From Cymbomonas tetramitiformis (lineage: Eukaryota; Chlorophyta; Pyramimonadophyceae; Pyramimonadales; Pyramimonadaceae): DNA of 64,000 bases. The notes under the pieces are model-generated. The model saw only the letters and a program-made list of their open reading frames with translations. It searched no databases and had not been told where the DNA came from. The stretch is taken from positions 20,645 to 84,644 of the forward strand of contig LGRX02034735.1 of NCBI GenBank assembly GCA_001247695.2, read 5' to 3'. Position numbers and translations under genes: made by a program. Below are positions 1 through 64,000 of this stretch, piece by piece. Positions within the stretch are counted from its first letter, which is position 1, and every line of letters begins with the position of its first letter.

Positions 1-245
1 TTGAGAAGATTCTGTTCGGTGGTCTCGCGACAAAAGAATATTCTGCGACAGCGACAAAAATGACCAGTGGTGCGACAAAAAGGACCAGGTACCCTATTTG
101 AGTGTGTCTGTGATTTTTGAGTTTACTGACAACAATCTTGGTGAGATTTTCCTCCCCACTTTTTAAAGCTTGTTTATAATAAGCTTTAGTTCCATCGGGG
201 CTATGGTGCTGGGGTCACGGGCTCTCATGGCTTCACCTACTTGAG

Positions 246-1524
246 TCATATTAAGCCAGCCTTTGTCAGAGAATACCGTAGGCCCTCAGCGAGGGTGCTA
301 TTTGCAACCTGCTTTTGTTTTGTTTCTACACCCGAACCCCCACTGACTGCCTTTGTTTTGGCTTTGACTTTTTTAAGCTTCCGGGTTTTCACAGGTTTGT
401 GAAGGGGCTTTTTGCAGTGGTTATTGAGTTTAGTTACCTCTCTTTGTTTCACTGGCCGCTTTGCATGCAGCCTATTTGAGATGTCGGCCGAGCCACTCGT
501 GTAAGCCATCCGGTTGCAGAAATATTTCCTTAGGAGCCTGCCAGATTTGTGCCTCTTGTGTGCCCATTTTAGGATCATTCTTGGACCTGGGCAGTGTCGA
601 CAACGGATCCGGATTCGTTGCTCCGGATCCAGACACAAATCAGAATCCGACCTATCGAATCCTCAATTTAAGCGGCTTCGAAAGATACAGATACGGGCAG
701 ATCCTGAAATTCTACTGGATTCGAAGCATCGAATCCTGATCCGTAAAAAATCCGCCAATTCCGACGATTTTGCGAATCCAAACCTACCAAGTAAAAATTT
801 GAACCCACATCCTTTAGGGTGTTTGCCAATATGGCCCTGCTTTCCCAGATGTGCTAAGAGGATAATTCCGTGACATTTGTCCACATTTTGATTAGTTTAT
901 ATCCCTTGACAATCGAAATTCATATCACAATTGATAATTTGACATTTGACTTTCGATCGGCAGCATGGAATATAACGGATCCACGGAGACTAATCCAGAC
1001 ATTCGGTTTCTGGATTTTCGAGTACGGATACAGTGACAATCCTGAAATTTCGTGTATCCGTTCGAACGAAGCCTGATTTTCGTTGGCTCCGACAGGTACA
1101 GATACGAACGGATTCAAACAAATTGCTGGATCCGAAGCGTCAAAGCCTGAAAGATTTCCGGATCCGTCCTACGAATTCGGATTGGACCCGGATCCGTTGT
1201 CGACACTGGACCTGGGACATTATTCTTAGGTTTATTTTCTTTGGACCGCTTAGCTAAAAACGACATCACATGTAGCATTAGGACAGGCGTGCCATAATCT
1301 GTACACATCAGGGGGCTGGCACTTCGTTTATTCCACAGAGAGATAAAGGACATGAGGTGGTACGTCATTATAAGTGGGCCTTCAGTGTTATTTCTTCGGT
1401 ATTTGTTGTATATCAGGCGACCTCGAAAGTCCATCGACGGGCCTGTATCATGCATTACACTTTCAGTTCCAGACTGCTTTTTCATCTCAGCTGGACAGAC
1501 CATGTTAAGTTTTCTGCAAGCCAT
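246..1524 (-). pseudogene. Unidentified ORF split by a hAT-type MITE
   Basis: The two open stretches 1217-1524 and 246-583 read in one frame once the 617-bp element at 592-1208 and one 8-bp target duplication are removed (625 bp in all; the frames then agree). The joined product would be about 215 residues with a basic, Lys-rich C-terminal third. I do not recognise the family; a decayed transposase or retroelement ORF is possible. The upstream end runs into the 21-bp tandem repeat, so a true start is not visible. What is seen is frame continuity across the insertion; that it was once a gene is inference. Confidence 0.4.
592..1208. mobile_element. Non-autonomous hAT-type MITE, 617 bp
   Basis: Both ends carry the inverted terminus CAGTGTCGACAACGGATCC. 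The element is flanked by a perfect 8-bp direct repeat GACCTGGG at 584-591 and 1209-1216. TIRs beginning CAGTG with 8-bp duplications are typical of hAT transposons. The interior is rich in short GGATCCG-like subterminal motifs and has no transposase ORF, so it would need a transposase from elsewhere. Confidence 0.85.
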
Positions 1525-2150
1525 ATTAGTTTAACTGTGAACCGCATTATTTTCCCTGCGGGCTGTATTAAGTTATCTACATGCAGTATAAAGTTAGCAG
1601 TGAACCGAATTAAGTTGGTTGCAAGTCGTATTAAGTTATCCGCGGACCGTATTAAGTTATTAGTGAACCGCGTTAAGTTATCTGCACACCGTGATAAGTT
1701 TACTGCTGACCGTATTAAGAAGACCGCGTACCACTTTAAGTTATCTAAGTGTTGTGTAAAGTTATCTGCAGGCCACGTTAAGTTATCTGCAGACCGTGGC
1801 GAGTCTACTGTAGGCCGTGTTAAGTTATCTGCGTGCAGTTTTAGGTTGTCTGCGGTCCGAGCAGACTGTCGTATCAAGATTACAAACTTGTGAGTTAAGT
1901 TTACAAGAATGTGTAGTTAGTTATCAGTCTGGCATATGTTATCAGACTGCTGTGTTAAGTTAGCACACATGTGTGTTAAATTGACATATTGTTGTCTTAA
2001 GTTAACAGACTTCCGCGTTCGGTTTGAAGACTGTTTTCTTAAGTTATCAGAGGTGTATATTATGCTGACAGACTGTTTTGTCACACCAACAAACCGGCAT
2101 TTATTGTTGTCATTATTAAAACTAGTTAAGTTGACAGACTGCTTAGTGAC
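1504..2150. repeat. 21-bp tandem repeat array (heptad-coding)
   Basis: A degenerate unit of 21 bp containing TTAAGTTATCTGC repeats in phase from about 1504 to 1880 and continues, more diverged, to about 2150. Because 21 is a multiple of three, both strands stay open for long stretches and encode seven-residue repeats (plus 1357-1893, minus 1482-1877). I regard it as a minisatellite; coding potential cannot be excluded. Confidence 0.8.
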
Positions 2151-2536
2151 TTCTATATATCTGTTTGAGAAGTTTACCATGCAGTTTACTTTCCGGGTGT
2201 TTAGACAACTAGACAGGTCATTGTTTTGTGCATGTTTTGTCTTAGTGGGTGAAAGCATAAGTTTCAAGCCGGCAAAGGGAGAAAGGGAGTTTGAGATTTT
2301 ATTTTCCGTGAGACAGGAACTAAACTGCCCAGGTGTTTAACTACTGTATATCTGTGACTTTATTGTTAAGCGGTTTAGTCCTATGCTCTGGATTGAGTTG
2401 AGCTTTGAAGTAATTATTCACAGTCAGGATGAGAAAGTTAGAGGATTAAGCAAAGTTAGAGAATTAAGCAAAGTAAAAAGAATATTGTCAGTCCTGGCTT
2501 GTGGAAGTCGATTGTAAAGGAAGTCAGCATAAATTT

Positions 2537-2660
2537 GAACTGAGAGGTCAGCACTAGTAAGAACTGAAAGGTCAGTACTAAGGTGTACTGTAGGGTCAGC
2601 ACTAAGCATGAACTGAGAGGTCAGCACACAAATGTACTGTGAGGTCAGCACTAAAATGCT
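2537..2660. repeat. ~24-bp tandem repeat, about five copies
   Basis: Units centred on GAGGTCAGCACTA recur every 23-25 bp. An 18-bp duplication with the core AGTTAGAG lies just upstream at about 2437-2475. No gene function is visible. Confidence 0.7.
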
Positions 2661-3270
2661 TGTGGTAAATTCTGTTTCTATTCAGGCTGTTAGACGGCAG
2701 GTAAGTGCTGCAATGAGAGATCACAGGTTTCGAGCAGCGGTGATTACGGATCAAACTGCATATCCTGTAAGAGGCCAAATTTGTTCTGCAGTGCAGCACC
2801 TTCTGACCTGGCAACTTGTGCAAGCTCCTCCCTCCTGTCTCCTGAGGGCTTCTTGTGTTCACCAGGGCTCGGGGATGGCTTGATGTGGTCCAGGGGCCTC
2901 TTTTCCCTGCTGGATGTTTACAGTTGTTAGTGCACAGAGATTGTCTGTTAAAGTAAAGATGTAAAATGGCACAGAAAAGAGATGAAGAGAGGGAATTCTC
3001 ACGGCTTTTTTTACCTTTCACGCAGGCTGAGCAGGTGCAATTTGGAGGGTGCCTCCCGTGGCGGTATGCGTTGCGTCTGCGCGGGATGAAGGTTCTGGCT
3101 GAGGTACTCTGTCCACTGCCTTCTTTCTCAAAGCCTGGTGGTCTGCTGGTGTCAGCAGGAATGCGGTGTTCCGCTTGCACTTTGAGCCGCAGAAGGGTCT
3201 TGAGGACCGTAGATCTTTGCCGGGCAGTTCCGGCTACTGTGTCCGTTTGCAGCTTTACCAATGCAGTCAC
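2602..3270 (-). CDS. Unidentified ORF with a Cys pair, possible exon
   Basis: This minus-strand open frame overlaps the 3152-3402 ORF in another frame. Its middle is basic and carries a short Cys-x-Cys-x2-Cys cluster followed by Lys residues. The first 70 or so residues look more coding-like than the rest, and the C-terminal part runs through the 24-bp tandem repeat. It could be a downstream exon of the interrupted gene at 3152-5466 or chance. I do not recognise a family. Confidence 0.2.
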   Translation of the reverse strand: MTALVKLQTDTVAGTARQRSTVLKTLLRLKVQAEHRIPADTSRPPGFEKEGSGQSTSARTFIPRRRNAYRHGRHPPNCTCSACVKGKKSRENSLSSSLFCAILHLYFNRQSLCTNNCKHPAGKRGPWTTSSHPRALVNTRSPQETGGRSLHKLPGQKVLHCRTNLASYRICSLIRNHRCSKPVISHCSTYLPSNSLNRNRIYHKHFSADLTVHLCADLSVHA

Positions 3271-5466
3271 GGCAAATTAGTGCAGAGCACTTCTGGATGA
3301 AAGCTGTGCCTAACCCAGACCAGTGGTACTCAAGCGGCAGTGCATACATAGCGTGGGCTTTATTTGTTTTGTCGATCTTCACAGGCTCGGGATGACGTCT
3401 TATGTCCACTACCCGGCCTTAGGTACATCCGATGTACCTAACACCCCTTGGGCATTTTCATGCCTCAAACCATCGAAATCATCATCGGTGAGTTTGTGGC
3501 CGATATATGTTAGTAATCTAAAGACGTCCCTTGAGGGTATAAACTATATGGTATATGGCATTTGTCACCTTACGGTGTATATGTGGTAGGCCGCGCGTGG
3601 GCAATTTTCAGATTTTTGCCATTTTTGAAAACTCGAAATTTTAGGTACATCCCTTAGGTACATCAACTTTAACCCCTAAACGGCGAACTGTTCCGATATC
3701 GGGACAGACACTCAAACTTGATTTCCTCAGCAACATGTATCGTACTTGGTGAGATTGTTACTTGAGGTCTAGGGTCAGAATTGGGGCTTCAACTGTCAAA
3801 ACAACACGCGAGTCCATTAAAAGTTTCGTTGAAATGCACGTCGTTGATACTCAGTGTCATCCAATTTGAACGCCATCATGCAACCCGCCTTGAACGGACC
3901 TTTCCGACACTATTTTCAAAAATGCATTCAGGCAAGAATTTACGTAGTTATCGCGGGAAACGTGCAATTTTCAAATACCAAAAATTCCGTCCGCCGTTTA
4001 AAGCACCTACAGGGTAGGTAAACGAAGACTTTCGATGTAGGAAACTGTATGATGTTGTAGATATCCCTATGAACCAACTACTATCACTTGGGTTGCCACT
4101 TAAAGCTAATATAACGAATTTGTTTGATCACCAGTCGGATACAAAAATATACTGACTGTTGTACTCATACTCATGCACTGACTGTTGTATGTTGTAGTGA
4201 TATCTTTGTATCACTCCGTTGAAGTATTCAGCAACGCCAGACTTCACCCTTTCAGACTCGTGTTTCCATTTCGAGTTGAAAGCAACAGCGTGAACTTTTA
4301 CCTCACAGCCTTCGAGGAGCCTACCGTGCGCCTCCCTGCGACACGTCGCCTTCGCCATATATAGAGCTCCAGAACTCACTCGAGGCCTATCTGTTTATCG
4401 ATTACAAAACCCCGTGCTGCGTCAGTTCGCTTTAATTAAACAGCAAGCTATAATTACGGGGGATATGGTATTTTTTAAAATACCTGCGGGTGTTTAATTG
4501 CAGATGGTTGGGCCCATGGTTGGGCCTAGTTTCTGAAAACCTTGCGCGAGGGTGTCGGCGGTCAAAAAACAGAACGGTTTGAAATGTTTTCTTTTTTCAA
4601 AACTCGCTTTTGAGTGATTTTGAATGCATAACCCGATAGATATCAGTCATGTGGGTGGCATGTGTGACATATTGAAATGTTCCCTATGGAGTCTTCTCGC
4701 CGTAGATTAGGTTCAAGCCGACATAACGATCGTTAATGGCATCGAAACCGCTGCTTTAGCTTAGGTACATCCCTATGTACCTAAGCCTCTTAGGTACATC
4801 CCCATGTACAACCGGGTAGTGGACACCTAGCCCGCTCTTCAGGAGTGCAAAGATCTGCCTGACTAGTCTCACGCGCTTACCGCCTTTGCCCGTTTTGCTG
4901 CTGACAGAAAACGTTTGCTGAAAGGTAATTTCCTTGATGAATCGAGTGAAGGGTGACGCTCGCACGTGTGAGATTATCTGCGGAAGGGCTGGCTGCTTTC
5001 CAGCCCTGAAGGCTCTGAATCCGAGAGTGATTGCCGTGAGCTTGCTGCTTTTGGGAGTCACAACATAGTTCCTGTCGTCAATTACAATCACGGCGTGTTC
5101 CACTAACGCTCTGGCTTCCGAGATCGAAGACACTCTTAAGTGCATAAAAGGAGTCGTACTGTTTTCGTATGTTTTACCTTCCACGCTGAAGACTGCGACA
5201 CTGAGATGCTGCCTCAAGAGAATCCCTTTCAGTAGTTTCTCAGTTTCAGTGGTTTCACGCTCAGTAAAAGGTCCCAGGAGTGTGCCCCCTAGGCGTTTGA
5301 CTTTCACAGATGCCAGAAAGTCGTCGTTTTTAAGACCACCGTCCTCGTTGGCTGTGTCGTAGTCGTCGTTGTCCTGAAGATCCCTGTTCAGCTCTTCAAA
5401 TTCCTCCGCTTCCTCAAGAGCTGAGAGGTCAAACTCGTCACCCTCTTCATAATTCTGCGCATCCAC
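3152..5466 (-). pseudogene. Zinc-knuckle protein gene interrupted by a TIR element
   Basis: Two minus-strand pieces, 4826-5466 and 3152-3402, are continuous in frame if the element at 3403-4825 and one 4-bp target duplication are removed. The product would be about 295 residues: an acidic N-terminal 70 residues rich in Glu/Asp, a middle basic domain, and near the C terminus a knuckle-like C-x2-C-x7-H-x4-C (CRDC...GHSSRNC). The first codon of the open frame (5466) is GTG, so the true start or a splice acceptor (CATAG just upstream) is unresolved. A nucleic-acid-binding, Gag-like or host protein is possible; no family is recognised. Confidence 0.45.
3403..4825. mobile_element. TIR element with TGTCCACTACCCGG ends, copy 1
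   Basis: Termini TGTCCACTACCCGG (3403-3416) and its inverse (4812-4825) flank 1,423 bp. Just inside both ends are short palindromic motifs of the form GGTACATNNNATGTACC, repeated several times. Flanking tetranucleotides CTTA and CCTA suggest a 4-bp target duplication with one mismatch; removing it restores the host frame. There is no convincing transposase. A second copy of the family is at 7517-8605. Confidence 0.75.
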
Positions 5467-5812
5467 CTATGGGTTCCTTTTTGTGCAAAACAATTCCCCC
5501 TCCAATCCTATCCACTGTTAGTTGGGGCTTGAGAGAAAAGGTAATGTGCTTCATTTCAGCCGCGATTGTGCTTCTAATGCAGGCTATATCGCTGCGTCGT
5601 GGACTTAAAGTGTGAGTGTAATTTACAGGAATCCTTAATTGTATGGTTATCACGTCAACAAAGCGTGTGCTACTAAGGCAAGCTATGTCGTTTTTCTGTG
5701 GGTTTGAAATGCGAATGAAGTGTACAGAGAAGCTTAAGATTGTGATTACCTCGTCTGCAGTGCGAACTTCCTCAGGTGGATGTTCACGTTCAGGGTCCCC
5801 CTTTTCGTACAA
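5447..5812 (-). CDS. Unidentified exon with an internal ~32-residue duplication
   Basis: The minus-strand frame encodes two diverged copies of a roughly 32-residue unit, each with a core resembling S-P-x3-D-I-A-C-x2-S-T. The DNA around 5793-5826 and 5470-5507 is correspondingly duplicated (both contain CAATTCCCCC). It lies between the gag-like ORF and the acidic ORF on the same strand, so it may be part of the same decayed gene or an intron. No family is recognised. Confidence 0.25.
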   Translation of the reverse strand: MYEKGDPEREHPPEEVRTADEVITILSFSVHFIRISNPQKNDIACLSSTRFVDVITIQLRIPVNYTHTLSPRRSDIACIRSTIAAEMKHITFSLKPQLTVDRIGGGIVLHKKEPIGGCAEL

Positions 5813-5824
5813 ACCAATTCCCCC

Positions 5825-8686
5825 TCACGGAGCCGGTGGGGCCCAGGGAATCTCGTCTCCGTGGTTAGAATAACCGTCGGAGTCGTTGTCATCGTCGATC
5901 ACGGAAAGCTCAATCGGGTGGACTGAGCCGTGAGAAGGCTCAATCGAACACAAATTAAGGGAGGTGTCCTCGCACGCCGGTAAGACCTGGTCCATAAAAG
6001 TGACCCAGAATGGCTCCTCGAAAGGAGACCCGTGTGCAGCTGGGTCCGATGGCAAAACAGGGTAGAGCCTAGTGTCGATCTCGTGATTGGCAGGTGGTGG
6101 CACATCGCACACCACCTGCGGCACAGACAAAGTGCCAAGGTGTAATGAGGGCTGCACACCGGACGTGGCAGCACCACCGACCTGCGCAGCCGCAGCCGCA
6201 GACCGCAGACTGTCCAACACACCTCGTGCGTCGGCTAGGACATCCCCCATGCCGGTGTCCGAGGCACCACGGCTCAAGCCCGCGTAGTGTGCACGCAATC
6301 CGACATCGTGCCCTATCGGGTAGGTGAAGGGCTCTGGGTCGTCACGCACCAGTGGCTGGTCGTGCTGGTGGCACAGGTGAGCAAATCCCTTGTCGTTCTC
6401 GTCGTCGAAAGCCGTCTGGAAAGCCGAAACCACCTCGTCCAAGTCCATGGCGGCATTACGAAGCTCCACATCACCCGAACCACACACCTCCGGGCAACGC
6501 CGGCTGTGTCATGAAAGTGTCCAGGGCACAGGGGGCACTCCTGAACGAAGGCCGAAGATGCAGAGTGGAAGGAAATGCACCGCGCCGCTCGCGTAGGACG
6601 CGATTGCGACCAATTTCCACCTCTGGCGAGCGGGGAGGCCGCAAAGCGGTGCTTCCATCCCACTCGACGGTCACGCCCATGAAACTTCCCGTCGGGCCGA
6701 CGGTTCCGCTCGTCACGCCATTTCGACGGCGGAAACTTGACACCACCGCCCCCATGCCGACGGGGAAAATCATCCCGTGGCGGCGGTGTGTCTCGCGCAT
6801 GATCGCGCTCGTCATGACGAAGGGAGGCAAGAAGGGTAGAGGCCTCACCAACGATACGAGCAAACTCCTCGAGGAAGTCCGAGATGTCACGCGGCTCCCC
6901 ACCTGCGTAAGCCAACCCGAGAGACGTGTGCGTCGGGGTAGGCGCGTTCGCTTTGGGGCGGTTGGGAGGGCCATTATTAGGGTTTGCACACCACCAAACC
7001 TCGAGAACGTGCGTGTAGATCTCCTCGATGCCCACTTTCGCCAACTCAGTGTCCAGGCGAAGCGGGGCAATCACCTCCTTGTAGAACTTGGCATCCAGTG
7101 CCGCCAGAAGTTGTCTCTTGGCGGCCTCGTCGTCCAGAGAGCCGGCTCCGCTAGCCGCAATCGTCTTTAGACATTCATCAAATTGGGCCACTAAGGGCTC
7201 TGGATCGTCAGAGGATCCAAAAGAAATGCCTAAAAGCTCCTCGTGATGGCGGAGCGGCCGATGCCCAGGCGGCAGTAGCCGCTTGGTAACCTCTAGGAGT
7301 GCGCGCTTACCGTCGCGCGGAGAAATTCGAGCCGAAGCGTCAACCCACCTTCGAGCCGGAGAGTGGGGTGTCGTCAAGGAAACCAACGCACGAAGTAAAA
7401 TTTCGTTGAAGATCGGGTGAACCTCCTTGGTGACGTCCACGAGGTCAAAGATGTCCTCGTTGGCGGTGCCCTTGTTGACAAACGAAGCCTCCAATGCAGT
7501 CACCAAAGAGTCCCAATGTCCACTACCCGGTGGTACATGGGGATGTACCCAAGAGGGTCTGGGTACATAGGGATGTACCCAAGCTAAATCGACGGTATGG
7601 GGGCATAAATTTAACGGTTTGTCGTTACGAATCATCAATATAGCTAGCCAACATCATCATGAACACGGGAATATGCCGTCACAAGCATCCTGGTAGGATA
7701 TATATCATGTCAGGTGCATTCAAACCCATGCAAATCGCAACTTGGCTCCCAAAAACATTTTTCTAATTGTTTTTTTTACCACGGTTTATTGCGACTCGCC
7801 TTTTTCACAGTCTCGCATATCTTAGGGGGGGGATTCTTCACAAAGTGGAATACTTTTTAAGGTTTGTTACACCACAATATCTTATAACAATAATTTATTC
7901 TCGTCATGTTCGGCGTACCCTAGATCCCGAAGGTTAACTGCTTACTTGCCGCACGGCACGAGGTACCTTATCGGGTATGGGGACGAGTCGACGCGAGCGG
8001 TTGAAGGTGACCTGTGATATTGATTATTATGACAAAAAATATTTGTCAGCTCATTCTTTGGCAATCGTATTTGCGATAACATGCATTGCACATGTAAATA
8101 TGCCTTCGTTCAATAGATCGATGGGTGGGAGTCATCACACATGTCCGCGAGCATTTTTTTAGGCGAAATCTAAAATCTGACATTGTTTTATGATGAGAAG
8201 TCTTGATGATGAAGTATGATAACTTGTGAGGTATGGGACCGACCCATGATAAAATAAGTGCTTTGAAGGGTCTATGTTAATGCCCTAATGAAACATCGAC
8301 AAAATATGCAATTTTCATGTGCATAACCATGCATACAAATCGATGTACCCAAGCGATGTACCCAAGAATTTAGAACTTGAGAATTTCGTCTTTCCTGGAA
8401 AATCACCTAGGCAACCGCCCCCAAAAACCCATGTCTATGACATGAATACCGCCAAACATATATATGGTTCATACCCAAGATTGGTGTGTTATTGACAACC
8501 TATATCGGCCATATGGACACTTGAAATGTTTCGAGCTCGCCATGGCGTGCGGAACAAAGAGTGGCTTGGGTACATCGTGATGTACCCAAGACCGGGTAGT
8601 GGCCACCAAAGGAGTTGACGATGCGGTTCACTTCCGGAAAATGAAGACGCCTTGGTACCTAAGGTGTTCTTCGTAACACGTTTCAC
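5825..8686 (-). pseudogene. Gag-like retroelement ORF, interrupted and frameshifted
   Basis: The main piece (about 6487-7516) encodes a helical capsid-like region with spacing reminiscent of UBN2-type Gag. A basic Arg/Gly-rich segment and a CCHC-like cluster (C-x2-C-x4-H-x8-C) follow. The N-terminal piece (8606-8686) joins in frame across the TIR element at 7517-8605 when one TTGG duplication is removed. Near 6490 the reading frame changes and continues as an acidic 220-residue ORF to 5825. No RT or integrase follows, so this is a remnant of a retroelement or a domesticated Gag. The family assignment rests on overall resemblance only. Confidence 0.5.
7517..8605. mobile_element. TIR element with TGTCCACTACCCGG ends, copy 2
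   Basis: Ends are TGTCCACTACCCGG at 7517 and its inverse with one change at 8592-8605. The element is flanked by CCAA on both sides (7513-7516 and 8606-8609). The same palindromic GGGTACAT...ATGTACCC motifs lie just inside the ends. It has no transposase ORF and is 1,089 bp, shorter than copy 1. It interrupts a gag-like frame that rejoins exactly on its removal. Confidence 0.8.
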
Positions 8687-9234
8687 AACGTCAATGTCCC
8701 AAGACGCGACTGTAAAACGGCGTTGCCACGTGTCTTGTCAGCAGCAGCAAGGGCAACTTGCGCCCAGGGAAGATATCTTACCCCGATTGGCCGGCCCCGG
8801 GCCGAACTGAGTCGCCAAAATGAGGCCCGGGCCGAAGAGGGGCCGAAAGAGAAATTTCTTTGGGGCCGAACCAATTTGGCGCAAACTTCTAGAATTTTGA
8901 TGAAAATTTTGCGATTTTACATTTTCCCCATACTTAAGATTAAAATTTTCGGGCATTTTGTAATTTGGACCGGGCGGACCGAAGGCGGGCCGACAGAAAA
9001 TTTGATTTGGGGCCGTACCAGCTCAACGGAAGATATCTTCCCTGCTTGCGCTGACTGCGGAGTGCTCCTATAGAGAGCACCCACGTTTCTAGCAAAAATA
9101 GAATCTAGGCGCATCCTAGCGCCCACGCCCGGGGTTCCAACTGAAGATGAAGTCATCAGAACAAATTCCTGTAGGAGGGGCGTTGGGGAAAAGGCGAGGT
9201 GCAAATTGTGGGGTGGCGAGCGCCGGCAATGCAT
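8683..9234 (-). pseudogene. ORF interrupted by a 280-bp MITE
   Basis: Minus-strand frames on either side of the MITE (9045-9234 and 8683-8764) are in the same phase, because the element plus one target duplication is 288 bp, a multiple of three. The frame ends in a stop at 8683, just before the gag-like ORF begins in another frame. The short product is unrecognised; it may be the 5' part of the same decayed retroelement. Confidence 0.3.
8765..9044. mobile_element. hAT-like MITE (CAGGGAAGATATCTT), copy 1, 280 bp
   Basis: TIRs CAGGGAAGATATCTT and AAGATATCTTCCCTG bound a 280-bp element. Its flanks CTTGCGCC (8757-8764) and CTTGCGCT (9045-9052) form an 8-bp target duplication with one mismatch. 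A close relative with a 13-bp internal insertion sits inside the retroelement pol gene at 35532-35824. Confidence 0.88.
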
Positions 9235-9684
9235 TTACGGAGTGGGAGGTCGAAAGGGGTCGAACGAAACCAACGAAGTCGAAGATGCGGCGGCCAAGGA
9301 GATGCCGACAAGGGTGATCAAGCCCAGTCAAAAACAAATTCCAACGCAGACACTCGTAGGATAAGCCGAAAGTTCCAATCCAAAATCTCACCGTAATATC
9401 GCGCAAGCCGCACGCTCTAGATTTTCCAATTCAACACCTCGCGAGGCCCCAACGCCCCGCCAAGCGGAAAAACTTAGCCAATCATGGCAAAGTCAGCAGT
9501 GATAAAAGCGGGGTGATACCCCATAACCTGTGAGATATATTGTACCGCAATATATCGGGTGGTCACTGAATAATTATCATACAAGTGTCAACTGATTATA
9601 AAGATAAACGAATATATAATGCATCTGTGACCTAGGTATCTGTCACCAAGTACTGTACGAGTACTGGTACAGTCGAACGGAGTC

Positions 9685-10149
9685 ATGCAAGTTATGACCT
9701 ACGGTGCACTGAATCCAGCAGAAACTGAAGCCCGGCGCACCAGAACAAGAGTCGCGGAGGCCCGCGATGACGTGAGTGTGAAGGTTGCACGAGGAAACAC
9801 TTTTGCAAGGCTGTCGGGGGGAGATCCTAATCACCCCTACTATTTGGTGAAGGCGTTGAGCGAGGTGAAGCAGGTGATCAACGCGGATGGGATGCGAGAC
9901 GACTACTACTCGCCTGGTGGGGAGGGCGTAAATGCTACACCGGGGGAATTTGTCGTTGAAGGCCGATTCTATGAGTGGGCGGATGAGGGAAGCTGCGAGG
10001 AGTACTACATAGACACATCCAAGAAATGCCTGACATATTCGCATCATGTCGTGTGTGTGGAAGTGACAATGACCAGACGCAAATACCGCGGTAAGGAGTT
10101 TTATAGGCTGTCCGATGCTGAGCACCAGCGCATCCTAGGGTTGTTGTGA
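9685..10149 (+). CDS. Intact 154-residue ORF of unknown function
   Basis: An ATG-to-TGA frame on plus with no obvious neighbour in the same orientation. It starts with a charged helix (residues 10-45), then a compact segment with aromatic residues (PYYLVKAL near 52-59, EGRFYEWAD near 93-101) and a basic C-terminal part. The layout suggests a small globular domain of the BAH or chromo-associated sort seen in algal transposon proteins, but I cannot name it. A palindrome ATATATTG-taccg-CAATATAT lies about 140 bp upstream. Codon use is less AT-rich than the flanks, which supports real coding. The alternative is an exon of a larger transposon gene. Confidence 0.45.
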   Translation: MQVMTYGALNPAETEARRTRTRVAEARDDVSVKVARGNTFARLSGGDPNHPYYLVKALSEVKQVINADGMRDDYYSPGGEGVNATPGEFVVEGRFYEWADEGSCEEYYIDTSKKCLTYSHHVVCVEVTMTRRKYRGKEFYRLSDAEHQRILGLL

Positions 10150-10299
10150 AGAAGTATAACTATCACAGCAGGATAGATCACTAGAATCTTAGAACCCAAA
10201 GAACGCCATGCTGAATAGCATTTAGTCTCGGCGTGTTGTGCATAACGCCCAACAAGGCCCACGCAAAATATGCCAAAATAACAAGGATTTCGTAATCGA

Positions 10300-11120
10300 T
10301 TTGGGTAAATTTCAAATTGCGATTCCCATCAGGAGTGCTTAGGTGATATGTGAAAACCCTCATTTCCACGATTGTGTGCACTCCACACGCGCGGAGTGGC
10401 GTAGAACGCCAAAACAGGCCCGCGACAGACCGTAACAGGCAAAAAAATCGATTTCTGTTGAAATTTGAGCCCAAAAAATATTTTTTCACAAAATTTCAAA
10501 TTGCGATTCCCATCAGGAGTGCATAGGTGATATATGAAAACCCTCATTTCCACGAATATGTGCACTCCACACGCGCGGAGTGGCGTAGATAGAACGCCAA
10601 AACAGGCCCGCGACACGGGCCGAAACAGGCAAAAAAATCGATTTCTGTTGGGATTTGGGCCAAAAAAATGTTTTATCACAAAATTTCAATTTGCGATTCC
10701 CATCAGGAGTGCTTAGGTGATATGTGAAAACCCTTATTTCCACGAATATGTGCACTCCGCGCGTGCGGAGTGGCGTAGAACGCCACAACAGGCCCGCGAC
10801 AGGCCGAAACAGGCAAAAAATCGATTTCTGTTGGGATTTGGGCCCAAAAAATATTTTTTTCAAAATTTCAAATTGCGATTCTCATCAGGAGTGCTTAGAT
10901 GATATGTGAAAACCCTCATTTCCACGAATATGTGCACTCCGCACGCGCGGAGTGGCGTAGAACGCCAAAACAGGCTTGCGACAGGCCGAACGCAGGCAAA
11001 AAACGCGATTTTCGGCCGATTTGGGCCCAAAAAATATTTTTGTTCCCGAAAAATATGTGAAACCCCTCAATTCCACGAATCGCTGCACTCCTCACCCGCG
11101 TAATGGTGTAGAACGCCAAA
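10300..11120. repeat. ~185-bp satellite, about 4.5 tandem copies
   Basis: The same block (CATTTCCACGAATATGTG, then a palindromic CACTCC...GGAGTG with a CGCG core, then a run ending GGGCCCAAAAAATATTTTT) recurs at about 10357, 10541, 10731, 10913 and, shorter and diverged, 11067. Spacing is 182-190 bp except for the last unit. The overlapping 60-116-residue ORFs here are by-products of the repeat. Confidence 0.88.
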
Positions 11121-11476
11121 ACAAGCTAAAAACAACGGTTTTTTTTGGCGATTTCACCCTGAAAAAATATTTTTGGGATTTTTTTCGCAATGTCCTTAGA
11201 ATTCATGCGATTCCACTGCGATCGCATGAATATATAGCGATTCCATGGATATCATCGATTATAGATTTCGGCCATCTCACTCGTGCGACCGCTCGGGGGT
11301 CAAAGTCTCTCCCTCCGCGACACCACCTCCTCCCCCGAAGGAGAGAGGTGGCCGACAAGGAAACAATGTCAATTAGGCCTGCCGGCCATCCCACATCTGA
11401 AACCCTATTGAGCCTTTTTCAGCTCAGCTAGATCGGCATCCGCCCGCGCTGATCTCAAATGCAGGGAGGCGGCAAC

Positions 11477-12190
11477 TCAGTGCCACCTACTGTGAATTTC
11501 TAATCTGCTTGCTCGCTGGCAAGCTGCGTGCGGAGTCCAGATTGGACCCTCGGTTAGAGCAGGCCAATAATCGTCGTCATCATCACTGCCGCCCGCAATC
11601 ATGGCGAGGGTGGGGTTGACCGGCTCATCGTCGTCGGTCGGTAGAAAGCTAATCGGCCGGCTCCAACTCCGTGAGCGGGTCCAGAGGGTCATGGAGAGCA
11701 TCTTCCAGAGCACGCGGGCGGAAGGTGAATGCCGCCGGCTGATGCGGCCCGTCTGCAGCCGACGGAGAATCATGCGGTGGGATCGGTCTGGGCAGAGGTA
11801 CCTTCGCAGTCGGAGGGGCCCGACCAGTGGAAAATGCAGACGCACACACCCATGGGCAGAGGCCGTTGGTGTCAGGGTGGACGTCGGCGAGACCCCACAT
11901 CCTGTGGCACACCAAACACGGGCGACCACTGCCTTCCCAAGCACGGTAGGGGCCAGTGCGTGGTGTCCTGCCATTCCCCGCGACCGCCTTCTGGATAGGG
12001 CGGGGCTTTAAGGCATAAGCCCTAGCACCACCAGACGGCTGTCGGGTCCACCCATCACCACCCGGGTCCGGCATGGGAGGCGGGGCAAGGCGGGCAAGGC
12101 GGCTCGCGCCCTCATGCTGCCAGACGCGCCGGACGCGTAGGGCCACGTTGTCAAAGGACGGGGCGACAGTGTTGGTGTTGAGGTCCTCAA
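11477..12190 (-). pseudogene. Decayed gag-like fragment
   Basis: Several overlapping minus-strand frames encode a Pro/Arg-rich stretch with a Cys-rich segment (CLVC...H...C) and an Asp-rich acidic tail (residues DDDEP, DDDDDY). This composition is common in retroelement Gag C-termini. No single frame covers the region and no pol follows. Confidence 0.3.
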
Positions 12191-12484
12191 TGATGTTCTG
12201 GTAGAACTTCCCTCGGTCTCGTAGTAGATGCTACTTGCGATATGTTGATGACGGTATCGATGCGGTAGTCGGCAATTTCGACGAGACTCTCGGTGTCGGT
12301 GATCGGTGAAGGTGAAATGCGGTAAGGGTAGCGGTAGTTGGTGTAGTTCGACGAGACTGTCGGTAGTCGGTGCGTTCGACGAGACGGAAATTAGTCGGCC
12401 GAAATAATCAATGCCACCAAAGAAGTGGTAAAGCCTGTAACCTAACGAAAGACGTGATATACGCGGTTGGTCGAGTACATATAT

Positions 12485-12493
12485 ACATACACG

Positions 12494-12528
<35 letters not shown>

Positions 12529-12541
12529 CATATATATACGC

Positions 12542-12572
<31 letters not shown>

Positions 12573-12632
12573 TATACTTCCTATCGTACCACGTTCAGGA
12601 AAGCGTATACATATATATATATATATACGCTA
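12485..12632. repeat. (TA)n microsatellite
   Basis: Three runs of alternating TA/TATACA separated by short spacers. ORFs rich in Tyr and Ile here are artefacts. Confidence 0.95.
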
Positions 12633-13559
12633 TATATACACACAACAGTGAGAGCACAGGTGGAAGCACAGACTTTCGAGTGACTAAGATGCATAACATA
12701 AAAATACTTAGGGTTGTATGTTTGTCCAGTGACAGTCACAGCAAACACGGCAGGTGACTTGTGACACGAATCTGCGAGGGGGAAATGCAGGATACACACC
12801 CCCAACTGGGGGGGGGATCAGCGTATCTCCCTCCGTGTTATATCTGACACCCACTCACAACCCCAACTTTTGGCGCCAAATCGCGTTTCCAGCTTCCCAC
12901 AAGTTCACCGAGCGGCCCCTGCACGGCCGAGCCGAATTCGCGATCGGTCAGCGCGAGGGTCACGTTCCTGAGTAGTCCACCTGCCATTACTCAATAATAC
13001 GTCACATATCCCATCGGGGGGTCATCATACGGTATGCGCATATGCAGATCTGTGACTTTGTCATACCACACGTAGCCGCATTTACCCACCTAACATCGTG
13101 CACCATTAAGCCCTCGAAGACGTCATAGATTGATGGGCACCCTCCACATCATTTCTACGGTGCATTCGCTCGACCCCGCAGTGACGCCGTCTTTTGGTGT
13201 CGCATTCGTGATAACGTCATTACTATTTACCTTTTTAATGTCGGCATTCCGTCGAAATTGAGAAAGTGGACGTGCGTTAGTACTGTGCGCATGCACAGTC
13301 AATTGCCATACGTGGTGTCCCATTTTACATATGTATAGTGCGAGCTTCGCAAAGAATTGAGTATACTCGGTGTATGTCACTGTTTACACGGTGTATGCCA
13401 CTGTTTAACCTACCGTCTCATTTTACTTCTGTCGTGTAACGAAACCCTAGCGGCGGGGCATCGATACGTCTACATTGATATTGTAAGCATGATAAAAAAT
13501 TAGAAAGTCGTAAAAAAGTACAATTGAAAGTTCAACGAGTATCGCAAGATTTAAGCTGC
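12633..13559. other. No gene recognised
   Basis: Mixed-composition sequence with only short open frames. I see no domain, no repeat family and no splice-delimited exon. Confidence 0.5.
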
Positions 13560-14206
13560 GAAATGATTGCATCGAGAAATACCGAGACCCTTTGTACGAA
13601 GTTTCGGGGTGCAATGCGTGCGGAAGCGTGCGAATAAAGACATTGCTTCGCCATCGCAACACTCACTACAAGAACCAGAAAGTAGGAGAGAAAAACTTTC
13701 GGGCGTTCGTGGCGTATATCAGTACCCCGGGATTCCAATTTGGGATCACTTAACTCGCGCAGATTCGCAAACGCCTTCGAACTTCAAGCCTCTAGCGAAG
13801 CTGTGGGCCAAAAATGCGAAGGCGCTTGCGAAGTGCTTTAAGGAGAACAACATCGAGCCGCAAAAATATTGTGGACCCTCTGGCTGTTTCTGGCGTCTTG
13901 ATATCCGAGTTTGTCAAGGCGATCAAGCCGACGAACGCCTTGAAGGGGAATCACTATTTGGTGAAAAGGATGGTGAAAACAAGGAACACCAAGAAAACTG
14001 AGTACTGCGACGCCTTCGAAATCGACTACTCGCAGTATCACGCGAAGAAGAACTTTATTTTCGCTGCACCATCTGGCCATCCGGCCGATCTCGTCTGGCC
14101 ATTCTTTACCGATCAAGCCATCGAGTTTTGTGCAATATTCTCGCCTAGTTCATGGTTGGATATGGTTGCCGCGAACCTCACCTCAAGCGGTTTCTTGGCT
14201 CGTTAA
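13560..14206 (+). CDS. Gene fragment with a C2H2-like finger
   Basis: In one plus frame (about 13560-13755) a finger-like C-x2-C-x10-H-x3-H (CNACG...RHRNTH) is followed by a basic segment. A second frame (13814-14206) encodes an uninterrupted 130-residue stretch with aromatic and hydrophobic blocks. The two could be adjacent exons or one ORF with an indel. The finger suggests DNA binding, either a transposase-associated protein or a host factor; there is no firm family. Confidence 0.35.
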
Positions 14207-17086
14207 TGAGAAGTAGGGCAGATTGTGGTGAAAACAGCCGGTACATAAGTACCAACTCTTCTGGAAAAGGCGTCAACCTTTTTCACCTCTTGGCGGAGAC
14301 GGGTTGCAACCCGCATTCGACCGAAGTCCTAGTGATGAATATTCAGACCTCTTGGACAAATTTACGAGTAATTAGTTTCCTAGTGAATATATTATTTATT
14401 CTAGTCCCTTATTACGTATCGATGCTCGCTTGCCTTTATGGTTGTACACGCATATGATCACCCTGCTGAACACGTTTTTCGTTTGCTTGCACGCCAACAG
14501 CTGTAAAATGGGATAGTAGGGGAACAATGGCTCGTCTCCCATCGCTTGGCATGTCTGACATTTTTACTGTGCAATTCGATTTCGTTGTTCTTTGAAAATG
14601 ATTCGACTATTGAAAATCTTATCGCCACATGATGAATTTCCAATGCATTTAGAATCGTCGATATGAATAATAGGCTATCGTATCATGTCAGTATCATAGC
14701 ACCGCATGTAGCATCAGAGCCCCAATGCATCATATGGTACTACCATGATACTTTCAATGCCTGTGTCCTGCAACGAGGATCGTCGCGCCATACTCACACC
14801 ATGGCACTACCCGGTTGGTAGCCGGATAAAGCCCGACGCACCGTAGGAATGTTGTGTCGTCAGCAACTTCGGTGTCAAAGCATCTTCGGTTTCAAAGTTT
14901 TTTTTTTTTGTTACAGCGAGACAACCCCTCATATCAGCGACGAAAAGAATTCATTCAGCCTTACCGTAGCATATCGGCTTTATTGACCGCCCCATCATGT
15001 ACTCGCAGTGGCTACATGAAGAAGTGTTATTCAAGAACTGAACAAGATCCATATAGGCATGATCTATTCAGTGTAACCTTATTATTGTCTCGTTAGCGTC
15101 ATGCCGATAGAGCTAGTATTGTATATGCACTTTACCGAGTGTTCTTCCGGTCTATATTTAAGCATCGTTGCACAATTTGATGGTACTTTATTACACCGAT
15201 GATCCGTCGTATCTCTAAACCGTAACAGAGTGGCGTATTGTGTCGAGTAATGCGATAATGCATCTTGTTTAGAATCACCAAGCCAACCCGCATTTGACGC
15301 CACCAAAAAGCAAAAGGGTAGGCGGTGGCGCTCGTATTTCCTTTGACGATGACCTCTTGACCAGATGTGGAGTGTGTGTGTGTGTAGGGCATGCGCTATC
15401 CCACTACCTAGGCTATATTTGGCCCCCATAAAATATGTTGATCCACCAACATCTGCTGCGTGATCCGGATCCTGGCGAATGTTTTCCAGTTGAAAACTCT
15501 GAGCACAGGTGCTATTTTAATGTGGTGCACATCAATGAAATGCACGGATGGTGTACATTAGCCAGTCTTCTCAACACGGAAACGGCAAGCGTGCACACCA
15601 GCTATTATGGTACAAAAGTGTGTCATCTGCCATCGACAATGCTATTGTACCGAACATCGACGTAAGATTCTAGCATGTTACATCGCATGCGTGTTCCCTA
15701 TGAGGTTTGCTGCTTGAGACATCCGGCAATTGCTAATACAAAGTGTTTCAACTTTATGCATGACTGAATCAACCATTAGAGATTTCATCGCTAGAGTTGT
15801 CCCATTCACTTGTAAGTTTGGAAAAGAGGCTCAAGGTCTAAATTTCCTCCACACAAAATGATGCCAACATTTTTGCATGCCTTCAAATCCTCGCATACTT
15901 GAAACTACACAATCCCCGCCAAACCTTCATGTTTTCATGATTTGATGCCCCCCCTCGAACTCTTCCGCTTGCCTCGCCATGCTTTATCACACCGCTCAAC
16001 ACATATTATGCTTTCTATATGCGATTCTTGTGTAAGCTTTCGGATGTAATAAGCTCAGTACGAGGGAGGAGTATTACCTTGGGGGGAAATGCCACATTCC
16101 TAAAAGTGCTTTTATTGGTGCAAGTTCAGTTAAATATATAAGTGATGCAAAGATATGCACCAGCAAGCAGAATCCCCTCAACCATAAAGCGAGCGACCAC
16201 TTTCATGACTTGATTAAACAATTTAGGAAGAGGATCTAAAGAATCTAAAGAATAACTGTAGTTAATGAAGTGGGAGCACCTGGTTTGAAAGTACAGCTGC
16301 CAATCCGACTGCGCCACTCGGCTCCACGACCACCTTCATCCCTACGTCAGGCATTGCCACACTCCCAGAATGTGTGCACTCAAGGGGAGGACAGCACAAT
16401 CGAATTCATGTCTTCATCAACAAATTATTCCTATGTGTTCGCACCACATGATGAAATCTGTTCTCATGATTTTCACATTCACCACAACACGGCGCGCTAA
16501 TTTGGAGGCTCAAAGATTCATGCCACCCAACGACAACATAAGTACTAGCATAAGGGCACATTTGTCGAAAATGAAACCTCACCTGGAAGAATATTAACTT
16601 CCTTTTTTGTGTCAGTAAATGACTATTTTGCATCAGGTTTATTGCGCAGATGCAAAAACAAAATTGAAAGGGAAACGAGTCTATTTGAGCCTCGGAGAGT
16701 CTCGTGGAGCGATTCGCAGCCGAGATTCTTGCAGTGACGCCGGGTTGCGCTCTACACCCTTCTACGCGCCGGATGCATCCTTCTAAAGGCCTAGATGATG
16801 TTCATGATTTTGGAGGGAAAAGAAAGATGATTGAACTTCCCAAACACTTTTCCTATTATCTTCTATATCAACAACCAGAGTGTATAAACAATGATGTGTA
16901 CATAGAAATGGTACTGCACGCTTGGGAGCCAACTTTCCTATTGGGGGCACAGGCCCACCGCCTGGGTCGCAACCCCCTCGAGGGCACCATTAGCCCCCGG
17001 CTAGAGTGACCTCACGAGGGAGGGCGCTGCCGACTCACAGCCTTCGGTTCCCAGAGTGCCACGTGCCCCAACTTTTGGTCGTCGGC
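14207..17086. other. Long stretch without a recognised gene
   Basis: AT-rich sequence with only short frames. It includes a poly-T run near 14899 and a short GT repeat near 15375. I see no domain-bearing ORF, no terminal repeats and no tandem array. Confidence 0.5.
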
Positions 17087-17551
17087 AGCCATCTGCTTAT
17101 GATGTAGCCCAGTGGAGGCTACAACATCTCTATCATAAAAGTCATCCTCTTACCTAAAGAAGTGGGTTGGTTCAGCAAACCAATCGTTATCCCAATATTC
17201 GATAGCTAGTCCTACAATGCTCTTGTACCGCCGAAGGGCCTGCAAAAACTGACTATATAGATCCTTATCATGTTGATCAGCATCGAACAACTGTTGATAG
17301 AAAAAACTGCACTTCACAACTGCGCATAGCAGTTTTTTCTATCAACAGTTGTTCGATGCTGATCAACATGATAAGGATCTATATAGTCAGTTTTTGCAGG
17401 CCCTTCGGCAGTACAAGAGCATTGTAAGACTAGCTATCGAATATTGGGATAACGATTGATTTACTGAACCAACCCACTTCTTTAGGTAAGAGGATGACTT
17501 TTATGACAGAGATGGTGTAGCCATCTGCTTATGATGTAGCCCAGTGGAGGC
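17087..17551. repeat. Near-perfect 193-bp inverted repeat of a coding exon, bounded by 33-bp direct repeats
   Basis: Arms 17117-17309 and 17330-17522 are almost exact reverse complements around a 20-bp loop (17310-17329). The whole is bracketed by identical 33-bp direct repeats (17087-17119 and 17519-17551, each containing ATCTGCTTATGATGTAGCCC). Each arm encodes, reading away from the loop, about 50 residues (YQQLFDADQHDKDLYSQFL and on to the motif EYWDND). Each ends at a consensus donor AG|GTAAGA (17153-17148 on minus; 17486-17491 on plus). The right arm has TGA where the left has TGG. A transcript in either direction could fold into a ~190-bp hairpin. The protein family is not recognised. 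Confidence 0.9.
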
Positions 17552-18403
17552 CATGATTTGGGATATGACCCGGGATCGACCCATTCAGTGGGCCGAAGGT
17601 GTTCATGCGCGAGTTGGGCTCTGGTGGGGTGAGCAATGCCCCCAAGTCCTGAGGTGGCTCGTTTTGGGGGTGAGCAGTGCCCATCGGATGTAGCTCATCT
17701 TGCGAACAGGTAGTGCCCCTGAGTGGGTGGAAGCCGAGGCTGGCGGCCCGCGGTTACGGGGCGCTTTAGGGTTTGTAAGTTCCCTTCCTTCGTTGTGACC
17801 GATATCATGGTTTGGCATTCGCCATGCGTGTCTTATGGGCGGGGGGGGGGTTGAGCGGTTGACCTAACATAGGAGGGCGTCTTGCATTGCCTTTGAGTCT
17901 TGGGACGACCGGGATCGTTGCGCCCCCGCCATTGTCATGACTTCAGCTCGGAGTGGCGATGCCCCGGGTTTGGGAAGCCGATGTACGTGTGTATTGCGGT
18001 TCCATGGCATGCAGCCCAGGCTGTACCCGGTTGTGATTCGAGGTGACGAGAGGGCTCAAGATTGATGGCCATCGCGCCCTTGCCCTTGGTTGGCGTGAGT
18101 TGGGGGTTCGTGGTGCAACGAGTTTGAGGGGTCCCTTTCTGAGGGGCGGGTAGTACCCAGAGTGGGATGTGGGCCTGGATGAGGGCTAGACAAGACCTCC
18201 GAGTATGCAGAGCCTGGCAGATAGCCCAACGGTACTTTCTGTGTTGAGTTGATCCCAATTTCAAGGCCCACTTTTCCTTTTGGTCGGAAGTATTTGGCCG
18301 TGTCGAGAGCCAGCTGGGTGGGATGTGCGGGAGTGTGGCACAGGTCCCTATGAAGTAAGAGGATGGCACAAGCGGCGGTACCAATGTAGCCTACAGGTCG
18401 CTT
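17552..18403. other. No gene recognised
   Basis: GC-richer sequence with short minus-strand frames lacking recognisable domains. A G9 run is near 17840. Confidence 0.5.
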
Positions 18404-18959
18404 ATGTCCCCAAAGACAATCGTTTTAAAAGAAGCGACGGAATACGAGCGAAACAGAAATATTGCCCAAATCGCAATATCTATTCTCACGCCTGCATGCC
18501 TGGTACCTCTTGTGCAGACCCTCCCTGCAGATTTCACTGCGGAGTTTGGTGCACCATCTACTTGGCGCAACGACTATAAGGTTTTCGGGGAGGATTTGCC
18601 TGATGAAAAAGAAGAATACACTCCTCCCCCCTTCAAAATGACGAAGAGTGCATCCTCTTCACCATCCCTCTCGCCCCTGTCCTTGAACTTCGACAAGGGA
18701 AGTGTGCAAGGTGCAAGCGACAAGAGCAGGAGGCGCAGGTGCTACTGCGGCTGCTATGGCACCTCCACCGCCAAATGAACCTGACCACATCATGCCAACA
18801 GCAACAAACCTTGCGGAAAATGTTGTTCCTGCAGCTGCCAAAAAAGTACTGAAACCACGTGCTTCCGTGTCCTATAGTCAAGTAAGTAGGATTATAGGAC
18901 ATACTCCACCGTATGACGTGCTAGCCAGCCGGCTCGCCATATGCACCTGCAACCTCTAG
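18404..18959 (+). CDS. Unidentified ORF pair, possibly one frameshifted gene
   Basis: The first frame (18404-18778) begins with ATG and encodes a hydrophobic stretch near residues 22-40, then an acidic and Ser/Pro-rich region. The second frame (18702-18959) continues with an Ala/Pro-rich linker and a short segment around SYSQVSRIIGHTPPYD before running into the 60-bp repeat. A one-base indel or splice near 18705-18730 would join them. No family is recognised. Confidence 0.3.
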
Positions 18960-19159
18960 TCGAGACTAGTCACCCGGGTTGCTAGCCGTCGACTCGCCAT
19001 ATGCACCTGCAACCTCTAGTCGAGGCTAGTCACCCGAGTTGCTAGCCGTCGACTCGCCATATGCACCTGCGACCTCTAGTCGAGGCTAGTCACTCGAGTT
19101 GCTAGCAGTCGACTCGCCATACGCACCTATGACCTCTGGCCTAGACCGATCACCAAAAA
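18920..19159. repeat. 60-bp tandem repeat, four copies
   Basis: Four successive 60-bp units share GCTAGCCGTCGACTCGCCAT and CACCTGCAACCTCTAGTCGA with only a few substitutions. The last is the most diverged. Confidence 0.92.
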
Positions 19160-19312
19160 GACTAGCGCACCATCAAAAGACAATCAGTACTAGCGCTTGG
19201 TATTTTTGTTTTGATTCCTGCGATATGCTGCGCAGCTTGCCTTACTTGCTTGATGGTGTCCCCTCGTCATGTATTTTGCTTTGTCATGAGACACTGTGGA
19301 TGCATGCCCGAT

Positions 19313-19335
19313 CCTAAACCTAACCTAACCTAACC
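19313..19335. repeat. Short telomere-like CCTAA(A) tract
   Basis: CCTAAA followed by CCTAA units, under five copies. It may be an interstitial telomere-like tract or chance. Confidence 0.45.
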
Positions 19336-19459
19336 AATGCATGGGCATGGGCATGTCCGCTAATCCCAAGGACCGCATCCGCCTAGCCTTGGAGCGATGG
19401 TTAATTACACGTGACAACTCATGTAACTCATCTTATCCGGTGCTTGAAGTAAAACTCAC

Positions 19460-22400
19460 TCTCGAAGATGAGCTTCATCGCGACGATGATTTCCTCCTCC
19501 TTCACGATCACCACGTCGTCCACATGGTCACGAATAATTGGCCTGAGAGGGCATCATCACCCACTTCTCTCTCAGCATCTCGTGCACCAACAAGACAGGA
19601 ATGCAAGATCTATTGGGATGTAGGGAATGCGATACCCTAAGTTATTTCACAAGGTCTACATCTGCAATAAGAGCAATACTGGGTCATGCACGATGTGACG
19701 GGCAGCATTGCTTTCGATTCCACAACCACGAAACGAGGATGCTTAACTAGCCAAAGCCATGCATGCGGCGGCACCGCCAAAAGAGTGATGCCTCCAAACT
19801 CCCACACGTTTTGCCATTGCCCACCGGGCAAAGCAGGTGGTTCGCACCACGTAAGGCTTCCGAGCTTCGCTCTTAATCCATCGGCAATGGTGTCCGGAAC
19901 AGGGAGGTCGACAAGCTCTCCACGGGCCTATGTGCACAAGAAAGTCCCGTTTTGTGCTAACGAACTCAACCACGGCATACGGGCATCGGGGCATGGCACT
20001 CCCAAATTGCAATTTGTGTCACTCTTGGTATGGAGGTTGCCATTTCATAACAACCGGTATTTCCATATCCAAGCGATCCATCATTTGCATGGTGTGCCTA
20101 CTCAAATGGGAGTTAGACAACAAATCGGAGTCTGGTATGGAATATGCATGGTGTGAATATGAATGTCACATTTCCTACGATCATCCCAACTTTCACCTTT
20201 CCCTCCCTTCCCTGCGATCACCCCCACTCCCACCTCCCTCTCCCATCACCCTTCTTCGCATGCCAAGCATGTCGAAACACAATTTCCAAAAGGGTCCGAA
20301 CCTTTGACAATGCCACATCGGGCGCTTCATTTTTGCCGGAAGGCTCCGCTGCAATCACTTTAATCTGTGCCCTCGCCTCTCTCATTTCAAAACTTACGTC
20401 GGCGAGGCACAATTGTGAGGCTGGGCATTCCAAATAGGATGTGATTCCTACAAAGCGAATACCACCCACATGACCATGCTGAACAAATGATATAGGTGGC
20501 ATCGGGTGCGCCAACAATGTCAATTCATCGTCTACTTTTAGTGTTGATGGGCATCTACCACTGCCGAGATATTGCGCAAGGCCCTAAACGAGCAAAATTT
20601 CCTCCAAAGATGCATACTAAGTGCATCGGGCCGACCGTTCGACTCGATGGATGAAATCTTGTCGAATCAAGCTGGATGTAAATATGCGGGGTGGCCAAGA
20701 TAAAATCATATTCATGCAAAACAAGTAATTCACTCTCACGTAAACTCACTAGTGTCACATGTGCAAATGAGTTATCTCCGTACATCTTCAAGGTCACAAA
20801 TCCAAGTATTCAAAATGCTTCGATAATTGGCGTGGGCCAACATGCTTGCAAAACACAGGCATGCGATTCAATCCTTAAAGATGATGTCGTGAGAGTGCAC
20901 CAACGGCCAGCAAATTATGTTGCACTGAAGGGCGGTGCAGGAGGATGTCTCCTTCAACGACGTACCGCTGGCTTTAAGGCCTTTGCAGCAATTGCTATGC
21001 CGGACAGCATGCCCCCACCTGACACTGGCACGACGATCGCATCCAATTCTGCTACCTGGTTCACATGAGCAAACTTGACAGTACTGTCATGGATCTCGGT
21101 GCAGCAAAGTGTTGTGGGTACTTCATCACATACAATCCAAGAAATAAAACCTGCTCCTTTAATCGTGGGCCAAGGCACGGCATGTACGATATGTTGTGGG
21201 TCTCCGTGCTTTTTATCATTGACATGCATGTGGTGTGCTTTAATGCACAAATGCGCCGTTGTCACCCTTCGAGAACAGTAACTCCAGTAGCTCTTGAGCA
21301 TCTCACGTCATGAACAAACAACGATCGACCAGGGCACACTGCTGCGGCACACGCAAGCTCATCCTTCCATCCTCGAGGCGGCGGCACATCCGGCATTTTG
21401 AGAAGCCTTCGGACATTCCAAGTGAGACCAGGCTGGAGGGATGAAGAGCGAGTGGAAGAGTGTTTGGCTAACGTTTGACCTGCTCCAAGAATTCCAGCGC
21501 CATGGTGCCTTGCCCAGATATGACCGGTCCGTAGTTATACGGTGGGATCATAGTCGCCCCAGTCTTCTCCTGTTCTCAGCCATCACCCTTCCAAATTGAA
21601 CGCAGCTACCATGCCCAAACAGGTCTCGAGGAAGCCCTCATTTTTGCATACCCGCCACCCTCCCCCATGCTATGCCCCTCACTGTGGAGCCCCCACTCCA
21701 GAGAACACCGAGGAACAAAAATTCCTCCCAATACGTCCCAAACTCGGATATCCGTTCCACAGGACTGCCCTAGGAGCTGCCTACATAACTCCCACCTCAC
21801 CACGTCGCAAAATCGGATCTCCATTCCACAGGATCTCCTCACCATTCTCCCCACTGCGTGTCACCTCACCTCCCCGTGAACCTTGAGATTTGATTCCCTG
21901 ATCCCCCATCTTCCCACCAGCCCCCAAAGTACCAAAAGTCTGATCTCCACGTTAAACCGAGGCTGCATCGTGTCATCTACTGCACGAGAGGCCTGCGATA
22001 GAGATCTCAGCAAGCAGTGCAGGCTAAGCTGTAGCAGCCAACCCTGCACGGTTCAAGCTATGCGCGTGAAGGTGGCTTGCCACAAGGCAGGCACCAACCT
22101 GAATTATCGCCGCAGTCTTCTCACGTTCGGGTACTGACGGAAAGCACTGCGTTATCTTTCCACCTGCAGTGAACGGCAGCCCATAGTTTGCACTTTAGAG
22201 GAGCTCAAGACGATCGTTGTCACAGGTGAAATCGGTCGATAAGCATAGTTTGAATGGAAGCATTGTATTCGCAGAAACGTGATGTTTACGTAGAGGCCCG
22301 TTTGGCTTCGCAGCAAAGCTCGGTCTTCGGAGTGTGGAACTGATAAGACATAACTTGTAAATCTTTGAGGGGCGTTGTCCCGACACACACGCCGCTACAC

Positions 22401-23673
22401 GAGCAAGGCAAGGGATCCATCAGAGCAGGGGCACGCCCGGAGTGCGTGCGTGAGTAGCTCGGAAATCAGGCACAACAAGCGACACAAAACGCGCCTGCGA
22501 AATTTTCATAACCCCGTGAGGTGAATAACTTCTCCACGCAGAGTCTGACCCGAACTCAGGCGCATATTGCACGGTCTTCATATGAGGTCGTCGGGCGCAC
22601 AGGTAAGTACTCACCATTCTCGGTCACCGCGTCCAGTTTGCACTGAGGCGCGCCTTCGGGGATCACGATGAAGGCTGGAATCTTGCGCATGTTGGCCGCG
22701 AGAGCAAGCGCGCCAGCGTGATTCCCAGAACTGAGTTCAGGGTCGGAAATGCACACGATTCAGTTGGGCCAATAGCAGGCATGAATTACCGAAACAGAGA
22801 CGCCGCCAGAAATATATTCGAAGAAGCGTGCGGTTTCGTCCGCCTGGTGCGCCCACGTGCGTGACACGCACCTGTGGGTTACAACGCCTTTGGCGGCAGT
22901 TTCCTCTGACAGCGAAAACACCTGCGGCAGATGTAGTCTCCGTCGTATGGGGAAAATCGAACTGCTGTTGCCCACGATCAAAGCCAATGCCGAAATAGGC
23001 AGAGCTACCACCGAAGAAACTTTGGAGAAGCTCCCCCGTTCCCTCGGAAAGGCACATTATTTCGGGTTGTAGTTCGACATAAGGGCGCTCTACGTACCGC
23101 GTTACAGCCTCCGCGGAACTTGAAAGCGCCTCTGCCGAGTTTGGACTTCGAAATCAAATAACAATCCAAGAAAATAGCACGAAATAAGAATACAAAACAG
23201 AGACATCCGTAGAATAGCGTTTTACTGCCCAGGGAACGACGGAAGACGATTCGAACGAAGTGGACATCCTTATACCTCCGTAAAAGACCTCCCAAGCAAA
23301 ACACGGGCGACCTTCTGACAGCTTCACGCGTGACGCACCCTTTCTGGAAAATTTCACATTTGAAGAACAGGTTTCGACTGCTCAGGTCATTCAAATAGTC
23401 GGAAGTCATCACCTGTTCAAGGACAGACAAAATATCAACAACGCTTCTGAAACAAGCACAAAACTATGACGCAGATGATCGATGCTAACAGCATTTCGTT
23501 GGGAAGGCCGTCCTGACCGGGGTTCTGTTTGCGTACGGTCGTATGCGCGTTGCTGCTTCTTGAATAGATTCCAGGCTCGCGCCATATTCGCCCGCGGCAG
23601 TTGAGTACTTCAGGCATGGTCCACACCGCACTTCAGAAGGAAATTTCAACAATAATCTTCTCAGCAACGCCAT
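19460..23673 (-). CDS. SRR: Serine racemase / threonine dehydratase-like PLP enzyme (multi-exon, C-terminal exon(s) not found)
   Basis: Fold-type II PLP enzyme that racemises or dehydrates serine. Exons, in order on minus: 23518-23673, 23339-23412, 23098-23131, 22872-22921, 22615-22730, probably 22099-22133, 20966-21055, 20302-20364, 19848-19927, 19460-19542. All are GT-AG and phases agree where exons are contiguous; the stretch between 22615 and 21055 is incomplete. The ATG at 23673 opens a basic, hydrophobic 25-residue leader (MALLRRLLLKFP) that looks like an organelle presequence. Family signatures are GAFKFRGG (PLP-binding Lys), SSGNHAGAL (phosphate and serine contact), the glycine loop VPVSGGGMLSG, AAEPSG and PDTIADGL. 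The final exon expected after IFER (the VVEPSGA region) was not located below 19460. The gene is divergent from SF3A2. Racemase versus dehydratase specificity cannot be decided from sequence. Confidence 0.92.
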
Positions 23674-24321
23674 GTCAAGTCCTTGATATATCTACGCGAA
23701 CCGACCAAAAACCTTGCGTGGGAGGGGGTAAGGTTCTGCCGAGAGATGAGGCCAGCGCAAAACCGGGTTCGTATGAACACGACGAAAATTCACCTTAAAT
23801 ATGGAAATCCTCATAAAAATATGCCAAATGCCATGATTGCCCGTCGGATTCCATGATTTCATGGAGTTGGAGTGGATCCGACAGTGATCCGACACAAGCA
23901 CAAGCTTCCTATCGCGAGCGTGCGCAGTGTCACAGCAAGGGGCGTAACATGCAGCTCTTAGAGCTCTGTGACTGTACATGTTTGATGTTTGATGTTTGAT
24001 GTTACGCCCCTTCGCCCTTCAAGGCTTCTGGCTTGGTCACAGTTTGGCCCGAAAGTTTGGGTTTGGGGGGGGGGGCAAACTCGTGTCGGTTACGCATTAC
24101 GGTTTCGCGGGCGCTGATCGCGATGAGCGCAAGTTTCCGTTTCGACCGGTTCCCCCCGCCCATTTCCGCCAACCGCGTTCAGGTCCACACTTCTTTTCCA
24201 ACTCGCAACTTGACGACGTTGTTTGCCGTTCCTCAGGAGATCCTTGGCAAAAAGAGCTAAAGACCGACAGAAAAACCGACATCGCTTTGTACATTTTTTG
24301 CTTCCTGTGAGTGATTTAGCC
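23674..24321. promoter_or_regulatory. Shared intergenic region between divergent SRR-like and SF3A2 genes
   Basis: The 648 bp between the two start codons must hold both 5' UTRs and promoters. It contains three copies of GTTTGAT in tandem (23978-24001) and a G9-10 run at 24065-24074. No TATA element is convincing. A bidirectional promoter is an inference from gene arrangement alone. Confidence 0.5.
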
Positions 24322-27300
24322 ATGAGTTTTATGGATGCCCGTGAACACGGGTCCAAACCCGGCAGCGGTGGCGCTGCCAGTGCACAGGTAGGCGATCTAC
24401 TTCACACAATAGTTCGCGCTGCTTTCCTGAGTATAACTTTCGTGTAGGCATAGTGTACGGGTCATCATTTTACGGTATGTGCAATCACAGAGCGAAGGGA
24501 TCGACCGTCGCGAACGTCTGCGACGTCTTGCGTTGGAGACCATCGACTTGGCTAAGGATCCATATTTCATGAGAAATCATCTAGGAAGGTGCCTTACAAC
24601 AGCTAGACAACCCAGAGAAATATTTTCCGATCACGTTTGCTGCTTTATCCAGGGCATTGTACTGGCTTCTGAATATTTTAACCCCGACTGTTCGCTGCGA
24701 CTCTTTCAACACTGAATCCTAGATCTGGTTTAACACTGAATCCTAACTGTTTTGTGGGTCTTCTTGCCTTTTGCAGCTACGAATGCCGATTATGTTTAAC
24801 CCTTCACAACAACGAGGGCAATTATCTTGCACACACGCAGGTACAGAGACGATCACTTGCACTTTAGTCCTCGGGCCTCAGCCTCGGATTGGGGTTTCAG
24901 TGGTTTTCCCTTTATTCCTGAAGATGCGCTCTGCGTCGCGCTGTACTCCACTGCACTCTGCAATTTCACTATAGGATGAATTTCTCCACTCTGCCCTGAC
25001 CACCATCGCTTGTCTCATGTTTGAAACGACTCGCATGTGGAGAAAGCCTTAAAACAAATTTTCCAAGGCGATACCTGTTCCGACGCTTTTCTCGAAGCGG
25101 TAAATGGCAACTGCCTTTCCGGTTTCATTTTGTCGTAGTGAACAATACCATTTCCTCGGGCCTTCGCTTTGATTATTCGGGCGCCATTCCAGGGCAACCC
25201 CTCGGGAAACCCCAAAAGCGAAACGCGCAAGGCGCATCGCCAGTGCCAGCGGGGAAAAGGCGCCTGTTGTAAAACATGCTTGTGACCAGGGTTTCCCCGT
25301 TTGCAGCGCGCTTCGCTACATGCAGATTGCAGTCCCCAAGTGCGAGGCACTCTGCAGGGTTTCATCCGCAGCTATTTTCAGTCACCGACTGTCCTCTTCC
25401 GAACAGACTGCCTTATCGTAAACTCATGTAACGCTCATTTTTCAAGGCTTATCGCCGCTTCGCTAGATATTTGTGTGGCGATCCCACTTATCAATTTGGG
25501 CCGGTGAAGCTAATACAACGTTCTGTCTTCGGGCGTCAGATGCATATGGACGTTCTCTCGCATTGCGCTGTTTACCATAGGTCTTTTCACGCCATTCCAA
25601 AGGGTTCGCGCTTTCCAACAGTTGCCTCAAAGTTCCGTCAAACAGGGCTCCTCAAGACGTATTATCAACGGGTGCCGTGGGCGTCGTTCGCGTAACACTA
25701 CTTATCGATCGAACCGCTTTTCGCGCCTTTCAGTACTTTTGGTCGTAGCATGGGACCCAGATCCGTGTTCTGCTCGAAACACGCGAGCCGTGAGATTTAA
25801 ACCGCTGGAGATGGTGTACAACAGCTTTGGCAGCGCGGCCTCGTGGTTTTCGCGCTTCGGTATTTAAGTAATTTTCGCCGAACGGCTTAGAAGGATTCGT
25901 GGGCTTTCTCACATCTCGTTTCCTAAAGTCGCTTTCAACGTGGCTTGGGCGGAGCCGAGGGCTTCCCCGCATTCCCTCGTCTCAGGCCGACGAACCTTGG
26001 AAACCCCTCCCTTTCATTTCCAAGTGCATCCTGTTGCGTGGTTTTCTCCAAGGGCTCTTGGCTTTTGTGTCTTAGTTGAGAAGCTTTCAACAGTCGGCAC
26101 CTTGCACCCGCTGCCATAGTTGAGAAGCTTTCAACAGTCGGCACCTTGCACCCGCTGCCATAGTTGAGAAGCTTTCAACAGTCGGCACCTTGCACCCGCT
26201 GCCATAGTTGAGAAGCTTTCAACAATCGGCACCTTGCACCCGCTGCCATAGTTGAGAAGCTTTCAACAGTCGGCACCTTGCACCCGCTGCCATAGTTGCA
26301 CGACGCATATGGTGCGGCTTTTGGATAAGCGTTAGCCTGAAGCCACGAGCGCAAACATGCCCGCTCGCCTGAAGGCGGAAGACTGGCTTGGAAACCGGTG
26401 CAGGGAAAGAGGCATCAGCAGAATTTGGCAAAGAGGGCCGCTCGAGAGGCAGCTGAAGCGCCCTCTCAACCACAGCCAAACAAGCGAAAAGTGTCGGTCC
26501 GCAAAACCGTTAAAATCGGAAGGCCGGGATACTGCGTGACGAAGCAATTTGATCACGAATCGAAGCAGCGCTCCCTGCTCTTCCAGGTGCCGCCCGGCCT
26601 CCGCGCTCCCTGCTCTTCCAGGTGCCGCCCGGCCTCCGCGCTCCCTGCTCTTCCAGGTGCCGCCCGGCCTCCGCGCTCCTGCTCTTCAGGTGCTCCGCGC
26701 TCCCTGCCTTCCAGGTGCCGCCCGGCCTCCGGCTCCCTGCTCTTCCAGGTGCCGCCCGGCCTCCGCGCTCCTGCTCTTCCAGGTGCCGCCCGGCCTCCGC
26801 TCCCTGCTCTTCCAGGTGCCGCCCGCCTCCGCGCTCCCTGCTCTTCCAGGTGCCGCCCGCCTCCGCGCTCCCTGCTCTTCCCAGGTGCCGCCCGGCCTCC
26901 GCGCTCCTGCTCTTCCAGGTGCCGCCCGGCCTCCGCGCTCCCTGCTTCAGGTGCTCGCTCCCTGCTCTTCCAGGTGCCGCCCGGCCTCACGCTCCCGCTC
27001 TTCTGCCGCCCGGCCTCCAGGTGCCGCCCGGCCTCCGCGCTCCCTGCTCTTCCAGGTGCCGCCCGGCCTCCGCGCTCCCTGCTCTTCCAGGTGCCGCCCG
27101 GCCTCCGCGCTCCCCGCGCTTCCAGGCGCCGCCCGGCCTCCGCGCTCCCTGCTCTTCCAGGTGCCGCCCGGCCTCCGCGCTCCCTGCTCTTCCAGGTGCC
27201 GCCCGGCCTCCGCGCTCCCTGCTCTTCCAGGTGCCGCCCGGCCTTCGCATTGCTTGCAGCTGCGCCTGCTGAGGTGCACAGCGCTTGCCCCCCAAAGTCG

Positions 27301-29608
27301 GGCCGCCCTAAAGTTCGCCGCCGCTTCCTGTGCAAGTCTCCGCGCGTGCTTGGCTCAGCTGTTGGTTTCCGCTCAGTGGAGTTCGGGCCGCCGCCACGAG
27401 TCAGTATGCACAGGGCATCCGTTCCCCAGCAGCTCGTTCCGAATCCGTTCCTCAGAAGCTTGTTGCGAATCCGGCAACAGGTGGAGGCTGAGGCTTCCCC
27501 AGACGTTCCCGAAGGCCCTCACTTACTGGCCTAGCCGGCAGGAAGTCCTGCTTTTGCCCCAATAAGGCTCAACTAAAGACCTTCAGCCTGTCTGCCTCGC
27601 AGATCGAATACCCCGAGATCGAGGAGGGCACCACCCCCCGACATCGCTTCATGTCCTCCATCGAGCAGAAAATTGAGCCCTGGGATAAGAAGTACCTGTA
27701 CCTGCTCTTCGCCGCGGAGCCTTACGAGGTCATCTCATTCAAGGTGGCTGCCCCACGGGAGTCTACGATCCTCTGCCCTGCACGAGTTGCCACTGGCGCG
27801 TGTCAAGGGAATCCATTGTTGCTACCCGAGACGGCCTTGCGTTTTTGGCCGCTCGAAAGTGGTGCATGTCCGCCCTCTTGTTCCAGGAGATCAAGCAGGG
27901 CGCCCTGGTGGCTGCTCCAGACCTGCAGCACGTGCATAGAGAGAGCGACTCACTCACGTGTAGACCCGCTGTACCCTCCTCTGCGATCCCCTGGGCAAAG
28001 ATCCTTTTCTGTCCGATTTCGGCACATCTCTGAGTCCTGCGCTCTTCAGTGCATCCAGCTTGTGGGGCGTCTGCACCCTCCCGCCGTGGCCTAGGACACG
28101 CCGTGCTTGAGGGCCTGCGGGGCGTCTGCACCCTCCCGCCGTGGCCTAGCACACGCCGTGCTTGAGGGCCTGTGGCGCCCGGTGGGCAGGTTCCCAATGT
28201 GGAGGTTGACAAGACCGGAAACAAGTTTTTTAGCTACTGGGAGCCGGACAAGAAGACGTACACTCTGCAGGTGTGCCCCTGCTTGTGTGCTGTGCTGTGC
28301 GCCAGGGTTGTAAGGCGGGTCTCGCAGAGAGCACCGAACCTCGGGCTGCCCGTCCCCGGAAGCTTGGATGCGCAGAACGCAATGCACCGGTCCTGATGAC
28401 ACAGAGAGTTGACTTAGGGCTGGTTCTGGTGACACAGAGAGTAGAGTTAGGGCTGGTTCTGGTGACACGGAGAGTTGACTTAGGGCTGGTTCTGGTGACA
28501 CAGAGAGTTGACTTAGGGCTGGTTCTGGTGACACGGAGAGGTGACTTAGGGCTGGTTCTGGTGACAAAGAGAGTTGACCTCAGGCCAGTTGTGGTGTTAA
28601 AGAAGGTTGACCTAGGGCTGGTTTTAGTTTCCCCAAAACTAGACTTAGGCATGCGCTTCCTTCTTTTAAGTGTTGTGCCACCTGGGCTGTGTGGCATCAG
28701 CGCATTGTCAGCAGGCCTTTCAGTGCACCCTCCTGGCTTTCATACCCGCAGGGCAAGTGCTCACAGATGTGCAGCAGCTCGCTTCTCCTTCATTGTTGCC
28801 CTGTATCTGAGTGGCTCCTGGGTGGTCTCCCTGTGCCTTGCAGCTGTACTTCAAGGGCGGCCGAGGTTCGGGTGGGATGGGTCCATCTGCGCCTTCTGGC
28901 GTGGCGCCACCACCTCTTCCAGGGGGGCCTCCCCCCGGCATGCCACCTCCGCCAGGGGGCTTTCCTCATAACATGCCCCCCCCGCCTCCCCTGGGTGGTG
29001 GTCGCCCAGGCGGCATGCCGCCTCCACCAGGGGGTCCCCCGCCACATGGCCCACCACCCGGCATGCCCCCTCCTCCTGGGATGATGGGCGGCCCTCCCCC
29101 AGGCATGCCTCCTCCTCCAGGTGCGACCACCTTACTCTTCCAGGCCGCCGTCGCTTGAGAGCGTAAACACGCCACAGCGACATCATACACCCTGCAAAAT
29201 CACCCCTGCATGGCATTGCAATCTTGGCTCCAGGGTATATGGAGGGAAAGTCGGATACTTGGGCACTTTTGGGGGACTCTTTGGATTTTGAAATTGTGTC
29301 CTGCATATGTCTGTATCTCCCGTTGCATGTGTCCACGTCCGATGGGCACTAAAGTGGCATCTGCGCTTGGCTTTGTGAGTGATGTGCTTGATTATGGTAG
29401 CATTTGCGCTTGGCTCGGTGAGTGATGTGCCTGATTGCGGGATCCTGCAGGAGGACCCCGAGGCATGCCTCCTCCTCCCATGGGACTGCCACCACCGCCC
29501 CGTGGAATGCCACCCCCACCACAAGGAATGCCTCCTCCCCCCATGGGAATGCCCCCTCCGCCACATGGAATGCCTCCTCCCATGGGAATGCCTCCTCCAC
29601 CGCGGTAG
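24322..29608 (+). CDS. SF3A2: Splicing factor 3A subunit 2 (SF3a66/Prp11 homologue), 8 exons, 355 aa
   Basis: Component of the SF3a complex of the U2 snRNP, needed for branch-site recognition in the nucleus. Exons: 24322-24387, 24491-24588, 24777-24840, 26404-26586, 27603-27743, 28190-28270, 28844-29120, 29451-29608. All introns are GT-AG and the sum is 1,068 nt including the TAG stop. Domain order: short N terminus, conserved helix (IDRRERLRRLALETIDLAKD), U1-type C2H2 finger (C-x2-C ... H-x5-H split between exons 3 and 4), the GRPGY segment, the conserved core (YPEIEEGTTPRHRFMSSIEQ, LLFAAEPYE), then a Pro/Gly/Met-rich tail from exon 7 (repeats such as GGMPPPPG). The length is shorter than animal orthologues, whose tail is longer. 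Introns 3, 4 and 6 carry minisatellites. The intron 4 array is built from copies of the exon 4 donor site. Confidence 0.96.
26074..26293. repeat. 44-bp tandem repeat in SF3A2 intron 3, five copies
   Basis: Exact or nearly exact units begin at 26074, 26118, 26162, 26206 and 26250. Each contains the near-palindrome TTGAGAAGCTTTCAA. Confidence 0.95.
26568..27245. repeat. 35-bp minisatellite made of the exon 4 splice donor, about 19 copies
   Basis: The unit reads CTCCCTGCTCTTCCAG then GTGCCGCCCGGCCTCCGCG. The first copy is the genuine end of SF3A2 exon 4 (encoding SLLFQ) plus the first 19 intronic bases. The array therefore repeats exon end and donor, with small deletions in the middle copies. 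All frames are open on both strands because of composition. Confidence 0.95.
28391..28640. repeat. 33-bp tandem repeat in SF3A2 intron 6
   Basis: About seven units starting near 28408, 28441, 28474, 28507, 28540, 28573 and 28606 share TTAGGGCTGGTTCTGGTGAC, the last two diverged. A ~54-bp duplication (GGGCGTCTGCACCCTCCCGC...) lies earlier, at about 28064-28172, in intron 5. Confidence 0.9.
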
Positions 29609-30976
29609 GAGTGCTCACCGGCTGGACTCTGGAAAAGCTAAGCAACCTTCTGCAAAATGGCATTCATTGTTTCGATGCTTGATAACTATACCAGCAATCG
29701 TGGTGGTTGCGTGACGGTTCCAGTTATGGTCTGGCCTGCACTTACCTTACAAGGTCAACTGGCAAACTCACAGCTGTCTGTTATGTGCAAGGAGTGCCAC
29801 CTAGAAGCTCACAGCCATCTGTTATCCGTAAAGAGTCCCTGCTAGCAAACTCGCAATCATCTTCTACGCGTTAGCGCCTGCAGGCAAAAGTCAGCCATCT
29901 ATCACATACAATGAGCACTCTCTGGCAAATGTATTTGCAATCTGTCTCGTGCAAGGGGTACTTGCGGGCAACCCCATCTTGCTGAAGGTTGTGCATTCAG
30001 CACGATGATGCTGAACTTTATGGATAGGTAGGTATCAGGTTGTGCACTTATCCCGATATCAATAACTGCCATCAATGAAACACAGATAATTGGAACAATT
30101 AGAACGGTGTTAATTTGCTCCTGTGATTTGAGGTCAAATCCGCACTGCAGTGTTCGTTGTGCTTTCATGATTTCTTTGTGAGATGTATACCACTGGCTAA
30201 TGTGCACTCGGTTACACTCAGTGTGCACTACCTTACACACATAATAGACTCTATATATGATTTGAGATTTGTGACCACATGAAGTCTTCAGTTTGCGAGT
30301 CTAAAACTAATTAATCGTCGGTGAACTTAAATCGTGACTATATGTAGGAAATGTAGAGTAAACAGTCACAAATGGGTCTACTTAAGAATTCACCTTCCGA
30401 ACTGACGCGGCGACCGGCAATGTATTTCAGCCATGTTTCATCCGCGGATCCTAGACGGTCGGAATCGTGCTCTACCCCTTCATTCTCCGCCAAATGCTCA
30501 AGAACTTCCCATCCATCGAGCCTAAACTCTTCATGCGTCCCTAGCATGGGCTGTCTCTAAGCTATATGTCTCCTTACAAGAATTGGGGCGTAGTTTATAA
30601 GAATTTGAGATATGTTAATTTTGGGCCGCGCATATGTGTGTGAGTGAAAATTGAGTGGTTTATGAGTTTGATGCAAACAAATAATGGGCATGCAAATTTT
30701 CAAGTGGTATATATATACAAGTTGGCCCATTAAAACTAGTACACTTTTCCGGTCTACGAGAGTCACTTTAGCATTGCATCGAGCTGCGGAGTGTGATCCT
30801 AATGGCACTTGGTGGAAGGGTGCAGGGCCCACACATAGTTATAATTGCCTCACCACAATTCCAATCAAGCTCCCCCTGTGCTAGGACAACATACTGTGTC
30901 ATGCGCGGATGACTCAGCGGTGTCATACATGCTAGCAGTGCCATGCGCGCCTTACGATATTAGCGCCCGAGACCCC
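29609..30976. other. 3' flank of SF3A2 without a recognised gene
   Basis: The first few hundred bases must include the SF3A2 3' UTR. A minus-strand frame at 30338-30547 is acidic and coding-like, but short and unrecognised. Nothing else stands out. Confidence 0.45.
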
Positions 30977-31381
30977 TGTTGAGGAAGAGACCCCCCTTTA
31001 GTGGGAGTACACAGTACTAGTGTACGGTGTAATAAGGTGTCATAGTGAAGCACTGACACCTCATACTGCATGATACTGTAGTAGAAGCATCTGATAGGTT
31101 AATGGGACTTGGTCATGCTGACTAGGATTAACTCAGGGAGTTGAGTGAATAAGTAATGGCCAAGGCCAAAGAAACAGTTGAGTTCCCAAGAGTAAATACA
31201 GCCGACATGGCAAAAGATGTAATCCTAATTCTTACCTGCGAGTATATGTAGTAAGTCGAGACATAGTAGTCCTATGTCTAAAGAGCTGACCTAGCAGTAC
31301 CTAGGCAGTTGGTCATTATATGCAGTCCATATATGACTCCACCAGTAGTTACAGTGCCTTGTGAGGAGCAGTCCTCCCACA
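30977..31381 (+). repeat. Putative LTR followed by an initiator-Met tRNA primer-binding site
   Basis: The segment begins TGTTGAGG and ends CCCACA. It is followed after three bases by TGGTATCAG (31385-31393), the start of the primer-binding site complementary to initiator tRNA-Met, as in many LTR retrotransposons. No second copy is visible in the window, so LTR identity is inferred from the ends and the primer site. The large retroelement at 31701 would then have inserted into the leader of this element. Confidence 0.5.
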
Positions 31382-31700
31382 AAATGGTATCAGTGTGCTA
31401 CGCACCACCACCACCGCTTCCGCCGAAATTTTCTGCTTTCGACTTGTGACTTTTCCGGCGACTTTATACCGTGACTTCAGCTTCAATGTTATTTGAGATC
31501 TGCCAGTGTGTGTTACGCTTACCCGGGGCCTCCCCTGACGCGACTTCAGTTACGGCATTTATCAGCTCGCTGGCTTGTGACACCCACATAAATTATCGTT
31601 TATTTGCTTGCAAAAGCGAATTTCTTCTTCGACGCGTTGTGTAATTGTAGTTCATACTGGATCCTAGAAATCGGGCGCTTTTAGGGCCTAAAAGCGCCCA

Positions 31701-31918
31701 TGTCGCAAACGCGTGTGCATGATGGTACGAATATTCTCGGAACCGGGCAATCTTAACACTCGCGGATGATCATAAGTTCGTCATTAACATTCACTGGTGT
31801 CGGTAACTGTCCAAGCAATCTCAACACAGCACAAGATCGTAGAGCTACAAAATTTTTGAAATTCTGATATTCTGAGATCGAACACTAAGCTCTTTCATGC
31901 AAGCCCAGATTTCCAACA
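31701..31918 (-). repeat. Terminal module A, outer copy (A2), 218 bp
   Basis: Identical to 32443-32660 apart from one base that I noticed (GGGC versus GAGC near 31746). It forms the 3' end of the element and abuts the CCCA target duplication. Confidence 0.93.
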
Positions 31919-32440
31919 GAAAAAGTATAAAAACAGCAGTAAAATATATTCATCAAAATCGGTATAATAACCACAAAGTACGAATTATTGTACAAAAGCT
32001 GTGAGCAGAACTGTCTTAGCACTCTAGCACTGGCACGCGAACAGCCACCTAGCACTTGCGAAGGCAAAACAATAATGAGTCCACTACTCTGACCTACGGT
32101 CTGAGCTTACTTATATCTCAATGCTCTGTCACATTTCCCAAAACTGTAACGGGTTCTAGCCCTTAAATCTTCATCTGACCAATGGAAAGTCATCATTCCA
32201 TGCCAGCTCTAACAATGTTACCGTTCACCACATTCTGACTGACACGTCAGTGGCAGAGGAGTCACTGTCATCTTCATCTTATCATTCCCTGGTCACCCGA
32301 TAATGACCATATCTTCTCTGGCAGGTCTGCACCTCTCGGGCAGTCATCTTAGCGAAGCCTGTCACACTGTCATCTCTGTCACGCGTGTCACCAGCTGGAC
32401 AAACCCGGCGCGGTACCATGAGAAGCCGGCGTTTGTTACA
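31919..32440 (-). repeat. Terminal module B, 3' copy (B2), 522 bp
   Basis: Same length as 47742-48263, with two differences noticed (CTTGCG/CTTACG and GTTCACC/GTTTACC). It is flanked on both sides by module A, with two extra bases GC at 32441-32442 between B2 and A1. Confidence 0.95.
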
Positions 32441-32442
32441 GC

Positions 32443-32660
32443 TGTCGCAAACGCGTGTGCATGATGGTACGAATATTCTCGGAACCGAGCAATCTTAACA
32501 CTCGCGGATGATCATAAGTTCGTCATTAACATTCACTGGTGTCGGTAACTGTCCAAGCAATCTCAACACAGCACAAGATCGTAGAGCTACAAAATTTTTG
32601 AAATTCTGATATTCTGAGATCGAACACTAAGCTCTTTCATGCAAGCCCAGATTTCCAACA
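32443..32660 (-). repeat. Terminal module A, inner copy (A1), 218 bp
   Basis: It starts on the element strand with TGTTGG, directly after a purine-rich tract (GATGGGGGA) that looks like a plus-strand primer. It ends GCGACA. Together with GC and B2 it forms the junction ACA-GC-TGT, in which the two outer ends of the element are joined head to tail. Confidence 0.93.
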
Positions 32661-32697
32661 TCCCCCATCTGTAGCTGCTGCGTGCAGTAGCACAGAC

Positions 32698-34068
32698 TCA
32701 AATATGGGCTTGTTCAGCATACTGGGTCGTATCACCATCTGCCATGAACTTGCCCAAACTGAAAGTGAACATACCAATGCCTTCACCTTCTCCACCCTGT
32801 AACATCCTGGCTCTGACCAGCGGATTCTTGAATACCAAGACCCACATACACCTGCGGCCGATAGGTCCATGTTCCAAATGCCCAATCACATGCAAACGTC
32901 CAGTCTGACTCAATCGTCTGAAGTACGCGGCTCTGCTCTCGGTCATGTCTGTCAAGTAGTAAGATGGAACGTGGACACATGCCACCACACGACTGGCCAT
33001 CACTGCCAATGGAAACGCGATATCCAGCGCTGCAAACCAAGGCGAAGTCACCACTGCGTCACAGACACCATACTTCTCCTTCCATATGCGATAGTTACCT
33101 GGCTGAAGTGCGTCACGCGCCTCAGACCAACCCAACTGAGAGTTCCAGTCATTATTCATAAATCTCAACTGCGGCCATTGCTCCACCATCACCTCACTGA
33201 TGACCCCAGTACCTGCCCATGGGTCCCACACGCCATCGATGGACTTCCAGTCCACCTCTGTCGCCAAGCGCCTCACCTCGGAGGGCACTGTGATGACCAG
33301 CTCAAGCCCCCACTGCAGTGCGCTAGCTTCTCGCACCTGAGCCTTGGTCATATGTCTCAATTCTCCTCGTTTTTCAACTTCTTCTTCAGCCAAAGCAGGC
33401 ACAAGAGGTGCATCCCTCAGCTGCCTTGCCATTGCCTTCTGTTCCCGGTATTTCTTGCTCAGCACCGTGCGATGTCCCTCATTCCAGTGCCCTGGCATGA
33501 AGATCTGCACGGCCTCAGAGAGCTTGTCCTGTCTGCCCCAATCAATCTGATCTGGCATGTGGAGAAACATGTCCTTCTCATCCAACAGCATATCCCTGGA
33601 CGAGATGGCATGCCAAGGCTGCGACTTGCCTCCCTTCACCACGCGACGGGGACCCACGTCTGCTGGAAGCAGGCGCATGTCCGAGGACAGCTTCTCGTTC
33701 AGCTGTTGTTCCTTCATTCCCAATCTGTCCTCCAGGACCCAAGAGCTCTTGGTTTCCTGGGCTTGCACCTCAGCATTGGCGGCTTGCATCCTTGTGCCTG
33801 AGCACCTAGGACATAGCCACTCGCCCTCTGGTACTTCATTCAATGCTGGGGTAAGACACCATAAATGGTACCCCTTGTTGCACGCGTCGCACAACAACAT
33901 TTCTGCTTCTCCATCAGTCTTCCTGCACACTTCACATGCAAGGTGTCTGCTGGGCACGGCTGCACTGCAGTCATACTGGTCCTTCACCTGCAGGTGACAT
34001 GGCGCGATGCTCTGCACAGTGCTCTTCTCTCTTAACTTGGTGGCGTCCTCAAGCACCACGACACCATG
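32698..34068 (-). CDS. PHD finger plus amino-methyltransferase domain (3' part of pol, downstream of UGA)
   Basis: Open frame in phase with the integrase and separated from it only by TGA at 34071-34069. No ATG precedes the conserved part, so it is probably made by readthrough or is cut off by a nonsense mutation. Numbering from the GTG at 34059: residues 42-86 form a C4HC3 PHD finger (CEVC...CDAC...H..C...CPRC), a chromatin reader fold. Residues 277-287 (DPWAGTGVIS) resemble the SAM-binding motif of class I methyltransferases, and 339-342 (SPWF) sit where N6-adenine/N4-cytosine enzymes carry D/N/S-P-P-Y/F/W. W in the third position is unusual and activity is uncertain. The purine tract and A1 follow directly. 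Confidence 0.82.
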   Translation of the reverse strand, partial: HGVVVLEDATKLREKSTVQSIAPCHLQVKDQYDCSAAVPSRHLACEVCRKTDGEAEMLLCDACNKGYHLWCLTPALNEVPEGEWLCPRCSGTRMQAANAEVQAQETKSSWVLEDRLGMKEQQLNEKLSSDMRLLPADVGPRRVVKGGKSQPWHAISSRDMLLDEKDMFLHMPDQIDWGRQDKLSEAVQIFMPGHWNEGHRTVLSKKYREQKAMARQLRDAPLVPALAEEEVEKRGELRHMTKAQVREASALQWGLELVITVPSEVRRLATEVDWKSIDGVWDPWAGTGVISEVMVEQWPQLRFMNNDWNSQLGWSEARDALQPGNYRIWKEKYGVCDAVVTSPWFAALDIAFPLAVMASRVVACVHVPSYYLTDMTESRAAYFRRLSQTGRLHVIGHLEHGPIGRRCMWVLVFKNPLVRARMLQGGEGEGIGMFTFSLGKFMADGDTTQYAEQAHI

Positions 34069-35523
34069 TCACTGTATCTTGACCAGCTTCAGGATGGCGG
34101 ACTTGGTCGCGACTTCCATGCCGCTGCGAGGCTTCTGTCTGATGTAGACGAAATCGCCCACTTTGAACTGGTGTGGCCTAGGCTCATAGCCCCCACCCCT
34201 TCTTCCTTCATAATGTAACGTATCGCGATGCTGCGCTACCTCCAGGCTGCAACCAGCGTGCACCATCAGTCGCCTCACCACCTGTGCTCTCTGGAGGAGG
34301 TCCTTGACTCTGGCATCCTTCTCATCTTCGACCCCAGCACCGAAATCTATGCTGGGCGCCTGCTTCAAATCTGGCGGCACCACTGCCTCTTGGGCAAACA
34401 ACAGGGTAAACGGCGCCACTCCCGTGGACTCCTGGCGTGCTGCATTGTAGCTCAGCACCAGCGGCCAGAGCTGCTCATCCCACTCATAATCGAGGCCCTT
34501 CTCCAAGGCAAGCTTCTTGAAGCAAAACTTCATTGTGCGCACCACTCGCTCAGTAAGCCCATTGCCTTCTGGTGAGTCTGGTGAGGTGACTCGTCGGTCG
34601 ATCAGGCAGTCTCTGCATAACTGCTTGAACTCGCCCTCGAACTCTTTGCCTCCATCCACCAAGCACTCTGCTGGCGCACCAAACACAGCCAGGACATGAC
34701 TGCGAAATGCCGCTACGATGGTCCTCGCTTCCTTGTCGGGAATGGGTACACAGACTATGAATCTGGTGTAGTGCTCGGTCATGATGAGCACCCTGTTGTT
34801 GCCAGCCTTGGTCTGTCTCCTCGAAGGCCATGCCAAGTCCAGCGACCAACGATACATGAACGACGCGATCTCGAGGGGGGATAAACACGCATCCTCTCTT
34901 GCATAATGGGTTTTCACGCGCTGACAGGTCTCACACTGAGTGACCACAGCCTCCACGTCCTTCTTCAAGTTGGCCCACCAATGGCGCTGCCACAGAAGAT
35001 GCTGCGTACGTCTTATGCCCCAATGGCCAGTTCTGGAATGGCATTCCTTGACCAATGCAAGACGGTCAGCAGGCTTGGGTATCCTCACCTCCTTGCCCGA
35101 CAGCGTGATCATGTAGATCTCGTCCGTAGCCTCATCCCATCGATGTCGTGCTGCGCGTCTCCTCACACGACGGACTTCATCCTCTGGCAATCTCACGCGG
35201 CCATTGGACTTTAGCCATCTGAGGCACCACTTGTCGTCATGCACATCTCGATGTTTGTCGCGGTCAGCCTGTTGTTCTGCAACGCTGGCCATCAAGTCCG
35301 CAAATCTGGTGGTACACGCCAACCTGGGGAGTCTCATCTCCGTATCTTTGCCAGGCGGGCTCCAAGCAGGCACGTCAGCGCGCACTGCTGGAGTTGCGCC
35401 CTCCTTCACGAAGTGGCTCTCGTGCCTCTGGCGATACTGCATAATGGCGTAGAGCTGCCACTCCTTCTTCTTCTTCTTCTTGGTTCCAGCCTTCTGTCGC
35501 TGAGCCCCAATTCCTTCTGCACC
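34069..35523 (-). CDS. Pol segment: retroviral-type integrase
   Basis: Encodes the HHCC zinc domain (His135, His140, Cys170, Cys173 counted from the ATG at 35442). The rve catalytic core follows with Asp202 (SLDLAW), Asp263 (LVDGGKEF) and Glu298 (GLTERV), giving the D,D-34/35-E pattern, then a C-terminal barrel segment (KVGDFVYIRQ). The frame is the continuation of the RT-methyltransferase ORF once the MITE at 35532-35824 and one target duplication (301 bp) are removed; between them lies a Lys-rich linker. The frame ends in TGA in the middle of what should be the last barrel strand (VKIQ, stop, HGVVVLED), which argues that the stop is secondary or recoded. Confidence 0.93.
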   Translation of the reverse strand, partial: GAEGIGAQRQKAGTKKKKKKEWQLYAIMQYRQRHESHFVKEGATPAVRADVPAWSPPGKDTEMRLPRLACTTRFADLMASVAEQQADRDKHRDVHDDKWCLRWLKSNGRVRLPEDEVRRVRRRAARHRWDEATDEIYMITLSGKEVRIPKPADRLALVKECHSRTGHWGIRRTQHLLWQRHWWANLKKDVEAVVTQCETCQRVKTHYAREDACLSPLEIASFMYRWSLDLAWPSRRQTKAGNNRVLIMTEHYTRFIVCVPIPDKEARTIVAAFRSHVLAVFGAPAECLVDGGKEFEGEFKQLCRDCLIDRRVTSPDSPEGNGLTERVVRTMKFCFKKLALEKGLDYEWDEQLWPLVLSYNAARQESTGVAPFTLLFAQEAVVPPDLKQAPSIDFGAGVEDEKDARVKDLLQRAQVVRRLMVHAGCSLEVAQHRDTLHYEGRRGGGYEPRPHQFKVGDFVYIRQKPRSGMEVATKSAILKLVKIQ

Positions 35524-35531
35524 TTTCTGCC

Positions 35532-35824
35532 CAGGGAAGATATCTTACCCCAATTGGCCGGCCCCGGGCCGAACTGAGTCGCCAAAATGAGGCCCAGGCC
35601 GAAGAGGGGCCGAAAGAGAAATTGCTTTGGGGCCGAACCAATTTGGCGCAAACTTCAAAAATTTTGATGAATTTTTTTGCGATTTTGGCATTTTCCCATA
35701 CTTAAGATTAAAATTTTCGCGCCTGCGGCGGGCATTTTGTAGTTTGGACTGGGCGGGCCGAAGGCGGCCCGAAAGAAAATTTGACTTTGGGGCCGTACCA
35801 GCTCAACGGAAGATATCTTCCCTG
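35532..35824. mobile_element. hAT-like MITE (CAGGGAAGATATCTT), copy 2, 293 bp, inside pol
   Basis: Same TIRs as 8765-9044. A perfect 8-bp target duplication TTTCTGCC lies at 35524-35531 and 35825-35832. It differs from copy 1 by a 13-bp insertion (near GCGCCTGCGGCGG). Because the element is nested, it is younger than this copy of the retroelement. Confidence 0.95.
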
Positions 35825-38800
35825 TTTCTGCCCTTGTGAGCACATTGCCTGCAGCTTCTCTTCCCAGTCACGGTGACTCATGGGCTTCGCCACCTGCTGA
35901 GTATATGCGTTCGAATTCTCAACCCATTCCGCCAGCAAAGCTTGCCTCTGCTGAAGGTCCGACCTCGCGTGGTCTGCCCAGTTGTTGTCTACAGCGATAG
36001 GCTGTCCTGGGGAATTCTCCGCCTCTGGGGACTCCTCGCTGTGAGGGAGCCCCTTCCTGCTCGCTTCTGCGACTGACATCAGCAGTTCCATTGCCCTGCG
36101 ATCCATGGCCAGGCCCAGAATGCTCGCCAATTCTACGTCGTTCAGGCCATCAGCCATGCGTAGCTCACTTGCGCTGTAGCCCATGGCTCGCGCCTTCTCG
36201 TCGAGGTTCACTTCTCGAGATTCTTCCTCGGCGTCTTCATCGTCCTGGTTGCGCACCACGGTGCACATCCTTGCTCTTCTAAATGCTCTCGACCCTTGCG
36301 TCGCCATGATGGTGGGAAGAGCCCTCAGCGGTTCTCCCACCACGTTCACCACGTAGTGAGGCGCGCGGTCTGTTCTTATCACTGGTCTGGGCTGCCAGCC
36401 CTTGCACAGGATTGACGATACGACTCGTCCTTCTGGTCTCGCCACCTTGCTCATCACGGAGCGAAACTGGTGGATCTGGAACAAGTTGCTCCAATACGCT
36501 CGCAATCGATGTGCGTAAGCGCCTGCTTGTGCTGCATCAAAGGACACTGGTCGGCCAATGACGCTGGCAATGTACGGGAACACCTCGTCCCTGATCTTGG
36601 TCCCGGGTCTGTGCGACAATGGGGAAACGTTCTCCAGGATGTAGCCTGGGGGCCTCTGCTGCTGTAGCTGCTGCAGCGTGGATAGAAGCCGAACCACTTC
36701 ATAAAATAATTTGCTGTGCCTGCCATCCAGGCCTGTGAGTGTTCCAGCAGGGGAGAGATCCTGGCACGGGAACCCACATACCATGACCCACTGGCGTCCT
36801 TGAAGGGCTCCTGCTCGTATGAAGTCGGCACTGGTGGTGTCGTGCAGATCTTGGGGTAGAGCCCCAAATTCTATTGCACTGGGAGAGATGAGATCAGAAT
36901 ATCGTCTCAGCAACGCCGTGCACCTGGCCCTGGCAACTGTCCGACTGCTCGGTGATATGTCCTGATACAGGTAGCGATCCACCTTCATCCCACTGCGGAG
37001 CAACATCTCTAGGCCAGCACAGAGGCCTCCACATGGCTCATAGCACACCACACCTTCCTCCCGAGCTTGCGAGAAGAACTGCCTGCCCAGCACCCTCGTG
37101 TCCACCTTCTCAGGCTTCAAGATGCATCCGCCTTCAAAGTACTCATTGCTGTATACAGCGGGGCTTCCCTCGCCATGTGTGCCTCGCGTAGGCCTCACCA
37201 AGCTCAGCGCCTTCCAAGCCGCTCTGGCTAGCCTCCCAGAGTCGGTCACCAGCTCGGGTAAGTCAGTATCGAACATGTCCCCGTGATTGCACTCCAATTC
37301 CTCCTGGTGGTGCAAGTCGAATAAACGATGCACTGGTCCCGTGCCCAGCTGCTCCATGGCAGCCATCTTGCAGTAGTTGGCAACCTGCACCTCTGGCGTG
37401 GCCTCTTCCCCTGGGGACACCTCCCCAGCCAGCATAAAGCACAAGTGGTCGCAGAAGTCCTTCGTGTGAACTTCCCCCACGCCTGCGTGAAGCGCAGTCA
37501 CTTTCTCCCTCTCATGCCTTGCCCCAGTCTCGTCTGTGGTAGATGGTAGCGGATAGCGAGACGGCACGTCGGCGTTGCTGTTCTTGGCTCCCGGGCGATA
37601 CTGCACCGTGAAGTCGAACTCCTGCAAACTAATTGCCCAGCGTAGGTGTTGCCCCTGGAGATCAGCCTTCTCCATCAGGGTGGTGAGCGGTGAGTGGTCA
37701 GTCACCAGCGTAAAGTGAACACCATGTAAGTACTGCCTCAGCGTGCGCACTGCCCACACCACTGCAAGCATCTCCCCTTTGAAGCTGGCGTACTGCCTCT
37801 CCGTCTTACTCAGGGATCGGCTGATTGCCATGCAGATGTACTCCTTCCCATCATCGTCCTTCTGGCCCAGCACTGCGCCAATGCCATAGGTGCTCCAATC
37901 AGTGTACAATATGAGGGGTCTGTCATAATCGATAGGCCTCAGACATCTCCCAGAGCAGAGGGCGTCCTTCAGGTCTTGAAGCGCTTGATCTTGCTCCTTC
38001 CCCCAAGCTCCCTTGATGTCAGTGACCTCCTTCTTGAGCAGGTCGTTGAGAGGGCGGGCCATCTCAGAGTAGTTTGGCCCCCCTGGCTCACCCACCAGGC
38101 CCTTGTAGTAATTCATCATGCCCAAGATGGAGCGGAGCCCAGTCTTGTCCTGGGGGCTTGGAAGCTCCTGGATGGCCTTGCACTTTGCTTCTTGCGCGCC
38201 AATGGAGTTGTGACCAATGCGGTAGCCCAGAAAGTCCACCGTGGCTGCACCAAAGGTACTCTTGCCTGCGTGCAGTCTGATGCCAGCGTCCCCCAAGGTG
38301 CGCAACACGTCCTCAACGTCCTTCAGATGCTGCTCAGGCGTGGAATCCGTGTAGACCACTACGTCATCGACGTATGCCACTGTACAATGCTGCAAGTGAC
38401 GTAACTCGTAGTCCATGATTCTCACAAACGCAGAAGTGGCTCCAGCTGCCCCAAAAGGCATCGAGGTGTACTGGTACCGCTGATTCTTCCACCAGAACGC
38501 CGTCTTGCTTCTGTCCTCTTCCGTAGCCATGGGGATCTGGTGGAAGGCTTTGGTGGCATCCAGCGTGGTCTTGAACTTGGCCTTCGCAACCTTCTGGTAG
38601 AGCTCCTCTGGTCGATGTGGCAGCGTGTTGTCCTTGAGGGAGTGCCGGTTGACGCCCCTGAGATCCACGCAGAATCTCGTCTGGGTCCACAGGCCAGTCT
38701 CATGATCCTTCTTGCCAGCCACGACGACGTTGCTCGCATGTCTGCAATGCTTGGCTGCAGGCTCTATGAAGCCATACTCCAACAGTTCCTTGCAGTGAAT

Positions 38801-40081
38801 ATCGATGATTTCCTGCTCGCCCGGGCTGTACTTCCTGGGTCTCTGGTAGGCGGCCTTGGATTCGTCTATGAAAGGGATGGAGAACGTGTTGTGCTCCGCC
38901 TTGCCTTTGTAGCCTGTCAGGTCGTGAGGGCTGTTGGCAAAAGTGGTCTTGCACCTGCGGAGAACGTTTCGCATTTCCTCCCAGTGCTCCTCCTTGAAGT
39001 CAGGATGTCCTCCAAACGTGGCATTGAGCTCAGTGTCGAGCCACGCTGCCTCGTCCTTGGTCACTGTCGTGTCACCTAGAGGTTGAAGCTCGTCCAGCAC
39101 GGTGTACGGCAAGACCTCATCCTGCTCCGCGACGTTGGCTTCCCAGCCCGGCTCCCATTGCCTCGAGGATTGATGAGCCTCCCAAGAAGTGCAGGGGGAC
39201 GCACCCCAGGCACTGCGCGTGGGTGACATGACATCGTACGCAGGCACACTCTCGGTCAGCTTGCCAGCGACCCACAAGATTCCGCACAAAAGCAGAAAAA
39301 ATCGCAAAATTCTGTTGAGCCGCAGTGCTTCTGCCGGCGAGTTCGAAGCGAAGAAGCACGCCATTACTCTCCACCCCCCCTGCGCCAAGCGAGTACTCCC
39401 ACCAGCGGCGGTGGAGACCACTAGCGTAAGGACAAGCGCCATGTAGGCGGCCTGCGCGACGCGATGAAGTTGGAGATTACGCCGAAGCTGCGCCCAGCGC
39501 GCCGCAAAGCGAGGCTTGTCCAACCTGGCCGGCAAAGCGGGCAGGCGCACGCGGCCCAGTAGGAAAACTTGGGACCAGCGCAGGGACGGAACAGTCCACC
39601 CCCGGGCACGTCGAACGTCACATGCGTCCAGAGGGATGTCCACGACATAAGAAGCTTGGTGCGCCACATCCTCAGTATAAATACCGGCGCAAACCCAAAG
39701 CCAGGCGAGGACCACGAGGAGGAGGGCTGTGGCACACTGTGACCAGCATGCCAAGGAAATGGCCACCCCCCGGAGGGGTACCACCATCCAACCTTCTGCA
39801 CGAACGCGGTGCACGCCAGCATAGATGCCCATGGTACGCACGATGAGGGACCCAACGTACCAGACACAAGCGAGGGCCCACAAGACCCAAATGTCATAAC
39901 ATGCACGACAGGGATAACGTCGAGCAAACGACCACCACACCGGCAGCTGGTCCAAAAGCGAGGCCACGCAGCGCCTCCACCAAATCGATGAAAAGGGCAC
40001 CATGACAGGTGCCACGCCGTTGCCTCCCACATCGCCCAAATGGCGACCATGGGCACGGGACCTCGTCCCAGCCACCACCAA
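35825..40081 (-). CDS. Pol: membrane segments, reverse transcriptase, RNase H and C5 cytosine methyltransferase
   Basis: Open from 40105; the first codon usually called (40081) is TTG, so initiation or frameshifting is unresolved. Domains by residue from 40081: hydrophobic helices near 63-82, 105-134, 210-226 and 259-273; RT about 430-640 with CVDLRGVN, MPFGAAGA and catalytic YVDD (570-573); RNase H about 722-800 (YTDWSTYG, FKGEM, VTDHS); C5-MTase about 1010-1340 with EPCGGLCAG (motif I), GFPCQDLS (motif IV nucleophile Cys1106), ENV (motif VI, 1150-1152), RLRAYW (motif VIII-like), RALPTI (motif IX) and a motif X-like helix. All catalytic residues of RT and MTase appear present. The frame continues into integrase but for the MITE at 35532. 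Confidence 0.93.
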
Positions 40082-40181
40082 ACCACTGCACTGCCTGCAA
40101 GCGAGCTACACGCTCGCAGGACACCCGGCCTCAAGTGGACTGCCTGTGCCGGCAGCCCACGGCCACAGCGTTGGTTGCGCA

Positions 40182-43100
40182 TCAGGGCCGCCCGCCTGCT
40201 GCGTCCGGGGAGCCCTGATGAAAACGCGCTTGTTGTCGCTGCGCCTCACGTCGTTCTTCTGTGTGGCGCTCAAACGCCACTGTCTCATCGGTGCACACCG
40301 AATGCGCCGGAGAAGGAGGGCGCCTCGAGGTGCGGTTGGCCGGTATCCTGGATGTCCTCGGTGTGTGGACGACATGGGTGGAAGTCCCGTGGCGGCCAGC
40401 GGAAGGAGCAGACGAGCGCGCAGCACTGCTCGCGCCCTGTCGACGTCCAGCCGTACTGCCAGAAGGCTGGCGCTGATGACGCGCAGGGGGGTCGCGGACC
40501 TCGTCCACATTCCTTGTCCAAATTGCGTCCATGTGCTCGGGCCTTTCGGCTACTCGAGCCTGAAGGGCGGGCGGTGTAGCTGCTGGGAGACGACGTGCCT
40601 CTAAGGCTCCCAGCGCTGGCAGCAACCATGGCGCGGCCACTTCCTTGGTCCCCCACTGCAAGTGCGTGAACTTCCGGTCGTCTCGCATGAGGTAATCGTT
40701 CGTGAACTCAGCGTGCCAAGACAAACACCGTTGCTGCTCCATGAAGATGTAATACACTGGCGTGGCATTCGGGTGCGCCATGCAGCGCAGCACGTGTGCT
40801 GACTCCAGCGCCACGTAGGAGCACAGCGACCCCTCGATGTTCCTTGCATGGCCTCCCTCGAGCCTGTGCCCCGAATCAAAGTGCGACAGATCGGCATAGG
40901 CCGACATGATCGCCTCCAGCAGGTTGGAGGACGTCGTCTGTCCCCCAAGAGGGAGGCGCCAGCCCTGGTGTCCGCAATGGATGGTCTTGTCATGCTTCCT
41001 GGCGACCTTGCCGGTGATACCCGGACGCTTCCGAAGCCGGAGACCTCGTTCCTTGTTGCACACGCCAAGCTCATGCACGACGCGTTGGCCTCGACAGCGG
41101 TCTACGAACGTCACGCCAAACTTCACCATGAAGACGGTGAGATCGCGGCGATCCTTCAAGGCCCTCACCTCCTCCACGGACAGAAATCTGCCCACCGAGC
41201 TGTCGGACGAGGTGGCTCTCTGTACGGCATCCCAATCTGACCCCGATGGAGATGGAGGCGCCCTCGCGGGGGACCGAGACAGATGATGCGCCCGTGGTGG
41301 ACTCGGAGGTGTAGAAGGCGGGCCTCGCGGGGAACGTGATCGGGCATCACGTGGGACACGGATTGAGCTCGCCCATGAGCCAACGTTGGTCATAGCAGGC
41401 GATGCAGGCGGCGACCTTCCTCGAGAAGGGCTAGCGGCAGGATCCGATGGTCCAGCTGCTGCGGCACAAACGAGTTGAGGTGACAACTCACGAGAATTGT
41501 TCGCTGGCCCAATGTCGCTGGATGGTGGCGATGGCGTTGCGCGGAATGCGATATCCGACATGCGCGGTGGTGACCATGGTATAATGGGCCCATGAGGCGG
41601 CCCAGCGGCGGCACGAGACGGCCCAGCGGCGGCCTGAGACGGCCCAGCGGCGGCCTGAGATGGTCCCGCCCCTGCGGCAGGAGCAGGTGGCTGCGTCGGG
41701 GCTCGCTTCGTGAGCCTGGTGTTCACCATGTTGTTGGGTGGCGGTGGCCTGCGCTCTGCGTCCGCGTCAAGCGCATCGTATCCCTGCTGCTTGGTGTTGA
41801 CTGACTTGAGCATCTTCCTCATCTCCCCCAGGCGTACGTACTCCTGGGCGGCTGCATTCTCGGAGAACACCCTGCCAGGCCCCCCAAGACCATCCCCCAC
41901 TGGGTAGTACTTGGCGTTGGAATCCAGAGAGACGAGCTCCAGAGGTGGTCCCTCGTGGCCGTGTCGAACATATCTCTGGAGTATGCCATCCGAGAGGGAC
42001 TCCACGTCCACTGGGCAGAGATACCTGAGCAACTGGTATGCCCAGACACCAGTGCTCTCGTACCAGTGAGGGAGCTGGAGCTCCTGCAGCAACTCCTCGC
42101 CATTGTACACGAGCGCATGATCCAACGTGCAGCCCATCAAGTCGAGGTACTGCGTGGCTGCGCGCGGTTGGACACAGAGGACGCGCTCCTTCAGATCCCA
42201 CATGAGGGTCCCAGTGACCTCACCACTGGGGTATTTGAACAACGCCTGGAGCTTGTCCTGCAGTTTCTGGATCGGGTTGAGGTCGAGCCTCGAAATGCCT
42301 CTCTCCCTAGGCATGACGACGTCCTGCTTGCTGGCAGAGGACGGTATGTGCGTCATGTAGTTGCCATCGAGTATCCAGCGGTCCTTTTCCTCGTCGTGCT
42401 GCAGCTTCTGATCCACGTACAGCCAGTTAGGGGACATCAGCTGGTCTACTGTCACCCACTTCTGCTCGCGACACCGGGTGAGCTCCACGCAGACATGATC
42501 TTGGGAAGGTTTGGTCGGCATGTCCTGGGCTGGGCACTGGAGGATGCGGCAGAGACGCGCGATGTGGTTCCGGTCCAAATACAGTCTCTGATCCGCCCAG
42601 TTGTAGTCGAGAGGGGCGTTGAGAGACGGACGACCCCCGGCAACCTGGTCCTCAGTGAACCATCTTGCGTGTCCACCCTCCCAAGGGCTCGGCTCTTCGT
42701 AAAACTGTGCGAGGATGCGCTCCGATGCTGCCTGTACGGCGGGCGCCAGTGGCGCCAGGGCACTCCTCCGGCCGCCTTCGAGGGGACACGTCCGATGGCG
42801 ATTCCTTGCCTCGAGCTCCGCTCGCGTGATGGCTCGAGGTCGTGGGCGTTCAGCAAGATGTCTTGGCGAAGGCGCTGGTGACCCCACTGGTGACTCGTCA
42901 CCGTCGTCGATGTGCTCAAGGCGAAACCCAGAAGCAGCGAACCTCTCCTCCCTTGTGCTCAGAGGTGGGTGCCTTAGCCACTCGCACTCCATTCCCTGTC
43001 CAAAGATTTCCGACTTCAGACACACCGCCAGGTCCACCCGCCTTGGCAGGTCGGGACGCCTGGGTGGTGTCATGTCTACCAACGGAAGCACCACCTGAGC

Positions 43101-43535
43101 ATCCATGCCCAGAATCGTCGGTGCATGTGACACGGCCACGCCGCTCCCAAGCTTGATATCGATCATCAAGGAGTTCTTCAGCGGCCCGGTACCTATCAGC
43201 AGATCCCAAGAGTTCTCGGGCTCGAAGGTCACGAAGGCGTACAGCCGGTGAAGCGTCATGTGCGGTGTGCCCGCAGCCAGTATGACGTCCACGTAGCAGT
43301 AATGCGTGAACTTCGTGGGGCTGTTGTCACACCTGGTGACCTTGGCGCCGGTGCTGGCCTCGTACACCGTGAGGCCCAGCCGCCTCACGACCGCGATGGC
43401 GATGATGTTGCAGTTGGCGCCGGTGTCCATGAGGATTGCCCGATACAGCATAAGCTCACCACCAGACGACACCAACGCCAGACCCTCATACAGGGTGGCA
43501 TTCTGCAACTTGCAGATGGGCTGGACCTGAGTCAT
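40182..43535 (-). CDS. Retropepsin-bearing ORF with a long uncharacterised region
   Basis: The first in-frame ATG is at 43535, inside the 3' end of the gag-like ORF (50-bp overlap, different frame, consistent with +1 frameshifting or re-initiation). Residues 30-130 carry a retroviral aspartic protease: active-site ILMDTGANCN and the second motif WDLLIG. The following ~950 residues are not recognised. They include an Ala/Gly/Pro-rich linker with tandem AAAGPSQ units near residue 640, a Ser/Arg/Pro-rich region, and a C-terminal block rich in conserved-looking His and Cys (for example HCGHQGWRL). Its stop at 40182 lies 76 bp before the pol frame opens, so direct frameshift fusion to pol is not possible as sequenced. 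Confidence 0.8.
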   Translation of the reverse strand: MTQVQPICKLQNATLYEGLALVSSGGELMLYRAILMDTGANCNIIAIAVVRRLGLTVYEASTGAKVTRCDNSPTKFTHYCYVDVILAAGTPHMTLHRLYAFVTFEPENSWDLLIGTGPLKNSLMIDIKLGSGVAVSHAPTILGMDAQVVLPLVDMTPPRRPDLPRRVDLAVCLKSEIFGQGMECEWLRHPPLSTREERFAASGFRLEHIDDGDESPVGSPAPSPRHLAERPRPRAITRAELEARNRHRTCPLEGGRRSALAPLAPAVQAASERILAQFYEEPSPWEGGHARWFTEDQVAGGRPSLNAPLDYNWADQRLYLDRNHIARLCRILQCPAQDMPTKPSQDHVCVELTRCREQKWVTVDQLMSPNWLYVDQKLQHDEEKDRWILDGNYMTHIPSSASKQDVVMPRERGISRLDLNPIQKLQDKLQALFKYPSGEVTGTLMWDLKERVLCVQPRAATQYLDLMGCTLDHALVYNGEELLQELQLPHWYESTGVWAYQLLRYLCPVDVESLSDGILQRYVRHGHEGPPLELVSLDSNAKYYPVGDGLGGPGRVFSENAAAQEYVRLGEMRKMLKSVNTKQQGYDALDADAERRPPPPNNMVNTRLTKRAPTQPPAPAAGAGPSQAAAGPSQAAAGPSRAAAGPPHGPIIPWSPPRMSDIAFRATPSPPSSDIGPANNSRELSPQLVCAAAAGPSDPAASPSRGRSPPASPAMTNVGSWASSIRVPRDARSRSPRGPPSTPPSPPRAHHLSRSPARAPPSPSGSDWDAVQRATSSDSSVGRFLSVEEVRALKDRRDLTVFMVKFGVTFVDRCRGQRVVHELGVCNKERGLRLRKRPGITGKVARKHDKTIHCGHQGWRLPLGGQTTSSNLLEAIMSAYADLSHFDSGHRLEGGHARNIEGSLCSYVALESAHVLRCMAHPNATPVYYIFMEQQRCLSWHAEFTNDYLMRDDRKFTHLQWGTKEVAAPWLLPALGALEARRLPAATPPALQARVAERPEHMDAIWTRNVDEVRDPPARHQRQPSGSTAGRRQGASSAARSSAPSAGRHGTSTHVVHTPRTSRIPANRTSRRPPSPAHSVCTDETVAFERHTEERREAQRQQARFHQGSPDAAGGRP

Positions 43536-45978
43536 CAGCAACGAACGCCTGCTCGTCGGTCAGGTGCTGCTTCATCTTCGCCCTCAGCGCGTCGTAGGCG
43601 CGGGTCTTGATGGTACCAGCTCGAACATGTCCATGATCACTGAAGTCAACCACCCCCAGGTCGTTCACACAGGCAGCGGCTGCACACCGGGCGGTGGCAC
43701 TGTCGACCACGCCATCGGGCATCTCGTCCAGCGGCACCTCCTCGTCCATCTGGCGTTCTGTGCTATCTGCTCCCTCTCTTACCCCCTGCACCACTGTGGC
43801 GTGCGCGTCCTCAAGCTCATGCTCGTTGACCTCGGTGGGCTGCTCTGTCGCATTCTCCGGCTCGTTGCCCATGAGCTCCTCCAGCGCCAGGAGGTTCTCA
43901 ATGTCCTTTGGGAGGTCGATGGCGTGCTGGGATATCAAGATTGCCGCAATCTGCGAGCAAGTCCGCACGGAGCTGTGGAGGTTGGACGCCAGCAGGTGAA
44001 TCTTCCTGCTGAGGACGTTGGGAGGAACGGCTCTGGGCACCTGAGCAGCCTTGTCGAACTCCTCCGGCGTCTTGACCTTGAAGCTCTGCATCTTCTGAGT
44101 GCTGCCCAGGGCGACTGCGGCCCTGGCATGGAGATCTGGTGCGTGGCTGACACCAACATCGTCACTGTCTTCCAGCCCCTCACCAGCGAGGCAATCCCGC
44201 TCATTCTCCTCATACTCCGCCTGCTGGTTGAAGTTGGAGTTGTACTCAGTCTCGTCATCGCCGTCCTCTGACTGGGCCTGCGCCTCAGTGCCCTTGCCCC
44301 CCTTCGGAGGTGTCCCTGTCTGAAGGCCTGTCAACTCTGCAGCGAGCTTCTCCTTGACCTCAGCGCTGGCTGCCACCTGCTGCTGCTGCTGCTGCTGCGG
44401 TTGCTTCTGCTTGGCCTCTGGCAGCTTGAGCCACTCCTTCGTAGTGATCCCCATCTTGTTGTTCTCGAAGCGGTGAGCGATGTTGTAAGCACGCATCTGG
44501 GCATTCTTGACCTCGTTCGGCCACTTCGAGTTCTGCCTGTCCTTGTGGAAGTTCGGAGGCACTCGGGCATCACGGCATCCCGTGTAGCAACGCTCTGGAG
44601 GATGGGGCAAGCGTGTGAAGCACCAGTCACACTGGAACTCCTTCGAAGCGTCAGGTGGTGGCACTCTGCCGTAGGTGGGCTTCTGGCGCTCCGCATTGTT
44701 CACCTCCCTCGGAGGCTTCTTGGCGTCATCACCACCATGCTGTGCTGACTCCCTCTTCTTGGGGTCCCTGCGTCTGTCTCCAGTCTTGGGGGCAGAGCCG
44801 GAGCGCCTCATAGCGGATACCAGTGCAGCCAGGTCGAGCCCCAGTTGCCTGGCCTCGTAGCAAGAGTACACGCAGGTAAGCCTGCGAACCAGCTCCTGCT
44901 GCAATGTCAGAGCCCAAGATTCCGCATCGTTCTTCAGCTTGTCCTGCACCTCCACGATGACCTCCAGGTCCTCCCATGTGACCTTGTTGGGGGCAGGATG
45001 ACTGACTCGTAACTGCTCGGACACGCGATCCCGGTACTCCTTGATGCGCAGACCCTTGATGCACTCCTCGATGTCCTGCCTGACAATGGGGTCCTCCACC
45101 ATCTTGCCAGCGTTGAGCGCTGCCTCCCTGCGGCGACAGCTCTTCACGTAGGCGAGGCCGTCCTGCTCGGTGGTCTGTGACTTGGCGACCAACAGGTCCT
45201 CTTTCTCCTTGGTGCCCTTCATCAGGAACTTGGCCTCGAGCTCTGCAATGAAAGCCCTCAAGGCCCAACAATAGTGAGAATCTTCCGTGCCATCTGTCCC
45301 CGTGAGACCCTTAGTGGAGGTTCCCTCGCTTTCCCACTCATCAGACTGTTCGCCATCAGCATCGCCTTCCTCGAACACCTTGCAGACTGCCCATGTCGCT
45401 CCTGGCGCCAGCTCATGGAAGGGAGGTTGTGCGCAGCGCACTGAGCCCTGAAAAGCGTCCCTCGTAGTGAGATCCCTCAAGACATGACACGCATGAGAGG
45501 CCATGATGCCATTCTTCAGATATGCGGCGCACCACCAGTCATAGGCGACTGAGGTAGAATGATCGTCCCCTGCTAGGAACGAGGGCAGGCTGTCCCACAA
45601 CGATCTGTAATCTGGTTTGGAGTCAATGAAAGCCTTCTTCGCCTGCTGACTGAGCGCGTGAAAAGCCGCTGACCTCATGTGCCTGCGTTTCCTAGCCTCG
45701 TGAACCCGCTGTACTTTTGCCACCATATCAACGAAACGCCTGATAAAGAGCGCTCTGTCTTCGTTCTTGCCACCAGTGTAGCAGAGCTTGACATCATCCT
45801 TGTCAAGCGTGTGACTCTCCCTGTCATACTGATCCATCTCGTCTACGTCGTCAAATGCAAAGAGGAACTGATTGGCTGCAGGCTCTGAGGCTGCTGCTGT
45901 CCCTGCGAGCGCTGCTGCTGCTGCTGCTGATATCGGTGTGGAGGGGCTGGATTCTGGACGCGACCCCTCTGTGCTCAT
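43486..45978 (-). CDS. Gag-like ORF, 830 residues
   Basis: The ATG at 45978 is the first after an upstream in-frame stop near 46109; the open frame extends to 46020 through non-ATG codons. Features: a Ser/Ala-rich N terminus, a long helical capsid-like region (residues ~60-400), a basic RRRDPKKR region, a Cys cluster C-x2-C-x9-C-x3-C (CDWC...C...C) near residue 480, a poly-Gln run near 560 and an acidic C-terminal third. Position after the leader and before the protease ORF is the basis for calling it Gag. No CCHC knuckle of standard spacing is present. Confidence 0.75.
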   Translation of the reverse strand: MSTEGSRPESSPSTPISAAAAAALAGTAAASEPAANQFLFAFDDVDEMDQYDRESHTLDKDDVKLCYTGGKNEDRALFIRRFVDMVAKVQRVHEARKRRHMRSAAFHALSQQAKKAFIDSKPDYRSLWDSLPSFLAGDDHSTSVAYDWWCAAYLKNGIMASHACHVLRDLTTRDAFQGSVRCAQPPFHELAPGATWAVCKVFEEGDADGEQSDEWESEGTSTKGLTGTDGTEDSHYCWALRAFIAELEAKFLMKGTKEKEDLLVAKSQTTEQDGLAYVKSCRRREAALNAGKMVEDPIVRQDIEECIKGLRIKEYRDRVSEQLRVSHPAPNKVTWEDLEVIVEVQDKLKNDAESWALTLQQELVRRLTCVYSCYEARQLGLDLAALVSAMRRSGSAPKTGDRRRDPKKRESAQHGGDDAKKPPREVNNAERQKPTYGRVPPPDASKEFQCDWCFTRLPHPPERCYTGCRDARVPPNFHKDRQNSKWPNEVKNAQMRAYNIAHRFENNKMGITTKEWLKLPEAKQKQPQQQQQQQVAASAEVKEKLAAELTGLQTGTPPKGGKGTEAQAQSEDGDDETEYNSNFNQQAEYEENERDCLAGEGLEDSDDVGVSHAPDLHARAAVALGSTQKMQSFKVKTPEEFDKAAQVPRAVPPNVLSRKIHLLASNLHSSVRTCSQIAAILISQHAIDLPKDIENLLALEELMGNEPENATEQPTEVNEHELEDAHATVVQGVREGADSTERQMDEEVPLDEMPDGVVDSATARCAAAACVNDLGVVDFSDHGHVRAGTIKTRAYDALRAKMKQHLTDEQAFVADDSGPAHLQVAECHPV

Positions 45979-46195
45979 ATAGCCAGTGTCAAGCTCCTGA
46001 CTGTTCCTCTCTCGTGCCAACCGTCGTGCCTCACGATCTCTGGACTGGGCAGTGGCAGCGCTCGGTTCCGCCTCTACACCCTCCGTGGTAAAGTACTGCG
46101 TTAATGCTCAGCAAGTGGGACTAAGGAAACGTCCCCTCCCTTAGCGCAAAGCTCGTTCACCAGCAGACTGCAGGCCTGATTCAGGCTGGTTTAGG

Positions 46196-47624
46196 CCAGT
46201 GCACTGAGGGCTCCTGGATTCACCCCGCGCTGAACAAGCAGAAGTACGAAATGCGTGCAGCCAGCGCAAGCCCAGAGGTCCGGCAATACGTGTCAGCGCT
46301 CTGAATCAACAGCAGATGTAGGACGGAAGCTTAATTCAGGTTGGTTTAGGCCAGTGCACTGGGTGCCCCTGGATTAGCACCGTTTTGAACAAGCGGGAGA
46401 ACGAAACGCGTGCAACCAGCGAAAGCCCAAAGGTCCAGCACTATGTCTCAACGCTCTGAATCCACAGCAGATGCAGAATATTCGTGCAAGAAGGGCTTAA
46501 AGCTGAGCCAGTGTGCTGAGCACCCCTGGATTAGCTAAGCCAACGTTCATCAAGAGCACAGAGACTATGAGGACAACTCCTCTTCCACCAAGGCACCAGG
46601 AATAGCACAAATACGCAGTGGTGTGAGCTAAGCCAGTGTGCTGAGCACCCCTGGATTCACAGCACCACTGCTAATTAAGGGTACGGGAGTTGGCATGGAA
46701 GTTCACCCCCAGTCCAGTAAGCAAGAACAAAGTCGCCACACAGAGTTGGGAGCTAAGCCAGTGTGCTGAGCACCCCTGGATTCGCAGCACCACTGCTGAT
46801 TCAGAAGGTCACTGGTGATATGAGGGCCTCACCGGCTGACAAATATTGTAGAAGAGATAAAAGAATTCTCACACACATTATGATAAAGAACCAGAGAGTC
46901 CCAAAGTGGTCAACAGCACTCCAGGCTGGGCCAGTACTCAATTAACTCTGAATCCACCAGATAGCTATATCAAACCATTGAATAGTGTATATAAAGACCA
47001 CTCACTTGTCGCCTTCAGAGCTGATGTCGCTGCCAGTCCTCTGGCAAGCTCTTTCCTACTTCAGGTTTAGGCCAGTACACCAGGGGTGTCCCTGGATTGA
47101 CCGTCAGACAGGGTGGAGCTGCCAAAGAAACCGTAAGGTGAAAGTCCACACATAGGGTAGAAACTCACTGCTGATCCGCTTTTAATTAGTAAGTCCAGGC
47201 AGATGCCGCCGCTAATCAGCTCCCAGGTCGCACACTTGCCTTTCAGTTAGGCCAGTACACCAGGGGTGTCCCTGGATTCACTTCATACAAGGTGGTCAAC
47301 TGGAGAGACCACTGGAGAATAGCTCATCAAGGTGTACATTCACTGCTGATCCACTCTGTCGCTGCCGCCGCCCAAGCTCATGCCGTGCTGATTAGCTTTC
47401 AACTGAAGAACACCTGTTCGCAGTTAGGCCAGTGCACCGTGGGTGCCCCTGGATTCACTGTAGAACAAAGTGCTGAGCATATCACAGGATAGGAGAAAGC
47501 CGCTCATCAACCAGTGAATTCAGTGCTGATCCGCTGCCGCCGCCGCTGGTGACCTTTTTCAGTACAAGTACCACCAAGTTCAGGGAAGAAGAAGGGTCCG
47601 CCAGTGCACTGTGGGTGCCCCTGG
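46196..47624 (-). repeat. Nine dispersed copies of a covarying 22-24-nt hairpin in the retroelement leader
   Basis: Copies at 46196-46217, 46351-46372, 46508-46529, 46633-46654, 46758-46779, 47072-47095, 47252-47275, 47429-47452 and 47601-47624. All begin CCAG and end CTGG, and eight of the nine are followed by GATT. The inner stem changes in a paired way: GTGCT/AGCAC, ACACC/GGTGT, GCACC/GGTGC, GCAC/GTGC; the first copy has one mismatch. Spacing is 125-180 bp, with one double interval. The intervening sequence is less conserved. The leader spans about 45979-47741 and carries no long ORF. Confidence 0.9.
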
Positions 47625-47741
47625 AGTCGCCTGACTTCCGAATCCGCTCTTACAAACTGCTGCTGACTTCTCGCCAAAGGGTCTTTACTTCTGAATTAAC
47701 ACTGAAATAAAAAGCCGCTCCGCGCAGGACATTATTGTTTT

Positions 47742-48263
47742 GAAAAAGTATAAAAACAGCAGTAAAATATATTCATCAAAATCGGTATAATAACCACAAA
47801 GTACGAATTATTGTACAAAAGCTGTGAGCAGAACTGTCTTAGCACTCTAGCACTGGCACGCGAACAGCCACCTAGCACTTACGAAGGCAAAACAATAATG
47901 AGTCCACTACTCTGACCTACGGTCTGAGCTTACTTATATCTCAATGCTCTGTCACATTTCCCAAAACTGTAACGGGTTCTAGCCCTTAAATCTTCATCTG
48001 ACCAATGGAAAGTCATCATTCCATGCCAGCTCTAACAATGTTACCGTTTACCACATTCTGACTGACACGTCAGTGGCAGAGGAGTCACTGTCATCTTCAT
48101 CTTATCATTCCCTGGTCACCCGATAATGACCATATCTTCTCTGGCAGGTCTGCACCTCTCGGGCAGTCATCTTAGCGAAGCCTGTCACACTGTCATCTCT
48201 GTCACGCGTGTCACCAGCTGGACAAACCCGGCGCGGTACCATGAGAAGCCGGCGTTTGTTACA
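47742..48263 (-). repeat. Terminal module B, 5' copy (B1), 522 bp
   Basis: It begins on the element strand with TGTAACAAACGCC next to the CCCA target duplication and ends ATACTTTTTC. The sequence after it (AAAACAATAATG) has no evident tRNA primer-binding site. Module A, present on both sides of B2, is absent here. Confidence 0.95.
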
Positions 48264-48267
48264 CCCA

Positions 48268-49479
48268 CCTGTAGTGCTCTCTGGCGTCCTGATGTTATTG
48301 TTTCGAGCTCGTATGTCGCCATGGTGCTTGGGCCAGCGCGAGTTGCCTTAGAATTGTCAATTGATGCAAAGTCTTCTTTGGCGCGTTGATCTGGAGTTTT
48401 GGAATTTCGCGCTTCTGAGCGAGGGCTCCAGTGTGGCACAAATACAGTAGTGTGCCACAAATGCAGTAATGGGACCTGGTAGTTCGTCGTGTATATCGCG
48501 AGGCTGAGGATGCGACTTCCAACTCCCATGCATGTTACTTTTATGAATGCGGACGAATTCCAGCTCGACGTGCTGTTTGGCGATGATTAATTTTCGACTT
48601 AGCAAACACCAGTGACGGAATAAGGCAGGCCCTGCCTACTTTGAAACTTTGATGTCGTAGCGTTGGCAATTCTGCGTGCGTTTTGCGCCTGCGACTCGTG
48701 GATTTACCGTACAAATTGTATCTAGAATTCTTATTTTTACTTGGATCCTGGTTTGAGATTGTTTGGAATTCTACCTCTGGCACTGGCTTCGTATTTGCGC
48801 CTGGACGACTGCACGACTTCGGGTTTGTCTTACTCGCTGGCAGCTATGCGCCGCTAATTATTTTTGAAATCTGTGCCTGGTTTTGAAATGTGTTCGATGT
48901 AGTCTTCGCCTCTATGGGCTTGGCGATTGAATGGGTTTGCGATGTTCTTCTTTCGTGCTTCTGGCTATCTTGCGTGATGCAGCTTTGAGATTGCAGTTTC
49001 GTGGCTGCGAGCGTGGGCGACCTCAGTTGTCCTTGCGACTATGCGGGATGAGGCAAGTTTATGGCGGGGAATCTGAAAATTTGCTCCGACTTTGCGAAGA
49101 ATTCCTGATTTTGTTGCAATTCGACACTCCAGCGTTCTCAACAGTGGCTAACCCTAGGTGGTATCGCGCTGTGGCGTTGCTTTGACTTCTGTGAGCCGGT
49201 CGTTGACCAATTTTGCTCAATTTGTTTTCGCCTTGAATCTTCGAGTTCGCTGGAAAGCTTTTGCTGAAATTTGGTGGCGGCAGTTGGTTATCTGCTGTTG
49301 GGCCTGGCTTCTGCGTCTTCTCTCTCATATTTTTATCACTTGCGGCGGAAGCTAGCGAATCTTCCTCGGTTGATTTGTGTGTTTCTCCACCCACGTTTGG
49401 CGCTCCTGGGTTGGCGGGATTGCACTTGCAACTTGAGCTTGAGGCTCTTCGCTTGTGCTCGCTTGGCAGCTCCGGCGGC
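48268..49479. other. T-rich leader-like sequence, no gene recognised
   Basis: Pyrimidine- and GT-rich sequence between the retroelement and the plus-strand ORF at 49480. If 30977-31381 is an LTR, this would be the displaced remainder of that element's leader. Confidence 0.4.
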
Positions 49480-51178
49480 ATGGCGCTTCCAGATCCTGGC
49501 ATGACAGCGGGGGGGGAGGAGCTGCGAGATACAGTGCTGGATGCCAGGAATAGGTATTTTGTGTTTGCGCGAGACGTCCACGAGGCGCAGCACAGTGCAC
49601 CACAGGCGGCGGTGCGGCTCGGTGCGTCCGCGGCGGCGCTGCATAGTGCGCCACCAGCGGCGGCGCGTCACAGTGCGCCACCAGCGGCGGCGCGGCACTA
49701 CTATGGCCAAGGCCAAGCACTGGGAGTCAGCTCGCGATCTCGAACAACACAGTGTGGAGCAGAGCCGGAGGCGGCACGCGGCTTGCGGCATCCCAGGCAT
49801 GGCTCACGACAGCGGGTATGGCTAGCGCGCGGTGCAGAGCTTGCGGCGAGTGGGTCGCTAAGGCAAGCCCCGCCAGCTACTGCCGTGGGGCCGGCGGCGG
49901 ATAGCTCGCGACACCGACAACGAGAGCAGTTATCGCATAACGCACAGTTAGCAGCACGCATCCCACGCGTGGCCATGCCCCTCGCGCTCAGCACGCGGTG
50001 CCCAGCGCTCCGCGTGGATTTGCAAGCCTCGACGCTCTGCAAAGACGCGTTGGCACCCAAGGCTGACCACGGCATCATAGCATGGACCTATCTGGACCTC
50101 CTGTATGCAGACGGTAGTTGGTGCCCCCCCTGAGCCGCAGAAGCACGATGCGCAGCGACCGGCGCATGACGCACTGCTGCTTGCACCACCAATTCATGGT
50201 GTGGAGCGGGCAGCGTGGGGCATGACCTGGACTTACGAGGACCTCCTCTATGTGGGCGGTAGTTGGTGCCCCCCGGAGCCACCGAAGCGCGATGTGCAGC
50301 GACCGGTGCGTAGCGCGTCGCTGCCAGTCCCACCAGCGCAGGGTTCGGAGCAAGCGGCACTAGACACAATGCAGGGTTCGGAACATGCGGCACTCGACGA
50401 GCCGCAACTGGCGAGTAGCGCACAGCTTCCAGCGTCATCAGCATATAGTGCAGAGCGGAGCATGACTAAGACGCCGCCCAGAGAATGTGCGCGGCTGCCA
50501 CCCACCAGAGAGCACGTGCGAATGCCACACACCGGCACAACGAAGGCGCCGCCCACAGAGTGCGCGCGGCTGCCACACAGTGGCACCACCGACGTAAAGC
50601 TTGGGCGGCGCGCGCGACAGACACCCGAGACCCGGCCACTGGAGCGCATACGGCCACCTAGTGGCGTCGCTGGGGAGCGGGAAGCGCACCCTTCTCGGCG
50701 GCGCGCCAAGAAGCGGAGGCATATGCAGCGATCGCGGGAGGCGAGTAGGAAGCGTGGTGCCCGGGGCATGCGAGGCTCAGCACCTACGAGGCGAGGTAAT
50801 CGTGGGGGTTCACGTAGCATCCGAGGCGGGAGATCAGGAGGTCGCATCGTGGTGTTCAAGCCCTACGAGGGGGCATGCGAGGCATATCGAGTGGGCATCA
50901 CGAGTGCCCGCGCCCTTCCCTTGGATCCGAAAGAAAGCGTCCAGGCGTGGACCGCTTTTCTTTTGGGGGGGAAGAGAGCGCGCCGCGGGTGGCACACTGT
51001 GACCACCGCGAGCGCGCCGAGCGCACCGCCACGAGGCAGCCGGATAGATGGCCGCTGTCTCGGGCCGCGTGACGCGCACGCTGCCCCACCAGGCACGCCA
51101 TACTCATGGTGCCTAGGGGTGGCGCGCAGCGTGTGCACGGCAACCGGGCGCCATCGAGGCTCTTCGGAGAGGAGATGA
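49480..51178 (+). CDS. Low-complexity basic ORF with a homopolymer frameshift
   Basis: From ATG 49480 the frame runs through Ala/His/Arg-rich repeats (HSAPPAAAR units), then reaches a C7 run at 50124-50130. One base fewer would join it to the frame 50105-51178. Support: a diverged duplicate of the same ~100 bp at about 50214-50315 has C6 and stays in frame (YADGSWCPP versus YVGGSWCPP). The second half is strongly basic, with RRRAKKRR and a run of Arg/Gly (GGSRSIRGGRSGGR), suggesting nucleic-acid binding or nuclear localisation. No family is recognised. The lack of RT or integrase on this strand leaves open a gag-type or host origin. Confidence 0.4.
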
Positions 51179-51242
51179 GCGGCCTGGGAGCGTCACACCG
51201 CACACGCGTGCCCCGGCGACGAGCGCGGAGCGCAGCACCCAC

Positions 51243-53423
51243 GTGAGGGTCGCTGCTGAGGCCTGTGTGGCCGACGCTCCGGGCGAGATGGCGCCCAGCG
51301 ATGGGACGCCTCGCCACACGCAGACAAGGGGCGCGCAAATCTGGAGTGTGGCTGTTGCGACCCTGGAATCGTGGATTGGCTGGTTACGAAGCTGGCCGGT
51401 GAAGAAGTTCACCAAAATCACGGACGCACAAGGCCAACAGTTGGACTTCAAGGCTTGGCTGAAGCCGCACATAAACCCACAGTTTGAAGGCTATGCTGGG
51501 AAAGTAAGGCGTACACACCTGATGCACTTCGAGAAGGACGCGGATGGTGTTACACGCCTGAAGTACAAGTTTGGAGAACAATACGCAAACCACATGCCTG
51601 CCGGAGTGGATGCGGATCTCCGTAAGGGCATCGAGGTCATGAAAAGTTACCCAGCTTTCGACAGCAGCCCCACGTTACAAGAGGTGCAGCCGCTAGACCC
51701 GAAGGAAGAGAGGGAAACCCGCACTGCTTTCAGTCGCTTGTGCGACTACATCGACTACCGTATTCCAACTAACACGCTGGACAAGTTGCTGTCGTACTTT
51801 TCCTTGCCCAAGACCGCCGAGGACTACGATGCCTGGGCTGGACCGACGCCGACCCCACAGGCTCCTCTGGATTTGAAGGAGCTTTACGAGAACGCCTCGG
51901 GCACAAGAAGCCAGTGCAGGAGGAGGTGCCAGAACGGACGATGCCCGAACGGACGATGTTCGAAGTGATATCCGACGGTCGCAACGTGTTAAGCAAGGAC
52001 CTTCCGCGGAAACCTCCACAAGAGATCGTGCGCAAGTGCGTGGAGAAAGCGAGGGACGTCGAGTCCGTCGATTTCTGGTTCGTCCCGTTGTTCTGTTGCG
52101 AGCACCTCGGTTTCATTGTTAGGTCTTGCAAGTATTATGCCTACCTGAGTCTTACATGTGTGTCTTACGCGTCGGCTACCATTGCAGGTGCACGGTGGCC
52201 GAGTGTAAAGCAGCGTTGCACCACCTGGGAGTTGAACTTCCTGAACGCCCACTCAAGGGGCCGTTGGCGAAGGCCTTATTTGAAGCGACGGATGTCGCCC
52301 GAAAGGTCCACCACGAACATCTCAGAGACCTTCGGGAAAAACGCCAGCGACGACAGGTGAGGAAACCGGGAAGGAAGCATCGCCAGGTACGGAGCAGGCG
52401 CAGCCTGCAAGAACTTCCGAAGCCGGCGGAGCTGCGCGGGCGGCGCCAACACTCGGGGCTGTAACAGCCACTACACAAGCAAGACGAGAAGGAGCTGCTG
52501 CGCGAGGCCCGCAAACCAACGAAGCTATGCCCACTCGAGCACAGGCACCGGCAGCACGAGGGCCACGCGCAGGTGGCCGAGGATGCCCTGCTCCTGCAGC
52601 GCCACAGGGAGATCAAGCACGAGCTCCATGTGACAAGCGTGCACGCAGTTCGCCATTGGCAAAGGCGTCCCCAGAGATCAAGTCTCCACCCGGGAAGTCT
52701 CGACAAGCGCGCGGTCGTGACAAGGGACGAGTGCTATTCCGAGCGGCCTCTGTGATTGGTCCGACAGGCGCCCTTATAACGGACAGCTTCGCTCTTGACG
52801 ATGATTGCTTTTTCGAGGATGCAAACCAGATTGCGGAGCAGGTGGAGAACGCGCACCTCCGGGAGGCGGCGACGGGACAGTTTGCAGGTGTCTCGATGGG
52901 CGAGGACGACGAGGACGACGAGGACGACCCGGACGACGACATACCGTTGGCCTACCGTAACCTTCCTACGGACTATACCATTGACATGCTGGCGAAGAGT
53001 GCGGGCAAAAGCTTCGCAGTTACCGTGGCCGCGGGCAACGACCGCTGCAGCTTTACTATCCGCTTGCCTGGGAACAACGCCGTGTCCATGGCTATGCATT
53101 TCGTGGAGGTCTTGGAGGTGAACCAGGACACGAACAAAGTCAAGTGGGGATTTTGGCTTCCGTCTGCGCCTTTGCTTATGCAGGCAACGAGGAGAACAAG
53201 TAAGACCTTCGAAGACTTGAACAACTTGTTCGCGGAGAACGCCTTCCGGAGAGCCTGTCCGAAAGTGACAGGTTGGTACGACTTCGATGCGAGTGAGATC
53301 CTGACTTCCTGGGACGAACCTCCTGGCAAACCTGCTGTCGGCGGAGTTCCAGGAGGACCTGAAAAGGCAGAACTTCTGAAGGTGGCCAGGGAAAACTTGG
53401 CCTCCGACGCGTCGGAGCGGTGA
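51243..53423 (+). CDS. Unidentified multi-exon gene with a SAP-like motif
   Basis: The opening frame (about 51405-51950) encodes ~180 residues without low complexity (KKFTKITDAQGQQLDFKAW at its start). A likely intron ends at CATTGCAG (52189). The following exon in the frame TVAECKAALHHLGV...LAKALFEA resembles a SAP DNA-binding helix pair. The last open stretch (about 52527-53423) has a basic start, a run of Glu/Asp (EDDEDDEDDPDDD) and a folded-looking ~150-residue C-terminal domain (DRCSFTIRLPG, KVKWGFWLPS), ending at TGA 53421-53423. Exon joins are not fully resolved. It may be an accessory protein of a transposon or a host gene. Confidence 0.4.
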
Positions 53424-54561
53424 AGGTAAGCAACACAGCCTCATTCATTCCTCGTGGCACGCACACAAGATTACAAAGGCCACACGACGTGAAAAATATT
53501 GTTTTACATACTCGTTTATTTACGTTTTATGTACAATCACGTGAGATAGGTGTCAGCTAGATTCACTGGCTTCTATAATAGAGGTCCTAGAGAGCAAGCG
53601 TTAGCATCCGTTGTGCTCGCCTGTGCTAGGAGGCAAGCACAAGAGCAAGAAAAACGGCTAAAAACCAGTTTGAGCCCCCAATGTTAAGGAAGTGAAATAC
53701 GGTGTTTTGAAGATATTTCCGAGAGAAGACGGTAGTTGTATACGAAAAAATATGTACTTACGGACGTGAAAATTGCGCACATATAGCGGAAGTGCAGCCC
53801 TCTCCCTGTAGTACAACGGAAGTTCTCTAAAGGCCGTGGGCGAGTTGCGCAGGGGCGGACTCGCAGCACACTGATACCAATTGTGCCGGGGCACTAGACT
53901 AGTATACTCAGAAGTTGTTTTTGTTTGAACATGTAAAGGTACAACATTCTTTTTGCATTATATCACTGGAACAGGGCCAGATTAGGTAGGTGTTAACGTT
54001 CGTTACGATCTGAGTTCTGAAGACCGTACACTTCTCAAGTGCTCTACTTATTGCAACTCAGGCAACTCGGTCCACCGACCCAACTACCCGATGTCATATC
54101 ACGATGCACCGTTCGGTTCAGACCCGATCATATCTCGATTCAATTCATTTCTGATTCGATGCTGCATCTTCGATTCTGATGTCTCGTTGACGAACTATCC
54201 CGGTGACGGTCATACAGTACTATCATACGGCCATGCTGTCATGCAGTCATACTGTCATACTATCATGCCGTCATCGGTTCACATTGTCAACCCCCAGACA
54301 TCTGAACTGATACTCATTTTCATCGTCTCTTCAATCTGAACCCGAATTCGACCGTAGTCCGATGATCTGATCAAGTGTCACCATGACTGTCATACGGCAC
54401 TGTCATACTACTGTACCGTCATAGTGTCATACTGTCATAGTATCATATTATCATCCCCCGGACATCTGGTACTCATTCTTCTCGTATTCGCAAACCCAAT
54501 TTCACTGTCACCGTGCAACCCCACGATACTCTTACGATGACTCAATTCCGTCAATCACGCA
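53424..54561. other. No gene recognised; short TCATACTGTCAT-type repeats
   Basis: AT-rich flank of the preceding gene, followed at about 54200-54460 by irregular repeats of CATACTGTCATAC and related decamers. Confidence 0.5.
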
Positions 54562-54936
54562 GTGCCTCCTGGCACAAAGGTCCTGGGCTTCTTTGACACA
54601 AAACACGCTTGCGTTGTAAACAACATCAGTTTCGTTTGTGCACCTCCTACGACTGGAAGCATGCGCGACGTTGCTTTCATTTTTCTATCTGAGACATGGC
54701 GCGACTTCTGCGCATTCCTCCTGCCTACCGGTTGGTTGAAGATGAGTGCACCAGTTCGAAATACGTGGTGGAGCAAGCAGATGCGCGTTGAGGTAAGAGG
54801 ACATAAGTTCAGCCACAACGAATACAATGAGGAAGGGGGGGGGGTACATATTCGCGAATGGAACGGTTCAGAAAGACAAGTCGACAGAATCACTTGCGCG
54901 TTGGACAAAGTGCATGCAAGAGACCTCGCGACGTAG
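54562..54936 (+). CDS. Unidentified 124-residue ORF
   Basis: ATG-initiated frame, mixed composition, with a G9 run just before its last third (54835-54843) that could hide a frameshift. No domain is recognised; it may be a transposase fragment or chance. Confidence 0.2.
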   Translation: MPPGTKVLGFFDTKHACVVNNISFVCAPPTTGSMRDVAFIFLSETWRDFCAFLLPTGWLKMSAPVRNTWWSKQMRVEVRGHKFSHNEYNEEGGGVHIREWNGSERQVDRITCALDKVHARDLAT

Positions 54937-56089
54937 ATTTCGTACTCCGAATCGATAGAGCAACACAGTACAGTATTCACTCTGGCTCACCACCACGCAT
55001 TGTGCGATTTGTGCCAAGCACATCGAGCAACACAGTATCGATTAGAACGTACATAGAGTGTATGCGGTAAAACTATTTTAACGTAGAAGTAAAATATTTT
55101 CGTGCATAATACGCGTGTGCTAGCTATGCTTTTTGCTATGTTCTATGTGTGCATGTGTGCATGTGTGCTCGCTGCTATGCGGTGCTATACGATTGACAAT
55201 AAGGCACTTATCGTACAGTGCGTATTCTTAATCTTGTGAATAAATGACGCTTGCGCTGGTGACGGCGTTGGCGCGGGGGTCGCTTCGGCGTTTTCGTTTG
55301 GCGATCGTTGGAACAGGCTGTCGGTCGTTCGTCGCCCGTTGCGATTTGAACTTTGCTGCTGAATAACCCATCTCCGTTCACTTTCCTCATACATAGCAGA
55401 TAAACTAAAAAACGCACGGAGATGGTCACTCAGATGACCCAAATCTGAATTTATAAGTACAGCGAACGGAGACAAAACATGGCGAATGGTTCTAAAACAT
55501 AAGGAGCAACTGCGGTATTTGCCCTGGACGCTGATCATAAAGGTCAGGGGTATTGGGCGAACCGGGGGAGCCTGTTGGTGACTGGCGATTGCATTATTCC
55601 CTTTGCTTTAATGACGTGGCAAATGATTATTCGGGACGGCGCCCATCTGTAGAAGGCGAGCCCGGGTCTGATTTCTTACCGCTTTCGGACGAAGAAAATG
55701 CTGCGAGATTCGGATCCGGTGCAATTGAATCCCCCTGAGCAGACCCGAGAGACCTACCTGCCATTTCGTTCAGTGAATATATACAATAACAGATCTTGTT
55801 TCGTTGGATCAACAAAAAATGCATGAAATATAGCATTAGCACATAGTACCCCAGGATATTTCCGCTGGTGTTAATGAGCCGCGTTTTAAAGATGCATGCG
55901 TGTTAAATATGCGTGTATGATATTCGTGGTATGCGTTTCCCGCAATGCATCCTGCGACTATGGTATGCGTAGGTTGGAATTCATCTATCCGCGGTGTCCA
56001 TTTGCCCCCTGTCACTAGCCGAGGTTGCAATCCTCAAATGGGCCCAGATATCGTCCGCGCCACGCGCAGCCTTATACCCGAGATACATA
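54937..56089. other. No gene recognised
   Basis: AT-rich sequence with short frames only. Confidence 0.5.
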
Positions 56090-56477
56090 CCATCAACCAA
56101 GGCCCGGTATCGATAACCCCGATATCCCGATATATCGATATATCGGACTTATCGGTATCTGTCGATACGTGTTTTTTAGATATCGCGAATTATCGTTATC
56201 TGTCGATACTACCAAGTGGGTTATCTGTCATCTGTCGATATGAATCCCAGGATTATCGTCATCTATCGATACCGATTTTTATGTATTTGCCCGATATCTT
56301 ATCGATAACGCGAAATTTTCGCCGGTCCAACCAACATCCAAAATCCAAAGTCCAAGGATCGATGTACACCGATTTGAACTTTTGAATGAAACCTACCTCT
56401 CAGACTTCTCATTATTTTGAATATATTTTTAGCTCCATCCCACACCGCTCGACACTATTCTGCGCACACAATCGAAA

Positions 56478-56717
56478 ATGGGGCGAAACAAACGAAAAAG
56501 CCCCGTCGGATGCACCCTTGTCGCGCAGAGTAAGGGGAAGGTCAAGCGTACCCAAAAAACACCATTTGACATTAACGGCAGCGACAACATAGAATACGTA
56601 GTGCGAGAGGTGAAGGACGAGAGGACCTCCTACGGCAAATTACAGTGGCTTGTCAGCTGGGAGGGACTAGACGACTCAGCTGACACCTGGGAGCCAATTG
56701 CACATCAACATAAGTAA
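56478..56717 (+). CDS. Chromodomain exon of a hAT element
   Basis: An ATG opens a basic Lys/Arg-rich stretch, followed by a chromodomain at residues 37-79: the strand IEYVVREV, KLQWLVSWEG, and the final D-T-W-E-P helix. All three aromatic-cage region positions look present (Y, W, W), although cage identity is by analogy. The frame ends in TAA at 56715, which overlaps a consensus donor GTAAGA (56714-56719), so this is probably the first coding exon of a larger transposase whose remainder was deleted. A chromodomain would target integration or the enzyme to methylated histone. Confidence 0.85.
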   Translation: MGRNKRKSPVGCTLVAQSKGKVKRTQKTPFDINGSDNIEYVVREVKDERTSYGKLQWLVSWEGLDDSADTWEPIAHQHK

Positions 56718-56718
56718 G

Positions 56719-56868
56719 ATGGTGCGCCAGTTTTGGGGGGTGCCTGCTAGCTCGGCGGGTGTAGAAAGGTGTTTTAGTGCATGTGGCAGGATGCATAGCA
56801 ACCTGTGAAAGAGCTTAAAGGAGGGCACCTTGGAACATTCCCTCATGGCGTCCATGAACACCCTGTAA
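56719..56868 (+). pseudogene. hAT transposase C-terminal dimerisation fragment
   Basis: The frame reads FWGVPASSAGVERCFSACG and then a Leu-rich helix (LEHSLMASMNT), the conserved hAT C-terminal block in which an ERxFS motif follows the A-S-S/T-S-A segment. An in-frame TGA at 56806-56808 interrupts it at a position where Arg/Lys is usual (CGA to TGA is a plausible CpG transition). It ends at TAA 56866. Confidence 0.88.
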
Positions 56869-57137
56869 AGTGTAAATACGGCTTTAAACTGTATAACCCC
56901 CCGATCGTCATATCGATATATCGGGTGATATATCGTGATAACAGCTTGAATAATAGATTTATCATATCTGTCGATATTGAGTTTTAATTTATCGTTATCT
57001 GTCGATAATCTGTGTTGGTTTATCGTTATCTGTCGATAATTCCCAGCTGGTTATCGGTATCTGTCGAGAACAAATCTTGACTTATCGAAAAATATCGATA
57101 CCTCCGAATAAGTCCGATACCGGGCCTTGCCATCAAC

Positions 57138-58255
57138 TACCGTGCGAACTTCCATATACCGTGATCAAATAACCACGCTGCAAGGGGAAATTGGCTTCCG
57201 CTTGCGGCGGACTCTCGCGTGTATCATAATATACTTGCGGAAACGTAAACCATTTCACTACGCGCGACGACAAGCCAACAGCGCTGTGTCACTGCAGGGC
57301 ACACAGGATTTTGCAAAAGAAATGGCGAACGGTGTAGATGGATCAATTTACAGTCCCGGAACGTGGGGAATGCGTGGGATGCTGGGGACGTGGGGAATGC
57401 GTGGGATCTGCCACGTCGTGACATTCTGATACGACGCAATTTTCGTGACCAAATCTTTATGGCATTTGTTTTATTCGCTGCATCGCGGCCAGGTTATTGG
57501 TTGAAATCAGTCAATAGTTCTTCATTAGTTTAGCAGGGTGACAAGGCAGTTTTTGTCAAGAGCTTCGCGATCGCTTACGCGGCCCGACCCAAGCGTGTCG
57601 CGACCCAGGCGGAATATAATTGAGAATGAATAAGCGAGCCGATATTGCGAATCTGGTCCGCAGTATCTCGACACGCCGTTGCGAAGTTCCCGCGAAATAA
57701 GCCATAATTGACCCTAGAATGGTTGTGAGTCGAGGCACTGAGCCAACACCCCATCGATGTGCCCCCCGCAGCAACATCCATAATGTCGAACTTCTGGATT
57801 ATGTATTGTGACCTATGTCACGATCACGATATGACTTTACCACACTACCAGAACTCCGTACAATATTGTGACACTCTTATTTCGGGATAGATGATCAAAC
57901 CAAATATTGTCTTACTTCGGTACCTGCTATCACGTATCAGGTACACCACGGGCATGGTTGTTTTGTTTATTCAATTTGGGGTTGCCATGTGGAATTAAGG
58001 GAAACAAACATTTGAGGTTGCAATGACTCATTATGCTTCTATATTATATAACTCTATTGGGAAATTTCTCCACTTCATTATCAAAATTCATTTGTTTGTA
58101 TGTATCCCTTGCATTCGCTGTCTTAAATTCTTTGTGTGGCTGTCAGTCTAGCAGTGCCTAACTCCTGAATGTACTGCATAACAAAGTATGGCGTTGTCTG
58201 GAGCTACTTTAGTACAGCTATCAGCACACTGTTGTATAGACGTCATTAAACACAC
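57138..58255. other. No gene recognised
   Basis: Contains a small duplication GTGGGGAATGCGTGGGAT at about 57363-57404 and otherwise short frames only. Confidence 0.5.
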
Positions 58256-59076
58256 CCTATGTGCCATGCACTTGGTAAATTCTCTAGCTGCTTTGGTGCA
58301 GCCGTCAAACTGCCCCCCCCACTTGCATGTTGCAACACTTAGTGCTGGCTCTAGCTGATTTGGTGCAGCCATCAGCCTGGCAGCGCTTGCCTCCCAGCAT
58401 AAGGTTTGCAATACTCGGTGCTGTCTCTAGCTGATTTGTTGCAGCTCTCAGCCCGGCAGCGCTTGCCTCCCCCGTGTGCAAGGCAATACTCAGTGCTGCC
58501 TACAGTTGATTTGGTGCAGCCATCAGCCTGGCAGCGCTTGCCTCCCAGCATAAGGTTTGCAATACTCGGTGCTGCCTCGAGCTGATTTGGTGCAGCTCTC
58601 GGCCCCGCGACGCTTGCCTCCCCCGTGTGCAAGGCAATACTCAGTGCTGCCTACAGTTGATTTGGTGCAGCCATCAGCCTGGCAGCGCTTGCCTCCCCCG
58701 TGTGCGGCGCAATACTCGGTGCTGCCTTCAGCTGATGTGGTGCAGCCGTCAGCTTGGCAGCGCTTGCCTCCCCCGTGTGCCTTGCAATACTCAGTGCTGT
58801 CTTCGACTGCGTTGGTGCAGCCGTCAGCCAGGCAGGAGCTTGCCTCCCCCGTGTGTCTTGCAATAATCAGAACTGCCTCTAGCTGATTTGGTGCAGCCAT
58901 CAGCCTTGCAGCGCTTGCCTTCCCCATGTTCCTTGCAATACTCGGTGCTGCCTATAGCTGATGTGGTGCAGCCGTCAGCCTGGCGGCGCCTTCCTCCCCC
59001 GTGTACCTGTCAATACTCGGCGCTACCTTCAGCTGATTTGGTGGAGTCGTCAGCCTGGCAGCGCTTGCCTCCCCCG
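58256..59076 (-). pseudogene. Degenerate WRKY19-like zinc-repeat array (3' half of the split gene)
   Basis: About eleven ~75-bp units encode C-x4-C-x10-C-x2-H motifs joined by HGGGKR linkers, but spread over three frames, with lost cysteines and stops (for example a TGA after GSAEY near 59010). The unit nearest the insertion continues exactly the unit cut at 60419, showing that the array was one tract before a TIR element entered. Homology between units is obvious; function is lost here unless splicing removes the damaged units. Confidence 0.85.
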
Positions 59077-60418
59077 TACGGCGTTTTTCGTTTGTAATGA
59101 ACATCATTTTATACACCATCTTCTGACTCAAGATGCATCGAATATAACCGAAATATAAATTACTGTAAACGATCTGGATTTAGCGAATTCTTGATCCGAC
59201 TGCTTTCGTGGATGAAGATAATGACGGAGAACTCTGGCAAACCGCCGTACGGCGTATTAAGAGTGTAATGAAAATCCTCAGATGCGAATTATATTTTTCA
59301 TTGTTTACAAATTCCATACAGCCGTTCGATTACATCGGAAGGACATCTAAACCGTTATCGAAATCGCACCGGTATCTTTCTGGAATCTGTCCGCTTCCGT
59401 TCGCGCTTTACACTGTGAAAACCTAGTGCAGCAGGGTAGATTAATGAAGACATTGATAACTCTTCGCGATATATTAGAAGCGAATAATGTTTAATATAAG
59501 GTATTATGAACGCTAGGAAGCATCCCCGCACAGATTCGGTGATTGGAAGCGGATCCCGGATTCCCCGCTTCGTGTGGCAGAAGCGGGAACCGGCATCCGC
59601 AAATCGGCATTCCCTTCGGTATCCTGCCGAAGGGAACGCTAAGAAATAGTAATAACAACGACTTAAACATATTTTCAACGCTGTATGTGTGCATCTGTGT
59701 TTCATTTGGTCATTTGGTTCACACGCTTCGAGCCCCGCGGCACATCCGGGATGGCGCTTCAGAACTAGCATATTGATCTGCTGTTTCTTTGAGCGCAAAA
59801 CGGCCAGAAGGGTTTCGTTTAAGCGAAACTTTTCTGCGTCTTTGAGAAACACTTTCGGAATATTTTTCATACATCTTATCCACTTTTGGATGCGCCATAC
59901 TGCAAGGCGGATAATGCAGCGGATCAAAGCGAACCCTGAGCGATAAACGTACCCACCGTAGTGGAACGTTGACGATATGTTTTCGAGTGAAACTTGAAGT
60001 ATATCGGAGAGAAAAGTTTTAGTTTGAAAGATTCATCGGAAGGAAATCTTTCAAATCTCAGGCATCATGCGCCAAATTGAAAGGCGGAAACGATCGGGCG
60101 GGAACCCCTACCCTAGGGCTCTCGTTAGCAGGCGGGAATCCTGCGAACGAGAAGAAACCCTTCCGATAGATCGAACCGCCGTGAAAAGTTGACCTTAGCA
60201 CAGCTTTGACCGGAAGTAGACATGCACATTGAAAGGTCATTTTTCAAACTAAGTCGGTTTCGAGTTACCACCTGTCAGCATACAGAATCTGATGGTGCAG
60301 ATACTATCTGACCGTATGTTTACAGTCGCGATGTAACCTTTCGGGTGATGATGACTATCGGCGATTATATCGCAAAATGTTGTATAAGATAAATAGTATA
60401 TGGAGACAAAACGCCGTA
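59077..60418. mobile_element. TIR element splitting the zinc-repeat array (TACGGCGTTTT ends, CCCCG duplication)
   Basis: The inverted terminus TACGGCGTTTT is at both ends. The direct repeat CCCCG at 59072-59076 and 60419-60423 matches the pre-insertion array sequence exactly. The 1,342-bp interior includes a minus-strand ORF of 190 residues (59355-59927) that I cannot identify, a second TACGGCGTATT-like end at about 59246 within the palindrome CGCCGTACGGCG, and strong hairpins (CCCTTCGG...CCGAAGGG near 59612-59635). The superfamily is not assigned. Confidence 0.82.
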
Positions 60419-61299
60419 CCCCGTGTGCAACGCAATACTCGGTGCTGCCTTGGGCTGATTTGGTGCAGCCGTCAGCCTGGCAGCGCTTGCCTCCCCCGTG
60501 TGCAGTGCAATGCTCGGTGCTGCCTTGGGCTGATTTGGTGCAGCCGTCAGCCTGGCAGCGCTTGCCTCCCCCGTGTGCAATGCAATGCTCGGTGCTGCCT
60601 TCAGCTGATTTGGTGCAGCCGTCAGCCTGGCAGCGCTTGCCTCCCCCGTGTGCGGCGCAATACTCGGTGCTGCCTCTAGCTGATTTGGTGCAGCCATCAG
60701 CCTGGCAGCGGTTGCCTCCCCCGTGTGCAAAACAAAACTTGGCGCCACTTTGAGCTGTTGCGGTGCAGCCGTCAGCCTGGCAGCGTCTGTCTCTTATTTG
60801 TGCCATGCGAGTCCCGAAGCTGCTAGCAGCTGACGTACAACGAGCAGCGAGTGTCGCCGCTTCTGTACATGGCGCATAATATCCTGCGACTTCCGCAGTG
60901 TCCTCAGGAAGCGTGGGAGTGGCTGCGACGCCAGCTGGGACCGTCGGAGCTCCATATTCAACTGCAGCTGCAAAGTTTTCCGCCACCGCTGCAAGAGGAT
61001 CCAGCACGGTAACCTCTTTGGGTCGCTCGTCGTCTACCTTGTGGCTGTCATCCGCGGAAGTAACCTCCACGAGGGGCCCTTGGCCCCCCCCTCGAAACAG
61101 CTTGCTGAAGGGGGTTACTTCTGAGGGTTGCTGTCACAGGGTTGGCGGGAGCCGCTGTTGGGTTAGACGGGTAACACCAGTGTTCGACGGCTGGCGCAAC
61201 TGCCAACGCCCGATCCTTTAAGTGATCACCACAGTCAGCGCTCGTCGTGGTGTCCACTGCACTGCCACCGACATCTGTGATGCCACCAGCCATGGCCAA
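60419..61299 (-). CDS. WRKY19-like tandem zinc-repeat protein (5' part), homopolymer frameshift
   Basis: An ATG at 61299 opens an Ala/Pro-rich N terminus. At a C8 run (61084-61091; G8 on this strand) the frame must shift by one base to continue as EVTSADDSHKVDDERPKEV and an Ala-rich acidic region. Five zinc units of the pattern C-x4-C-x10-C-x2-H with G-G-G-K/N-R linkers follow, as found in WRKY19-like zinc-finger proteins of algae and oomycetes. After the fifth unit the frame enters the TIR element and ends at 60249 with a foreign tail. The protein may bind zinc and nucleic acid; its role is unknown. The shift could be a sequencing error. Confidence 0.7.
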
Positions 61300-61754
61300 G
61301 GGAGACTGAAGTGTGGAAACATCGAATCGGCAAACTGGTGGCTCGACGATGCGGGCACCGGCATCGTTGACAGAGACCCCTGCGGCAGTCGGTGTTCACG
61401 AGTGAGCTTCCATGGCCGATCGTCACCTCTTCAAGGGTGCTCAGGCAGGACAACAGTCTTGGTCTTGCAGGGAGGTCAGCAATGACCGGCAGCAGGTACC
61501 CCTCACCACACCCGCCTAGCAGGGCGTGAGAGAAGGGTCAGAGTGAGGGAGCGCTCGCGATGCACCTGCTGCTTGGGGTTCCATGTCACCCTCGAGCGCG
61601 CTCGATGGCGGAGCTTGCGCGGCCGCATTCACCGCATGTGCCCACTCTCCGATCCCTGCCTCCTCCTCCGAAACCGGCTGATAGCACAAACCCCCTTCCC
61701 GCCCCGGCAGTCAAGATAATCCTGACGTCCGTGTTCCCGAATATGGACGCCACG

Positions 61755-61997
61755 TCAGGGTGACGCATCGGGTCTGCGAGGACGGACCGCAGTGGGAAGG
61801 ATCCTTGAGCCCAGCTGGTGCCACGTCAGCTCCTCTTTGTCGCCATCGGTGTAGCATACTGTGAAGAGGTGCCCGACAACAAAATGTGAGCGGCAGCCCA
61901 TAACTCGGCCAACGTACCAACCGTAATCGGCGAAGAAGCTGAGGAGCTGGCGCCCGCGCAGCTTGTCTGGGCCGTGCTCCAGGTCTTCTCCCTGCAC
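61755..61997 (-). CDS. Tudor/Agenet-like exon
   Basis: The ~75 residues contain a typical barrel pattern: FADYGWYVGRVMG, a strand ending in VCYTDGDKEEL, then TWHQL. This matches tudor-like modules (G-W-Y-x-G-x-V ... Y-x-D-G-D-x-E-x-L) that read methylated proteins or bind DNA. The first codon is GTG, next to a plausible acceptor GTGCAG, so it is an internal exon. It lies upstream of, and on the same strand as, the zinc-repeat gene and may belong to it or to a separate gene. Confidence 0.55.
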   Translation of the reverse strand: MQGEDLEHGPDKLRGRQLLSFFADYGWYVGRVMGCRSHFVVGHLFTVCYTDGDKEELTWHQLGSRILPTAVRPRRPDASP

Positions 61998-63535
61998 CGC
62001 CAGACAATAAAACCCAAAAAGTCTTCAGCTTGAAGCTGTAAGGGTGAATTTTGAACCTACAGCTTCATGCGCCTTGCACATGCGTTATGCCGGCTTCATA
62101 CCGGCGGTCGGCGACGCGGATCTGGCGGCAGGTAAGAGCCGATCCTAACGTCGATGGGACAAGTTCGAGCAGCAGCAAAGAAGGAGGCCAAACTGGGTCT
62201 CGCTGCAACTGTGATTGCGTCGACATGTGGCAAGTACCGTCGAGAGGCTCTAATCCCGGCGGCTTCTCCAGCGGCGTGCCGTTAGGAGAAGAGAGGATAT
62301 TTTTACGTAACAAGGGACCGCTTCGACGAGCTAGACTAGTCAATAGAATACCGTGCGCATTGCGTGGGAGGCGCGCGCAACCTCTGGGGGTGTACGAGGC
62401 GGTCAGGCTGTCTCAAAGAGGTGCGTGGCGCATCAACCCACGAACCACCCGAGGTCGGTGTTTGCGCTCCGGCGTCCGCGGCAAGAGGAGTGCTATGCAC
62501 CTGCTCTATTTTCTCAGTGCTTGGGACTTCCACAGCGTTCAGACCCGTCATCCTGGTGCAGGATCTCGCAGCCGCTTAGCGTTTGCGCGTCAGCGTCTCT
62601 CCAGTGCAGAGTCAACAACACTCCTCGAAGCCGTGCCACATCAAGGCTATCGGCCAATGCAGTGAAGGGCGGAGGACGGCTATTCGAGAACGTTGATTAG
62701 ACGTTAGCAATCCAGAGCGGAAGCCGGCCGAGGGTTGAGCTTCTGAAAACGTGAACACGCAAACTTGGAATTTGGCCCAAACAGGCGAGTGTACTCGAAG
62801 GAGTGTTAGTCGAACCCTACTCTCACAAGTCTGAGCCTGCGGAAGGGATTTTTTTTTTTCGATTTTGGGGATTTCTTATTTTCTGTGGTAGTCCGGAGGT
62901 TACGAGCTCAATTTGTAGCCGATGTCGTGAGCTAAAATGCACGGGCAATATTAATATGGATCCGGGGATGTGTCTAGCAAATGTAGATACCATGCACGCC
63001 TCGAGAAGTTTTCAAACGTGTATTTGATGCGCATGAATGTGAAGCAGGCATGTGCAAAAGCTGATATTCATACTGATTTTGGGCGTACGTCGTTTAAGTG
63101 TAAACAGTGTGTCTCGTACTTAATCATTCGGCGAATGTTTGAAGAACCCGATTTGGCGACTAACCGGCGTCTTCGCTCGGCTAAAAAATGACGACTTATG
63201 AAACATTGAATCTACGAGGGTCCTAATCAATAATCGATTCTGGTGCGATTTGCCTCGGCATCGTCAATCCATTATGCTATGTTACACGTGTAAATCAATC
63301 ATTACCATACATAATTCAGCCTGACCGAAAGCCGAACCTCCGTGAATACCTTGTATGTCGATACCACTTTTTGGGAATTTAGATAAATGACGCAAACACG
63401 GCAGAGTGCATGACAATGCAAATAAGCTTCGCCAAATATTCCAAGTGCAAGTTAATACATACATTACTAATGAATATAATTATATATATTGAGAACCAAG
63501 GAGGTACCCCCATATGTACATTGATGTTCGGCATA
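61998..63535. other. No gene confidently recognised
   Basis: Plus-strand frames at 62051-62665 and minus-strand frames at 62065-62551 overlap, and both look only weakly coding; the minus pieces could be upstream exons of the tudor-like gene. The rest is AT-rich. Confidence 0.4.
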
Positions 63536-63657
63536 TTGGGGAAAAAATCGGAGATGGAATCGAAGATCCCCCTCTTTTGAAAAATCGGGAAATATATTGG
63601 GGAAAAAATCGGAGATGGAATCGAAGATCCCCCTCTTTTGAAAAATCGGGAAATATA
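63536..63657. repeat. 61-bp tandem duplication
   Basis: Two identical copies containing GGAGATGGAATCGAAGATCC, starting at 63536 and 63597. Confidence 0.92.
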
Positions 63658-63959
63658 ATTCAGTGCCTCTTAACACTGTGTCATTGTCGAAATAATGAAG
63701 CCAGACACTGTGACACTGTACGCTGTATACGATTTCTGTCTCAGTTTTTTTTACGTCTTCATTCTTCAAATCTGAGAAATGTGTGAACGGATTCCGAAAA
63801 TTCAGTGGCTCTTAACACTGTGTCATTGTCGAATTCCCCTTAACAGTGCGAAAAAATGAAGCCAGAATCGTAGGCTGTACACTGTACGCTGTACACGACA
63901 CAGAGTAGAGCTGTGACACACGACACAGTGAGCTGTGACACACGACCCAGTGTGTCACT

Positions 63960-64000
63960 GTACACACGACACGACACGACACGACACGACACGACACGAC
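63960..64000. repeat. (ACACG)n microsatellite at the window edge
   Basis: Eight or so pentamer copies run to the end of the window. The preceding ~90 bp repeat GTGACACACGACAC-like words. Confidence 0.93.

Follow-up and report, generated by a model that had tools for sequence, protein, structure and literature searches.

A Ty3/Gypsy-type retrotransposon of the prasinophyte Cymbomonas tetramitiformis with a DNMT3-like cytosine methyltransferase, a PHD finger and a predicted second, amino-type methyltransferase in Pol

Background

Some retroelements are known to encode a cytosine methyltransferase of their own, and their reason for doing so is a standing question. The closest described systems are those of de Mendoza et al. 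(2018; PMC5890265), where KnitGypsy-Dnmt3 of Klebsormidium nitens is presented as a Gypsy element with a DNMT3 domain in Pol and DIRS-like terminal repeats, and SymbioDIRS-Dnmt3, from a dinoflagellate host, as an element with DNMT3 in Pol and split repeats (A-B-A-B) that carries a tyrosine recombinase and no DDE integrase. According to the same source, the enzymes of DNMT retrotransposons methylate CG de novo, and methylation of the cDNA has been proposed. A preliminary description of the DNA studied here had mentioned the capture of C5 methyltransferases by algal and dinoflagellate retrotransposons, and these two elements bear it out. DIRS elements with a Dam-like adenine methyltransferase are cited in PMC5890265 and PMC6338049, and a ParB-methyltransferase protein is reported in a Sola1 DNA transposon (PMC12477816). 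Histone readers occur at the C-terminal end of Pol, behind the integrase, in chromoviruses and in Gypsy lineages of Ectocarpus, the latter with a chromodomain or Tudor domain and, in the consulted sections of the paper, no reported methyltransferase (PMC12477816).

The 2015 Cymbomonas genome paper mentions over-abundant scaffolds with homology to chromodomain, RNase H and cytosine methyltransferase, and its consulted sections do not describe a Pol architecture with two methyltransferases and a PHD finger (PMC5741210). Within the titles and abstracts searched, a scope that leaves subscription papers and preprints outside, we found no retroelement with both kinds of methyltransferase and a PHD finger, in keeping with the preliminary description, which had, with some reserve, taken the combination of two methyltransferases and a reader not to be a described standard architecture.

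Here we analyse a Ty3/Gypsy-type retrotransposon of 16.6 kb that lies on the minus strand (31701-48263) of a 64,000-nucleotide stretch of C. tetramitiformis DNA, hereafter the window, to which all coordinates refer. The presence of a PHD finger and a second, amino-type methyltransferase in a DNMT3-bearing Gypsy element is new within the literature searched. Since its polyprotein combines a histone reader with two unlike methyltransferases, is under selection and has relatives in many data sets, the element makes the question of why such enzymes are carried testable: young and old copies within one alga can be compared for 5mC, 6mA and insertion sites. Furthermore, the element unites two replication styles that are usually kept apart, i.e., DIRS-like repeats and integrase-type insertion.

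Methods

Twenty loci were cut from the genome with a query that contained the repeats in the order b-a-b, which may have led to too few copies of any other arrangement being found. The far end of the element was sought in 20 stretches, of which 17 existed, and was located in four, giving five copies with both ends when the window copy is included. In the protein searches, the best 7986 and the best 7995 candidates were scored. Relatives were sorted by hand, from their listed names and sources, into a Cymbomonas set and an other set; entries without a name were taken as environmental, and the short entries P0154, P0159, P0160, P0165 and P0166 were left out of the other set. Distances of RT, integrase, C5 and MT2 were correlated over the 14 polyproteins in which all four occur, every one of which falls outside the Cymbomonas set. 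Pairwise dN/dS was pooled over 12 ungapped full-length copies of the 20 loci, the remaining eight having been dropped for indels or partial alignment. The second methyltransferase domain (MT2) was modelled with AF2 using an alignment that omitted degenerate tails. An earlier AF2 model of PHD-MT2, for which the 19 relatives used included many chimeric gene models, reached a pLDDT of 39 and was discarded.

Results and discussion

Read 5' to 3', the element consists of repeat a1, a leader, a gag-like ORF, a protease-like ORF, RT, RNase H, the C5 methyltransferase, integrase, PHD finger, MT2, repeat b1, a GC dinucleotide and repeats a2 and b2, all on the minus strand. The leader (46197-47625) contains nine copies of a covarying hairpin and had no match in Rfam. 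The gag-like ORF (43486-46107; 873 codons) is named by its position, no Pfam family having reached its cut-off, and the protease-like ORF (40182-43559) has an aspartic-protease-like DTGAN motif near 43430 and a weak Pfam match to Asp_protease_2 (E 0.099). Pol follows as an ORF that, from stop to stop, spans 35708-40105 and runs into an inserted MITE.

Across the minus-strand ORFs 35708-40105, 34069-35544 and 32698-34068, Pfam recognised RVT_1 (5.6e-23), RT_RNaseH (6.7e-33), DNA_methylase PF00145 (2.4e-9), Integrase_H2C2 (4.7e-17), rve (4.7e-8) and PHD (1.4e-12). The RT and RNase H (37556-38788) are closest to those of Ty3 (structure 4ol8, 4.8e-66; Ty3 polyprotein, 1.4e-65), and the integrase (34069-35544), with its H2C2 and DDE core parts, resembles the integrases of Ty3 and foamy virus (PFV). 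RT and RNase H precede the DDE integrase, as in Ty3/Gypsy LTR retrotransposons. Pfam and the MT2 model thus agree with the set of Pol domains that the preliminary description had read from the letters (RT, RNase H, C5 methyltransferase, integrase, PHD and a second SAM-dependent domain); its anatomy needs correction in that the gag-like and protease-like ORFs lie in frames other than that of Pol.

The C5 domain (35906-37108, minus strand) has its GFPCQ motif beginning at 36775 and its ENV motif at 36634, counting down. In a profile search of the PDB, DNMT3A and DNMT3B came first, followed by DRM2, ahead of the bacterial enzymes (1.1e-11 vs 4.6e-5 for HhaI). A DNMT3 domain inside Pol with the catalytic PC and ENV present is the trait of the DNMT-bearing retrotransposons of de Mendoza et al. 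(PMC5890265). Compared by description, KnitGypsy-Dnmt3 shares with our element the Gypsy domain set, the position of DNMT3 inside Pol and the DIRS-like repeat arrangement; it differs in its charophyte host, in that a PHD finger appears nowhere in the main text of the paper, and in that no second methyltransferase is described for it in the consulted sections (PMC5890265). No protein named Klebsormidium was present among the 66 matches listed. SymbioDIRS-Dnmt3 likewise has DNMT3 in Pol and split repeats, and is set apart by its tyrosine recombinase and dinoflagellate host, as outlined above. Among the matches listed, the C5 cysteine is kept in all 37 C5 domains outside the Cymbomonas set, and ECQ replaces PCQ in 23 of them.

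The PHD finger (33802-33936, minus strand) also matched the fingers of CHD4, WSTF, KDM5 and ATXR5 in the PDB. By Pfam, it stands behind the integrase where chromoviruses have a chromodomain, the chromodomain itself being absent. The reader-bearing Gypsy elements of Ectocarpus have the same placement with a chromodomain or Tudor domain, not a PHD finger (PMC12477816). Between PHD and MT2 lies a linker; a further scan of nine proteins gave no support for a Tudor-like identity, and inspection by eye together with one weak Pfam match (0.092, P0081) suggested a Tudor-like appearance.

MT2 (32701-33396, minus strand) carries DPWAGTG at 33205-33225 and TSPWF at 33034-33048. Its AF2 model (pLDDT 79.8, pTM 0.77) predicts the fold of a class I SAM methyltransferase, in which motif I comes ahead of motif IV; the two-enzyme claim of the preliminary description would have failed had the SPWF domain modelled as a non-methyltransferase fold, which it did not. 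The best solved structural matches of the model are mostly adenine-N6 enzymes, i.e., METTL5, HsdM and M.TaqI. In M.TaqI, in the HsdM subunit of type I R-M systems and in METTL5, motif I precedes motif IV. MT2 is predicted to share this fold and order; it differs in having SPWF in place of NPPY/F and in its 13-18% identity to them in the structural alignments.

Sequence searches were less informative. The MT2 sequence of the window hit none of the Pfam or NCBIfam families (E up to 1); its sole matches were two function-unknown PHROGs (0.15 and 0.31). Profile searches against the PDB gave nothing convincing, and MT2 is recognised via its distant relatives and its predicted fold. Distant members match the DNA-enzyme families phrog_799 and PF02086 (D12). 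The Dam-bearing DIRS elements resemble our element in joining a retroelement to an adenine-type methyltransferase (predicted in our case), but they have a tyrosine recombinase. The Dam family was absent from the Pfam matches listed (E up to 1) for 13 MT2 members. One lineage has, ahead of motif I, a stretch that matches the second half of the muconolactone isomerase profile PF02426 (26.9 against a cut-off of 26.7 in P0117, and below it in P0106), which we tentatively put down to chance or local likeness. Searches for a donor returned 91 pattern matches in viral contigs and seven in prokaryote genomes, none of them confirmed, and phages were also searched without success; we therefore name no donor, and one may still lie in these groups.

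The canonical motif IV of N6-adenine methyltransferases is [DNS]PP[YFW], with NPPY/F in M.TaqI, HsdM and METTL5. In the window the motif reads SPWF and its second proline is missing, and we file MT2 by fold and not as a proven member of the N6-adenine methyltransferases. Among the matches listed, 54 MT2 segments outside the Cymbomonas set have TSPWF in 22 cases, TSPPF or ASPPF in nine and a gap in two; the others vary (e.g., SQPLP, MRPLF, GAAPG, CCLPR), some beyond recognition. Given this variation, and that seen in PCQ and in the PF02426-like stretch, activity may differ between lineages.

The PHD-MT2 ORF had 49 matching proteins: 23 from C. tetramitiformis (up to 96% identity), 24 from EukProt, its own entry and an animal CHD3 that aligns through its PHD. 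The preliminary description had made its claim depend on relatives keeping PHD-MT2 after the integrase. Among the matches listed, 33 C5-polyproteins fall outside the Cymbomonas set and are probably environmental; MT2 stands at the C-terminal end in 21, and nine of the other 12 stop before its position. Two unlike methyltransferase folds and a PHD in one Gypsy Pol are therefore kept across distant relatives. The order of domains is not common to every match, since P0115 has C5 before RT. In the 14 four-domain polyproteins, RT, integrase, C5 and MT2 distances correlate at 0.75 to 0.88, a level that none of 999 permutations reached; domains that had travelled together would be expected to behave in this way.

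Among genomic copies, comparison of coding sequences indicates that MT2 is under purifying selection. Its pooled dN/dS was 0.086 (bootstrap 0.050-0.131), the lowest of the three parts, with intervals overlapping those of the linker (0.149; 0.094-0.226) and PHD (0.161; 0.052-0.442). Three of the 12 copies have an internal stop, and without them the MT2 value is 0.090. The motif residues counted are identical in 11 or 12 of the 12 copies.

The element is probably equipped for the chemical marking of DNA or RNA during copying and insertion. Our main reading, to which we give a probability of roughly 0.6, is that of a prasinophyte Ty3/Gypsy-type element whose Pol bears a DNMT3-type C5 domain, a PHD and, behind the integrase, an amino-type, most likely adenine-N6, methyltransferase, and which would mark its copy at insertion. 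The PHD would tether the integration complex to histone H3 tails, like the chromodomains of chromoviruses. The C5 domain, beside RT in Pol, would methylate the new cDNA, and MT2, held at the integration site behind the PHD, would methylate adenines of the cDNA or of flanking DNA at or after insertion, such that the new copy enters chromatin already marked. That MT2 acts on DNA is, given the anatomy, about an even chance. The preliminary description had likewise suggested that the element may mark its own copies or choose chromatin when it integrates.

Because motif IV is SPWF, not SPPF, an inactive or RNA-directed MT2 also has to be considered. MT2 may be catalytically inactive, with its methyltransferase fold retained as a SAM-binding, structural or protein-protein module of the integrase. 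The replacement of SPPF by SPWF in the Cymbomonas set and in the 22 segments counted above would fit such a role, as would the degenerate motif I or IV of several lineages, but motif I, the acidic residue that follows strand 2, and the serine, proline and aromatic residue of motif IV persist despite much divergence, relatives with TSPPF exist, and the dN/dS of MT2 is the lowest of the parts measured, albeit with overlapping intervals. We consider a dead fold somewhat doubtful.

Alternatively, an active MT2 could methylate RNA, placing m6A on the genomic RNA of the element for packaging, translation or evasion of host decay. METTL5, the top structural match, is an rRNA m6A enzyme; the DNA enzymes are tied with it within 1 Z unit. 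A functional m6A RNA demethylase domain has been reported in a Ty3/Gypsy element (PMC9289625), and the nine covarying hairpins of the leader would also suit an RNA target. Against this, MT2 lies behind two parts whose targets are DNA and chromatin, namely the integrase and the PHD, and its distant members match families of DNA enzymes, so that we find an RNA substrate unlikely.

While the coding region is of Ty3/Gypsy type, the terminal repeats are split. Repeat a1 (47742-48263), the 5' end of the element, and a2 (31919-32440) are 522 bp long and differ by two mismatches; b1 (32443-32660) and b2 (31701-31918), the latter forming the 3' end, are 218 bp long and differ by one, and these small differences (2/522 and 1/218) indicate a young insertion. 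The GC at 32441-32442 joins b1 to a2, and this b-GC-a joint is identical in 20 of 20 genomic loci. Directly before b1 is a polypurine-like, putatively functional tract (AGATGGGGGA, 32661-32670), and the b-GC-a unit begins right after it. Directly after a1 we inspected the sequence (AAAACAATAATG) as a tRNA primer site, and TGG does not stand there. The beginning of b does not match the end of a.

The element has TG...CA ends and is flanked by CCCA at 31697-31700 and 48264-48267. All five copies with both ends have a 4-bp target duplication (CCCA, ACGG, CGCT, AACA and AAGC), and TG...CA ends with a short target duplication are those of Ty3/Gypsy elements. TGTCGC is the exact start in 19 of 20 loci, with differing flanks, L016 being without that end, and the outer ends have an imperfect inverted repeat in common (TGTAACAAACGC vs TGTCGCAAACGC). 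The fixed start, outer inverted repeat and 4-bp duplications point to an integrated form with integrase-type ends. The boundaries at 31701 and 48263 given in the preliminary description fit these ends and the CCCA duplication; the repeats, however, are not ordinary LTRs.

In ordinary Gypsy elements one and the same LTR stands at either end. The present element has no such pair of identical full LTRs, and as its order is a - interior - b-GC-a - b, we call it Ty3/Gypsy-type with non-standard repeats. The split direct repeats are of the DIRS/Ngaro kind (A-coding-B-A-B), but Pfam found no tyrosine recombinase in the five ORFs, the DDE integrase being there instead. DIRS/Ngaro elements are not known to make a target-site duplication, and the 4-bp duplication in five of five copies is a further difference. 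We infer that the integrated form would correspond to a circle with two conventional LTRs (each b-GC-a) that was opened at the GC within one of them. That the outer b repeat, beyond a2, represents a nested insertion or an assembly artefact, and not the true end, is highly improbable: the identical LTRs of ordinary Gypsy elements and a locus query that contained b-a-b would leave room for it, but the starts at TGTCGC in different flanks, the invariant joint and the duplications fitting these ends all speak against it, as does KnitGypsy-Dnmt3, published with an equal repeat order (PMC5890265).

Taken more broadly, and only tentatively, the element may belong to an ancient algal Gypsy lineage with DIRS-like repeats and integrase-made ends, which would have carried a portable kit of a 5mC writer, PHD readers (joined in relatives by a Tudor-like segment) and an adenine-N6 writer on the integrase, with copies choosing their chromatin and arriving with 5mC and 6mA.

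Two lesions mark the window copy. The first is the MITE (35532-35824; 293 bp) inserted in Pol, with an 8-bp target-site duplication (TTTCTGCC) and a 15-bp terminal inverted repeat; from the lengths of these we take it to be hAT-like. The second is the UGA at 34069-34071, which ends the integrase ORF and separates it from PHD-MT2. The site reads as a sense codon in 17 of the 19 other genomic loci, and the remaining two are unreadable (L012 aligns only beyond the site and L013 lacks an alignment). That the PHD-MT2 frame is an unrelated host gene fragment beside the element, as the UGA might suggest, is refuted by the relatives, given its place inside the terminal repeats, the sense codons, the fusion of integrase to PHD-MT2 in P0002, P0003 and other predicted proteins, and the MT2 of the listed C5-polyproteins. 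In this one copy, and uncontrolled for coding composition, the CpG observed/expected ratio is 0.74 within the element vs 0.91 and 1.06 in its flanks.

Repeats in the leader and at the 3′ end

The leader of the retroelement carries, on the minus strand, an array of nine hairpins (46197-47625), in which the short hairpin CCAGGGGCACCC-A-GTGCACTGG is repeated together with its variants. Changes on both sides of the stem were found at three of the eight pairs (six distinct rows), a level reached by 0 of 500 shuffles. The leader has no match in Rfam. The hairpin may serve as a signal for packaging or translation.

A different copy of the element, on a second contig of the same genome (G000:C18438:8399-11587), shows three overlapping matches, spaced by 744 bp, at its 3′ end. 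These are additional tandem units of the split terminal repeats in b-a order, a pattern that concatemers or unequal exchange would give.

Domain variation among relatives

In the polyprotein of one relative, P0115, the C5 methyltransferase domain precedes RT, with a PHD finger behind, therefore an alternative domain order exists. Pfam placed a G-patch motif between C5 and integrase in the relatives P0074 and P0095, scoring 23.6 in P0095, above the cut-off of 22, and falling under the cut-off in P0074. Ahead of motif I of the second SAM-dependent domain (MT2), a stretch of the relatives P0117 and P0106 matches the muconolactone isomerase profile (PF02426) over its latter half, the match in P0117 being at the cut-off.

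Between the PHD finger and MT2, a Tudor-like segment was seen in P0071, P0076, P0081, P0084 and other relatives, with a single weak Pfam match (0.092). The Cymbomonas copies appear to lack it.

Other repeats in the window

The hAT-like MITE inserted in Pol recurs at 8753-9044; this other copy has ~90% identity to it, and its flanks match each other at 7 of 8 bp. Long tandem arrays also lie outside the element, with periods of 35 bp (26568-27248), 33 bp (28389-28623) and 75 bp (58330-59077 and 60419-60785).
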